DNA of 64,000 bases from Branchiostoma lanceolatum (Eukaryota > Chordata > Leptocardii > Amphioxiformes > Branchiostomatidae), in contig NC_089732.1 in NCBI RefSeq assembly GCF_035083965.1, positions 10,927,424 to 10,991,423 on the forward strand. The letters run 5' to 3'. Every line of letters begins with the position of its first letter. Positions within the stretch are counted from its first letter, which is position 1. Positions 1 to 64,000 of the stretch are shown here, one piece after another. The position numbers and the translations under genes were made by a program. The notes below the pieces were generated by a model, which saw only the letters and a program-made list of their open reading frames with translations, was not told the origin of the DNA and searched no databases.

Positions 1-454
1 CTTGTTAAGTGCCTGTATTATACATGTAGTGGTATACTGATCCTTATGGCTGTTAAATTCTATCAGCAAACTTATGCTCTTGTTTGTGTCTGTGATTGAG
101 AATAAATACTTCTCCGGGACCAGAATCCAGTATGGAACTGTCTTTGTTTCAATTATATCTTATTAGTTGCAGTCAATATGAGCATCATGTTACAGTAACT
201 TACTGTAACTATGTGATTGTTTTCATGATCACGGTGCATTATGATGGCTTAAGTTGCATCCTTTTTTTAATTGATAATGTTTCATACGCACATGGAATCA
301 TTCTTTAAGGAGGTCAGGCTGGCGCCCTGCAGTCAACATCTCTATCAAAACAATGGTCAGTAAATATTTGAGGTGTCCGAGTCAGCTAAACGGATTGGAT
401 AAAGGGATGTCGGTGGCATGATAGCAGTGTCTCGCCCAACAAATTAGCCTCTTG

Positions 455-1226
455 CCTTATCTTAGACTAATAGCATGTTAAACGCATCCAGAATTAGGGC
501 ATGTATGTTTGTACAAATAAAACATAGTTTGTAGTACCAAACGGTTATATACAAAAACACTCTTTAACTGGAAGGAAGCTAGTGTACAATTCTTATCTTC
601 GAAGTAAGAATGAAAACTACTTTCATGCAATGTTTGGTGTTCCCGGTTAAACATTCTTGGGAATAAAAGGATGTTCCTCAGTTAAGAGCTTGATGAACAC
701 TGTCTGCAACGATGGTCTTACAGATTTTGTCAAGCATTTTCACCCGGTCTTGCAAACAGAACGTTAAATTTGCAGTGTTTGCACTCTTATATTGACCCGT
801 TTTTCAATATCTTATCTTGGACTAATAGCATGTTAAACGTATTCAGAATTAGGGCATGTATGTTTGTACATGATAAAACATATTTTGCTGCACCAAACGG
901 TTATACACCAAAACGGTCTTAAATGGAAAAGTGGCTGGGTTTAGATGTCTTATCTCCTTCAAAGTTAGGATGAAAACGCTCCGGTTGCGTTGCTTACAAA
1001 GAAGAATTGCTACTTTTATGCAATGTTTAATGTTCCTGTTTGAACATAGTTGGCAAAAATATGGCATTCAGCTGAGTGGCACTGATGAACACTGACTGCA
1101 ATGAGGATGGTCTTAAAACTTTTGTCAAGCATTTTCACCAGGTAGCTGAAGTGCAAACAAAACGTCAAATTTGCAGTGTTTGCATGCACTCTAGTCTTAA
1201 ATGGAACTACTGACCCGTTTTTCAGG
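455..1226. repeat. Tandem duplication, two copies of about 355-410 bp
   Basis: Two adjacent direct copies start at about 456 and 811, each with 'ctaatagcatgttaaacg', then 'attagggcatgtatgtttgtac', 'accaaacggttata', 'tgatgaacactg', 'tttgtcaagcattttcacc', and ending near 'gacccgtttttca'. Short indels lengthen the second copy. No coding frame is conserved between copies. The rest of 1-2025 holds no gene that I can recognise; it is upstream of the transporter gene. Confidence 0.8.
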
Positions 1227-1724
1227 GCAGGTTAGGTAAATCCAATGGGCCACTTTTATCATGTTTATTATGGGTGGAACAAAGGTCATTTATAGACTTC
1301 GGTCAGAGATCATAGGCCATCATATAGGTCTACACTATAGCTACTTGTCGCCGGGAGGTACTTGCATCATTGAAAAGGTAAGACACAGCTTCCTTCTCCA
1401 ATCTCTTCACATCACTAAGGAAAGAACTGATAGATTTAAGCCTTCTTAGCAGTTTTCTGTGGACAAGCAAGTAGATTTTTGGAGGTGTTTGAATAGAGAA
1501 GGACTGTTGAAGGACTAATGATGTCACTATCTGGATTATGTAAAACTAAGTTACCTAACACAAAAAGTTTGGAATCTTGATTTTGGTCATTGTATCATTC
1601 ATGAAAAGCTTAGTATTTGTTCCCATTATACTGCCTTTAATCTACCCATGCAGAAAGTGAGAAGCCGGACTGTTGGTAAATGTAATGTTTATTAGATAAA
1701 TGACAAAGATAGTCAAAACAAAAA

Positions 1725-1876
1725 CAGAAATAAACAACAGTTTACTTTAATCTCATTTGCTTACCGTGATCGTACATGAATGTGCGATCATCGTAAGCAA
1801 AACATAGATAAACACAACAGTTTAGTCTAATTTGATTTGCATACGATGTTCGCACATTCATGTAGTACATTCATGG
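1725..1876. repeat. Small duplicated foldback sequence
   Basis: Two related segments ('aacaacagtttactttaat' near 1733 and 'acacaacagtttagtctaat' near 1814) each run into a palindromic core with 'cgatcat'/'atgatcg'-like and 'acattcatg' pieces around 1765-1800 and 1845-1870. The pattern is that of a small inverted-repeat element in the 5' flank of the transporter gene. Its boundaries are uncertain. Confidence 0.4.
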
Positions 1877-2025
1877 TCAAGCACTAGGACTGCTTTCGGT
1901 GAGTCGCAAAACAAAAATGCGTGAGAGTGGTAACGTTATATCTTATATACGGTGTGTTCTTATCCGCATCAGACTTTAGAATACAAGAAGACATCTAGTA
2001 CTAAGTATACCCAGATTGCTTTCCT

Positions 2026-2758
2026 ATGTCAGAAACGAAGATGCCAGGAGAAGAGACTAAAACATCCGAGAAGACGGTTGAGGATCCACCTCAGCCGGAG
2101 GCGGTCCAACCCTACTGTCCGGTGACAGTGGAACCTATCGCATTTCTCATCGTAAGTGGTTTTGGTCATAACCAACGAACAAGTCAATGCGTTTTACTTT
2201 CCTATCGCTCTTCAATATGTTCTTATGCCTTAAACCTTTAGGGACAGATAGAACCAATGAATTCTCGTAAGTGTCTTCGAGAAAATCTTGCTGTTTTGTT
2301 CGACTTACATGTTCATAAATAAATACATAGTAGTATTTTATCTCAGCTACATTCTCCTTATAGTAGAGCCGATCCCTCCTTGGTTGTAGGGGGTTTCTAC
2401 GACGCGGATTCTGCTCTGCTACAGGAGCTGGAGAATGCCCAACTATAGAATTTTGTTGTAGATAAGCATCAGTACGTAACGTTACATGCTGGAAAATGAA
2501 CAAAATGGTAACGTTATCAAACATCGTTGAACGTCGAATATCCCATGTTTGCTTTGTTTTGACGACAGGTCATGTCTGTTGTGATGAACCTTACATTACA
2601 ACAGCAGTACATTTACTACCGCATCGCCAACGGCACAGTCAACCAGCAAGGATCCAGCTGCTACGGCAACAGCTCCAACTCATCCGAATACCAGGTAGAT
2701 GCCGCGGTGTGTGTGTGTTTGTGTGTGTGTTTGCTTGTTTGTGTGCGTGTGCATGTGT

Positions 2759-2815
<57 letters not shown>

Positions 2816-2844
2816 TGCGCGCGCGTGTGTGGTTTGGCGTTGTT

Positions 2845-2900
<56 letters not shown>

Positions 2901-5900
2901 TGTGTGTGTGTGTGTGTAGTTTATTGTTGTTGCTAGCATGCTGTGCTTAGATTCTGCTGATATTTGGTATGTGACGTGGGCAGTCCCGACTATGCACGTC
3001 ATTTATTTTCGGACCTCCTGGTGGTTTGCCTTGTTTGTTGAACGTCATGAGACCTGTGTAAACATGTACCAGACACCAAATATATCCGTTTCTTTTCTCT
3101 ACGTCCCTTTTACTGTGAGATCCACTTGTATTCAGTACTGCTGCTTGTTTCAAAGAATGGTCCCTTTGCGACTTTAGAACCCAATTGGCCCGGCGCCCAT
3201 ATCACCATCTAGCGACACTGCACTTTGGCGATCCTTCACTCAGATAATGCCACAGCAAGCTATAAATAAAACTGCTAACAAACTGTGTAAACAGTTGCAA
3301 ATGGCAAGAGATCGTGGGTGACGCCTCTCTGACGGAGCCGTTTTATCTAGTATCATTGTTGCCAGTGTAAAATTGTGTGGTTGCCAAGACTAATATACTT
3401 AACCAACCTAGGGTTTTGTGTGCAGCAAGTGTAACAACCCAGAAAATAACTTCTTTTATTCTCTTTTCCTACACTAGGAAAGACAAAGCGATCAGGCAGA
3501 AGCCATCCAATGGGCCACCGTCTTACAACTGGCCAGCGGCATCCCCGCTCTCATAGTAACCGTTCTGATTGGTTCTTTGTCGGACAAACTCGGAAGGAAA
3601 CTCAACCTTATCATTCCCATCTTGGGCACCTTGGCAAAGTAAGCATGTCGTTTATCCTTCTGTTTCAGCGTATCTATGTCATGCTTAGGTCATAATTGCA
3701 CCGGTACCCAGGGGGTGTAGTCCCGCCCGGGCCCCGAAGACACAAATTTGTGCCAGTGAACTGCCGGACACCGAAAGAGTACCTCTCCTCGGTGTTCTCA
3801 CGATTAGCTCACGGCGCCTATTAGTTACCGGGTCCCGCGTTGATTTTAACTCCGTGTTAAAAACTTCCAGGGCCCCGGCCGTGCCCCAAAATAGCCCGGT
3901 AGCCGCAGGGTACCCCCACGGGACCACGGCGAGGTAACGCCCGAAAGCGCAAAAACAGTATGTGAACGCCCGGCAGGGCCCCTTTTTCCAATCGTCACCT
4001 AAGCATCACCAGTGGTACAACATTCAATGTTCTCTGTACTAAATGGAGGTACAATGTGCAATTAGATAAATTTAGTCTACATGATGATGAATAGAAAAAG
4101 ACTTGAAAGTCACCAACAATGCAATTTCTTTTAATGTTTATTTTCTAGATTGATTTCATTTTTATTTCATTTGCTAGGTTTCTTTTGGCGGCCTTTGTCG
4201 TCCAGTTTAACCTTCCACTAGCGGTGCTCATACCAGGTAAGTCATTGTTACCGGGTCCCGCGTTGATTTTCACTCCGTGATAAAAACTTCCAGGGCCCCG
4301 GCCGTGCCCAGAAATAGCCCGGTAGCCGCAGGGTGCCCCACGGCGCCACGTAGGGTAACGCCCGAAAGTAGAAAAAAAGCCCGTGAACGCCCGGCAGGGC
4401 CCCCTTTTCCAACTGTGGCCTAAGCATAACTCTGTTAGAGACCTTATGCAGTTGTATGTTTTTTTGTAATGTATACTAGTATTTTGAACGTGGCTGGCTA
4501 ACCTTCAATCATGGCTTCATCAATGTAAAGTCTACAAACTGTTTTGTGATTTTCGACAGCGTCCTTCATCAATGGGCTGACGGGCAACAACCCGGCCCTG
4601 ATGGGAGGTGCTTATGCGTACATCGCTGACATCACGGTGGAAGGAACGTCTCGTTACTTTCGGCACGCAATCTTGAGCGCCGTTTTTGGTAGTTTTGCGG
4701 TTTCATTATTTGGCTACACGATTAACGATACTTGTGTTTTATTATCTTGTTCGCATCCAAGGGGCTGTAGGGGGAGATAAAATGAATCGTGAAAATCACA
4801 TCAGGTTCTATGGCAAGCAGTGATTGATTGATTGGTTGGTTGGTTGGTTGGTTGGTTGACTGGTTGGTTGGTTGTTTGATTGATTGATTGATTGATTGAC
4901 TGGTTGGTTGGTTGACTGGTTGGTTGGTTGACTGATTGACTGGTTGGCTGGTTGGTTGATTGGTTGATTGGTTGACTGGTTGGTTGGTTGGTTGACTGGT
5001 TGGTTGGTTGGTTGGTTGGTTAGTTGACTGGTTGGTTGGTTGGTTGGTTGGTTGGCTGGCTGGCTGATATGATAGCAACCGTCTTTACAAACGGTGTGAT
5101 TAAAGAAGAGGCTGTTGGGAAGGAGATACTAGCCAGAGTCTAACCCCGACACGCTGAGGAAATACGCAACCCTAACTACCTTATTTTTCTTCTTCATCCT
5201 CTAAGGCTTGGCTGTAATCGTCTCTGCCCTAGGAGGGAGTTTTTGGTTCCAAGCACTCGGTATCCCCTCGGGGATTTCGCAGCCGCTCTGGTTCGGTGTG
5301 GGAGTGAGCGCATTCAGTCTGCTCTACGCTATCTTCGCAATCAAAGAGACCTGCCCACGGAAGCCTGGCCGCCAGCTGTGCGCGCTGTCCAACATCTCCG
5401 GATTCGTGCAGCTCTTTAGGGCCAAAAGGAAGACACCAATATGGCCATTGGGTGTTCTACTTTTGACTTTTTTCATCCTCTTTGGTGTGAACAGCTCTGT
5501 CATGGGAGTGTTCCTCACCTATGCCATAGGCCCGCCATTTTGCTGGGCTCCTGACTACGTGGGGTACTTCCAAGTGGCAATCGGAGGGGGGGCCTTCCTG
5601 TCGATGATCGTCATCAAACTTCTGAGCAACTACCCCTACGGGATGATGACGGTAAGGGCAGGTTGTATTTTTAACTTGAAAGTTCATCTGTGTTGGTAGA
5701 AGTCATTCTGGATCAAAGCTGCAATATCCAACGCACAGAAACTGGACTTACCCAAATCATGTTTTAAATCATATTTGGCAGGATCTACATAAATGTAACC
5801 TGGATCAAAGTTAAACTGTAGTTTCAAAAACAAATTGGCCTTAAAGTGACTTGAAAGTGTTGAGAGCTTCAATTCAACTTTGATCCAGGTTGCATTTTTG

Positions 5901-7799
5901 TATATCCTGACTAGATGTTTTTTCATGACCATGTTATCAAACGTGGTTTAAAACATTATTGCGCTGCATTGCCATTGTAATTGCCTCAGCTCATGTATTT
6001 TTTCAAAACTCAAATATCCTGCGAAGGATTTTCACAAAAATTCAAGCGCTGATTTATGAAAATTTGAACTTTTAATATGATTTGCCTCACATATTTTCAT
6101 GATGCCTTTCTGATGAAGTTTTAGTAGCTATAAAGGGAGACATATGCATTGGTCATGTTATTTCACGTACGTACAGATGGGATACATATCAGGAATTGGC
6201 TGCTTGACTCTGATGGGGGTCGCCGCATACACTCCAAACCCAGACGTGACATTCTTCATGGGTGAGTCAATTTTGATATCATTTTTGCCATTCTTACATG
6301 TCTTTATCTATTCACTATATTAAACGAGATTCTTTTAAGAATCACCACAATATAAAGATATTGTGGTGTGAAGAAAACACTACGACCGTTGTGTTCATGG
6401 CAAAAAATGTTTCTTTGATTCAGTCTGTATTCGACCACCTTGTGAAATTGGTCTCCATAGCACTATGGGGACCAACTGACATTCTTAGCTCTCTAAAGTA
6501 TACACCGTCCAGTTGGAAAAAGATCCCTGATCCAATCTACGTTTGTGATAAGTGTCATTTAAGATACATTATCCATCTCTCTTCCCATACTACAGCCGCA
6601 GCTGTTGGTTGTGTGCAGACTTCCAGCAATACTGTTATAAGGACCATTATGTCCAAGATGGTCGGACAAGATGAACAAGGTATGTACGACAGTGCGTATG
6701 TGCTAATCTCCAAGCAGATGTTGGTAGGCAAATCGGTGGGTGGTTAAAATAGGGTGGTTTGTCACATTCTAATTTTCAGTTATTCTCTTATAACGCTTGT
6801 GCAGACGTCGACAATACAAACATAAGTACGACATCCCTAGTCCATAATGTTTCGTTTGTACATCTTCTGTAATAGAAATTATATTTAAAAAATTAAAATC
6901 AAAATTAAACTGTTGCACCCCCCCCCCCCCTTACAGGGAGTTTGTTCGGCCTGACGTCTTTCGCCAACAGCCTAGCAGGAGTAGTTTTCGCCCCGCTGTG
7001 GAACCTCGTGTACGCCCGCACCATCCCCATCATGCCCGGGATGATATTCCTCATCTTTGCCGGGGTAAACCTGCTGTGCCTCGTCCTGACGGGGTGAGTT
7101 ACTGTTACAACAATCCAACTGCACTTAAGATATCACGTCGCCAGAACGTAATGCGTATACGGCAATTAGCCTGCTATTTAAACCTATTATAACTGCCGAA
7201 TTTCATTTCTTCTCTTTGGTCAACGGTGCATCGGAATAACAGCCGTTGTATAAAATATGTCTTTGGACACAACTATATAAACCTATATGCGAGATATTAA
7301 CCTTAAATACGCGAACACGACCTTAAACGCTTACGTTCTGGCGACGTGCTACTTAAAATCATGCTGACAAAGAAGTGTGGTCATGGAAGTGGGGGTTGAC
7401 CTCCTTTCAGCCTTCCTACACCTTTCACTTAGTCATCTGGCCATGGGTGGCTTATAGATTTTATGTAATTAATTCATCGACAAAAACAAGGTATAGTTGT
7501 TTATTCTAATGCATGCCTTTTTTATAGTCTTATTTCAATATTTTGATTTTAATTCATAACATATAGCGCGCATTTACTACTAGGGTGTGGAAGCATTTGA
7601 CAATGTAGCATTAAAATGTACGTCCAGAAATGATCGAATGTTGAATTCCATGTGTTTAAACGCTTCTGTATAAACTCTTATTTGACCGTCTTCCATGCAT
7701 TTTCCTGCCCAAAGGTTTGTGAAGTTCAGCGTACCAGAGATGTTGGAAGAAAACCTTGTGGAAAAGGACAAGGAAGAACACGACGTGACCAAGCTGTGA
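2026..7799 (+). CDS. SLC46-family MFS transporter (proton-coupled folate transporter-like), 10 exons
   Basis: Exons by GT-AG: 2026-2151, 2569-2694, 3478-3638, 4178-4236, 4560-4688, 5206-5651, 6177-6261, 6596-6679, 6937-7093, 7715-7799. All phases join, giving 485 residues against about 460 for human SLC46A1. Seen: an acidic N-terminus, then [11 protein letters not shown] (SLC46 proteins begin TM1 after a similar VEP motif); an N-glycosylation-rich first loop (NGT, NSS); the MFS loop 2-3 signature [17 protein letters not shown]-like [13 protein letters not shown] after TM5; [12 protein letters not shown] and a late [19 protein letters not shown], which matches the VIRAKLSKLV..EQGALF region of the folate transporter. 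The tail is acidic. SLC46 members move folates, tricyclic peptides or other anions; the substrate of this member cannot be told from sequence. The family call is firm; assignment to A1, A2 or A3 is not made. The acceptor of exon 9 directly follows a C tract of about 14 bases. Confidence 0.9.
2704..2917. repeat. GT/TG dinucleotide microsatellite
   Basis: Long (GT)n with minor TTTG and CGCG interruptions. It begins 10 bases after the donor of exon 2 of the SLC46-like gene, so it lies at the very 5' end of that intron. It gives spurious Val-Cys reading frames. Confidence 0.95.
3681..4006. mobile_element. GC-rich MITE, TIR atgcttaggt / acctaagcat
   Basis: A 326-bp GC-rich insertion in intron 3 of the SLC46-like gene. 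It has 10-bp terminal inverted repeats and no transposase. Its base composition contrasts with the flanking intron, and a second, 5'-truncated copy lies in the next intron. Confidence 0.7.
4247..4427. mobile_element. 5'-truncated copy of the GC-rich MITE
   Basis: Same orientation and strongly similar to about 3829-4006 ('gttaccgggtcccgcgttga', 'aacgcccggcagggcccc', terminal 'cctaagcat'). It starts 10 bases past the donor of exon 4. The left TIR and about 145 bp of the full copy are missing. Confidence 0.75.
4822..5067. repeat. GGTT/GATT tetranucleotide array
   Basis: About 245 bp of (TTGG)n, (TTGA)n and related variants in intron 5 of the SLC46-like gene. The reverse strand yields a low-complexity Gln-Pro-Thr-Asn frame that is not a gene. 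Confidence 0.95.
5672..5935. repeat. Dispersed repeat plus hairpin in intron 6
   Basis: 5676-5760 shares 'cttgaaagttcatctgtgtt', 'ggtagaagtcattctg' and 'actggacttacccaaat' with 28607-28690. Downstream, 'aacctggatcaaagtt' (about 5798) recurs inverted as 'aactttgatccaggtt' (about 5876), so the insertion can fold back. No coding potential. Confidence 0.6.
7125..7356. mobile_element. MITE with long TIRs bounded by TTAA
   Basis: In intron 9 of the SLC46-like gene. The left end (ttaagatatcacgtcgccag) and the right end (ctggcgacgtgctacttaa) are inverted copies over about 26 bp, and both ends terminate in TTAA. The element is 232 bp with no ORF. TTAA ends suggest a piggyBac-type target, by inference. 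Confidence 0.75.
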
Positions 7800-7896
7800 A
7801 CTGGTTGCTGATAGTTATGGCATTCCGTCATAGAGGCTACACTACAGTGTACCCATGTACATGTACATGTTACACGTGTCTTCAGACTTATTCTCA

Positions 7897-8215
7897 ATCA
7901 GGCCATGTGGATTTGATTATATGGATCGTTTGCTTGCAAACAAAATGTTTTCGACCATACTGTAAATCATACAAACCAGCTGCAAAATGGGGAAATATAT
8001 GCTGTAAATTACCAAAAATATATTTCGGAAAACGGATACTTATATCGTAGAATGCCAAGTCAACTGCAAAGTCAAAGGAGAAGTTTTGAAAGAACAAAAA
8101 TGAAGAACCTATATTTCGGTATGCTATACTCTGTGTGCTTAGTTTTGTTCCTCCTTCCAGACCACGCAGATTTCATAATGAAGGCAACTGTTGTTTTTTT
8201 GCCAAACTTTTGTTT
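7897..8215 (+). mobile_element. Dispersed TIR element, family T, copy A (left part)
   Basis: Starts with 'gtggatttgattatatgga' and continues through 'cagctgcaaaatgggg', 'gaaagaacaaaaatgaagaa' and a 'ttc.accttcc.gaccac..aga' block. The same order recurs at 15478 (inverted), 17372, 27835 and 38555. The right TIR is not seen here. It lies just beyond the stop codon of the SLC46-like gene, possibly in its 3' UTR. Confidence 0.7.
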
Positions 8216-9147
8216 TTGTTTGACTCTTTAGAGAATGTGTTCAGTAGCTTGACTCATGTTGTATTCACGTAATGTTCTTCCTGTGTGTCGTACCTTCATC
8301 GACATATAGCTTTCTTTTATTGTGATGAAACGTAACGTATAATATATGCGTTACTCGTTAACATTGACTTCAAAGCAACTTATTTGGAAATCGCATTATA
8401 TAACTCTACGTTGTGTACACTTTTCGTAGATGTATAAAGCGGCAGGGTTATATCCAAGTATTCAATAGATACAAAGTTGTTTGCAACAAAGTCTACTCTT
8501 CGTGGTCATTTACTCAGCCTATGATTTCAATAGATTCAAAGGTTAAACGATTTTAGAATATACAAAGTATCGAAGTAGATACAATCCAAAAGCTAAATCT
8601 ATTGTACACATACTCCGGTATCAATGTCATCGGTAACATTTATTTATACACAATGACTTCTATCCACGACACGTCGTTGGGTAATAAGTCTGTGACTTGA
8701 GCGAATATCGAATATATAAAAACCGTTAATGTACTTTGATCGAAAGCCATACTTCATATGCATGATATATATGACGATATCAATGCATTTCCACGCCTTT
8801 ATATCCACCCTTCAGGGCCTTGTTGCCTTCGGGGTGGGGGGTCTAGTTTGCCTTGCAAGTGTTCATGATAAGTATGAAAATAAGAGGATTTTAACTTACA
8901 ACAAGTTACAAATCTTCGTGATTACGACGGATCCTAATAATACAGAAGGAATGAATAACGATGAAAATTGTTTTCTGTCATGTCAGAGCCAAACCCATCT
9001 TTCTAAATTAAATGAATTTCATTTAACCTATAGATTACGCGTGCGAAAATGCTAAATAAAGTGGAGTGAGTTGTGGTCCCTTATCCGACGTCTGCTTTCC
9101 TTGTCCCATCACAGAAGAGCAAATAAGATGATTGGAGTCGTTCTCAA
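8216..9147. other. Intergenic, nothing recognised
   Basis: AT-rich spacer between the transporter and the glycosyltransferase. A 108-codon open stretch at 8729-9055 has no recognisable motif or splice context and is not called a gene. Confidence 0.6.
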
Positions 9148-9390
9148 CGCGTAACCTCCATTACCATTACAGAAATTACATGCCGGGTTACATAAATCTG
9201 CCACTTTGAAAAACACTGGGTTTGGGAGATCTCTAGTTCAGCATCCTTGGGTATGCACAGTTTAGATACACAAGAATGCATTATACTGGGGGATGAGATC
9301 TAGGTTGGAGATCTGTTTGGACGTATCTTTTCTGGGTGGCGGGATTATGTGCCCTGGTGGAATTATGTTAGTAGATGTTAACTATGAAAC
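9148..9390 (+). repeat. Dispersed repeat shared with about 49385-49545
   Basis: 'gtaacctccatta.catta', 'ggttac..aaatctgcc', 'ttggagatctgtt', 'acgtatcttttctgggtggc' and 'gaattatgttagtagatgtt' reappear in the same order, on the opposite strand, immediately before coding exon 17 of the LAP gene. This copy lies about 285 bp upstream of the glycosyltransferase start codon. Confidence 0.75.
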
Positions 9391-9673
9391 AACAAATCCA
9401 CGACAGGTACCAGTAGCATAGTGCGCCCCAATCACGGTACACAGACGGTGACAAAAATAGTAAACAGTGACGACGTACGTAGGACATGTAGCAAACAGGC
9501 TATACAAACATCATCCAGGTGCACACAGGTTAAAGGTTATAGGCTAATCCTTTCTTTGTTGTCTCGTTAATGTTTTACAAGTTAGTCTAGAAGATCCTAA
9601 TGTAAGGAATCCGCCAGCTTCACGACATGTTCACGTTACATTCAATGACTGGAAAGATGTGAAAGCTTTAGCT

Positions 9674-12600
9674 ATGTCGGTTCTATGGAGAAAGATGGTC
9701 GCAGGGATGTCCGTTCTCTTTGTGGTGAACACGCTGGTTGTCTTTATTTATTTATGGCGGGACGCACGTTGTACGTGCAGCCGGCGGGAGCAAGCCCCGA
9801 TTTCACGGCCACCATTACGGCCGTGTGTTTTATCCAGCGACCAAACGGAGAACGGGTTATCGACGATACAAAGAACACAAAATAGTTCACGAACACCCTA
9901 CGATGAATGTGTAATGGTGAGGAAGCTACGACAAGACGAACAGGACAGCATACCGTTTGTGCCAAGGGGGACGTTTCAGCAGTAAGTACTACCTACCTAC
10001 GGTATCATTTCCTGTTATATACAAGCCAGCATGGTTAACCACGTGTTATAGCCTGGGTACCATCCTCCGTAGTAACCGCTGGCTCAATGTTTTCGCTTGC
10101 TAACAACGTGGTTAGCAAGTTACTACGGAGGATGCACATGTACATGGTAGAAAAATGAGAAACATATTATGAATAATCCGGCTGTATTAAAAGATTTAGA
10201 GGTAGCTCTATATATGGGTCCGTGATTATATATCCCGTTAAACGTATAATAATTATAAGGTGGAAAAGTACAATCACGAATTTTGTGGGTGTGGGGTTTC
10301 TCACTTGATCATGACTGACTTAACATATACCAGCGTTTGTTTCCGAGAACACAGCTCATGCTGCAAAGTCTGAAACAGTGGAATATACAGACAGAAACGC
10401 TGAAGGAATAAGGTTACTTGTTTGTAGCTTCCACATCCTTTTCTCATTGTTGAAGATTATCTACATACATGGCCTCCGTCGGTTAATATTGACCATGGTA
10501 AAATCCTAATCCACATCAGCCCTACAGCATCGACTACGCCTAAGCAGTCCTACACGAGAATGACAGTCTCAGCCAGTCTCTGGCATATAGGTCACATCTG
10601 TAAGCTGACTCAGTTTTATTGCAAAGTTTCTTTTTCTGTGGATCCGCTTTTCGGCTGCCATGCGCATTGAAGATCATATACTCCTAAATATAAAATGAAT
10701 GCCCTATGTTGCCAACAGGACATTGTCACATGTTTCAGCAGAGCACAGTTGCAATCAGAATGACGCCACACAGCCAGCAAGAATTGTCTTTGGTTCTCGC
10801 TGGAGCGAAATCAGAGAAAGACGCCAAGTTGCCAAAAATAGACACATCAACAGGTACCTGTCCTTTGTCTTTTACCAAAAGTCAAACATTATGCATGGCA
10901 TCGTAGGAATACCTATAGCGGATATAGCCTTTGTATACTAGTATTGTGTCTCAAACGAGTTAAACTATCTCAGAGTCCGAGTATCTGCATCAAGATATTT
11001 GTATCTGTATATCCAGTATAACCGTCCTACAGCCTAACACACCAGTTTCGCAGGCAGAAGCTGGTTATATTACACCGAACGACTTGTCACTGTCACACCT
11101 AACCGTTGTACATCTAACTGCAAGCGCGTTAAGCGTTGTTTAGGCTAGTGAGGATGTCCTTGTTGTACTTGAAGAACTCCATTCTACGATAGTTCTAGGA
11201 GCAAACTACATATTTACCCTACTAATAATCCATCTCGAATTTGTATGAATACATCGAGAAAACGTTTTCCACTATAGCAAGAACTCTACCAACGGAGCAC
11301 GTACTTATACTTCTATTTATATATCGATCTCTTCAGAAGTTTACATTTTCAAGAAAGCCACCAGTATATTGACTCGTGGTCTCCTCTGAGCTACCCTGCC
11401 AGTCTGAGGGTCAGTCCGGGGAACATCACAAAACTTCAAGGTGGGGATGATGTCAAGATAACGATATTTTTCAAAATAGTAATCACGTGGCTAGTAATGT
11501 GCCTGTAGCAACCTCACATTTGAGCTCCTATTTCCAACTACTAGTAGTTGGTAACTTAAAGAGCCCGGTTCAAGCCCCGGGTCAGGACATCTCGGTTGGG
11601 GCTGCACCGCCTTTCGGAAGGGACGTAAAATGAAGGTCCTGTCTTCGATGAGGTGCCTCGAGCATATTAAAGGGATTCCAGCCATGTGAATACCGTAAAA
11701 ATGTACCCTGCTACTGAAACAGCAAGGGAAATTGCTGACCTATGTGCCACTAGGCATTGCAAGGGTCTCAATGAATGAACGAACTAATCATATTCAAATG
11801 GATTGTCGATCTCACATAAAATGTCCCAACAGATTGCGTTGACCTGTAACGTTATAACGTCTTAACTTTCCAGGTATTCGCGTTGCATGGCTTGAAGAAT
11901 ACGTCAGCGACTCATGGCTTAAAGAGGTACGTAAGCCAAATATCTGTATCTATACAACCGGTATAATCGCCCTTCGGCGTAACACACCAGCTCGACCTAT
12001 TTCGTCACCTAATCTGTATAATAATGAACCACTGTCCATAGTAGATGTTTCATTGGAACAAGGGTATTTAAAGATCTGTTTTATAAACCTCCTTCATAAA
12101 TAGCCCTTAAACCTCCTTCATAGCCCTTGATTCGAAAGAAAAACCCTACTATGATTTATTTGCGTTGCATTTGATACATAGAAAAATGAAACAATACTCA
12201 TTTGTCCTCTTTGGGCTCTAGCTATGTCTTAAAACACAACGTCTCCTCTCTGTATCATAACACTTGTCGGCATGGCTATCTACCAGGTGAGGCTATCGTG
12301 TCACCTCGGTTCTCTGGTGTTCAGTGCCGATGTCCCGGATGTGACTGTGATTGGAGACAACAGTAGTGACGTCACAGTGACGTCATTAGACATCCATCAC
12401 ATCAATCGACAGTTAGAGTTTCTGTACTACCACAGTTTGTCGGAGAAAACTCTAGCAACGGACGAAGGTAACGTTATGTCTTATTCTTCTGTAACAAAAG
12501 ATAAGAAAGTTAATTCCATTTTCATTAGAATCAGCGCAAGCCATATTTCTCCTGTATTCAACACTTACTTTAACACTTAAACTAATCTGTTGCAGCACAT

Positions 12601-15447
12601 TTTAGTTTGTTTCAGGTACAATTGTTCATGTATGAAACTGAGACTAGATATTAAACATTGAGATATCACACTGTCAAAAGCAAGGCTAAGCGTGTTTTAT
12701 TTTCAGTTCAAGTCCAGTTTGGCTCCTACAAGACCACTATCACAGTAAGGATCCAGCATTTTCCGATGTTCCACTTGTATGACCACGGAGAAGGTACTAG
12801 TAGGTTCTTTCTGTGATACGCTCATGTCAACTAAAGATCACTTCCAAGTGTACTTAAACAAAAAGTCGTTAACGTCATCCTCAGAGTCTATGTCACAAAA
12901 ATGAGTGACCGACTAAAGAAGAAAATCTTCATATTCTTCATATGCCCAGAGAAATCGATTATGTTCACTCATCCTAGTGCACTTTCCTCTGTTTCAGACA
13001 ACTTTGTAAAAGACAGAGTCACAGTGATCACTAAGACCTACCTGCGCTACTCAGTCTTGAGAAAACTCATCGAGTCCGTGAACCAGTATTTCGCGGGAGT
13101 AAAGATTATCGTAGCAGACGACAGCGACAAGTTTGAGGACCTCGGTGATTATAAGAATGTTGACCACTACAAAATGCCTGCTCAGAAGGTGTGTAGACAG
13201 TGAGCTAAACCTGGATATTCCTCAATGTGCGTGTGTGATCTGTGATTTATTTTCGTCCACAGTTGTGACGTAACAGTGTTTCATTACCAGGGATAGACAC
13301 ACAACAGTTCGTAGTAACAGTGTTTCAGTACCAGGGACAGGCACACAACAGTTCCTTGTAACAGTGTTTCAGCACCAGGGACAGGCCCACAACACTTCTT
13401 AGTAACAGTGTTTCAGCACCAGGGACAGGCCCACAACAGTTCTTAGTGACAGTGTTTCAGCACCAGGGACAGGCACACAACAGTTCCTTGTAACAGTGTT
13501 TCAGTACCAGGGACAGGCACACAACAGATCCTAGTGACAATGTTTCAGTACCAGGGACAGGCAAACAACAGTTCTTAGTAACAGTGTTTCAGCACCAGGG
13601 ACAGGCACACAACAGTTCTTAGTAACAGTGTTTCAGCACCAGGGACAGGCACACAACAGTTCTTAGTAACAGTGTTTCAGCACCAGGGACAGGCACACAA
13701 CAGATCTTAGTAACAGTGTTTCAGCACCAGGGACAGGCACACAACAGTTCTTATTAACAGTGTTTCAGCACCAGGGACAGGCCCACAACAGTTCTTAGTA
13801 ACAGTGTTTCAGCACCAGGGACAGGCACACAACAGTTCCTTGTAACAGTGTTTCAGTACCAGGGACAGGCACACAACAGATCCTAGTGACAATGTTTCAG
13901 TACCAGGGACAGGCAAACAACAGTCCTTAGTAACAGTGTTTCAGCACCAGGGACAGGCACACAACAGTTCCTAGTAACAGCGTTTCAGTATCTAAGATAG
14001 ACCCACAACAGCTGTTAGTAACGATGTTCAATTACCAGGGGCGGGACCACAACAGTTCTCGGAGATTTTGTTTCAGCATTAGGGATACGTGAATGAAAAA
14101 AAATGTTGATAGTCTTTCTCCTGATGTTACAATTATTGTCACCTATTTGCACATACCAGGGTTGGTTTGCCGGTCGCAACCTTGCCTTGTCCCAAGTCAC
14201 CACCGAATACTTCTTCTGGCTCGATGACGACATGATCTTTACCGAGAAGACGGACTTGAAGTTTATGATGAATTTCTTAGACAAAACAGGATATCACATT
14301 GTAAGTATGTAATCTGCCTGTTTGAAATATAAAAAAGGAGGTTTGGATCTTCCAAGAAGACGCTGAGCAAAGTAGAGTCTGTTAAATAAATTATCTCCGA
14401 GTTGTGTATATGACAAGCAAGTTTATCGTGGCAAAAGTGAATGCAAATATACGAAAGTCACGGGTTACACACTGGTGTTCCCGTGCTGATTCAAAAACCG
14501 AATCGGTTTCAGCACTGGACTGGAATTCTATAGTGGAAAACAAATCTCAGGACTGGATTTCCAGTGCTTAACCAGTACTGCTTTTCCCGTGCGGAACTCA
14601 TTTCAGCACTCGGTTACCAGTGCGGAACTGTGCCAAGAGGAGAGTTCCCAGTGCTGTAGATGCATCGACACTGGAAGTCCAGTGCTGATGAGAAAGGCTC
14701 AGGTCTGGGAGTTCAGTGCTGGTGGTCACTTCCGCGCTGGGTGTCCAGTGCTGAGAAAGGAACCCGTGACGTTTCTATATACTGTAACGATATTTGCTAA
14801 CTGAATATACATTTTTGTAGGTCGGAGGTCGTCTAGAAGACAGTGAGCTTACCTTCGCGCAAAGGTACGACTATATCCCGACCAACACTGACGACGGCGG
14901 CTGTCTCAGCCGAAAGGAGGGGTCATACAAGGTTATTCCCGGCTATCCGACCTGTTCATCTACCGACATCGTGCTGAACGTGTTTATGGGAGAGACACAG
15001 ACGGTCCGGTCGGTCGGGTTCGAACCGAACCCTGTGTACGCCCGAGCCGCCCATAGCGGTACGTCAGTCGTTTTCTTACGGACTTGATCGTCTCTCTCAG
15101 CTAATATTATGCCCTGGGGTGCACTTATCCCAAATACAAATACAAACGTGTACAGAGTGGTCCTTTTGATGCGAAAATTTTCTCATGAATATTACATCTC
15201 TACACGTTTACTAGTATATAAGAATATCTGTCATAAATGAGTTTTATTCCCTTCCCTTGCAGAGTTCTTCGCGGATGGTCTGGGGAAGTTCCGCGTCGCT
15301 TCTTGCACCAACGTAGAAGTCAAGCATCTTGGCGACACGTCCAACCGACGGTACAACAAAGCCAGGCACACCGGAGGAACCCTCAATTACTACAAACTGA
15401 AATACATCTACTTCAGAAATAACTTGTTCAACCTCCTGATAAAGTAA
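9674..15447 (+). CDS. Beta-1,4-N-acetylgalactosaminyltransferase-like (GT12, B4GALNT1/2 type)
   Basis: A type II Golgi enzyme that would add beta-1,4-GalNAc to glycolipid or glycoprotein glycans. Exons: 9674-9981, 10719-10853 (uncertain), 11874-11926, 12287-12467, 12707-12793, 12998-13188, 14160-14300, 14821-15058, 15263-15447; about 505 residues. Seen: a signal anchor (MSVLWRKMVAGMSVLFVVN...), the stem, the family block LVFSADVPDVTV with INRQLEF, the nucleotide-sugar fold with IIVADDSD, the highly conserved GWFAGRNLALSQVTT then FFWLDDDMIFT (the metal-binding DDD), VGGR, and EFFADGLGKFRVASC near the C-terminus. Exons 3 to 9 join in phase. The exon 1 to exon 2 junction does not: exon 1 ends in phase 2 while the frame that continues into exon 3 needs phase 1, so an extra small exon or another donor is missed. 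An ATG at 9674 fits the membrane anchor; there is no better upstream ATG. AATAAA occurs at 15862. Acceptor specificity cannot be told. Confidence 0.88.
10049..10134. mobile_element. Palindromic MITE (atcctccgtagtaac family), copy 1
   Basis: Arms 'catcctccgtagtaac' and 'ttactacggaggatg' flank a core with 'tggctcaatgttttcgc'. It is 86 bp, in intron 1 of the glycosyltransferase. A related 99-bp copy is at 25622-25720. Confidence 0.75.
10995..11046 (+). repeat. Short repeat, copy 1 of a pair
   Basis: 'tgtatctgtatatccagtat' to 'gcctaacacaccag' resembles 11940-11990 ('tatctgtatctatacaaccg' to 'gcgtaacacaccag'). Both are in introns of the glycosyltransferase. Origin unknown. Confidence 0.5.
11494..11800 (+). 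mobile_element. tRNA-derived SINE, copy 1
   Basis: A B-box-like 'cggttcaagccccggg' at about 11567 is followed by a body with 'ccctgct', 'aaacagcaagggaa', 'ttgctg' and 'gtgccactaggcattgcaag'. The body matches 41228-41310 in order, where the tRNA-like head is better preserved. It lies within intron 2 of the glycosyltransferase. Confidence 0.65.
11940..11990 (+). repeat. Short repeat, copy 2 of a pair
   Basis: Partner of 10995-11046. It begins about 14 bases after the donor of the short exon 11874-11926. Confidence 0.5.
13266..14093 (+). repeat. 44-bp minisatellite, about 18 units, with higher-order structure
   Basis: The unit reads approximately 'taacagtgtttcagcaccag' + 'ggacaggcacacaacagttc' + 'ttag'. 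It fills most of the intron before the DDD-motif exon of the glycosyltransferase and ends within about 70-100 bp of that exon's acceptor. Each unit carries acceptor-like 'tttcag' and 'caccag'. The variant pair starting at 13491 recurs at 13843, exactly 352 bp (8 units) later. Edge units (13274, 14030-14090) are diverged. Confidence 0.95.
14466..14765. repeat. Cluster of cCAGTGCTg / CAGCACTGg motifs
   Basis: About ten occurrences in both orientations of a short motif (cagcactgg, ccagtgct, cagtgctg) at irregular spacing of 15-50 bp in the intron 14301-14820 of the glycosyltransferase. It is not a strict tandem array; 'acccgtgac' / 'gtcacgggt' bracket it near 14764 and 14459, so it may be one foldback element. 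Confidence 0.55.
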
Positions 15448-15477
15448 GGTGTCTGTGAACGACCACATATAGTAAGG

Positions 15478-15690
15478 CAATGTTGATTTGATTATATATA
15501 TAACGTTATATATATATGACATCCTCTGGGACCCCCAAAACTGATGCGAGCGTGCGAATAAAAAAAGGTTGGCAAGGAAAATTACGTCTACGTGGTCAGG
15601 AAGGTTGAACAAATGACGCAAAGAGTATGGAATAGTGAATAACATATTCTTAATTTTCATTTCTTCACATCTTCTTCTTTGACTTTGAAA
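15478..15690 (-). mobile_element. Family T element, copy B (right part, inverted)
   Basis: On the minus strand it runs 'gtcatttgttcaaccttcct', 'gaccacgtagacgtaa', 'ttattcgcacgctcgcatca', 'gaggatgtcata' and ends 'aatcaaatcaacattg'. That order matches copies C and E. It starts about 30 bp beyond the stop codon of the glycosyltransferase. Confidence 0.75.
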
Positions 15691-17371
15691 TTCATTTTGG
15701 TATTCTATCGCATTACTCTAGTATTGTTTCCAATATATTTGTCATTTTGCAGGTGCTTTGTACGATTAAAGTTTAGTAAAGAAAACACGCGGATGTCATC
15801 TATATAATTAGATCAACATGGCCTTAGGGAAAATTACGCTGGACTTGACAAGCTGTAATGTAATAAAACGTTGTCTTATATATGTTGCTCTTTGGTATTG
15901 ACTATTGTAACCAATCTTACTCATGGTAACGCCGGTGAATTTAAATTTGGAAATCATCTTTCATGGAGAATACATTGATCGCCTGATAATCCCCCTAACT
16001 GTGATGTATATACATTGGAGCGTTATCAAAACATGTAATTTGAATGAAGCTTTAAAGATAGTTGAACTGTTCAAGTTTATTTTTCAAGCGACCAATGCTA
16101 CTTAAGTATGTCTAGTCAGAGTAGATGTTCATCCTGTGATATTTCCTGATTCTCTCGCAACTTTTCTTTCTGATATCAATGATGAATTTTTGGTCCGGAG
16201 TGAATTTGTTAGTTCAAGTCTTGTTGCAATTGCTCAAAAAGTAAGAGCATGATCATAGTCCGAGTCAGTCAACGACAATAGCAGTGTTATCATGAAACTA
16301 CATAATAATCTTTATGACATTATCTTCCCAATGAAATTCCGTTTATTTCAATACCCATGTATTGAAATCGTGTGAATGCTATCTCGGTTACATTTACACA
16401 GGTGGATAGGTAGATGGCGCTTCAACCGTACTAGTAGTAAGTCAACGTAATCCCTTGAGACTAAATACACTTTGCGACTTATATTACAGTTATGCATTGT
16501 ATTTACGGACAATCGCCGTATAGACTATACTGAAACTTTGTACAGTATTTTAATTGAAGTGAAGGTAGATTGGTAGACTTACAGCCCCGAAGAAGCTTCA
16601 CTGCTTTTATGTTATTTCATAGAATCAGCTTCGTGTTTATAAATGCAGTAGTCTCTGTCATAGCTCCCCAAGGCACTGTATAACGTTAAGTAGAAGAAAG
16701 GGCATTATATAACGTTACATGTATTGAAAATCTATATAATGTCTTTAGTAGACGATACAGTCCCAAATGGGGTGACTAATTGACCAGTAAAGTTATCCTA
16801 GCCGCCAGGAAACCATCCAATTCTAGCTCCGATAGAAAGGAGGAGAGAACTGGAGCTAGAATATAGGATGGATATAAACAGACTCGAGTTACTAGTAGTT
16901 AGCCGCAGAAGGTGGGCGTTAGCCTGCGTCCCGTCTTTGCCTATTTCTTTTACTATTTACCAAGCAAAGAAGCTTAGACTAAGTAGAAATCTGGACCCTA
17001 AGCTGCAAGCATCCGGACACACACGCAAACACACACGCAAACACACACGCAAACACGCTCAAACAATGTTTTAACTGTTTAAAAGCCTACTGTTAGACGG
17101 TACTTGCCGTGTAAAATCCATTCTTGATTTTGTTTTCGCCAAACCAATGGTAATCGATTTTTTTTGGCTTAGAAAAGCTTAATAAATTGTTTAACATCAT
17201 TTCCAATTGAAATCTTCCACTTTACAGAAAAAATGACTTGATAATTTCGCTCAAATGCCTATTGAGCTTCCCTGTATAGCGGAGTACCCTTGTTATACTT
17301 TTCACTCTATTTGCCGATTTCTACTATTTTCACAGCGATCTGCGGAGCCTGGTAGAGGCTAATACCATACG
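15691..17371. other. Intergenic spacer, no gene recognised
   Basis: AT-rich. It contains an AATAAA at 15862 that could end the glycosyltransferase transcript, a small palindrome at about 16812-16866 ('tccaattctagctcc' / 'ggagctagaatatagga'), and a short 'acacacgcaaac' run at 17018-17060. No conserved ORF. Confidence 0.6.
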
Positions 17372-17533
17372 GCATACACTGTGTGTTGAGTTTTGTTGAA
17401 CCTTGTTGACCCCGTAGATTTCATAATGAAGGCAACTTCTTTGCGATCTTTTTTTTCTATTCGCACGCTCGTATCAGTCAATTTGGGGTTCCCGGTGGAT
17501 GTCATCCACACAATCAAATCAACATGGTACCAA
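17372..17533 (+). mobile_element. Family T element, copy C (right part)
   Basis: 'ttgttgaccccgtagatttc', 'tattcgcacgctcgtatcag', 'ggttcccggtggatgtcatc' and the terminal 'caatcaaatcaacatgg'. The first part is near identical to copy A (both have 'agatttcataatgaaggcaa') and the last part to copy B inverted, so this copy links them. Confidence 0.75.
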
Positions 17534-17850
17534 CTTTTTTGGGACCAGCGGTTTCGACTACAAGCAAGTGGGTAATCAGGTACATGTAAATGTTAACCTT
17601 TGACCGTTAATCTTTGATCTTTACGCCACCCTAGCATTTTGATTTTCAGTACAGTGACACAAGCATCATTGACGAGATTTTCATCATTATCCTAGCCTTA
17701 TTGCTGGGGATGTCTTCATTTACTAACTAGATAATAGCGTGTTAAGACAGGTAAGTCTTTGATTTACTCCGTAGGTCGCGGTAATACAACAGTAGTTTAT
17801 TGTGTGGTTTGTCAGACCGACTATGGCCGGGTTTGTGGTCACGATAGCAC

Positions 17851-17899
17851 GAAGGGCGTTTTTGCTTGTTAATAACATATAAAGCAGAAACGCCCTTCT
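17851..17899. repeat. Hairpin, 17-bp arms
   Basis: 'gaagggcgtttttgctt' and 'aagcagaaacgcccttc' with one mismatch around a 15-base AT-rich loop. Probably a remnant foldback element. Confidence 0.6.
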
Positions 17900-18017
17900 G
17901 TAGTCGCCACGGTTAGGGTCACGAGTGTTTTCTAGACCACACCAGGCCCTCCTACAGGCGTGTAGATCGTAGAATTAGGCAGAAAAAGGAATAACACAAA
18001 AGTTTAAGTTTTTTTTA

Positions 18018-18205
18018 ATAAGCCCATTCACGGTTCCGACTACGCATGTGCAGTGTCTAAGGTAAAGGCCTCTGAGACGTAAACAAAACCCGTCTGGGCG
18101 TTGTTATGCAAATATAGGCAATGTCGAGACGAGAACTGTTTACAAGCCTGGGGGCCTTGACCTTTGACACTGCACATGCGTAGTCGCAACTGCGAATGGG
18201 CTTAT
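18018..18205. mobile_element. MITE with 40-bp TIRs
   Basis: Ends 'ataagcccattcacggttcc' and 'gaatgggcttat' pair over about 40 bp, including the 'gactacgcatgtgcagtgtc' block and its inverse. It is 188 bp with no ORF and three or four mismatches between arms. Confidence 0.85.
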
Positions 18206-18216
18206 TGAGCACATTT

Positions 18217-18889
18217 CTCAGCAGGCCCGACTCGCTTGGTCCGTTACCTCCTGTCTACCAGGCCAGTCCACCAGGCCTGTCTACCACGCCAGGCTTCTCA
18301 GATACCCCATTCATATCCCCACAAACTTTCATGAAGATGAGATGCAAAACTTAGCAGCTAGATGCTGCTGCCAATCACTCTCCCATAGGATCCACCATGC
18401 GGCGGGGATGGCCCAGGCTGGCACATGCGGCGGCTTCAGTCTGATTTTTGCATTTCATCTTCGTGAAAGTTTGTGGGGATATGAATAGGGTATCTGAGAA
18501 GCCTGACGTGGTAGACAGGCCTGGTGGGCTGGCCTGGTAGACAGGCCAGCCTTTTCCGCAGTCCCTTCCGCATTGTCCCTGCTATACCAAGCCCGTATTC
18601 TAGCTTCTGGTGACGTGGCCACCAAAACAGCTTTCAGCCAATCAGAGGCTTTGCACAAGCTCATCTTGTGCAAAACTGTAAAGGTCGCTGAGAAGCTATC
18701 AACCAATCAGCTTATGTCTTACATCGCTACTTTGGGTTCAGAACAAAATAATGGCTGTTTGTGCCAAATAAAGCTAGCTCGTTAAATTCATGAGCAACTG
18801 TCAGTAACGTTGCCAGAAGCTAGAATACGGGCTTGGAATAGCAGGGCCAATGCGGGAGGTAACGTACCGAGCGAGTCGGGCCTGCTGAG
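18217..18889. mobile_element. Long-TIR foldback element interrupted by a second foldback
   Basis: The outer arm is split on the left. 18217-18251 (ctcagcaggcccgactcgct to acctcc) and 18564-18615 (ccttccgcattgtccctgct to ctagcttctgg) together pair with one continuous right arm, 18807-18889. Between the left pieces lies 18252-18563, mostly another foldback. The core, 18616-18806, contains 'ccaatcag' twice and a small 'tttgcacaag'/'cttgtgcaaa' hairpin. No transposase. Confidence 0.8.
18252..18543. mobile_element. Foldback element nested in the 18217-18889 element
   Basis: Arms of about 95 bp: 18252-18347 ('tgtctaccaggccagtccac' to 'gatgagatgcaaa') and 18447-18543 ('tttgcatttcatcttcgtga' to 'ggcctggtagaca'). 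The loop is about 100 bp and includes 'ccatgcggcggggatgg'. It carries internal short repeats of 'ctaccaggcc'. Confidence 0.8.
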
Positions 18890-19159
18890 CTGGGTGGAAC
18901 AGAGATGTTTTCTAAATGGTCATGCAGGGCAGTTCCTGTGGAATAATGTATTCTTGCCTAGGGGACACTACATGTAGCTCCATTTCAGACTGGAATGACT
19001 TGGCAATAGTTCACTCTTGAGCAGAAGTTGTTTTGAACAGGGATGATTTTGGAACAGTCCATTTTTGCATGGGGGAGGGAGATGGGTGAAATATGCTGTA
19101 TTTGCTCTCGCAAATGTTGCCTTTTTTGTTTAATCTTTATGTTCTTACAATTAGTAGAA

Positions 19160-20695
19160 ATGGACAAGTCGATAAAGGAGCCTCCTGTTAAAGAACTGCC
19201 ATATTCTGGGAACAAGAGAAGCAGGCGGAAGAAGTGGACAACAGATAAGGGAAAGCAGCAGGACAGGGAAACGGACATTTTATTGGAGAAAACATATGGA
19301 GGAAACTTTGCCCAGTGGAATGGGAAAGTCTCATCACATGTACAGGCTCATACAGAACCGATGGAAAGTGATTGTGCAAAGCATGATAAGAGAACACCAT
19401 TTGTATGTGAAGAATGTGGATACAAGGCAACTTACAGATCTGGATTTCTGCAACATATGAGAAGGCATACAGGTGAAAAGCCTCACAGGTGCGATCAGTG
19501 TGACTTTTCTACAGCATGGAAAAGCCATCTAAAACGACATATGGTCACACACACTGGTGAAAAACGCTTCATGTGTGGAATTTGTGGGCACAGAACGCCT
19601 GATAAGGCCAATATCGTTCGACATATAAGGAGGCACACTGGTGAAAAACCTTTCAAGTGTGACCAGTGCGATTACTCTAGTGCAGATAAAGGGAATTTAG
19701 ACCGACACATCCTCAAACACACTGGTGAGAAACCCTACATGTGTGGGGAGTGTGGGTTCAGGACAGCCTACAAGTCTGAGTTAACTATACATATGAGAAA
19801 ACATACAGGTGAGAGACCATACAAATGTGACAAATGTGACTACTCTGCTGCCCAAAAACGCCATGTAGATATTCACTCCTTTAAACACACTGGTGGGAAA
19901 CCCTTCAAATGTGATCAATGCGACCATTCCGCTGTTCGAAGAAGCGATTTAGACAAACACATGCTTGTACACACCGGTGAGAAACCCTACATGTGTGGGG
20001 AGTGTGATTTCAGGACGGCCAATAGGTCTAACCTAGCTGTGCATATGAAACAACACACAGGTGAAAAACCCTTCATCTGTGGAGTTTGCGGGTATAGAGC
20101 AGCTCAAAGTACCAAGTTGTCCCGACATATGAGAAAACATACAGGTGAGAAACCCCACAAATGTGACCAGTGCAGCTATTCTACTACACGAAAAAACATT
20201 TTAGACCGACACAGGATCAAACACAATGCTGAACAAGCCTACATTTGTGGGGAATGCGGATTCAGGGCAACCCAAAAAGACCAGCTACTCCTGCATATGA
20301 GAATGCATGTTGTGGAAAAAAATTGCAAATATGACCCATGTGACTTATCTTCTGCACAGAAATGCATTTTAGACCGACACAAAGTGACTGACACTGTTGA
20401 GCAAACTCATATTTGTGGGCAGTGTGGATTCAAGGCAACTCAAAAGGACTTCCTACTTCTGCATATGAGAATGCATATTGAGTCAAGAACTTACAAATGT
20501 CACAAGTGTGACTTTTCCACTTCACAGAAATGTATTTCAGACCAACACAAGGCTAAACACATTGGTGAGCAAACCCACATATGCGGGGAGTGCGGACTCA
20601 AGGCGACTCAAAAGGACCATATGTTACTTCATATGAAGATGCATATTGATGAAAAAAACTACAAATGTGTCCCCTGCAAAGTATCTACATCATAA
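19160..20695 (+). CDS. Multi-C2H2 zinc-finger protein, single coding exon
   Basis: Encodes 511 residues from the ATG at 19160; the frame is open upstream to an ATG at 19043, but 'cttacaattag' just before 19153 looks like a splice acceptor in the 5' UTR, so I prefer the inner start. Residues 1-77 are basic and low in motif. They are followed by 15 fingers and a partial 16th. Fingers mostly alternate between CGECGFRA-type and CDQCDYSA-type, as if amplified in pairs; fingers 6-9 break the alternation. TGEKP-type linkers are kept between fingers 1 and 10 and decay after finger 10 (NAEQA, VVEKN, TVEQT, IESRT, IGEQT, IDEKN). Finger 12 has lost its first Cys and last His. Finger 16 stops at YKCVPCKVSTS. 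Such proteins usually bind DNA in the nucleus; the target is unknown. No KRAB, SCAN or BTB domain is visible. Confidence 0.85.
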   Translation: MDKSIKEPPVKELPYSGNKRSRRKKWTTDKGKQQDRETDILLEKTYGGNFAQWNGKVSSHVQAHTEPMESDCAKHDKRTPFVCEECGYKATYRSGFLQHMRRHTGEKPHRCDQCDFSTAWKSHLKRHMVTHTGEKRFMCGICGHRTPDKANIVRHIRRHTGEKPFKCDQCDYSSADKGNLDRHILKHTGEKPYMCGECGFRTAYKSELTIHMRKHTGERPYKCDKCDYSAAQKRHVDIHSFKHTGGKPFKCDQCDHSAVRRSDLDKHMLVHTGEKPYMCGECDFRTANRSNLAVHMKQHTGEKPFICGVCGYRAAQSTKLSRHMRKHTGEKPHKCDQCSYSTTRKNILDRHRIKHNAEQAYICGECGFRATQKDQLLLHMRMHVVEKNCKYDPCDLSSAQKCILDRHKVTDTVEQTHICGQCGFKATQKDFLLLHMRMHIESRTYKCHKCDFSTSQKCISDQHKAKHIGEQTHICGECGLKATQKDHMLLHMKMHIDEKNYKCVPCKVSTS

Positions 20696-20760
20696 GATAG
20701 TTTAGGCAAACACATGGTAAATCTTGCTGAGAAGGTTATGTTTTCTGTAGCATTTGTATG
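20696..20760 (+). pseudogene. Relic of the terminal zinc finger beyond the stop codon
   Basis: Directly after TAA, the same frame reads D-S-L-G-K-H-M-V-N-L-A-E-K, which is the expected second half of a C2H2 finger (Leu, first His, then a degenerate linker). The gene once read further and was shortened by a nonsense change. Confidence 0.65.
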
Positions 20761-22640
20761 ACGTTTGCAGTTGAACAGCATAACTACAGAAGCTATGGAT
20801 GGATTGTCATGAAATGTGGTATATGTATATAGTTAGGTCTTGAAGACATGATTAAATTTTTGTAGGTCTTCGTTTGCATATTTTTTTATCTATCAACATT
20901 CCTCTCTTCCTCAGCTACAAATGTCATGTGATTTAATAGTCCTATCGTGGAATGCAGTAGGTTTAATGGTTAAGCAAATTAGAATCTAATTTGCATTTTA
21001 TCATATTATTCTGATTTGCATAACTAGTACATGTATTTAGTTATGTAAATCATCACTCAAGCTATCTACATACTAGTACCAAAAATCATAACCATCCGTC
21101 ACCCCCTTCTTGAGTTATTCTCTTTCAAAGTCTGAAGCAAAACCTGCTCCTACAGTTCAAAAAAGGTGCTAGGGGTCCAAGCCTTCACCACTTATTCTCA
21201 GTCCCAAGAGCTATCCACCACTCAAAAATCAAGACCATGGCATGTCCAAATACGAGGTATCAAAACAAGAAGCTCCACTGCAGTACCATAAGAAGCCATT
21301 AGGGGGCCCACACTCTAACCCACATACCAAATATCAAGGCTATAGGCCTTCTCCAGTTATGCTGTTCATCCACACAAATACAAATGCTACCGAAAATATA
21401 ACGGTACTGTATATGATAATATGATGGGAGTATTCACACTAGTGGCACTTGTAGGTTAGATGAAAGTGGATATAATCACACTAATTATGTGAATTTTTTA
21501 AAAAAGTCATTAACATAGCCAATGAGGAAATACTACAACTGATAGCTCCTGAAGAAGGTTAGAACTTTGATAGTTGTATCATAACATGTCACTTGAAAAG
21601 AGGAGAAAATGAATTAATTTAGATTATGACAATAAGAAATTTCTTTGCACTAGTGAGTAAAGGCTCTCCTTAGTCATTGGTAAACGATAGATTTTTATGA
21701 CATTTTTAAAGTATATAGAAGTGAGTACTTTAATTTGTATATTATGCAATTTAGATAGTTCCAGTCACTAAGACTATTGCTTGGCGATGAGATATGGGGT
21801 TGTTGAACTCTTGTTATTTATGAAATAAATCACCTATCCTAACAAATGAGAATGATGCAATGTCAATTGGTAGATCTATCATCAGACAATATAACTTTGT
21901 ATATTCTCAATAGCTGTAACACTAAAGGGCAAGTAGCTCATAATTCTTGTTGTGATGCCATCCTGTATATATATAGGATGGAGAAAAAACAATAAATACA
22001 AATTGTCATATCAAAATATAAACTGTACTTTTTTGATAATGCTGCAAAAGTGAAATTATTGTATTGTTTCGTGTTAATTTGTATCTAAACCTGGTAGACA
22101 TCGACAAAGTATGACGCCAGCATTTACGATTTGATACGAGCCAAATCACAGACAGCATCGATGCTTTCTTCATTCTCCCACAACAGCGCAAAATATATAT
22201 AACAAGGGCTTTAAAAAAAATCTGAAGTTTTGTCTAGGTTTATGAGTGTGAAATGTCTTTTCCTGTTCTGTTATTAAAGTAGATTCTGCCAAAGAAAGTC
22301 ACTCAAGGGCTAACCGGTTGAGAGACTACTCCAATTAGCCTGGGTCCCCTCTGACAAATCATCCACTACGTTTTGCCAATTTCTGTAACCATTTATAATA
22401 TAAACCAAAGAAGTCTGGTGTATAGACAATGTCCTTGTATAGACTAAGCAGACATCTGGGCCCTAACAGGCCTGGGTGTGAGACTACCCTCTGACCATTC
22501 GATTATACGCTTTTGCCAATTTTGCAATGCTACTTGTGCTGCCTTGCTGCAATTTTCAATAGATAAGTAAATAAATTTCATTTACTGTTTACCAACAAAA
22601 GAGCCCCTAACAGGCCTGGGTGCGAGACTACCCCGCCCAG
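20761..22640. other. 3' flank of the zinc-finger gene, no gene recognised
   Basis: AT-rich, with AATAAA at 21824 and near 21990. 22320-22640 has repeated pieces ('gcctgggt', 'gagactac', 'ttttgccaat', 'ggccctaacaggcctgggtg' and 'gcccctaacaggcctgggtg') that suggest a degraded repeat related to 16915-17015. No ORF with recognisable content. Confidence 0.5.
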
Positions 22641-22910
22641 GTGAGCCGCCCGCCATGTGGGATTGGCCCAGGACAGCCAGTCACGTGATCTTCAAATACA
22701 AGATGGGGGGAAAAGAAGATGGCGGAATGTTGTGAGAGATGTTCAGGGCACATCACCGTCCTCCTGCGGCCCCCTAGATCCATGGAACGATAGATTTTCC
22801 AGCCTTGATGTTAAAGTGTGAGGTTGTGACTACATGGGTGAGCTCCTGATCGCCCAGAAGGCCAGGTTTGGGACGGAAGTGCAGTCCGGCGTTCACACAA
22901 CAGCAGGTGA
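22640..22910 (+). promoter_or_regulatory. Probable promoter and 5' exon, possibly of the downstream LAP gene
   Basis: A GC-rich island in AT-rich surroundings with 'gaagatggcgg' (a YY1-like start-site motif; also present at the start of the gene at 63574) and two short open frames: ATG at 22723 (stops after about 24 codons) and ATG at 22834, which runs to a donor-like 'cagcaggtgagc' at about 22906. The nearest downstream + strand gene lacking a 5' UTR exon is the LAP gene, whose first coding exon opens with an acceptor. The connection is inference. Confidence 0.45.
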
Positions 22911-25600
22911 GCTAAGCGAACGTAAAATAAATCTATGTACAAATCCTGACGTTAACGTCATGTCATCTTCCTCTATCTCCCTGTGCCCACGTTGTAACGT
23001 CGTTAGCGGACCGCAGGTGATGGTTAAGAAAATGAACTGTCCACATCTATCGCCGAAAACCATTTTTCACAAACCACTTTTGCTCCTTCGGTAAGCCACA
23101 AAATTGGATAATGTGTTTAGCTTACAAACAAGGGGGAATAATAAATGGTTTATCTAGTTATAGTCCCACGTGAGATATTGCTGTTTAGGCCTAGAAATAA
23201 GTATACTCTGATGGAATTCCGTAATCCTGATTATCAAATCCTAAGCGTCATAATATCGCCTTAATCTTAATCCTTATCCAAACAAAAGTGACACGGTTAT
23301 TTCCGGGGCGAAATCCCCTGTTACATCCACTTCAGTGAGAACATATAGGTCGTTATCTATTTAGAATTGTCAATCTGATAACTTGTTAAGTCTCGTGTGG
23401 GCTGTAACAACATAAACCTTAATCTGGCAATCTTTAGATTTAATTGCTAATTAACGCTTAATTTTACAGTCCAGCTGGAAACCAATACAAAATGTTACAC
23501 CAGATGGCATAGTCGTAATTTGGATAAGGGAAATAATTGTTACTTTATAAGTGTAGCAAAATCTTAGCTACATTTTGCTTGAAATGTTGCAATTTGATTA
23601 ATAGTTACAGGTTCATACGACATCTGGGTAGACAAAAGGTTAGACAATTATACGTTTTGAAAGGAAAAGTAGAGTAGAGTAGAATTTTCGGTCAGGTAGG
23701 ACTGCTCCAGTTTAGACCGCTCTTCATTGTTGAATTCCATTTCACTCAACTGTCATGGTGGGTTTGTGTGGATGTTCCAAAGCTCTGTGGTTGTACTTTA
23801 CAGGGTGAACTTCCATGTACCTGTCGAATCTGAAAAGGTCGTGGTAGGAAAACAATACAGTGTCAATTTCTCCTGCATTCAAACTTTGCATGTGAAAAAG
23901 GAAGTATTGTCTTGCCATTGTCTGCTGTAAAATTGTAATCCCATTCAGGGTAGTGCTTTAAACTTTTAGATGAAATGCCAACTTGAATAGGGATCTTTCA
24001 TTTAATGTGATACTGATATGCAGCATGCCTTCAATGCTGCTGTACCAGAATGTAACATTATGTATTGTAATCTTTTTAAGCAAAAACACCGAAAATTAGA
24101 TACAAGGTGCTTATTCATTATAGTTTATGATATTGTGCGATAACTTGCAGGAAGTAAGAATATTACATTTACAGACAAAAATTTGCATTTTATAAGACTA
24201 CTTTAGAGGTGTGGCTGTATCTTAGTGCCAGTCTACAATCACCACCTACTACTAGTACTGGAATATTTTTAAAATCAAAGGCACTTGAGTATACAATCAT
24301 TTCGGGTCTTAGCCCATGGAGCAAATATCCTTGTTTAAACCTTCCGTTGTAGTGTAAAACTATGATGGCTTAAGTGTCAGTATTGAAAGGTTTCAGGCTG
24401 ACAGAAAAGAAATACATCTATAGATTATCAGTACAATCAGTATTCATCTTTGGCAATGAATTCTACAACATGTATATAAATGGTTTAACAGATTGAGACA
24501 TAAGGAACCTAAAACAACATTGCAGCCAATGAGCCCTTATTGTACAACTGGTTGAATTACATACTAATATTGTCTTAAAATGCACAAGAATAATACAAAC
24601 CGGGAATACTGGGATAATCATATAAAATATTATTTCAAAAGCAATAGGAGCACACTTATCCAAACTGAAGATCAAGAATAACAGTATGTACAATCAGAAA
24701 TTAGGATTTCAATCATTTGCATACTATAGATTATGGTATTCTGGTCGTCAGTTACTCCTAGAATGCTTTTAAGGGTCCTTCAGTAAATGGACCTTTTTGA
24801 AGTGAAATGCAATTGCAATGTACTGCGATGCTCAGAGTCACCCCTCAACGGTATTCAATGGTTGTTTGGCACGTTGTGTCAATTGTCTGTCCCATGCGTT
24901 CAGACAATGTCAGGGCGTGTATAGGTGTTCTGGCCAGCTTAGTGTCAATAATCAGGTGACGAACTTGGTGGAAGCAAGATTCGCGTGAATTACTGTGAAA
25001 AAGACTTCCACCTAAAGAATATTGCCGCAGGAGGCAAAGTAGCAACAGTACAAGTCAGTTAAAAAGATATTTACAGTAAGATATACATTGTACCAATGCA
25101 GAGCACAAAATACTATACATTTTACAACTTTCGTGATGTTTTATTTTTTTTGGCGACCAGCCTAAATTCAAGATACTGCAAATACGCAGTTCCAATGTTG
25201 CTGTAGTGCTACAGAATTGTTTTAACTGCAAATTCAGAACACAGGAAAAACTCCTTTTCCCTCTTACACTAAGTTACAGCGAAATAAAACCACTGTGAAA
25301 GTGAATTAGTTTACAGCACCCACCTGCAATTTGCAGAAAAAAATTGTTGTTGAGATTACACGATTTACAGAAAAAGATATGAGAAACACGAATTTGGGCT
25401 TGAATGAATCACAGAAGAGTATTGTAGAAAACTGAAATATTATAGGCATTGCCGGTTTGTCTCCAGTTGTACAATTGTCACCATTGAACAATTGGTTGCT
25501 ACAGATTATATTGTTAGAAGTTCTATAGTCAAAAAGATACCATATTTTGACAAATGTCATTTACCTGGAAATTGTGATGGAAAACAATGAAGAAAGAATG
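22911..25600. other. Long non-coding stretch, nothing recognised
   Basis: AT-rich sequence without conserved reading frames. If 22640-22910 is the 5' exon of the LAP gene, this and everything to 38316 is intron 1 (about 15 kb). Confidence 0.5.
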
Positions 25601-25621
25601 AATAAAGAAGTACGTTTAGTT

Positions 25622-25720
25622 CGCTGGGTACCACTGACTGGCTCAGTCTTTTCGCTAATCCGTGGTCAGCAAGCAAAAAGATTGAGCCATCGGTTACTAC
25701 GGAGGATGGGGCCCAGGCTA
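25622..25720. mobile_element. Palindromic MITE (atcctccgtagtaac family), copy 2
   Basis: 'cgctgggtaccactgactgg', 'ctcagtcttttcgct', inverted 'agcaaaaagattgagcc', 'ggttactacggaggatgggg' and 'cccagg'. It matches 10049-10134 in both arms and core. Confidence 0.75.
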
Positions 25721-25984
25721 GCATTTAGTATACTCCCTGCAGATAAGGGACATGTGTGCATGAGAATGTGCCACACCCACCTGACCTCACTTTCACTAGC
25801 TCTTGTTATCAAGAGGACTTGAAGTGTTTTTCCCTATATGGATGTTTACAACAGTAGCTTATTTACATGTACTGTATCATGTATCATCATTGTTTACATA
25901 ACATAGACACTTGCTTTGTCTCGAGTAACAAGCTAAATGTTAATGGAGGGGGGTGCTTTGTATTTGCTTTAGGTTCATGTTTGA

Positions 25985-26613
25985 TATAAGGAAGGAAGGA
26001 AGAAATGTAAAGATTTGTTAAATGGGTCCCCTAAGATTTCAGTTTGTCCCATGTGCTACAGTGTGAATGCCTACAAGCATATCTGTCAGTATGTTTATTC
26101 ATTTATTCCTTCTACAAATTAAGACTTGAGAAGGAAGGCAGACGAATTAAGACAAGGGAAGGAAGAAAAGATTTGTTAAATGGGTCTCCTAAGACTTCAG
26201 CTTGTCCCATGGACTACATTGTTTTATGTTTGTAGACATATCTATCAGTATGTTTATTTATTTATTTATTCCTTCTAGTACAAATTAAGACTCAAGAAGG
26301 AAGACAAATTAAGACAAAGGAAGAAAGAAAAGATTTCTTAAATCAATATATGGCTCCCCTAAGACTTCATCAGCTTGTCCTATGCACTACAGTGTTGTAT
26401 GTAACATTGTCATTAAAGATATCGGCCAGTACAGCTGCAGTTAGGTTTATTTATTTATTCCTTTTACAAATCAAGACTCGGGAAGGAAGACAAATTAAGA
26501 CAAAGAAAGGAAAGATTTGTTAAATGGCTTCAGCTTGTCCTATGCGCTACAGTGGTTTATGTTTGTAGAGATATCTGTCAGTACATTTATTAATTTATGC
26601 CTTCTACAAATTA
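25985..26613 (+). repeat. Four degenerate tandem copies of about 145-180 bp
   Basis: Each unit has 'gaaggaag', 'aaagatttgttaaatgg', 'cctaaga.ttca', 'cttgtcc.atg..ctacag', 'atatc.gtcagta' and 'tttatt.atttattccttcta' followed by 'caaattaaga'. Units begin near 25985, 26128, 26293 and 26473. No ORF is kept between units. Confidence 0.85.
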
Positions 26614-26849
26614 AGTCCATTCTACTACAAACGTACTGTGAATCTAGGCTGCCTGTTTTGATTTGATATATAGAAGCGGCCAAGAGGCAGGCGACTCACT
26701 CTCCGAATAATCAATAGAAGGATAATTAGAGTGATAAGAGATTAAGGTTTGGGATTTAGGCAAGGTGATTGCTTTTCGTTATACCCCCGGTAGTAGCCAT
26801 TCTCATAAGGTTCAATATCCTGGCATAGGTTGCAGAATAGTCAAGATTT

Positions 26850-26888
26850 ACATATCATGGTTCTATATAGAACCATGATCATATGTAA
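26850..26888. repeat. Short near-perfect palindrome
   Basis: 'atggttctatatagaaccat' is a perfect 20-base palindrome, extended by 'catatc' / 'gatcatatg' on the sides. Confidence 0.7.
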
Positions 26889-27834
26889 AAGAATATGATT
26901 TGATATTCAGAGATTTGCTGTGTATACTCTCATTGTAGCAGACAGTATATCACTATCATATTTGGTTAATAAGATCATACAAGTATAATTGAAAGTTAGG
27001 GCATGTAAATTTGATAGCCCGATTGTCATATTGTTCAGAACTTCTGTAACACAATAACATGGTATAAAAGGGTTATCGTATATATAATGCTACATGTAAA
27101 AAATGTATATCCCTTACACTGTTACAGTTTCTGAAATAGGTATTTGCAATAATATTGTACAGATAAGCCCCATTGTGATGATAACAGAAACATGTATGTA
27201 TACTTAAGTAGGCTTGTAGGCAAGGCATAAGATTCTGCATACATCAGAGACAAAGTAAGTATTGCTAAGTGCTCAAAGTGCTTTTACTAGTACTTCTTAA
27301 TGCTAGGTTAATCCATCGTTCCATTGTAATATTGCGGTCTGATGTATTGTCACCGCTGATATTGTCTTAAAGATCGCACTGCAGAAACGTGCCACCAGCA
27401 AGTGAATCTTCTAATCCTGGTCCCTCCAACTTTCAAGACTCCCTAGGCACTTCCCTTATCAGCCAGATGATTGATGACAGCACATATACTAGTATATCTT
27501 GCATTTTCCAAATGTTAGCCAAAAGGGTAAAGATAAATCCAGTTGTCCTGTCCAATTGAGGTACTTAAAAATTAATTTCGTACCATTTTTGGACCCTAGA
27601 TGAAAAAGATTATCTGGATGTATAATTTGAAATATAAATACACAGAAAAGGCTTTAAAGTGTAATATCAAAATTTATTTTGATACTGAAAATTCCGCTAT
27701 TATACATTTATGTAGATTTATTTGCCGTTGTTGTTTTATGCACAGAATGCACCTCAGAAAACAGGTGCCAATCAGAAGAAGGTAACAATCCAACTGACAT
27801 AATGGCCAGAAGTTTGTAAGTTTTGTTGTTAGTC

Positions 27835-28130
27835 CAGGTTGATTCGATTATATGGATTACATCAATTTTCCATTTCAAAAAAAAAGTTCTCAAAGCTCAA
27901 AAATGTTGTAAATTGTACAAACAGCTGCAAAATGAGCAAATACATGCCATCAATTACAAAAAAAAATATATTTCAGGAAAGGGATAGTTTTACTAATGTT
28001 GCAGAATGCCAAAGTCAATTCCAAAGATGTGAAAGAACAAAAATGAAGAATCTATTATTCAGTATACCAATGTGTTAAGGCATTAGCTCACCCTTCATGA
28101 CCAGGAACCAGTATCCCTACTTTGTAATTA
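27835..28130 (+). mobile_element. Family T element, copy D (left part)
   Basis: 'gttgattcgattatatggat', 'tacatcaattttccatttc', 'acagctgcaaaatgagcaaa', 'atatatttcaggaaagggat', 'gtgaaagaacaaaaatgaag'. It matches copy A throughout and the left half of copy E. Confidence 0.75.
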
Positions 28131-28377
28131 GCTTTGCTTCAGTCTGTCTTGGTCATTTCCTCTGTCCAGCGTACAAATATACATTTCAGACTTTGTAAAG
28201 TTCAGCCAACAAGCAATGAAATTGAGCCGGGCAATCCCTTTCAATTGCCCCACCACGAGCCATGCGACACCGATCACTCTAGGAGTCCATTTGCGAAGCG
28301 TTCAGGCCATTCTAAGAATGTTGTTGAAGTTATCAGGGCTTGAAATTCATTTTTGGGAATAGGTGCACTGATGTACC

Positions 28378-28498
28378 TAAGGCCACACCAATTTAACTTC
28401 TTGGTTAACAAATTTTTATTTTCAAAGAAAAAATTGGAAAATTGAAAAAATTGGAAAATAAAAATTCGTTAACCAAGAAATTAAATTGGTGTGGCCTA
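28378..28498. mobile_element. 121-bp foldback MITE (aggccacaccaattt family), copy 1
   Basis: 'aggccacaccaatttaactt' with 'cttggttaacaaatttttat' on the left, and the inverse 'aaaattcgttaaccaag' with 'aaattggtgtggcct' on the right. It is almost all stem. It is inserted inside the hAT-like element at 28334-28970, so it is younger than that element. Confidence 0.85.
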
Positions 28499-28606
28499 AC
28501 GTTACGATTTAGGTGCACAGACAATAATTTGGGTGCACAGTATAGTTATTATTTATATACAAAATAAAATAGAATTTCAGCGAAACCTAGTTACAAACCT
28601 TCACTT

Positions 28607-28690
28607 GAAAGTTCATCTGTGTTGGTAGAAGTCATTCTGAATGGAGTTTAAACTGTAAACGCCAACACAAAAATTGGACTTACCCAAATT
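28607..28690 (+). repeat. Dispersed repeat, second copy of 5676-5760
   Basis: 'cttgaaagttcatctgtgtt', 'ggtagaagtcattctg' and 'ttggacttacccaaat', as in the SLC46-like intron 6. It sits inside the hAT-like element. Confidence 0.65.
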
Positions 28691-28970
28691 TTGTAGTTAC
28701 AAACCTTATTGCCTCTCATCAGAGCTTGACTCTGAAGTCCATTAGTTACTATCTGGAAAATCCTAAACAAGAATGTTTTTCATATTTTTCAAGACTTTTA
28801 AATATTCTGTATACTATTAATTATTACTAACGTACAATGGCTTACTGCATGTCTGTAATGTACGCAAATATTGAGGCGCACCGGTGCACTCGCAGGCAAA
28901 AATTAGGTGCACAGCTCCAATTTTGGGTGCACAAAAGTGCATAATTATGCACCATGTATTTGGAGCCCTG

Positions 28971-31127
28971 CATTGTGCATGGCGGACAGGCCGCATGATG
29001 GATGTAAGGTGTCCTGGAGTTGTGCCAGAGCTCAACCTGTCAGGACCAGAACCTGCAGGCTGGTGTAGCCTCCTGTGTACCATATCCGCCCAGCTGGGCA
29101 GCCAACCTTACTGATCACAGGGCAGACTACATATACCTGTCTGCACGGGCCGGGCTAGCTGCCGGGAAAACAAAATATGGACCCCGCAAATAGATCTCGA
29201 GGCGCGCACGATTCATCCAGCTGGTAGGGATGTTATCTATTACAGTCCTTTATTACAATCTATCAACAGAATATACTTCTATATAGGATTTATGTGATAG
29301 TATATAGTGGTATTTTGTAGTCTAATATTTATTGATGGTTAGATATGATATTGAAACAAGGACGAATGGTAAGAACTGTCTTCGTTATATTGTTGAATAT
29401 GATTTTTGTACAGAATTCTGTTGGGAAAATTGTGTTTTCTTTTGCCACGTACCCCAGGGAAATTGGGGCCTGAGTTGTCATCATATGTAGGCGGAGCGCC
29501 TGCCCTGATATCTTTGGCATTATTTAGCATTCTTTACCTTCACTGCTAATTTTCTCTGACACCTTGTACATTTTAGATAATGATAACAATGACAGGATCT
29601 TCTACTAGTCGGAGGTGTTGTCTTAAATGTTGTTGTTTATGTACAATGTCACCTTGGCTTTCATCTCCGAGTTGAAGACAGTGAAATATTGCCGGGCCCA
29701 TATCGTTGAGTGATGATGATTATGAATGCGTGGAGCACATTTGTATGCAACACAGGGGTTAGGTAACATCATATGGACAACGTAATATTTGACCAAATTC
29801 TCTTGGAATCCCCCAGCTTTAGTCTTCATATAGCTGGAGAGATCTGAAGTTGTATAAAGTAATATAATATTACTCCTTGGGGGTGATAATTTCAAACAAC
29901 CTGCTGGGTCCAAAATTGAGGTGAGGGTACGTTATGACAGGTGGAAGGATTTCTGCAGTTAGTATATGATTTGAGAACAGGTTTTGTTTAATTTTCAACA
30001 GCAAAACTTTACTACTTTCAGAAGGTGGGTTGGCCACGCTGTATCTAAGATAAACTCTGGTCCTTAGAATAGAAATGAATGAAAAATTATGCCATATATT
30101 TTATGTTGGATATTCAATATATGTATATCCTCTGATAGTTGCTCACGCTGAATGATGACAGTCAAGATATTATCCCTCATTGCATTTTCGTCTACTCTTC
30201 TAGCTTTCCTCACTCCCCCTAAGAGTGACTACAGTGTCTGTTAGATATTGTAGTTGCACATTGGGGAATCTAGATTCTGTTAATGGCCCCATATGTCATT
30301 CTTGGTAGAGGGGGTCAATGGCAAATGAATTCATTGGCACCCTCTTGTATTGTACCTCGAGGTTGGCAACTTTTAGTTAAAGCTCTGTTGAATTTTGTGC
30401 CTCTTTTTGTAATGTATTCTTTAACTTGGAACCTGCTGAAAACTTATCATATATAATTATTTTGTTTTTAGATTTAATTTAGCTCTTTGTCAAAGATAAG
30501 TGTGAATGCACTCGAGAATTTTGTCAAGTATTTGTGTTGTATTCTTCCTTGCCAAAACTTGCTAAAACTGTTATTTAAAAAACTGCATTGAACGAATATT
30601 CATGGTTATTATTGAATCAGCAAAAATGTGTCTCCAAGATTTATGATGATGAATTTTGTCATTTACATTCCGTCATCTTCATCAATTCCCATTGGAGGCA
30701 CCACAGCACTGAAAATTCATCTAAATCTGAGGAGACTTGATTTTCAAGTAGACATTTTTTGCAGTGTTAAAATTTTGTGTTAGGCACTAAAGGTACATTA
30801 CTGAATGAAAATTTGGTATGATTTCATGGTGGAAAGGTTACCACAAAAACAATCACTGCAAATATTTCAAGATGTGCGGTATGTCACAGATGATACTGGT
30901 GGTTGGTTCAGTTACTGATTATCATGTAGTTTTCACTGATACCTGTCACTGGTACTGATAGTCAGCTAATGATGCGGTGGTGAATCCCCAATGACACGTT
31001 GATCATCAGTGACAACAAACATTGAATATTCATTTCCAAGTAGTATTTCAGTATAATCATAATCTTTTCTATGTTCTTATCCAGTCTTATCCAGCACTAA
31101 TGAGGAATTTTACATTATACTTACTGA
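28971..31127. other. Non-coding, nothing recognised
   Basis: AT-rich. A GC-richer patch at 28985-29225 contains 'gggccgggctagctgccggg' but no ORF with recognisable content. No repeats identified by eye. Confidence 0.45.
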
Positions 31128-31543
31128 TAAGGCCATACCAATAAAATTTATTGGTTGGATATTTTCATGTCAAATTTTAACAAGAAGATATCATGAAAAC
31201 AGAGGGCATGGAGAGAAACTGGCATCTGACTCTTGTTCACTCCCTGATACTGTAAATACAGAAATGTTCACGATGGTTTTATGTTAGCAGTTTTTGCGCT
31301 GAAATCTTTACCGATGATGATGAAAATCACTGTGAAAAGCCATTCCATTGTGTGACTGTAGTCACTACTATTGTTTCAAATGTGAACACTCTATTTTCTA
31401 CCTACTGTGAAATTCAATCCCCTCAAACATTTCTGCATTTACTGTGTGTACCACGCTACAGACTCTTCTCAGAGTCAGACAGTTTTCATGTTGATATTCG
31501 AATTCCAACATAGCTAAACCAAGAAATTAAATTGGTATTGCCT
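31128..31543. mobile_element. Longer relative of the aggccacaccaattt family, copy 2
   Basis: The left end 'taaggccataccaataaaat' and right end 'aaattaaattggtattgcct' are inverted and match the arms at 28378-28498. The 416-bp interior has 'gaagatatcatgaaaac' and no ORF. This may be the parent form from which the short foldback was derived. Confidence 0.6.
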
Positions 31544-32029
31544 GAATAAAGATGTAAGTAAAAGTAAAAGGTATTTTTTTCCTCAGCATTTTTTTCCTGG
31601 ACATTTTATCCCCAGCCCCATCCGGTAGTAGTTGGCCAACCCAATAACGCCCCCTCAGTGCTGTATGACAGCGTCCTGTCAAGGGAATAACTGACAGCCT
31701 AGCTGCTAAGCTGAGGACTGGGGCTACGCATAGAAAGAAACAAAGTACTCTAACCATCGTCACTCTTGCCTTTTGGCATAGCCGTAGGGAAGCTATCATT
31801 TGCATTCTCAGGTATAAAGCCACAAAGTGCCCAGGAAGAGTGGGCTACTTAGTGTATACTCTAAGGAGATGTCTTAGATTGGCCGATAGACTTTTACAAG
31901 TCCTGGATGAACCTTGCAGGGCCAAATTTGCATTCCCAACATCCCCTCTCGGAGTGCTAATTGAGGGAGAGTACGGGAACAGGGAATTCATCCGCCCTCA
32001 CTTGTACTAGTGTGCTGGCTGGGGACATG

Positions 32030-32409
32030 AAGGCCTCAAAATTTATCTTTGTGAATAGGTGCACTGGTGCACCTAACCAAAAAAAATTAGGTGCACAGAG
32101 AGAATTTTGGGTGAACAACAATCGGAATAAAGTAGAATGTCAGTAAAACATAATCACAAAGTTTAACACTATATATACTTCCACTTATAAGAATTAATCA
32201 ATCGGTAATTCTAAAGCTAACTTTGAAATTGTACTCATACATCAGATAAATTATAACAAAGTTTAAATTGCTTTTTCTGATACTTATATTTCAAGAATAT
32301 ACTGTATACTAGTGTACCTTTAAACCCTATAGTGTACAAAAATGTCTAGGTGCACAGCTACAAGTTTGGGTGCACAAACTTGCACATGCATCCAGTGTTT
32401 CGAGCCCTG
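32030..32409. mobile_element. hAT-like non-autonomous element, copy 2
   Basis: 'gtgaataggtgcactggtgc', 'aaattaggtgcacagag', 'ttttgggtg.ac', then 'taggtgcacagctacaagtt', 'tgggtgcacaaa' and 'gtttcgagccctg' follow the same order as 28334-28970. The left terminus is degraded. 'acatg' flanks both ends, which may be part of a target duplication. Confidence 0.6.
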
Positions 32410-32953
32410 ACATGGCATGATGAATATTCCCATTTTCAACCACATCATCAATATAGCCATCTGACAGGGTACGAGACCATGAGGAAGGAAAATTAAAACT
32501 CCAGTCAGAGACCTCACTTGGCCTTGGGGTTGACACCAACAGTACGTGGCAATTATAAGGTTGTGCTGAATGATCTTAGGCTAATAAATGAATACTCAGT
32601 TAAGTGCTGCACGTAACCTTAAAATCAAGTCAAGGTAACATACAATGTTCCAATAAAGAAACAGCGTAATTTGAATAGCTATCTGACAATAGGAATATAC
32701 TATTAGTTACTAAATGCAATTATGCAATTTATGATACTGTATCACATATCGTATCGGATGACTGCGTTTCAGCATGATGTACATAATAATTTGACATGTA
32801 CATGTAGTTTTATCTAAAACAACCCATTGGAATTTCATACACAAAGTAGCTATAGGTGATTTTTTTCTAATGACATTGCCAACCTTACTAAGGATGCGAC
32901 CTTTAATGCGGCATTAGAACATTTAATCATAGAAAGATTGAAAGGATATTGTT
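32410..32953. other. Non-coding, nothing recognised
   Basis: AT-rich sequence between transposon copies. No conserved frame or repeat seen. Confidence 0.45.
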
Positions 32954-33028
32954 TTAACCTTTTGCACACTGAAATAGCTGTTTGGCACCCAATTCCCTAT
33001 TGATTACAGGCAGCAGGGAGAAGGTTAA
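32954..33028 (-). mobile_element. TTAA-bounded mini-element (ttaaccttctccctgct family), copy 1
   Basis: Minus-strand copy of an 80-bp unit: 'ttaaccttctccctgctgcc', 'tgtaa.caatag.gaat.gg', 'gtgccaaac.gct', 'agtgtgc.aaaggttaa'. The ends are inverted and start and finish in TTAA. Other copies are at 39750-39830 and 45216-45296. Confidence 0.75.
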
Positions 33029-33458
33029 GTTAACTGAAGTATATTATACTAGTTTATGTGGTAGACTGTTACTATTAGTGAATGTTTATATCCCTATTTG
33101 AGATAGCCATATAGGGTCGACAAAAATCCCACCTGTTAATAAGACTGCATTCCCCCCCCCCCCTTATCAACTTTATTTTTGTGTTTCCTATATATATGTA
33201 TGATGGTATATTACATTCAGTCTCTGAACTGTGATAAATGGTGTAGACAAATGGACTGGATTGGCCCCCATCTTGTACCTAGACTTGAATGGATATCCAG
33301 TTTCTGGCCATCAATAAATATGCATGGCCTGTACTAGATAAAATCCATGGCAGGATCGCTGCAGGCAATCATACCATTGGCCTTGTTAAAGCAGTCAAAA
33401 CTGATAATGTCAGAGGAAGGTCATTTCTTACCCCTGCCAAGGAGGTAATGCATTCAGC

Positions 33459-33720
33459 CAAGTGTGTGTGTGTGTGTGTGTGTGTACATGTGTGTGTGTG
33501 TGTGTGTGTAGCATGTGCATGTGCATGTGCATGCGTGTGTGCATGTGTGTTAGTGTGCGTGCATGTGTTAGTGTGTATATATATTTGTATTTGTGCATGT
33601 GGGGTGTGTGTATGGGATTGTGTGACTGTGTGTATCTGTATGCTTGTGTGTCTGTAATTGTCTGTGTATGTACTGTGTACCTTTTAACAGAATCTGTGTT
33701 AGTGTGTATGTATGTGTGCC
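33459..33720. repeat. TG-rich microsatellite
   Basis: (TG)n with ATGTGC and TATATA interruptions. It produces spurious Val-Cys frames. Confidence 0.9.
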
Positions 33721-34879
33721 TATATGTTGATAACTGTAAAGCTGTAAAAGTATCTATTATATTTAGATATATGTCAGGAATTAAATGTTATTATCTATCA
33801 AACATTTTTCTTTCAAAAGGTCAAGTATAAATTTCGTCTGTCTACAAACAGTTTGCACGTTTGAAAACTGAGTGCTTGTTCAAGTTTGAGAATCGGTCCA
33901 CCTTGTTGGCTTTGCTTGTCAAAACACTGAGTTCAACAGTAGAAAATTTTCAATCACGTTTAAAGTTTGTTCAATAGGTAATTCAAACCACACAGCCCAA
34001 GTCATGAGTTTTAACTTAAGAGAAGACAGGCAAAGTCGTGAAAGGAAGAAACGTTTACAGAAAAAACAGTCTGCAGTTTTGAAAGTAAGCTTCTTGGATT
34101 ATATGAAGTAAGCTTCCTCCAAGTTGGTACGTGAAGAATGTGGTGCGTGTCCCGAGTTAACCAACCCCATCCCTCAGACAGCCCTGCTAATATCCAACCA
34201 CTGAGGCAATAATGCAAATGCATGGAGATATTACGTGCTTGGATAAATGGTCTCTACATTCATGACTCACGCCATATTCTATTAGTGCTCAAACATAAAA
34301 CTCGTGACTGCAAATGAAGACCTATACGGCAAGGGGAGGAAAGTCAATGTTGATCTCTTGCAGCAGACTCTTCCAAAAATAGACTGGAAAAGGACAGGCA
34401 CTCAGCTGTTCTGAAAGTGAGACGTCATGTGAAGGGCATACCAGTAGAACTAAGCATAGTTAAAAAGTATTTCGGACTTTTCTAGAAGGGCCAAGGTAAG
34501 GGGTCTAATTCCTCATAATTCATGATCGAATATGCCCAAGAATGTGTTTTTTTTTGTTTTGATTTTGGAAAAGATGATTTGGTTTAATTTCAAACTGATG
34601 ACCCTTGCCAAGAATGATAACTCAAGCATGTAGATTTCAATTGTTTTTGGCTTGTAGGTAGTTATGGTAATGAAAGAGATGCATATTATGCAATTTAGGA
34701 CATACTTTACATAATAAATGAAGAAAACTCAGCTATCTGTCTCTTTGGAGAGCTCCTGCAGTGAGGCTTTAATTCTGCCATTTTCCTCGCTGTAGGTGGC
34801 TCCTTGGAGCCCATGTTCTTAACACCATACGTAGCAGGTTGTTTTTAAAGTATTCCTTCGTTCACTTTTATGTTTTTCG
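33721..34879. other. Non-coding; upstream of and probably including the LINE 5' UTR
   Basis: No conserved ORF before 34880. The 5' boundary of the LINE could not be placed because no target duplication was recognised. Confidence 0.5.
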
Positions 34880-37800
34880 GTGGATGGCCGAGACTATTGT
34901 TGCCTGCCGCGAGCCACACGTGCACCCCCCTCCCACCTGGTATCTCTTGTCGCCATGGGTCTGCGTTTTTTTGTTTTAAGTTTATTGACGTTATCTCTTA
35001 TTTTGAAATTGAACATGGCTACCAACGATGATCACATCAACCTCAGCCTGAAGAAGAAGGGACTGCATATCGCTCATATAAACATATGCAGCCTTCGCAA
35101 CAAGGTGGGTGAAGTTGAACATTTACTGAACAACAACCTGCACATTCTTGCTGTGAGCGAAACCCACCTTGACTCCAGCGTCCTGGACGGTGAGGTACAG
35201 ATTGCGAACTATGACATTCACAGACTCGACAGGAACGGGAGAGGAGGAGGGGTTGCCCTTTACGTCCGGAGCCACATACCGAGCAAAATTCGAAGTGATC
35301 TGAGTGTGACCGGCATTGAAGCTCTCTGGATACAAGTACATTTACCTTTCACTAAACCGATGTTGATTGCTGTTGTGTATAGACCCCCTAGTTCCGACAG
35401 GGCTTACCTTGAGTCTCTCCTACTGATCATAGACAGAGCAAGCAGGGAGGGCATGGAAATCTGTATGTTAGGGGACTTCAACATTGACTGGAACAACAGT
35501 TCCCCCCAGAAGGAAGACCTATCCAACACTGCAAGGTCGTGCAACTTGTCTCAAGTCGTGAATGTATCTACACGCAAGGGCTGTAACAGACATGGACATA
35601 GCACAGCTACTTGTATTGACCTCGTTTTTGTTTCATCCCCAGAGAAGTACAGTAGCGTAAACACAAAGTGCTGGGGTTGTACCGACCATGATATTGTTTA
35701 CATCACAAAAAACACCAAGCTACCAAAGCAACCACCAAGATCAGAGTACAAGAGAAGCTACAAAGGATTTAACTCTGAGAAATTCATGCAGGACATAGCA
35801 AACCTTCCATGGACTCTTGTTGAACTGTTTGAAGATGTGGACGACGCCTTGGATGTGTTTATGCTACTTTTCAACACAGTGGCTGACTTCCATGCTCCTG
35901 TTCGACGCTTCACAGTCCGTGCTAACTCCGTGCCTTGGCTGGACGCAGAGCTGAGGGAAGCCATGGCCATGCGAGATGAAGCTAAGACTGAAGCTGACAA
36001 GTATGGTCTACACTCCGACAGGGAAGTTTACAAGAAACTCAGAAACTATGTGGTTAAGCTAAACAGAATGAAGAAGGAACACTATTTCACATCCAAGATG
36101 ACTGAGAATTCCAAGGATCCAAAACATGTATGGAAGTTAACTAATTCATTATTAGGTAGATCTAAGTGCAACAGTCCTACCTGTGTGGAAGTGAATGGTC
36201 AGTACATAGTTAAGCCTAGTCAAATTGCCAACTACTTCAATGATTACTACACAACTAAGACCGAGACTCACAGGAAAAACCTGCAGTCTCAAAACGCACC
36301 TGTCACTGATCTCATTGATCAGCACATTATGCCTGATAAGTCATGTGGTTTTCAGTTCCACTCAGTCGGCACTGCGGAAATACTCAGGTTGTTGGTAAAC
36401 ATTCCTATGTCATCAACATGTGGTATTGATCAATTAGAGAACAAATTAGTTAGATTATCAGCTGCGTATATTGCATCGCCAGTAAGGCATATTTGTAACC
36501 AATCACTTGTCAATCACTTATTTCCCGACCAATGGAAGAGAGCTAAGGTGTGCCCCCTGCCTAAGAACACCAGAATAACATTGACCGGGAATAACAGCAG
36601 GCCCATTAGCTTACTACCTACCTTAAGCAAAGTATTAGAAAAGGTGGCACACAATCAGATCTGGCAATATGTTACACTGAATGATATTGTTACACCCCAC
36701 CAACATGCCTACAGACCAAACCATTCCACAACCACCGCCCTGTTGCAAATGACAGATGACTGGCTCTCCGCCATAGATAAAGGAGAAATTGTAGGGGCCG
36801 TCTACATTGATTTTAGTGCGGCTTTTGATCTAGTTGATCACCAGCTTCTATTGGCAAAACTTAAATCCTATGGCTTCAGTTTAGGCTCTCTGACTTGGAT
36901 GAGTAGTTATCTGCAGGGTAGAACACAGGTAGTGTATATTAATGGGCATTTTTCAGAACCATCTGTACTTGAATGTGGAGTCCCCCAGGGAAGTTGTCTA
37001 GGCCCACTTATTTTCACATTGTTTACTAATGACTTACCTTTGTCAGTCTTAAACAGTACAACTGAAATGTACGCAGATGACACATCGATGTACAAAGCTG
37101 CTAGGTCCTTATCTGAGATAACTGCTGCTTTACAGCCTGACCTTAATAAGATATCAGAATGGGTAAAGAGCAACAAACTTGTCATGAACATTTTGAAGAC
37201 CAAGTGCATGCTCTTCGGTTCACCCCGAAAACTTGCCCTTCTGCCTTCAACTTCTTTAGACTTAGTAATTGGAACAGAGGGTATTGTACAGGTGAAAGAG
37301 ACGGTGTTGCTTGGGTTGCACATCACTCAATCACTTACATGGAATTTGCATGTGAATCATACTATTGCTAAACAATCTAGGAACATTGCCCTTCTGAGAC
37401 GGCACGCATGGGCCATGACGCATGATGTTTTTAAGGTAGTTATGTGTGCACTAGTCCTATCTGTGGCGCAGTACTGCCTACCAGTCCTTGCCAACATGTC
37501 GGACTTGAACACTCGTAGGCTCCAAGTGGTACAGAACAGAGCCTGTAGAATGCTTTTGAAATGTGCGATTGACACACCTGTTGCACAAATGCATACGGAT
37601 CTAGGTTGGCCCACGGTAAGAGAAAGGTTCGCCATCAGTACTTTAAATACTTTTTTTAGAATACTTGTTAGTCACGAGCCTCAAAACATCTACAGTTCTA
37701 TTGTCCCTGTCCATTCTACACACACATACTCGACTAGATTATCCAGCTCCCACAGTTTCAAACTACCTAAACCAAAAACTAACAGTCAAAAGCGAACCTT

Positions 37801-37912
37801 TCTCAACCGAGCCATCAACCTTTGGAATACATTACCATCTAACATCAAATCATTGACAGTCCCATATCACTTTAAGAAGGCCATCTACCAGTTTGTCACC
37901 AATTATTCGTAA
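34880..37912 (+). CDS. LINE ORF2: APE endonuclease + reverse transcriptase
   Basis: 1,010 codons without a stop. The endonuclease (about residues 55-290) shows LHIAHINICSLRNKV, AVSETHLD, GGGVALYVR, VYRPPSS, GDFNIDW and the catalytic-type TDHDIVYI. The reverse transcriptase (about 555-830) shows RPISLLPTLSKVLEK, HAYRPNHST, the metal-binding YIDFSAAFD, GVPQGSCLGPL and MYADDTS. The C-terminus contains the CR1/L2-type RAINLWNTLP block. The true start may be an internal Met (the hydrophobic MGLRFF... at about 34955 or MATNDD at about 35015) rather than 34880. Intact catalytic residues suggest recent activity. This is an ordinary genomic retroelement, not a host gene. Confidence 0.92.
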   Translation: MDGRDYCCLPRATRAPPSHLVSLVAMGLRFFVLSLLTLSLILKLNMATNDDHINLSLKKKGLHIAHINICSLRNKVGEVEHLLNNNLHILAVSETHLDSSVLDGEVQIANYDIHRLDRNGRGGGVALYVRSHIPSKIRSDLSVTGIEALWIQVHLPFTKPMLIAVVYRPPSSDRAYLESLLLIIDRASREGMEICMLGDFNIDWNNSSPQKEDLSNTARSCNLSQVVNVSTRKGCNRHGHSTATCIDLVFVSSPEKYSSVNTKCWGCTDHDIVYITKNTKLPKQPPRSEYKRSYKGFNSEKFMQDIANLPWTLVELFEDVDDALDVFMLLFNTVADFHAPVRRFTVRANSVPWLDAELREAMAMRDEAKTEADKYGLHSDREVYKKLRNYVVKLNRMKKEHYFTSKMTENSKDPKHVWKLTNSLLGRSKCNSPTCVEVNGQYIVKPSQIANYFNDYYTTKTETHRKNLQSQNAPVTDLIDQHIMPDKSCGFQFHSVGTAEILRLLVNIPMSSTCGIDQLENKLVRLSAAYIASPVRHICNQSLVNHLFPDQWKRAKVCPLPKNTRITLTGNNSRPISLLPTLSKVLEKVAHNQIWQYVTLNDIVTPHQHAYRPNHSTTTALLQMTDDWLSAIDKGEIVGAVYIDFSAAFDLVDHQLLLAKLKSYGFSLGSLTWMSSYLQGRTQVVYINGHFSEPSVLECGVPQGSCLGPLIFTLFTNDLPLSVLNSTTEMYADDTSMYKAARSLSEITAALQPDLNKISEWVKSNKLVMNILKTKCMLFGSPRKLALLPSTSLDLVIGTEGIVQVKETVLLGLHITQSLTWNLHVNHTIAKQSRNIALLRRHAWAMTHDVFKVVMCALVLSVAQYCLPVLANMSDLNTRRLQVVQNRACRMLLKCAIDTPVAQMHTDLGWPTVRERFAISTLNTFFRILVSHEPQNIYSSIVPVHSTHTYSTRLSSSHSFKLPKPKTNSQKRTFLNRAINLWNTLPSNIKSLTVPYHFKKAIYQFVTNYS

Positions 37913-38072
37913 GTTAAGTTAGCAATCTGTATTTGTTATGATTATGTATATAACGTTATGTCCTTTTAATCTTGCACTGTATATATGTCTGTGTTTGTAT
38001 ACTTTTTGTGTTGAACCCTGGAAGATTAGTCGCAATTCGACTAAAGGGTATCGAAATAAACCAATAAACCAA
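34880..38072 (+). mobile_element. CR1-like non-LTR retrotransposon (LINE), intact ORF2
   Basis: An uninterrupted endonuclease-reverse transcriptase ORF is followed by a 160-bp 3' UTR that ends in short tandem 'aataaacc' units at about 38055-38070, as CR1-clade elements do in place of a poly(A) tail. No ORF1 was recognised upstream. The 3' UTR is homologous to the antisense fragment at 47508-47992, which fixes the 3' end. Confidence 0.85.
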
Positions 38073-38335
38073 TCTGACCCAAGTGCTATGAACACATACT
38101 ATTCTGTTGACTGTTGAGCCAATTCTTTGAGTTGGAAAACAGTTTATTTCTCATTTTGTAATTTACCAACTTAGATGAACCTTCAAGCTAATATTCCACT
38201 GATTGATAGCCTTCAAACCCAGGAGGACCTCAGGGTTCTGGGCCAAACACCCTAGCCAACACAACGCCACAACTGCTACCTTTTATACTAAAGACCTCCG
38301 TCCCCCCCTCCCCCAGGTGTGCTGACTCCCTGTGG

Positions 38336-41300
38336 ATGATGCTGCGCAGCTGTTTCTGCGCCCCTCGTGAGAAGGTGGTGATCAGGGTGCTGGAGTTCCA
38401 GCATGCCAACCTGGAGCACGTCCCGCCCGAGATCTTCGAGTACACCAAGTCCCTGGAGGAGCTGTACCTGGACTCCAACCAGATCAGAGACCTGCCAAGG
38501 GTACGTTAACTTTGTTTTATTTATCAGAAATATCCATTAGGCCACACTGTCCTGATTGTATGGATGACATCCGCGCACACATCAATTTTCGTCCATTTCC
38601 AAAAAAATGATAATAGAAAGTTAATTGCAAATTGTTGCCCGTAGGCTAATTGCAAATACATGATACAATTGAAAAAGGATTGACACCAATGAGGAACAGT
38701 ATAGCTTGTGACTACTCGTCTCTAGGCTAACTTCTGACACTAAATTCTACTTATTGGGTTTGGCTTCTTTTTCCAAGACAGCGTAAGACAAATGATCCCA
38801 CTTTTTAACAATAGGGTCGCGACCGTATTGTAAATCATATAAAGAAACAGCAAGATGAGGAAATATATGCCGTAAGTTAAAAAAAATATTGGAAAAGGGA
38901 TACTAATCAGCGAAGTCTTCCAAGGTCAAAGACAAAGATGTAAATGAAGATTTACACTATATATGTTCTGTGTGTTCAGTCATTTGTTCAACCTTCCTGA
39001 CCACTTAGAAGTTAGATTTAAAAAAAAATTCAAGGCATTTACTTTTTTCCCCAACTTTTTTTTCTGCACACCAGAATCATTTTTTTTGTACCTAGATGAT
39101 GTCATCCATCAATCAAATAGTGATTCACTGCCTTTTACCTCCCCAACCAAAGTGATAGTAGACGTTACACCAGTGCAGGTATATATAGAGAGAAGAAAGG
39201 TGTTTCGAGCCCTGTTGTAGAGAAGATATTTTGAAGTCAGAAAGTGAGAAAGTCTGGAGACACAGAGTCGGCTCTTGTACTTCACACAATGTCTGAAGCG
39301 ACAGGCAGACGATATAATGGATTACTGAAATTTGGATCTCGACACCTAGAAATGACCTATGAAAACTATAGGAGATAGAGTCTGCAGTGCACTTATCTAA
39401 AAGGAATATAGAGTGCCGTCACAAGTGATTCGGGTGGTCACCTTCTGAACTAGGAGTCATAAATCCTGTGTAGAGTGGCCGAATAAAATGTTAATGCCAA
39501 TATTGCACTGAATTTTTCTTTTGTGGCTGTGTGAGGCATAGCATTACGAACTTGTGTGGCCTAATGTTATATAATATTCGCCAAAAGTTAGTTACTCAAG
39601 CAACTGAATAAAATGTTGAAACAATTACTGTTTCAACATTTTATCCAGTTGCTTGAGTTGTCTTTTGGCATATCTTATTACCTGGATGTTTACCTTCATC
39701 GACGTCATATGATGATATTGATGTTTGAGTTTTTGCCTTTCCCCCTTGTTTAACCTTCTCCCTGCTACCTAACTCTGTAACCAATAGAGAATTAGGTACC
39801 AAATGGCTACTTTAGTCTGCTCAAGGTTAAAGCACTAAACTTCCTGGTTCATTTGTATGGTTTACATCTGAAGGCAGATATACAAATGTAAAGCTAACCA
39901 CACCAGAATGTCTATCACATCAAAATATGTACCACAGACCATCGACTTGATAAAAATCATTTGCCCACCCAGGTGGTACTCTCTCATGGACGATGTGGGT
40001 AAAAGTCACGTACACTACATGTGTGTTATCCACCCTGGCATGTATATGGCCATTTCCAGGACACAACCAATTACCTGGGAGGTAACCCTAGCCGTCCAAG
40101 TGGGCTTGAAGGAGTTGATTGGTAGATGTCATAACACTGTATGTCTTTGCTAGTCCCTCTGGGGGTAGCCTTCTACTGAAACCTTTACTTTTCATGTACA
40201 TTGTATTTCCCTGGAGGTCTGTCTGAAGGAAAAGATAACATGACTCATATGTTGTTGATTTTGAGCTGCTAGATAGATTATTGAATTCATATTTGGGTAT
40301 CAATTTCTCCTAGCTTTAATTGCATCTTATTGATAATTCTATTGATTTAGAAAAAAATTATTTTTGCTAAAACCATCCAAATTGCAATTCTTCTCCAGAA
40401 TACATGTATGTATGTTTCATATTCCACTGACTACCGTGTAGAAATCAGACCCTGCATCAGTTGAACTAGAAATAGCATAGTTTTAATGCCTTTGATAATC
40501 TGTTTACAGTTTACTTTATTTGTTTACTTGTTTTGAGTACTGTTGTATGATTGGAACAACGGTGTAGCCTTGGACTGCAATAAAGTTTTATTGTGTTGGA
40601 AAAAAGAAGAAATTTATGGCTCTTGGTGGCAAATGTACAGATTTCTGTGTGTTATTTTGGCACACCTTTGACAAATTAGCCAAAGAGGCTCGATGGGCAT
40701 CACTTCACCACCGGGGAGGGTTGTGTAAAGTGCCTTTCCCAAGTTCACAACATCTGGGTATGGTGAGTATCGAACCCGGGAACTGTTGGTTCTAGTCCAA
40801 CGCTCTAAATGTTACCCCAAACCGATGCCACAATTGTGTTAAAGAATATTATTAATATTTCCTTTTTTTCCCCTTCCACAGCCCCTGTTCATGTGCCATG
40901 GGCTGCAGAAACTTGGCCTGAGTGACAATGAGCTGCTGATGCTCCCGCCGGCCGTGGCCAGCCTGGTCAGTCTGGTGGAACTGGACATCAGTAAGAATGG
41001 TAAGACTGGACGGCACGTCTTGTTTGGCCCACTGGGGTTTACACACCATTATAGGCTGGCCTTGATTTACTGGTTTACATGTAGGGATGTCCCTATAGCT
41101 CAGCTGGTGGCAGCCTTCTGCTTCCAATTAGTGGGTAATTGGGAGACCCTGATTTAAATCCGGGGAGGGGCATAAGATGGGGGCCCTGTGTTCAAGGAGA
41201 TGCTACTAACTCCTCCCTGTAGAAATATTCCCTGCTATAAAAACAGCAAGGGAACTTGCTGCCCTACATACATATGTATATATATGTGCCACTATGCACT

Positions 41301-44300
41301 ACAGGGTGACTAACAAGAACTTAATTTACGTGATGGTATGTGTAGCACATTATCTAAAATGATGATATACAGTGTATAGGCATTGAGATGGGAAACATAT
41401 TATTGGCTAGGCTGTGAAATAAGTTAAGAAGACTAAGTTTGCTGCTGATTTTTTCATTATCTGTAAAATATCTAATGAGCTTTTTTATTACATATCTCTC
41501 TAGATCTTTATTCCTATATCTGATAGTTTCAGATTTTTTTTATCGTTGACTCAGACTAGACGTTTGATATAATAATAGTTACTCGACTAGGATTAAGAAA
41601 TGTTTCAAATGTTTCTCCCCAGGTATAAGAGATCTTCCAGAAAGCATCAAGGCTTGTAAGAACCTTACCTATGTGGAGGCAAGTGTCAACCCACTGGGCA
41701 AGTAAGTATGGCAGATGTTTCTTTAAGATGTATTGTTGTTTCTTCAGTGCAGTTCGGTTCAGTTCATCCTCAATGAGGTGATACTATTGTCTCCATAAGT
41801 CCCTGTCGAGAAGTTTATCAAAGGTCCCCCTAAGTACCTTCTTAGACATTTTTATACCTCATGTGTCAGTACACTGTTACTTTGTGATATATTCTTGTGA
41901 CATTCCCTCATCTTACCTGTAACTTTGTATGGTATCTATACACAGCACCAGTTTTTTGGTGTGTCATTCAGCACCAAGGACAGTCTTGTTGATTAGTAGT
42001 AACTGTCACAAAAAATATATTAAGAATCTAGCGATTTATGTCCACATAATTTCATTTGTTTTTATGTTGTTACATATTTTGTATCTCTGATACTTTTCAA
42101 AATCAATTTAAGATGAATTAATCAATCAATTTAGGTAGAATATCTGCATTGTTTTTAAATCAACTGTAGAATTCTGAAACTAGTGCCAGTAATTGCATGT
42201 TTGTTGTAGCAGCAATCTTGGACAGAAATGTACAAAGCCTACTGTAAGCAACCATTTTCCCCATGTTACATGACCAGGCTCCCAGATGGCTTCACCCAGC
42301 TGCTCAACCTGACAGAACTGTACCTGAATGACACCTTCATGGATTACCTGCCGGGAAACTTTGGCAGGTAAGGACACACTATGTTGGCTCTTAGACACTT
42401 TAAGAAAGAAATCTTGCAAGTCTCAGAGATCAGAACAAGAATACTGGAGGACAATTTGAATCTGACAATATTAGATCCAGGTAGTAGAATGGAGTATGAA
42501 TTATAACATTTGGCCCCCAGGCATATTTATCTCTCATTTCAGCATTGTTTTTTCTATTCAAGCACTTCAGATATGTTTGTATTGCTTATAAAGGATGCTA
42601 TCAGCAATGCTTATATGTCACCAAGGAGAAAATTTGAAGAAATAAGACATTTTTTTCCACTTTTTTCAATTGCTGATAGGATAGATGATGCATTGTAAAG
42701 AGTCTACAAAATAAGTAAGCCAAATTGACATTTGGACAAACCAGGAGATACATGTACGACACTGAACATGTAATCTGTGTCTCTGGTTGAATGATTGGTT
42801 GTACAATGTACTTCCCCCCTAGACTAACCAGGCTGAAGGTACTGGAAGTGAGAGAAAACCACATGAAGACACTTCCCAAGTAAGTTTCTATCTCAGTTCC
42901 AACTTCTTTTTGACTTGTGTTCTCTTAGATTTTTATTGTCATTTCTCAATTTTCAGTGTAACAGCTTTGAGAATATATATCAATCGTAATATCCGCATGT
43001 TTTTTCAGATCCATCAGTCGACTGATCTTGTTGGAGAGGCTGGACATGGGGAACAATGACTTCTCAGAACTGGTAAGTCATAAATCACATGTTACGGGGG
43101 TCTGCCCACCTGTAATTTTCAAAAAAATGTTGGAGATTGCAGAAAAAATTTTTTGGATCAACTGCCTACTTTGTAGTCTGTTTAGACTTGACTCGGTATT
43201 TAATCTATAATTAAATATATTGCACTGTGACATATTTACATGTTAGTCACTTTATGATTAACATTTTGAAATGACTATACGCTTGATACCCTTGAGGAGT
43301 TACCCTTTAACCATTAACCATTAAACATTTATATTTATTAACTATTTTACATTGTATTTTTTGTAGCCAGAGGTGGTGTGCCACATGTCCAGCCTACAAG
43401 AACTCTGGGTAGACAGCAACGCTATTCACACTTTTCCACAGGTATGTACGAATGTCTGAAATGTGGGCTTTTCTATCAAACTGATCAAACCCTTGCTGAA
43501 GTTTTAAAGTAATGTTTTATAGATTTATTTGCAATGGAGCAAATACGGATTTTAAACTGGAAAGATAACATTTGCAAGCAAATACATAATGTTTACCTTC
43601 ACAGGTCTAGCCTAACAAACTTACTGCTCAGTTTATTCTTACTCAGACACATTCATATATATGGTGACCAGGCCCTCCAGCTCTGTCCTTCCACTTGCTA
43701 CATAATGTAATCAGACATCACAGGCTGTCTGCTACTTTACCAGTAACCATGGTGACAGCATTCTGGTCCAGGTCATTGACCTTATTTGTTTGGAGAAGAA
43801 GAAGACACAGGACAAAAACAAAATATTGAATCCCTTCTGTGTAGGTAGACATAAACAAAAGCGCAACATAACAGTTTAGTAAGCTTTTTTTTTATCCACC
43901 TCTCAGGCCATAAGGTACTTACAGAGACTTAGCTTCCTGGATGCCTCCAAAAACCAGCTAGAAGACCTCCCAGAAGAAGTGGAACACCTGACCAAAATGA
44001 CGGACCTTCACCTCTCTACCAACCTCCTTCAGGACCTTCCAGCTGGCATTGGTGAGTACAACATGGCCTGGTTTTCTGTCATCTTAGACAGAGATTCTGG
44101 TTCGGTAAAAGGGAAAGGTAGCCCCATAGTCTTTTTGAGGCCGTAGGGGCAGTGGGTTGTTATCCACTGTGTCTAGGGCACATTATTGGAAGGCAGAGCC
44201 CAACCCTCTCCTTCCACTGCCTTTTACCTCCCCAACCAAAATCAGGTACCCATTTTTACACCTCAGGGTGATGTGAGGAAAGTCCTGTAAAGTGCCTTTC

Positions 44301-46627
44301 TCAGGGGCACAATATTGGTGGAATGTTGGAATTCCTGGGTCAAACATCCTAACTGTTAAGCCTTTGAAAATAATGTTGATGTCCTGGTTGATGAAATTGA
44401 AAGATTGTGAAAAGAACTTATTGAACTACATGATTGTACACTACATACATAGACTATTTTTCTATAGATTCTATCTAACATGTTCTTCTATGTGTCCAGG
44501 TGCATTAACTCAACTGGTGGTATTGAAGGTTGACGACAACCAACTCCTGTCTTTGCCACACTCTATTGGAGGGTGAGTTTGTTTATCATACCCCGGTACA
44601 ATGTGTGATCAGCCAAGAAACAGTGTAACATCCCTTGACAGCTTGATCGCTTTACTGTTTACAATTATTTCGTTACTCAACTGAATTGCAAAGCTGCGTA
44701 GAGGTGCGTTGCTACAGACTTTGAGCCTTAATGAAATAGACTGCACGATTGTATATTTCTAAATTGGGTAACTGACTACATCGTGTCTTACACCATTCAT
44801 TTCTATATAGGCTTGCTTCGCTGCAAGAACTTGATGTGTCTTACAACGATTTAGAGGTAAGGATTATTTTAATCAAGTTTAATACAGAATCTACTGATCT
44901 TTTATCAGACAACTGACTGTGCAATGAATTGTAGTGGAAGGATAATATCAGTTTTAATTCTCTAAAGACTCGAGATTAGCGTTTTAGACGAGGAAGTGAC
45001 AGTAGCTCCTGATTCTGTCTGGTCCTTTTTGTTTTTAATCACGAGGTTTCATACAGAACCTACTGAGCTCATCTTAAACATTATGACTGTGTGTGATGAA
45101 TTGTAGTAGAAGGGTTTTAGTTCTCTAGACTATATACTGTGTGTGTGCCTGATAGAGTTCAAAGTTTTTAAAAAAGGTAGTGACAATAACGCAAGTTCAC
45201 CTCTTGTCCTTTTGTTTAACCTTCTCCCTGCTGCCTAACCCTGTAACCAATAGAGAATGGGGTGCCAAACGGCTACTTCAGTGTGCTAAAGGTTAACATA
45301 AAGTAATTTTGTTGCTCGTTCGCTTGTGTACAGCACCTACCACCCACTATAGGACTGTTGCGGAGATTACGAACTCTGATCGCTGACGAGAACTGCCTCA
45401 TGGAGCTGCCAGCAGAGGTCAGGGTTCTTTGGTCATTACTCATTGAGGCATGTAGACATAAACTACTTAACAGGATCAGGTACAGATTTGGACATAATCC
45501 TCTTTATAGTATACCTGGGCCGCAATAACCTTCGAGATGGGTGTTTGGACCGGTCTTTACTTTACGGCCAGGCTTCCCTAGTTCAATTTGAGTGATTCAA
45601 ACTCGTTTTGAGTGTGGCAGTTGCACTGCTGTCAAAAAGTCGAATACCGGAGGACACAAAATTTTCTCTTCTGGTGCATTTTGCATTGACATTTTTTTTC
45701 CAGGTGGGTACGACATAAATAGAATACAACACGGTGTATTCCGTATCCGACCTTTGGGCGATCAAACCCGCAGTCAGGCTGCACTTCCTCAAGTGATAAT
45801 AAACCGTGTTGTAATGTATTCTATATAATTAGGATCAGGTTTAGGTCCAGACCTGGACATAATCCTCTACACCTGAACCAGAACTGGACCTGAATGTTCC
45901 ATACTGGTCCCCACCTATAGTATCATGACATTGAAACCTGGAAATGAACTTGAGGTACATGTGTTTGCAGCTGGGCAGCTGTAGCAGTATGACGGTGCTG
46001 TCTGTTAGAAGCAACCAGCTGGAGAGACTGCCGGACGAGATTGGCAGGATTCCCAACCTCAAGGTCATTAACGTCAGTGACAACAGGTAACACTGAACAA
46101 ATCTTAATTTGCATACCTGTGCATGCTAAGGGAGAGTAGAGCAGGAATGTGTTCCAGCTAATACAGACTCTTGTCACGGAGCCTGACGTCTTGCGGGTAT
46201 TCACTAATCTGCTGGGCGGCCTGGCACACATACCGTCAACATTTCCAGATACAATGTTGGTGGCTATTCACCTTCCTCACTTGCGAAAAAAAATGGCTTG
46301 TATCATACTTTTGTAATCGACTTCATCAGTCAGGGCGAAAATTGTGATCGAACACCTGCTCCTTCCTAACCTGATATCAATCAAGCCTCCTGTAACCGCT
46401 CACCACCCTGTAACCGATTCATCTTTAATAAAGAATTCTCATGCTTGTCATGCCTAGGCTGGAGTTCCTCCCCTTTAACTTCACCAAGCTGAAGAAGCTG
46501 TGGGCTCTGTGGTTGGCCGAGAACCAGTCCAAACCACTCATCCCCCTCCAGTCGGAGTACAACTCCAGCGTACAGGGGAGGGTGCTGACCTGCTACCTGC
46601 TACCACAGCAGCAAGGACAGGAGGATG
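38336..46627 (+). CDS. LAP gene exons 1-13: N-terminus and LRR domain
   Basis: Exons 38336-38500, 40882-40999, 41623-41701, 42278-42367, 42823-42879, 43009-43072, 43367-43441, 43907-44051, 44500-44572, 44811-44856, 45334-45417, 45971-46086, 46458-46627. Most exons encode about one LRR of 23 residues, for example [211 protein letters not shown]. The last exon ends with [14 protein letters not shown] and [10 protein letters not shown], the hallmark LAP cap. Repeat 5 of Erbin-type proteins (DANQIEELP-like) is well kept. Confidence 0.93.
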
Positions 46628-49600
46628 GTGAGACCAGTTTTTTTTGTTTGTTTCAAGGTATCCCCATTTGAAGTGAAGCATGATGCTTTTTCAAGTAGCT
46701 AGTGGTAGTTCAATGCGGCTTCGCCACGGCTCGCGTTTTTGGCCAAACACACCGGGCCACCCCTACTCTTCTCGATAAGTGTGTTGGGTTCTTTTACGTG
46801 CAGAGGTTTGACGCTTGAAGCTAATGCCTGAAGCTCCCTCATACACGGGGCCGCCGGCTTTATGTCACCATCCGAAATGACGAATGCAATCCCTTACAAC
46901 ATGTCCGAGCTGGAGTCGACACCTAGGATTGAACTCGGGCCCTAGGATCCACGGAATTTGATCCAGATGGCGAAGCAGCGGGATTGTGTTACCGCTTGCA
47001 CCACGGGGACATGTCGCAATGGTGCCTAAGTATTCATTTGAAATTTACGGAATACATACAAATTTTGCGGAATTCATACAATCCACTACTACACATATTA
47101 CGGTTTTACCAATAAAAATTTTAATAAATGTTTCTTACTGGTGGATGCAATGAATTCAGTAAAATTTGTAATGTAATCTGAATGTAATGAATTCCATAAA
47201 ATTCATACAATCCACTACTAAGAAACATGCAAAGTTTTTAGTATGTCTCGGCTGGGGATCAAACTCACGACTCTACCGTATGCAAGGCAAGCACTAGGCC
47301 ATTGCATAACCTCCAATTATTATGTTTGATAACGCATGGCTTTGTAAAAGTAAGACTTTAGACACCAAGATGTAAATCTCTATTTTTAGATCTGTACATG
47401 AGCGACAAAGACAGCTTCCATCCGTCCCTGTGGGAGGAGGAACGCCAGCTCCGCCAGACCATCCAGTTTGACGTGGTGGAGTCACCTGACAGAGAGCCAG
47501 TGGTATGTTTATTTGTGTATTATGATACCCTTTAGTAGTATCACGAGTAATCTTCCAGGGTTCATCATAGTCATATAAACATGCAGACTGCAAGATTAAA
47601 AGGATTATAAATGTAATCATAACAGAGCATATACAGATAAAAATAAGTATTAACTTAAGTTGCGAACCAGCAGATCGAGAGCCTTTTTGAAGTTGTATGG
47701 AGCGGTCAGTGATTTGATGTTGGGTGGAAGAGTGTTCCATACATTGATGGCACGGTAGAGAAAGGTTCCTGTTTGTTTTTGCTTTAGGTAGTGTGAAACT
47801 AGGAATTGGATAATTTGGTTGAGTATGCATGGGTTGAATGGACAGGAACAATGGAACTCCAAATGGTTGCTGGTTGAGTAAGACGGTTGCTTGGGAGAAG
47901 GTCTGGACTATGTAAAATGGACGAAACTGTTTCAAAGTGACCTCTGATGGCAAGTGGTTGCTTGGCCGGGTTTGACTGACAGTGTACGTATTTTTCAGGA
48001 AAGCAGCCTGCGTCGTTGCCCCACCCCCCACAGTCGAGAGCTGCGCAGTATGAAGTGTAAACTGCTGGTGGAGGACAGCGGGGTGGAGACGCCCCCCAGC
48101 GAGGTGGTCAGCACCACCAGTAGTCAGGTCGCTCCGGACGTCAGACGACCGTCGGAAGTACGGGTCAAGGAGGCCAAGCTGTCCAAACCACGATCACCAC
48201 AGACATCACCTCTCCTGAGAGAGAGACATCTCCTCTTCAAAGCTGATAAGGTAAACAATATTGGAGGGAATGATGATTTGTGACAAAAACTTTTAAGTAA
48301 TATTTTTTGTCAAAATAGTTAAGGCCTTCTTTACCTTTTGTGAAGTGCAGTTCATAACTTGAACCACTACTTTTCATCATTTATTGGTTGATATATGATG
48401 TAAAGTAATATTTTGCCTGCCAATTTTTGGTAGTTTGTCAGCTACCTTCCTTATGGCTGTTATGCTACATCCTACCACTAGGTGGAGCTGCAGCAAGAAT
48501 GTGGGCCCAAAACGTGACTATACTTTGTCTGTACAAGTCTATACTTTGTTCCCTCCTAGGAAAAGCAGCAATGAGACAATGTCACAGTGATATTTTGCCT
48601 GCCAACAATTAAGTAGTTGATCAGCCACCTTCCTTATGGCTGTTAATGCTACATCCCACCACAAGGGGGCGCTGCAGCAAGCATGTGGTCCTAAAGTGAC
48701 TGTACGTTTTGTACATTGTTCCCTCCCAGGAGAAGCAGCAACGAGACAATGGCACAGTGATATTTCGCCTGCCTACAGTTGGTAGTTGGTTAGCTATCTT
48801 CCTTGTGGCTGTAATGCTACATCCCTCCACTAAGGGGGCACTGCAGCAAGCATGTGGTCCAAAAGTGACTGTACATTGTTCCCTCCCAGGAGAAGCAGCA
48901 ACGAGACAAAGCTCGGATGCGGCGGCGCAGCGGCAGCAGCAGTATGGGGAGCGAAGATGAAGTCAGTCCTTTGGGCAAGAGGACTGTTAGTGTAAGTTTG
49001 GCGCAATATTGTGGTGAAAAATTTTGGATCATTTCATCCTTTAGAAGGGATGTTAAGCTGTTGGTCTCATGTAAGGGGAGACTTATGCCCTAAACCTCTA
49101 CACATTTAACAGCTCTAATGTTGATATTGCCTGAAGCTCTCTCGTATAGGAGGCAATCATTTTCATGTCCCAATCTGACACACTGTCTTGCTAATCAAAA
49201 GCCTTTTAAGAAAATAGATACATGTATTTGAAGAATGGTCATTACTGGTAATAGTTAATGTCAGACATTAACGATACTGTGTGCCAATGTGTACATGTAC
49301 CTTCAATCCTGCCACAAAATCTGAGTGGTCCACTGCAGGATGGAACTAAAAAATACAATATTCAAATGCTTCAACTTAGTATCTAACATCTACTAACATA
49401 ATTCAACCAGGGTACGCAATTCTGCCACCCTGAAAAGATATGTCCATAACAGATCTCCAAACCAACGTCCCCCAGTTTAATGCACTCACATGTACCGGCA
49501 GATTTCTGTAACCTGGCGGATTAATGTTAATGGAGGTTACATGTACATTGACAGGATGCAGCCTTCCTGCCACAAAATCTGAACGGCCCCCTGCAGTGCA

Positions 49601-52600
49601 AGGAGAAGCACGCGGAGACTGCTCCCGTCAGGTACCAGGAACGTGCAGTAGACGTGCCGGATCACGTGCTCCGAACACAACAGGTACTTGTTCATTATCT
49701 ACTGATAAATTTATAATGTATTGGTTTGTCTGTGAGAGACATACAGCCAGATCTGTCCAGCTAACCAATGGCAGCATGGCTATTACAAAGGACTAGCCCT
49801 GGGACATGATCAGTTTGCAAATTACGCTCAGTCCAAAACATATACAGTCAAACCTGCCTATAGCGGTCACTCAAGGGACTGGCCAAAATCGACCGCTATG
49901 GACAGGTGGCCGCTCTATAGAAACGGTTGATTTTGACCACGAGCAATAAGTGCCACACTAAGAAACATTTATTCACATACTATACATGTACAGTGTACAG
50001 TCAAACTTGGTCTACCGACCACTTCCACAAGACGACGATCGGCTCAAGATCTTGAAGATGACTGATTTCGGTCGGTCTCGATTTTTCCACAAGCATATTA
50101 TTTAAGTCCAAGTCGATCCATCGATCCGCCCCCAAACCGGAGCACATGCGACTTAAAATGTTGCCGAAGACAACCGTGTCATTTTCAATTGCGCGGTGAC
50201 ATTATTTATCGGGAAAAAATTGCGGAATATCACGGTAAAATCAGCCTGTTTGGGTTGGATTCCTTGACGGTGTGGGAAAAACAAAATGGTGCTTGAGGTC
50301 ATAGGGTCATTGGGATAGTCTACTGTAATGTAGGTGTGGGGTATGATTTTACTCTATATTAAATAGTACAATATGTAAACTTATTTCGTCAAAGAAGTTC
50401 TTTGAATGAAGAGAACACACAAACAAAGAATTGATGACTTTAAAACCTTTTTGTAGAGGATGAAAGGCGTCCGTATAATTTATAATAAAGTGCTCGCCCA
50501 TGCTACTACTAGTGAAGTAACCCAAGTAAACAAAGCGTCGGCAACATGTACCGCGCGCAAGAGACTCTTTGTCTGCAAATTTCTGGCGTCTTAGCGGTTT
50601 TGGAAATTCAAAACCCTCACCAGGGGCCAAATAAAACCATAGGCAACATTTTCATGGGTAATACTGCATGCTATAAAAAAATATAATGACAATATTTTTC
50701 TGCCGAGATTTGGAAGAAATCTTGCGGCGACCATGAGCCGCGACCGTTATCGGCAGTGTTTCCAGACCCGTGGGACCGAAAACCGTGTGGCCGCGACCGC
50801 GTTGGACAGTGACCGCTATAGACGAATTCTTAATGCTTACGTCAATGGGAAAAATCCAAGGGACCGACAAAAAGTGACCACTATGGGCAGGTGGCCGCTA
50901 TGCAAAGGTGGCCGCTAATACAGGTTTGACTGTACCTTAAATCTTGAAATGTTTGCAGTGGTTATGAAACTGCGTGTCTTGTATTTCTACTGGACAACAG
51001 TATTGTTTAAACCACAAACTTTAAACACTACAAGAACCTCCTTTCTCCTCCAACCTCAAAATCAAGTCTATGCAAAAATAAAAGAATTTACAGTACAATA
51101 AGCTAAGAACACAACAGGTGCAGGTACAGAGATGGAGCATGCCAGAAACTATCTATGATAAGAGTTCTGTTTTTTCTTAATCTCACGAACAAGAGTTTTT
51201 CCTTCTCACTGTATCCTGTCACAACACACAAAAATGAAAAAGTCTTACAAATGGAATAAAGTGGAATTATTTGCAGGTGCTTTGACTAATAGTCTATGGT
51301 CGCAGAAATGGTCACTTGCTATTATAACTGACTTTCCTGGTACATCTCCCAACTGTAACACATACATTGTACTTTGTTCAACTCCAGGTAATCTCAGCAG
51401 CTCCCCCATCCTCAGACTTCCCCCCCAGCGACTACTCCCAGATGGCGGGCAGAATGTACGCGGTCCAGCGAGGAGAGAGAGTCAAAGAAAACCGGAAGAG
51501 CGCTCCCGTGGAGCAGCTCCTGGAGGACTCTACCGCGCCGGGAAACTTGGAGGACGGTAAAATCTTCTCCTCCACACCGGACTTGTACAGACACTCTCCT
51601 CCCTCTCAGCCCACAGCTGGGGCGGACCAGAATGTCCCCCAGCCCTCTCAGCCATCTACAGCACAACAGGAACAGTTCCCAACCACAACAGCCGCATCTA
51701 AAGGCGACAGGACAATGCCCAGAAGCATCTCACAGGGGATCCAAACACAGCAGTATGGCACTCTCCCCATCATGAGCAAGTCAGAGAGCACCAAGGACTT
51801 CTCGTCGCACGAGTTCGTGTCGTCCACCCCGCCGTCCCAGCAGCTGTTGGTGACCACAGCCCCCAGTGTCTTAGCACAGCGGTCGCCCGCGCCCAAAGTC
51901 CGGCCACAACCCCCACCCAGATCCATCCTTCTGAGTACCGAACAGGTCAACAAGCTACCCAACAGCCAGTCCAAGAGCGAAGAGCTCTCCAAGTCTGTCG
52001 TCGGCGACTCGAGCAAGAACACGCCTCCTCCCGACGTGATTTTGTCGGACAGTGCGGTGACGAGAAGTGGAAAGGCTGGGACGAACGCCGCAGGTAAAAA
52101 CACCAACGTCAGCCGACTTCAGGATGACGCCCTCCCCACTACGCTATCCCAGGGGCAGCCAGTTTCTACAGCATCTCATACACTAGAGAGGCTTGTTCAG
52201 CCCGTGAGCATCTCCGAGGCGCCCATCAGTCCTGGGAACTTCCAGTCCATGACTCTGCAGAGACCACGTCCGTCTGTCCCTCCTTCTTATCAGCAAAGTC
52301 TTCGTTACTCACAACTGGCCAAACTGGGCTTCCAACCAGGTGAGCTGACAGAAATGGCTCATGCTGAGAACAAATGCATGGATGAAGGGGTGCATGAAAA
52401 CTTCTATTAACTCCTGATAGATCTAAGTGGATTAAAGTATCATACACTTACCCATCATTTGGACATGACCTATTTGATCTGGTGCATGTGATCTTGATTT
52501 GTCGGCAAACGCTTTTCACTAATAATTTGAAAGTAAAACTTCCAAAATTCAATTTTGAATAAAAATGTTGATGTTGATACCAGTACTAACAATGATATGG

Positions 52601-55600
52601 GGATGATTGAAAGTAACTGAAGTCATCTTTCAGTATCAAGTTGTTGTCAAGTTGATAGATTGTTGTGTTGATCCCTGCCCTGTAGGAAAGAGTGCATTCC
52701 GTCTACAGCACAGTAAACTACAGGATGATACCAATGCCCCTCCCTCTATCAAGGACCCCGCAGTCAGCAGTTACAGTAAACAGCCTCCACCAACCACCAG
52801 TCCTCCTTCATCCCCAAACAGGTAACTAACATCCGGTATGATTGGTGCAACTCATGCTCAATAAAATATGATGCATTCAGGGTTCTCAACAGCGTAAGGA
52901 GCATCTTAGGGTGGCAAAGCCTCATGGCAAGCTCTGCAAGTGAGAAGGTGAGGGCCACAGGCCCTAGTATTATAGGGGGTCCTTGGGTGTCTTCCCATGG
53001 AAATTTTTAAACGTATAACCCTCAGAAAGACTATTTCCTGCATTTCAAGGGCCGTTTTTTTATACCTTTGTTATAAAAACAACAGAAAAGCCCTCTATGC
53101 TGGTTGAAACACAATCATTGTTGTGGCCCAAATCACAGTGTAGGAGATACAAATCACAGCATAGGGAATCCAATCCACAACGTAGGAGCCCCCTTCTCTT
53201 TACTGCGATGGTGAGAAACCTAGATTGCATACTGGCATGTTTTGTGAACTGTAAGTGTGTGCTGTGAGTGAGAGTTAGTAAGGGAGGGAGGGAGAGAAAG
53301 TTTGTTAAGGACGATCAATCATGCTAAGAAACCTGAGCCTCTTGCATTAAAAAAAAATCTTAAGTTATCTTCTAAGAGAACCTGTAGGTCAGTAATTTCA
53401 CGATCTCTTCCTTATTTCATCAGAACAATTGCAGGGGTGCAGCATGAAACTATGGCTGAGAAAACAAGTACAACCACGCCAACAACAACTACAACTGGTG
53501 GCCATCGCGTGGTAGTGAACTTGGAGTTGACACCAGACGGGAGAGGTACATCTCAGATTCCACCGGAGGAAACGCAGCACCAAAAAAACGCAGTCGAGCC
53601 ATTGGCGAAGGAGCCTGAGGAGTCAGATGACTGGAGACACACACTTCTGAAGCAGATCGAAAATAGTATCATGCAGGCCAGGGAGGCCGGTTATCCGGTA
53701 AACAGTTCAGATGGTGAGTCGGATATCGAGAAACAGGGTAAGGAAGAGAAAAGTAAAGAGCTCTACGCTAGTTCAGAGGTACAGGAGGGAGTGGTTGATG
53801 TTAAGGGACAGGCAGCCACTCCCGAAAGTCTAGCTGAGGACAATGTGGACTCGAAAGAGAAACAAAACTACGGTTACGACGGAGATACAGAAAGTAATCA
53901 CGACGAGCAGTCGGTGGATCCGACGAACGCTGCGCAACCGGTCCAGCCGTCGGATCCAAAGTTTGCCACGACGTTCAAACAGAGGTTAGCGTACTGGCAA
54001 ACCACCTCGACCGGACAGCCCCTCGAGGGAAGAGAAGAGGATCGAAAGGTCCAGCCTGGCTCGATGCACATCCCACCCACCTTTTCTACTTTCAAAAGGG
54101 TCAGCACCCGGCCGTTTTCATACCTGGACACTGTTGAACACGAGGGGACGGACACGTACGCAGGAGGACAGGTGCCGCTATGCGCTGCAGCTACTCTACC
54201 CAGACCTACCCCCACCTACACTCAGAGTCAGGGGAACCTGGCAGCACAGCCACGGCCCAGGCAGCAGCCCATGGCCAGTAGACCAGGTACATGGACATGC
54301 ATGTATCCACAGTAGACAGTCCTTTCCATTAACCCTTATCCATCATTCATGAGGACATGAAACGGAAAATGCAAAGCAGTCGACTGAGGAGAAGCATGCC
54401 ACTTTCTTTGGTAGCTAGAAGTGCAATACATCCTTGGCTCAGCTCGCATTTTCAGCCAAGCACACGAGGTCACCCCTGCTCTCTGGATAAAGACATGAAA
54501 GAAACCTAAAAACCGTCTGTATGCCAAAATGGATTGGGTGTAGGTTCTAACACTAATGGTGTAGAGAACTAAAGTAGTGCTAAATACATGACGTACAAGT
54601 ATAGCTTGGTTCATGGCTAAAATATGCAACGTACATGTATTTGACCACCTAGAACTTGTTCTTTTTTATAAAAAAAACTGGCATCGCTCCAAACTTGTAA
54701 TAACGACAACTTGGTGTTACAGGAACAGGGAAGCGGCCCCCCACCCCTCCGACCCGGGTCAGCAGTGTTCTGACCTCCTCCGTCCAAAGTTTACCAGTGT
54801 CCACCACCTCTACCTTACAGAAGAGTAGTACTAGTGGTCAGCCTCGCCCAAAGTCAACATCTAACAACTATGTATGTATAGTCATCCCATATGTTAGGTG
54901 ATGATAAGAGTAGAAGTATTAGTGCTGTAAGTTTTTAATGATATGTATGTAAGTTGAAACAGAAGGCTCTGCTTGAAAACATGAATATGAAAACAGTATG
55001 GTAATCACACCATTATGTTAAATTAAGTTGAGCACAGTTCTCCTACCTTCCTTCTTTCACTCAGTAGAATTCTTATAAGATACACTATCTGTGTGCTCTT
55101 CTTCCTTGATAATGAAACCTGAAGACAAGTATTGCCTTTGTTGACAGTTGACGGTGACTATCGAAAAGAAACCAGGTTTAGGATTCAGCATTGCAGGAGG
55201 GATTGGATCATGTGGCAACCCTTACAATCCTGAAGATACTGTAAGTTATGTTATGAATATGATGTGTTCATGATCTGCTAATGTCTGAAGCAAAATGTCT
55301 GATTTGTTGGAAAATACATACTGTTGACTCATAAGCACTGTTGATAGATTAATTACGCTCACTCATGGTTTGGTTTATTGTCTTTTCTTTAAGTAACAAT
55401 ATGAACATTTTCTATGTTAATTGGCATGATATGATTTCTCTTTCACAGTAGGTTAAGACAGTAGTAGTTCCCAGTATTTGAAAGTTTTTGTTTGATAAAG
55501 AAGTTTGATATTAGGTCTTTTACATTGTGTATTAGTCATTTTAGTAAAGAAATTGACCAAAGGAAAGATGGTTGTACAGATTTGCATATATGCATCAGCT

Positions 55601-58104
55601 GGTAAAAAAAAGTCAAATGTTAATCCAATTTGCTTGCCACTCAAATCACTAGAAGTAGTAAGCCTTTTGATGCTTCACTATTCTATGCTTAATGTAAGTC
55701 CATCTCTTTCAGGGAATTTTTGTAACCAAAATCCTACCTGGAGGGCCAGCTGATGGTAAATTGTCACCAGGAGACAAGATATTACAGGTAAACCCTCCCA
55801 CATAACTACATGTCTCTGTCCTTGGTACTAAACCCTCCCCTCTTAACCACATGTCTCTGTCCATGGTACTAATCCCTCCACACATAACCACATGTCTCTG
55901 TCCTTAGTACTAAACACTCCATACATAACCACATGTCTCTGTCCTTGGTACTAAACCCTCCTTCCATAACCACATGTCTCTGTCCTTGGTACTAAACACT
56001 CCCCACATAACCACATGTCTCTGTCCTTGGTACTAAACCCTCCCCACATAACCACAAGTCTCTGTCCTTGGTACTAAACCCTCCCCACATAACCACATGT
56101 CTCTGTCCTTGGTACTAAACCCTCCCCATATAACCACATGACTCTGTCCTTGGTACTAAACACTGCCCACATAACCACATGTCTCTGTCCTTGGTACTAA
56201 ACACTCCACACATAACCACATGTCTCTGTCCTTGGTACTAAACCCTCCCCCACATAACCACATGTCTCTGTCCTTGGTACTAAACCCTCCCCATATAACC
56301 ACATGTCTCTGTCCTTGGTACTAAACACTGCCCACATAACCACATGTCTCTGTCCTTGATACTAAACACTCCAAACATAACAACTGTCTCTGTCCTTGGT
56401 ACCAATTTTTCTGCTGTCACAGTGTCTGGTATGAGCAAAAAAACAACAGTCGCAGTGTGTGTGTGGAACACATGTACACGTGTTTGTAATTACCAGGGAA
56501 ATGGTGTCCTCTTGGGTGTCCCCTGCAAAAGGAGGGTGTCTAACATCTTTGTTTTCTTAGTGTAAGGCGTCCAAAAGACACCCTGCTAACTAATAGGGAT
56601 GCGTACCGGTTATAAAGGTCCGGTTATTACCTGAAAAAACGTTTCGGTTCAGGTCCAAAAAACCGAAACCCAGTTTTCCGTTTTTTTTGGTACTGGACCG
56701 GTAAAAAAATCTAGCACTCACATTATATCTTTTTCGTTCTAGAGCATCTTAAACCTTCCGTAAATCGCAAAATTTGCGCTCGAAAAAGACGACGTTTGCC
56801 ATTCATGGCGGTCATATTATCTGCATGCTGAGGTACAACAAGCAATCTTTCCCGAAAACGATCTTTTCTCCGTGAAAATATCCCAGCACCACCACAAGAC
56901 AATGTATCAGGTCATGAAATATGTTGTGATTAGTAAAGAATATTCCTATCGCGGTAGATACACCGTTAGATTGTGCAAAACACGATCAAAATTGGCGTTC
57001 TCGACACCGATCGAGGCGCTAGGCGCCATATTTGTTTTGAATTAGCTGCTCTCGCGAGATTTGATATTAAGAATAGGTTACATGCAAGGTCAGCTGACCT
57101 AGACAGCGAGACTTCGCGAGACTTCATGACCTTTCACCCACAACCGCGGGAACTGAAGTGAGAAGACGTGACGAACTGTTTTCATTGACGCTTGCGCATA
57201 TAAAGATGTCATCCCGCAGCATAAAACGGAAAAGGCAAAATCTGTCCGGGGCAGGAGAAGCTGGCTATTATTTTTCTGCCACAAATTGGATAAAGATGGC
57301 TTGATCGTGGCAATCAGGGATATGTTTCTGCAGTGGGCCTCCCAAAAGGACTGTGATATCCTGTGATATCAGCGGTGCGGGACTTGCTGCTAATGAACTT
57401 CTAATGAATACCAGGTGCCTTGATCAGATGAAGGGCATGCCAGAATGTCAAAAGGCCGAGTTCAGAGAGAAATTCAAGTATATATTTTTTCAATTTTTTT
57501 TTTTGCATGTGATTTTTAAAAAATGTGATTTGTGTTGGACTCCAACTTGACAAAGTCTAATCTCATTTATTGGTTTCCTTTAAAAAGTGATTTTGCACTG
57601 GAAAATATTTTTCATTTCACAGTCTTGACCAGTAATTATTACTTATTTCGTTCATTTTTAAGAACTTTAATAATTCTACCTTATTCTGATAGAAGAAAGC
57701 AACAGACTTAGCATTGTGTTATACTCTCAGGTTAGTGTACAATAACATGATATCAGTCTTGGTCTATGACAAACAGCGTTACACTGGTATAAAAGTACAT
57801 GTATGTGTATCACAGTGCAATGTAAGAACACTCCAAGTACTAGTAAATAGAAGTTTGGCAATTAGTCAGATATGCCATGGGTTCAGGTCGGACCTAATAG
57901 GTCCGGACCTGAACCTAAACTTTTAGGTTCAGGTCCGGACCTGAACCTGAAAATGGATTTAGGTCCGCATCCCTACTAACTAATAGTGTGCCCCTGTGTG
58001 TGTAGGTGGAGCAGTATGACTTTACCCAGGTGGAGCATGACCAGGCTGTGATGCTGCTGAGAGCCATGCCGAGATCGGTCACCCTCGTCATCGAGAGAAG
58101 ATAG
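38336..58104 (+). CDS. LAP-family scaffold: LRRs + LAPSD + single PDZ (Erbin/Densin-180 ortholog), 24 coding exons
   Basis: LAP proteins anchor at basolateral or synaptic membranes and organise receptors and junctions. Summed exon lengths are 4,245 bp, which is 1,414 residues in one frame, close to human Erbin (about 1,412). Order: [13 protein letters not shown] (a cysteine-bearing N-terminus, as in Erbin/Densin/Scribble, where it can be palmitoylated), about 16 LRRs, the LAP-specific domain, a long Ser/Pro/Gln-rich disordered part and one C-terminal PDZ. A single PDZ excludes Scribble (four PDZs), and the presence of a PDZ excludes LANO/LRRC1. Amphioxus would be expected to have one co-ortholog of Erbin and LRRC7, so no single symbol is given. 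The first coding exon is preceded by an acceptor at 38316, so 5' UTR exon(s) lie upstream. Exon blocks are listed in the three entries that follow. Confidence 0.93.
38535..39566. mobile_element. Composite element: cattaggccacac TIRs enclosing family T copy E
   Basis: Outer ends 'cattaggccacac' (38535) and 'gtgtggcctaatg' (39554) are perfect 13-bp inverted repeats. Inside, 38555-39119 is the most complete family T copy: the left TIR 'gattgtatggatgacatcc', then 'atcaattttcgtccatttcc', 'gaggaaatatatgccgtaag', 'ttgttcaaccttcctgacca' and the right end 'gatgtcatccatcaatcaaa'. It lies 35 bp past coding exon 1 of the LAP gene. Confidence 0.65.
39568..39712. repeat. Long hairpin in LAP intron 1
   Basis: Arms with 'gccaaaag', 'actcaagcaactg' and 'aaaatgttgaaaca' repeat inverted after a 5-base loop. 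The right arm continues to 'catatcttattacctggatg'. Inverted, the sequence matches 58270-58350 in the LAP 3' UTR ('catccaggtaataagatatg', 'ccaaaaagagttactcaagc'). Confidence 0.8.
39750..39830 (+). mobile_element. TTAA-bounded mini-element, copy 2
   Basis: 81 bp: 'ttaaccttctccctgctacc', 'tctgtaaccaatagagaatt', 'aggtaccaaatggctac', ending 'tgctcaaggttaa'. Same family as 32954-33028 and 45216-45296. Confidence 0.8.
39831..40680. other. LAP intron 1, nothing recognised
   Basis: No coding content beyond short random frames. Confidence 0.5.
40685..40815. repeat. Fragment of a dispersed repeat related to 44106-44345
   Basis: 'ggggagggttgtgtaaagtg', 'cctttccc', 'ttcacaacat', then 'gaacccgggaactgttggtt' resemble 'gtaaagtgcctttctcaggg', 'gcacaatatt', 'cctgggtcaaac' at 44287-44345. 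Probably an old SINE or LINE tail. Confidence 0.45.
41085..41325 (+). mobile_element. tRNA-derived SINE, copy 2
   Basis: The head 'tccctatagctcagctggtg' is an A-box-like segment, and 'gatttaaatccggggag', about 50 bp further, is B-box-like, as in a tRNA gene. The body has 'ccctgctataaaaacagcaa', 'gggaacttgctgccctacat' and 'gtgccactatgcactac', matching 11494-11800. It sits 85 bp after the donor of LAP exon 2, sense orientation. No acceptor-stem pairing was found, so it is not called a functional tRNA. Confidence 0.75.
44106..44345 (+). repeat. Dispersed repeat in LAP intron 8
   Basis: 'cactgccttttacctcccca', 'accaaaatcaggtacccatt' and 'gtaaagtgcctttctcaggg'. The first block recurs at 39127-39150 and the last at 40720. 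It has the look of a SINE tail; the head is unclear. Confidence 0.5.
45216..45296 (+). mobile_element. TTAA-bounded mini-element, copy 3
   Basis: 81 bp, the best-preserved copy: 'ttaaccttctccctgctgcc', 'taaccctgtaaccaatagag', 'aatggggtgccaaacggcta', 'gtgtgctaaaggttaa'. It ends 37 bp before LAP exon 11. Confidence 0.8.
46690..47013 (-). mobile_element. tRNA-derived SINE (second family), antisense
   Basis: Read on the minus strand from 47013: 'atgtccccgtggtgcaagcg' (A box), 'gtaacacaatcccgctg', then 'cccgagttcaatcctagg' (B box), then a body with 'ttcgtcatttcggatggtga', 'gagggagcttcaggcattag' and 'ggtggcccggtgtg'. Body pieces recur at 49090-49190 and 54435-54490. It is within LAP intron 13. Confidence 0.7.
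47122..47312 (-). mobile_element. Foldback plus tRNA-like SINE head
   Basis: 47122-47226 can fold ('gtttcttactggtggatgca' against inverted 'atccactactaagaaac'). 47233-47312 read on the minus strand gives 'ggaggttatgcaatggccta', 'gtgcttgccttgcat', 'gagtttgatccccagcc', which has tRNA-like A and B boxes. It probably represents one more SINE head beside a MITE. Confidence 0.5.
47390..54871 (+). CDS. LAP gene exons 14-21: LAP-specific domain and disordered linker
   Basis: Exons 47390-47502, 47999-48250, 48890-48991, 49555-49683, 51388-52339, 52686-52821, 53424-54286, 54723-54871. Exon 14 reads [20 protein letters not shown], the LAPSD segment seen in Erbin/Densin; exon 15 begins [18 protein letters not shown], matching the Erbin RYPTPYPDELK region. 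Exon 16 is basic, then Ser/Glu-rich ([16 protein letters not shown]). Exons 18 (952 bp) and 20 (863 bp) are long, Pro/Ser/Thr/Gln-rich and unlike known domains; they include PPPRSILL and [10 protein letters not shown], possible SH3 or WW ligands, and a KQRLAYWQ segment in exon 20. Exon 16 and exon 17 both have partial upstream duplicates (see the repeats at 48405 and 49302). Confidence 0.87.
47508..47992 (-). mobile_element. 5'-truncated CR1-like LINE fragment, antisense in LAP intron 14
   Basis: The minus strand encodes [16 protein letters not shown] with flanking residues matching the C-terminus of the intact LINE ORF at 34880-37912, then a 3' UTR with 'ccttttaatcttgca', 'tgaaccctggaagatta' and 'actaaagggtat' as in that element. 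Frameshifts split the coding remnant. It fills nearly the whole intron, from 5 bp after the donor to 7 bp before the next acceptor. Confidence 0.9.
48405..48905 (+). repeat. Tandem triplication of an intron/exon boundary (decoy acceptors of LAP exon 16)
   Basis: A unit of about 160-168 bp recurs three times: 'atattttgcctgcc', 'accttccttatggctgt', 'atgctacatcc', 'gctgcagcaagcatgtggtc', 'gttccctcccaggagaagca', 'gcaacgagaca'. Each ends with an acceptor and the first codons of exon 16 (E-K-Q-Q-R-D). Acceptors lie at about 48560, 48729 and 48889. Only the third continues into the full exon; the first two run into 'atg.cacagtgatatt' instead. Confidence 0.9.
49302..49341 (+). repeat. Partial duplicate of LAP exon 17
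   Basis: 'cctgccacaaaatctgagtg' + 'gtccactgcag' matches the start of exon 17 at 49567 ('cctgccacaaaatctgaacg' + 'gccccctgcag') with three or four mismatches. It lies about 250 bp upstream in the same intron. Confidence 0.75.
49385..49548 (-). repeat. Dispersed repeat shared with 9148-9390, abutting exon 17
   Basis: Minus-strand copy ('gtaacctccattaacattaa', 'ggttacagaaatctgcc', 'gttggtttggagatctgtta', 'catatcttttcagggtggca', 'gaattatgttagtagatgtt'). It ends just before the acceptor of LAP exon 17 at 49554. Confidence 0.75.
49845..50932. mobile_element. Non-autonomous DNA transposon, TIR cagtcaaacctg, TA target
   Basis: 1,088 bp starting CAGTCAAACCTG and ending CAGGTTTGACTG, flanked by TA on both sides (49843-49844 and 50933-50934). 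The termini continue with 'tagcggtcac', 'aggtggccgct' and 'ggtggccgctaatacagg' subterminal repeats. TIR and TA duplication fit the Tc1/mariner superfamily (pogo/Tigger-like). No transposase ORF. It is in LAP intron 17. Confidence 0.85.
50935..51387. other. LAP intron 17, remainder
   Basis: Nothing recognised other than the acceptor 'ttcaactccag' before exon 18. Confidence 0.5.
54418..54500 (-). repeat. Partial copy of the second SINE family
   Basis: 'ggctcagctcgcattttcag', 'ccaagcacac' and 'ggtcacccctgctctc' resemble 46715-46775 ('cacggctcgcgtttttggcc', 'aaacacaccgggccacccct'). It is in LAP intron 20. Confidence 0.5.
55148..58104 (+). CDS. LAP gene exons 22-24: C-terminal PDZ domain
   Basis: Exons 55148-55240, 55713-55787, 58006-58104. 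The peptide [20 protein letters not shown] carries the GLGF-type carboxylate-binding loop; [30 protein letters not shown] and [12 protein letters not shown] follow the Erbin PDZ order, and the protein ends VTLVIERR, immediately after the domain. Erbin-type PDZ domains bind C-termini of ErbB2 and p120-catenin-family proteins; the ligand here is inferred only. The last intron contains both a minisatellite and a hAT element. Confidence 0.93.
55788..56402 (+). repeat. 41-42-bp minisatellite starting at a splice donor
   Basis: About 14-15 units of 'cacataaccacatgtctctg' + 'tccttggtactaaaccctcc'. The first unit begins inside the donor of LAP exon 23: the exon ends ...'attacag', and the intron starts 'gtaaaccctcccacataact', which is itself the phase of the repeat. 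Confidence 0.95.
56594..57975. mobile_element. hAT-superfamily DNA transposon, non-autonomous
   Basis: 1,382 bp with termini 'tagggatgcg' and 'cgcatcccta', flanked by a perfect 8-bp target duplication CTAACTAA (56586-56593 and 57976-57983). Subterminal 'ggttcaggtcc' repeats include the palindrome 'aggttcaggtccggacctga'. No intact transposase; a short frame near 57207 ([12 protein letters not shown]) may be a remnant. It lies in the last LAP intron and ends 22 bp before the acceptor of exon 24. Confidence 0.9.
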
Positions 58105-61100
58105 AGACGCCACCTAGCACTCCATGTGGAAATTGCCAAACTACAGTAGTACAGGATATTCATGGCACAGTTATTGAACATGTTAAGGATGGTCTCACAG
58201 GTTTGCATGTTGCTTTTCTTCACCTGAATCCTTGATATCTTTGGAATATATGAAAAAGAATCTTTTATTGTGTTGATGAAAGTTAGACATCCAGGTAATA
58301 AGATATGCCAAAAAGAGTTACTCAAGCAACTGGATAAGATTTTGAATCTTTACCAATCTTTTATCGCAATCACGTTTTTACAAACGCAAAGAATTGGACC
58401 CAAACGAGTCTTTAAAGTCTTTGTGAAGGAGTGAATTTGCCGTTTCTATGGTGTTCTTTTTGGCAGATGACTTTCACATGAATCAGTGTATCAAATGTAT
58501 CATTCAAGAAAGTCCTCTTGAAATATGTAAAATTTCAACACAATTCAAATGAAAATCTAAAAATCATTTGAAATTTATTGTAGAAGAATAGTAAGTACAT
58601 ATAATGAGACCATGTCATTGTCGTGTTGGACATGTATTCAGTGTTAGATTTATGTACATTCAATACTGAGCATGTCCCTGGTAACAACATGCAAAGTTAT
58701 GAGACTATCCTTAACGTTTGTGTCAGGCTTGTCAGTGTCTTCAGTTGTACAAATCTTGCTTAACCTTATGCAATCTAAGGGTGCTGTACGGTGCTTTTAA
58801 CATCTGAGTGCAAAGATTTGATTTCTGTGATGTTTTATGTTTGACAAAATCCCTCCTTATACCTACCTCATCTGCCAACCGCCCTGTTTAGTTAACTGTA
58901 TTAAAGTGAAATGCAATACGTAGTTTTATTAGTGAAATATCTATCATAGAAGGTGTTGTGGTCTTCCTATTTTCACATTCTAAGGCTTGCCAGCATTAGT
59001 TCATTCAATACCATCTAATACAATTGATTGTCCCAAGCCCTGTTGGGGGAAGAAGAATCCAGAATACCAGTCAAGCTGGATTCAAATCAAGCTACATGTA
59101 TATGTGATAAACCAAACACATGTACATTGTACAGCGGCTTTCAATCCAACAACCTTTCGATAAACAATTTTTCGGTGTTAGCAATGTGTCAGTATTAATC
59201 ATATTAACAACGCTTTATGAAGATCATGGTATGATAGTCACTATTTCTTGCCAGGCCGCACCACCACAAGCCAAAACAACTTGCCAAGAAATTCTCTCTG
59301 TGCCAATAGCATTCATTACCATGCTAGAGATGGTTGTACAGACTGTACTATGAAATTGCATGTTGTAAATTTGCTATGCCACATTTGGTCCAGTAACAGC
59401 ACTGAAGGCTAATTCCTAAGGTGACCCAACAACATTTTAGTAGTACTCATTTTAGTATTTGTGCTGTTGTTTGAGGAAATACGATGAAATAAAGTGAAGG
59501 CACTGTCCCTATCCATATTCCCCTGGTGCCATCAGCATAGGCCATACACAGGCCATGTTCTTTCAGTCTACAAAATTTTGCAATAAAGAAAACGGCAATT
59601 CTCACCTAAAACCCAGACTACCTCCCCATCTATCTTACCAGTATCATTCCGTTACACAGTAAGATTTAGTTAGGCCAGACGTGATGTAAATATATATAAA
59701 AGAAGGGTGATCAAAAACCAACAAATTGATGTTCCAGTAATAGTTTTAATGTAGATGAAATATTTGTTTCACCTAATGTAATCATTTATGGGTGTACTGT
59801 ATACTACTCCTGTCACCAAAAATGGAGATACCCTACCTTAGAATAGACTCTGGGTTTTACTGTGTTGTACTATTGTATCTATGGGAACTTTCTGGACCTA
59901 GTATGTATATTTAGAAAGATGCTGAAGAGATGAAGATGAAAATTTCTGAGACAAAGCAAAACATGAAATGATATTTAAAGAAAGTGTTAACCCTTTCCCT
60001 GCTGATGTCTGCTGTAAACAATACAATATTGGGATCATAGATGAGCCCACAGCAGGGATAAGGTTAAATAGATGTATGAGAGGGTGGGTGTCATACTCTG
60101 TGTTTGAATGAAACTGTATATGTAGATGTTGACTGTGATCTTTGCTTTAAGTTGTACAAAATCTTTTCATAGTGTTACAGTTAGACGAATAGGACTGGGC
60201 GAAAAGGTTGCTCAAAGTATTACATTCTGGTGGTTTCTATTCAATGCAAGATTTTGATAAGAAACAAGAAGTATGTATTTGACTGGCTCTGCACAAGGAT
60301 GCATTGAGGGTTTGTGAAGAATTTACTATTATGTTGTCATCAACTGTTGCATTAATAAGGGTAGTGTTTTAGAAGAAACTGCCTACTCTAATACATGCAT
60401 ACAATGTATGTATGAATGTGACTGATGAAAAAAGTGTTGGGTGGCAATGCAGATATGTAATGTAAATTTACTGTTTCTTTTATTGTATATAAGTTGTGCA
60501 TTTTATTGTGACCCACCCATGTCTTCAATGCAGCTATTTGTCTAGTTTTATAGATTTTATTCTGGTTTCTCTGAAGTATGGTACACAGATATGGTACTTG
60601 GACAAATAAATGGTAATGCATATGGTTTTAGTTAGTAAAATCTACCTGCCACAAATCAGCGCAAATACATGTATTTTCATAACTTATTTCTTTGCAATCT
60701 CTACGTCTCTACCCGTTCTTGTCTACCAGTTTTTTAGAAGTCATTTTCTTGTACTTTTTTAGATTTCTCATTTGCATTTTTCCTACTTTTCTATGTGAAG
60801 TGCAGGTAGATCATTTCTGCTCGGAAGTGTGTTTTAATGTTTTTTTAGGCAAGTTCTGCTGCTGGACAACGACATTATGGAAGCATTGATACACAATGCT
60901 GTTACATGTAACTTATAAGGTGTTTTATTGAACGAGTTTGTAACCAGGCTATGGATGGGCCTATAGAACGCTTTTAAAGAAGGTATGAGATTCAGCAATA
61001 TCTAAAGCTTATTTTGAAAAAATACATTGAAGAAAGTTGACAGCTGCAATGCCATTTCTTGCAAAGCAAAGAGAACAAACTGAAAAGTGCAAACTCCATG

Positions 61101-61600
61101 ATGTTTTGGGAAAGAGATTTTACACAATTTGTTGTTCAATATTGGTAACACAGTAGTACAGTCCAATCACAGTTACTGGGTAGTTATGGATTTTGGTGGA
61201 ATATGTTCATCAGTCTGTTGATTTGCATATTCAATTAAACTTTTACGACTTATGCCTGATGTTGTGTTATATTTGCACATTTCTTACCCGCAAACATTGA
61301 ATATATATTAGACCTTCCTAGCCTGAATTCAATCAAGCCTCTTGTGACCGCTAGCGGCCCTGTAACCACCTCACAACCCAAGGGGAGGGGAGAGAAACCC
61401 CCGGACAGCTGGAGTTTGCGTTATACAGACTAAGACCTTCCAGTAAGACATATCTCTGCAAGATTTCTGGTCTCAAAAGTGTACAGTCATGTACACGTAT
61501 TTAATTTCAAGGGATGAGTCTTGAGGACATTTAAGCATCATTTGTTCCATCCATGGTATTACAATAAACCAACAGTTCCTGAAACTTGGTTTTATTCGCC
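58105..61600 (+). other. LAP 3' UTR and spacer
   Basis: No ORF with recognisable content. AATAAA candidates lie at 59488, 59582 and 60605. 58270-58350 carries part of the hairpin repeat seen at 39568-39712, and 59987-60067 is a diverged TTAA-bounded element ('ttaaccctttccctgctgat' to 'cagcagggataaggttaa'). Confidence 0.55.
59987..60067. mobile_element. Diverged TTAA-bounded mini-element, copy 4
   Basis: 81 bp, the same length as copies 2 and 3, with ends 'ttaaccctttccctgctgat' and 'cagcagggataaggttaa'. The interior differs, so it is a subfamily or a relative that shares termini only. Confidence 0.6.
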
Positions 61601-62228
61601 TGTGATATCTACATTTCAAGGAAATAGCCATTGAGGCTCTGAACTTGTGCATAATGAGCAGTAGACCTACATTGTATTTTCACTCGTCAGTCAGAAAAAA
61701 TTAACTTTATTACATCTGTCTGCCAATCTGTTGGAGAAGTCTACTTTTACAGTATTTGTACATTGGTACTGATTCAATGGGCTTGCAAATACAAATGTAC
61801 ATTGAGTGCCTAATACTGCATGTTCTTATGCCATGGAACGACAGATATGGTACTGTGGATAACATTCAAGTCTACATTTACAGTACGTGTCTGTAGGTAC
61901 CGATTCAATAATTATTGGCTGGTAAACTGCATTCTTTCTTTGCATCATAGTCAAACCACTTGAACAATGTAGTACCTACTAGCATTTGTTCCTATGCCAT
62001 GGAACGACTGAAATATTGCAGGTACTGTGGATAACATTCAAGTCTACATCTACAGTATACAAACAGTGTGTGTACTGTGTAACGTTAGGTACCAATTCAA
62101 CAGGCTTGCAAATTCTGCCTTCTTTCTTTGCATTGTAACCAAAACCACATGAAAATACAAATGTACAATGTAGTACCAACTAGCACATGCCAAGTCGATG
62201 AAACAACTGAAATATTGCAGGTACTGTA
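61601..62228. other. Spacer with locally repeated segments, 3' of TIMM29
   Basis: A segment of about 180 bp ('atgccatggaacgac', 'gtactgtggataacattcaa', 'gtctacat.tacagta', 'accaattcaa.aggcttgcaaa') occurs in related form near 61737-61800, 61830-61920, 61990-62110 and 62180-62225, so the region is a diverged tandem duplication. 'tttatt' at 61706 could be the minus-strand polyadenylation signal of TIMM29. Confidence 0.55.
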
Positions 62229-63262
62229 CTAAAGACTAAACTCCTCAGAGTTAATGTCAAAGTCTGCCATCTTTTGGTTCAACACAAGCCAGCGGCCACA
62301 GAAGCCTATGTCAGCAACTCTCTCATGAAAAGACAACCACTGCGGTTTCAGGTATTGGCACTCAGCAGCGTAGACATTGCAGTTCTTGTCGTAGTCTCCA
62401 GTCCAAACCACAGAAACCACTCCTAGAGTCGTGTATCGAAGTGTTCCATCGTTCATGTGGCCAATGAGAGACTGCACGTGACTGTCTGATGTTGGGTTCC
62501 TAATCGAGTTACTCAGCTGGAGAAGGTCATTGGAGGAGTGTAGGAGAGCCTGCTGGAAGGATTGGTAGGACGGATTGGTCTTGTACGCGTACACTGTTCC
62601 TGTGATCCCTGCCAGTAGGAATGATGATCGGACGGGATGTTTTGTCATGTCCTTCGCTCCCTCGACAATCACATCGCTGTAGTCACTCAGGAGACTCTTG
62701 ACCGACAGAGCTGAAATGACAGTTGGGATGATTAACTTGATTCTACCTCCTACCATAGGATACACATAGGTGGTGTTAGTTTGTTGCTATATGTAACGTT
62801 GGGTGTTTAGTTCTTCGACGACTTGAACTTGAAATGTATTAGGTTTGGGCCATCTAGCAACTCAGTTTGAAACTGCACATGATCATGACATTAGTCTTGT
62901 CCAAAGGTAACGTTATCACAAAAAGATTTAAATGGCCTCATTCACAACATTCAGCTACAGTCATTGGTAAGTCATGTCATATAGGTAGCCTAATTTTCGT
63001 CCGTTCAGTACTGTAACTTACATGCAGCTTGGCCTCCCATAGGAACTTCATATATTTTACAGGAAGAGAGGGAGGGGGTTGGTGGAAATATGGAGTATTC
63101 TGGACGTTTAAATGATAAACGGTAAAATTAAAAGGTTCATATGATAGCATGGAAGCTTAATTAGACCGTCTTACCAACACGCTCCAGTCTGCCTCCCTTG
63201 TATCTGTCTATAAACCGTAAAACGGACACGGGAGTTCGGAGTTTCATCAGAAACAGCGCCAT
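62229..63262 (-). CDS. TIMM29: TIMM29, TIM22-complex subunit of the mitochondrial inner membrane
   Basis: Two exons on the minus strand: 63262-63175 (MALFLMKLRTPVSVLRF..., ends in phase 1) and 62710-62229, joined by GT-AG to 189 residues. TIMM29 stabilises the TIM22 carrier translocase and contacts the TOM complex. Seen: a basic N-terminus without a clear cleavable presequence, LLSDYSDVIVEGAKD (human LLRDYAEACRDA), a single hydrophobic segment SSFLLAGITGTVYAY, FQQALLHSSNDLLQLSNSIRN, LRYTTLGVVSVVW, and the diagnostic YLKPQWLSF..RVADIGFCGRWLVL...DFDINSEEF. It stops just after that motif, about 70 residues earlier than human TIMM29, whose tail is charged and variable. It reads toward the LAP gene tail to tail. 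Confidence 0.92.
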
Positions 63263-63573
63263 GTCGGGCACGTTTGTCTTTCACCTCCGACCTTCAAAGA
63301 AAATCCGGCCAGCCACACTATGATTTGGGGGAGTACCGGATTTAGAAAAAGTTATAATAAACCATATTTATATCGTTTGTCCCCTCTTGTTGTTTAAATA
63401 TGATACAAAAATATTTGTTTTATTCAGCATTTAAGCCTTGTTGAGTAATAAAGTAATACATTATCTAAAGTGTTAACAAATAAAAAGGCGGAGTACCACA
63501 TTAACGAATAGTAGATCCTAAACCTCGTACTCAGGGCACTTACCGACACTATCCTGTGTACGAGAAGACGAAG
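63263..63573. promoter_or_regulatory. Candidate bidirectional promoter
   Basis: 311 bp separate the TIMM29 start codon from the ATG of the divergent gene. The spacing and the 'gaagatggcgg' start context on the plus strand are typical of a shared housekeeping promoter. No TATA box at either side. Transcription starts are not visible from sequence. Confidence 0.55.
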
Positions 63574-63618
63574 ATGGCGGATCCAGGAAGACAAACTGTT
63601 GTTGACGTGGCTTCACAG
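63574..63618 (+). CDS. First coding exon of an unidentified gene, cut by the window end
   Basis: ATG in 'aagatggcgg' opens MADPGRQTVVDVASQ, and the frame meets a donor-like 'cag|gttgta' at 63618. I do not recognise the protein from 15 residues. Alternatively it reads through a few more codons; the donor is not a strong match. Confidence 0.5.
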
Positions 63619-64000
63619 GTTGTATTTTCGATGTTTGAGCTTTAGAGAGGTTCAGAGATGTTTCTTATACTACTTAGAGCATTTCTTGTAGTTTATATCA
63701 CGTTACTGAGGCGGTGACAGGCACATGTATCATTATTTGGCTGATATATTTAGGTCAAACTATAAAACCTTGGTCGTACAAAATAAGGCCCTAAAACTGC
63801 CTCAAGCCAAATTGTATAGGCCTCATGAACTTGCCGAAATAATTCACGTAAATCTTCTTGTGCTAATTTCATGTCTTCCCGATTTCAACCGAATTAGATC
63901 GTATCAAAATTAAAGGTCCCATGATTCAGGTGTTGAGGACAAAAAGTATTGTGTGACAATAACACGTGTAGCAAAGGGGACTCTCTTTTGCACATTTGAT
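63619..64000 (+). other. Probable intron 1 of the gene starting at 63574
   Basis: No second exon is recognised before the window ends. A 62-codon frame at 63725-63913 (its tail resembles the C-terminal 'LPDFNRIRSYQN') has no acceptor-donor context and is not called. Confidence 0.4.

Follow-up and report, generated by a model that had tools for sequence, protein, structure and literature searches.

Gene and exon structure

On the plus strand of the window, the whole 64,000-nt stretch of DNA that was analysed, lies a gene whose leucine-rich repeat exons begin at about 38369 and which has a PDZ exon at 55145. We assign genes to the LAP (LRR and PDZ) group when LRR exons precede an Erbin-like PDZ encoded on one strand, which is the order found here, and as judged from these predicted exons the host gene is an Erbin/Densin-like LAP scaffold gene. 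Like Erbin and Densin-180 (LRRC7), it has leucine-rich repeats, a linker and a PDZ exon, and the best PDB matches of the PDZ exon are to Erbin (E 1.4e-07) and LRRC7 (E 4.8e-07). The LRR query gave 341 PDB matches, of which the 60 listed belong to LRR proteins of diverse types, with SHOC-2 among the best; because no LAP protein is among these 60, the LRR match is not specific for LAP. Searched by itself, the 32-residue PDZ piece hit no Pfam family at a threshold of 0.01, and the linker exons 15 and 16 had no Pfam match. The exons that concern us are:

47999–48250, plus strand: exon 15, an open frame of 84 codons bounded by AG and GT, 3' end in phase 0; part of the linker that follows the leucine-rich repeats
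48890–48991, plus strand: exon 16, 102 nt, 34 codons, phase 0, donor AGT/GTAAGT; its first 20 nt belong to a repeat unit
49597–49683, plus strand: exon 17, 29 codons, keeping the phase of exon 16
55145–55240, plus strand: opening part of the PDZ domain encoded by the LAP gene; best PDB matches Erbin and LRRC7 (Densin)

The exon at 48890–48991 is the sixteenth coding exon found, once exons 5 and 7 are included, and its flanking introns measure 639 nt (intron 15) and 605 nt. Altogether 18 LAP acceptors were found; 16 entered the tests for copies and 15 the acceptor PWM, from which exon 16 was deliberately left out. Exons 5 and 7 were found afterwards and are absent from both, and the introns listed as 42368–43008 and 43073–43906 are too long because each contains one of these two exons.

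A tripled intron end and exon start

The end of intron 15 and the start of exon 16 (48398–48909) consist of three head-to-tail copies of one segment. Each copy starts with AGTRATATTTYGCCTGCC, continues into a pyrimidine tract (TTGTTCCCTCC[CT]AG) and closes with the first 20 nt of exon 16, so that every unit comprises 140–162 nt of intron end plus a 20-nt exon copy:

48398–48579, plus strand: unit 1, 182 nt; AG at 48558–48559, exon copy 48560–48579, in-frame TGA at codon 5
48580–48749, plus strand: unit 2, 170 nt; AG at 48728–48729, exon copy 48730–48749 identical to the start of exon 16
48750–48909, plus strand: unit 3, 160 nt; the only unit running into the whole of exon 16
48750–48889, plus strand: unit 3 without its exon copy, 140 nt of intron that end in the exon 16 acceptor

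These sizes take the copy junctions as boundaries, with the left edge of the array blurred by divergence (within 48397–48404). The acceptor AGs end at 48559, 48729 and 48889, giving spacings of 170 and 160, and TRF reports 48542–48909 as a repeat of period 170 (2.2 copies, score 513). The tripling of the intron end and exon start is real: pairwise alignments of the units scored 174 (U1–U2), 217 (U2–U3) and 138 (U1–U3), against a maximum of 26 for the first two pairs and 28 for the third when the first partner was dinucleotide-shuffled 200 times.

Much of the first-pass annotation of this locus survives the closer measurement. Its unit that crosses the intron–exon border is confirmed as intron end plus 20 nt of exon 16, as is its statement that only the last copy leads into the whole exon, at 48890–48991. 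It was right to count three tandem units, although not in giving them 160–168 bp, as the sizes above show. Its acceptors at about 48560, 48729 and 48889 stand for the last two and are one base off for the first. The E-K-Q-Q-R-D codons that it placed in every unit are present in units 2 and 3; in unit 1, CGA has become TGA and the frame reads E-K-Q-Q-stop. The gene carrying the array otherwise reads open.

When up to 2000 nt on each side of 16 acceptors of this gene was scanned for copies with 100 simple (mononucleotide) shuffles, an upstream copy scored above all shuffles at two, those of exon 16 (94) and exon 17 (44), with a null maximum of 24 in each case, and a downstream copy at none of the 16. 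Exon 16 is also the one exon in 16 whose first 20 nt recur in the preceding intron with at most four mismatches (2 and 0 mismatches in its two copies); for the acceptor at 52709, whose donor is unknown, only about 109 nt upstream was scanned for such exon-start repeats.

The exon 17 copy is an observation in its own right. It spans 32 nt (49307–49338 against 49565–49596, 88% identical, 258 nt upstream), ends exactly at the AG and, unlike that of exon 16, includes no exon bases. Between the two exon 17 acceptor copies, 49367–49494 resembles part of 9050–9480 in reverse complement, and the region also matches 9274–9380 and 9151–9202.

Both copy borders within the array carry one novel junction, ACAATG[T/G]CACAGTGATATTT, which is absent from the exon itself and has diverged between the copies (TGTCACA and TGGCACA). 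This bears on whether the array is an assembly error in which haplotypes of the intron end, two or three of them, were placed next to each other. False duplications are a known problem, according to the excerpt consulted of PMC9516828, but separate haplotype joins are not expected to fall at the same base twice, and a shared junction that has itself diverged argues further against such an error, which we regard as very unlikely.

The unit might also be a dispersed mobile or protein-binding repeat that ends at the exon by chance. Each unit contains a CCAC[TA]AGGGGGCGCTGCAG-like core (48475–48488, 48659–48672 and about 48828–48842), which we take to resemble the CTCF consensus, so that a CTCF-like CCACNAGGGGGCGC core could have been amplified. 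Units 1 and 2 match the consensus CCASYAGRKGGCRS with one mismatch, and the window holds 3 such matches against 0.45 expected, with at least three in 1 of 100 shuffles. The two matches in the array are, however, copies of each other, the third lies elsewhere (45409), and the core of unit 3 has an inserted base. The edge of the copy is moreover not a repeat edge, because the copy includes exon codons. A mobile element was rejected, as the unit does not recur in the window apart from a single 16-nt match (41–56). Exact-match probes from the unit found nothing in viral, bacterial and archaeal DNA collections, which says little for an animal repeat. Taken as a whole, a dispersed repeat is extremely improbable.

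Splice signals of the three copies

The first-pass annotation had described the acceptors as competing. All three appear usable, with PWM scores of 6.7, 10.5 and 9.0 for units 1, 2 and 3, against 0.1–10.0 for the 15 other LAP acceptors, each left out in turn. They are the top three among the 56 AGs of 48251–48991, and by this local PWM the acceptor of unit 2 lies slightly above that of exon 16 itself. Candidate branch points (GTGAC) lie 42, 30 and 21 nt upstream of the AG end in units 1, 2 and 3, with an equally scored CTAAA at 35 in unit 2 and also a CTAAG at 56 in unit 3. Unit 1 has an extra AG between its branch-point candidate and its acceptor, 22 nt before the latter.

The exon 16 donor scores 7.2, within the 2.9–11.0 of the 15 other donors (each left out; both matrices were built on 15 sites from the LAP gene). 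The GTGATA donors at the copy borders, after 48586 and 48756, score 0.4, below all 15 others and at a level reached by 42% of the 1105 GTs in 38001–56000. A further GT after 48864 (AAA/GTGACT) scores 4.0, but from there only 25 nt remain up to the point where the third acceptor ends.

An RNA structure was considered and rejected: intron 15 plus exon 16 folds with a z of −1.39 (2 of 20 shuffles matched or exceeded its stability), and no Rfam family reached the gathering threshold in 47000–50500.

Predicted products of the upstream acceptors

Splicing from acceptors 1, 2 and 3 to the exon 16 donor would give exons of 432, 262 and 102 nt. The first adds 330 nt in frame, with TGA as its fifth codon, and the second adds 160 nt, shifting the frame to a stop within exon 16; either decoy, used without a new donor, would therefore lead to a premature stop. 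Shorter products need a donor inside the array, and those that use the GTs at the copy borders are:

48560–48586, plus strand: candidate piece of 27 nt between acceptor 1 and the GT at 48587, EKQQ-stop-DNVT
48730–48756, plus strand: candidate 27-nt in-frame open microexon, EKQQRDNGT; weak donor ACA/GTGATA

An alternative GT at 48581 in unit 1 gives a 21-nt piece that also includes the stop. Set against the pattern of a neuronal-type microexon, a short in-frame exon with acceptor and donor, the microexon-like insert proposed in the first-pass annotation would be a 27-nt piece with a weak donor, open and in frame in unit 2 and interrupted by a stop in unit 1. Unit 2 is thus the only decoy from which an open in-frame insert could come. 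In unit 2 it would place EKQQRDNGT before the EKQQRDKAR of exon 16 in an open frame. Acceptor 2 to the GT at 48865 would give a second open, in-frame piece, of 135 nt (donor 4.0); because the third acceptor ends after just 25 nt more, this piece would have to splice to exon 17, replacing exon 16. Further pieces that run from acceptor 2 and stay open and in frame are 75, 81 and 141 nt long, with donors of −0.7, 1.7 and 1.1.

Premature stops of this kind could serve as a brake, with some transcripts spliced to 48560 or 48730 and then destroyed, lowering the amount of LAP protein, perhaps under regulation. The usable scores of all three acceptors and the early stops of both extensions fit such a role. 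The same property is nevertheless common to any decoy acceptor, nothing observed points to regulation, and acceptor 1 shows no constraint (see below); we consider a brake unlikely.

Divergence and constraint

Identity over intronic columns is 84.4% for U1–U2, 82.3% for U1–U3 and 89.4% for U2–U3, and a three-way comparison of 113 gap-free intronic columns assigns 11, 3 and 7 unique changes to U1, U2 and U3, respectively. Against these rates we compared the 40 nt that span the acceptor and exon start. Unit 1 has 5 unique changes there, one of them the in-frame stop, where the intronic columns predict 3.89; it has changed at about the intron rate and so shows no constraint. Unit 3, the presumed real site, has none against 2.48 expected (P 0.077), which leans toward constraint, and unit 2 has none against 1.06 expected (P 0.34), which is not significant.

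Units 2 and 3 are identical over these 40 nt (for a terminal run P is 0.0085, uncorrected, and for a run of this length at any position 0.11). We dropped selection on unit 2 as the explanation after the comparison of rates: the identity would largely reflect a constrained unit 3 beside a young unit 2. Given the two P values, weak constraint or gene conversion may still have acted on unit 2. The earlier suggestion that the copies have any effect is not borne out, given the stop in unit 1, its drift at about the intron rate and the weak GT (0.4) that ends the 27-nt piece in both decoys.

One reading that gives unit 2 a function makes it a nascent in-frame microexon (48730–48756) followed by a 133-nt intron, with unit 1 an older, dead attempt that acquired a stop. 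The piece is a multiple of three, open and in phase 0, its peptide reads on into exon 16, its acceptor is strong (10.5), and the same topology gave a real intron in potato RdRp (excerpt of PMC4974935). Set against this, its donor scores 0.4 where 15 others score 2.9–11.0 and 42% of 1105 GTs do as well, every third GT would be expected to give a length divisible by three, and unit 2 has no significant excess of conservation. We hold this microexon to be improbable. An exon birth in progress, in which an acceptor and six codons before a GT were supplied, unit 2 yields either the 27-nt microexon or the 135-nt exon that replaces exon 16, and unit 1 was killed earlier by its stop, seems to us improbable to the same degree. 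If true, it would offer a natural three-step series for studying the recruitment of new exons, and if unit 2 is spliced, a single duplication can give a gene a ready-made microexon.

Proposed origin and fate of the array

Two neutral tandem duplications over the intron–exon border, with exon 16 still defined from the third acceptor and the array without selected function, are the reading that we consider likely. A segment of 160–182 bp, which starts within intron 15 and extends to base 20 of exon 16, would have been tandemly duplicated twice: a first duplication would have produced unit 1 and the ancestor of units 2 and 3, and a later one, via the same junction, units 2 and 3. We infer this order from the shared junction and the identities between units. 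Because the same junction was used, the later step was probably unequal crossing-over between copies. Another tandem duplication with a comparable period lies at 26009–26343 (period 158 bp, 2.1 copies, 80% matches), so the duplication at exon 16 is not the sole one in the window.

The third copy would keep the real acceptor, being the only one that continues through the complete exon to that exon's good donor. Acceptors 1 and 2 have a good pyrimidine tract but would lead into a 20-nt exon stub and then intron sequence. Most likely they are bypassed by exon definition, or are rarely used and their products removed as premature-stop transcripts; the two extra splice acceptors are probably unused. 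We infer both neutrality and the choice of splice site, and the array would simply be drifting.

Evidence from other systems bears on this forecast in both directions. According to the excerpts consulted of PMC9225289, recognition switches from intron to exon definition at an intron length of about 250 nt, and between long introns the sites nearest across the exon are favoured. With introns of 639 and 605 nt, beyond that switch, exon 16 is likely to be recognised across itself, if by analogy the rule applies to this animal. The same excerpts describe an overall preference for upstream 3' splice sites, which between long introns and at near-equal strengths is significantly reduced, not reversed, and this preference weakens any confident forecast of bypass; the classical proximity rule to which its discussion refers also counts against bypass. 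A closer parallel is given by duplicated beta-globin 3' splice sites in vitro: where 14, 55 or 205 nt of exon followed the upstream copy, splicing was very inefficient and used the downstream site only (excerpt of PMC5389562, which also notes that the length of the upstream exon piece is reported to affect the choice of site). By analogy, acceptors 1 and 2, with their 20-nt stub, would be bypassed as in those constructs.

Comparison with known duplications

The kind of gene-structure mutation seen here is already known, and the array adds a third copy and a failed copy in an animal gene. Among the literature matches listed, no title or abstract opening describes this locus.

The nearest counterpart, as presented in the excerpt of PMC4974935, is a tandem duplicate over an intron–exon border in potato RdRp, where the new intron is proven by 106 RNA-seq reads. 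There, as here, the duplicate crosses the border between an intron and the next exon, the branch site, pyrimidine tract and AG are copied from the parent intron, and the copies differ at some sites. Potato RdRp has two copies and recruited a cryptic GTAAG donor from the upstream exon piece, whereas the array has three copies, a 20-nt stub and weak border donors; one of its stubs carries a stop, and it lies in an animal gene. The Rogers-type duplication of an AGGT-containing exon segment, described in the same excerpt, resembles the array in that tandem duplication supplies splice signals. It differs in that the segment duplicated here is mostly intron, its stub lacks AGGT, and the acceptor was copied rather than made anew. 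The beta-globin constructs (Reed and Maniatis 1986, as cited in the excerpt of PMC5389562) share tandem 3' splice sites with a truncated exon piece after the upstream one; the array is natural, has three copies and lies in a LAP gene. If the decoys of the array are silent, it amounts to a natural duplicated-acceptor experiment, with three similar acceptors 160–170 nt apart, one of which has a full exon.

Other features of the window

Just upstream of the LAP exons and on the same strand, an open frame of 1025 codons (34835–37909) contains an endonuclease (PF03372) and a reverse transcriptase (PF00078) domain, from which we take it to be a non-LTR retrotransposon. Two minisatellites are present, one of 41 bp × 15 at 55789–56402, about 550 nt beyond the first PDZ exon, and one of 44 bp × 18 at 13270–14059. 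A 168-bp tandem repeat of 2.8 copies at 20197–20673 has a consensus that resembles putative C2H2 zinc fingers. The motif TACATGTA occurs 21 times against about 1.8 expected from base composition, an abundance that we presume to be lancelet-like. On the minus strand, 62232–62786 encodes Tim29, a subunit of the inner mitochondrial membrane translocase (PF10171, E 1.8e-57).
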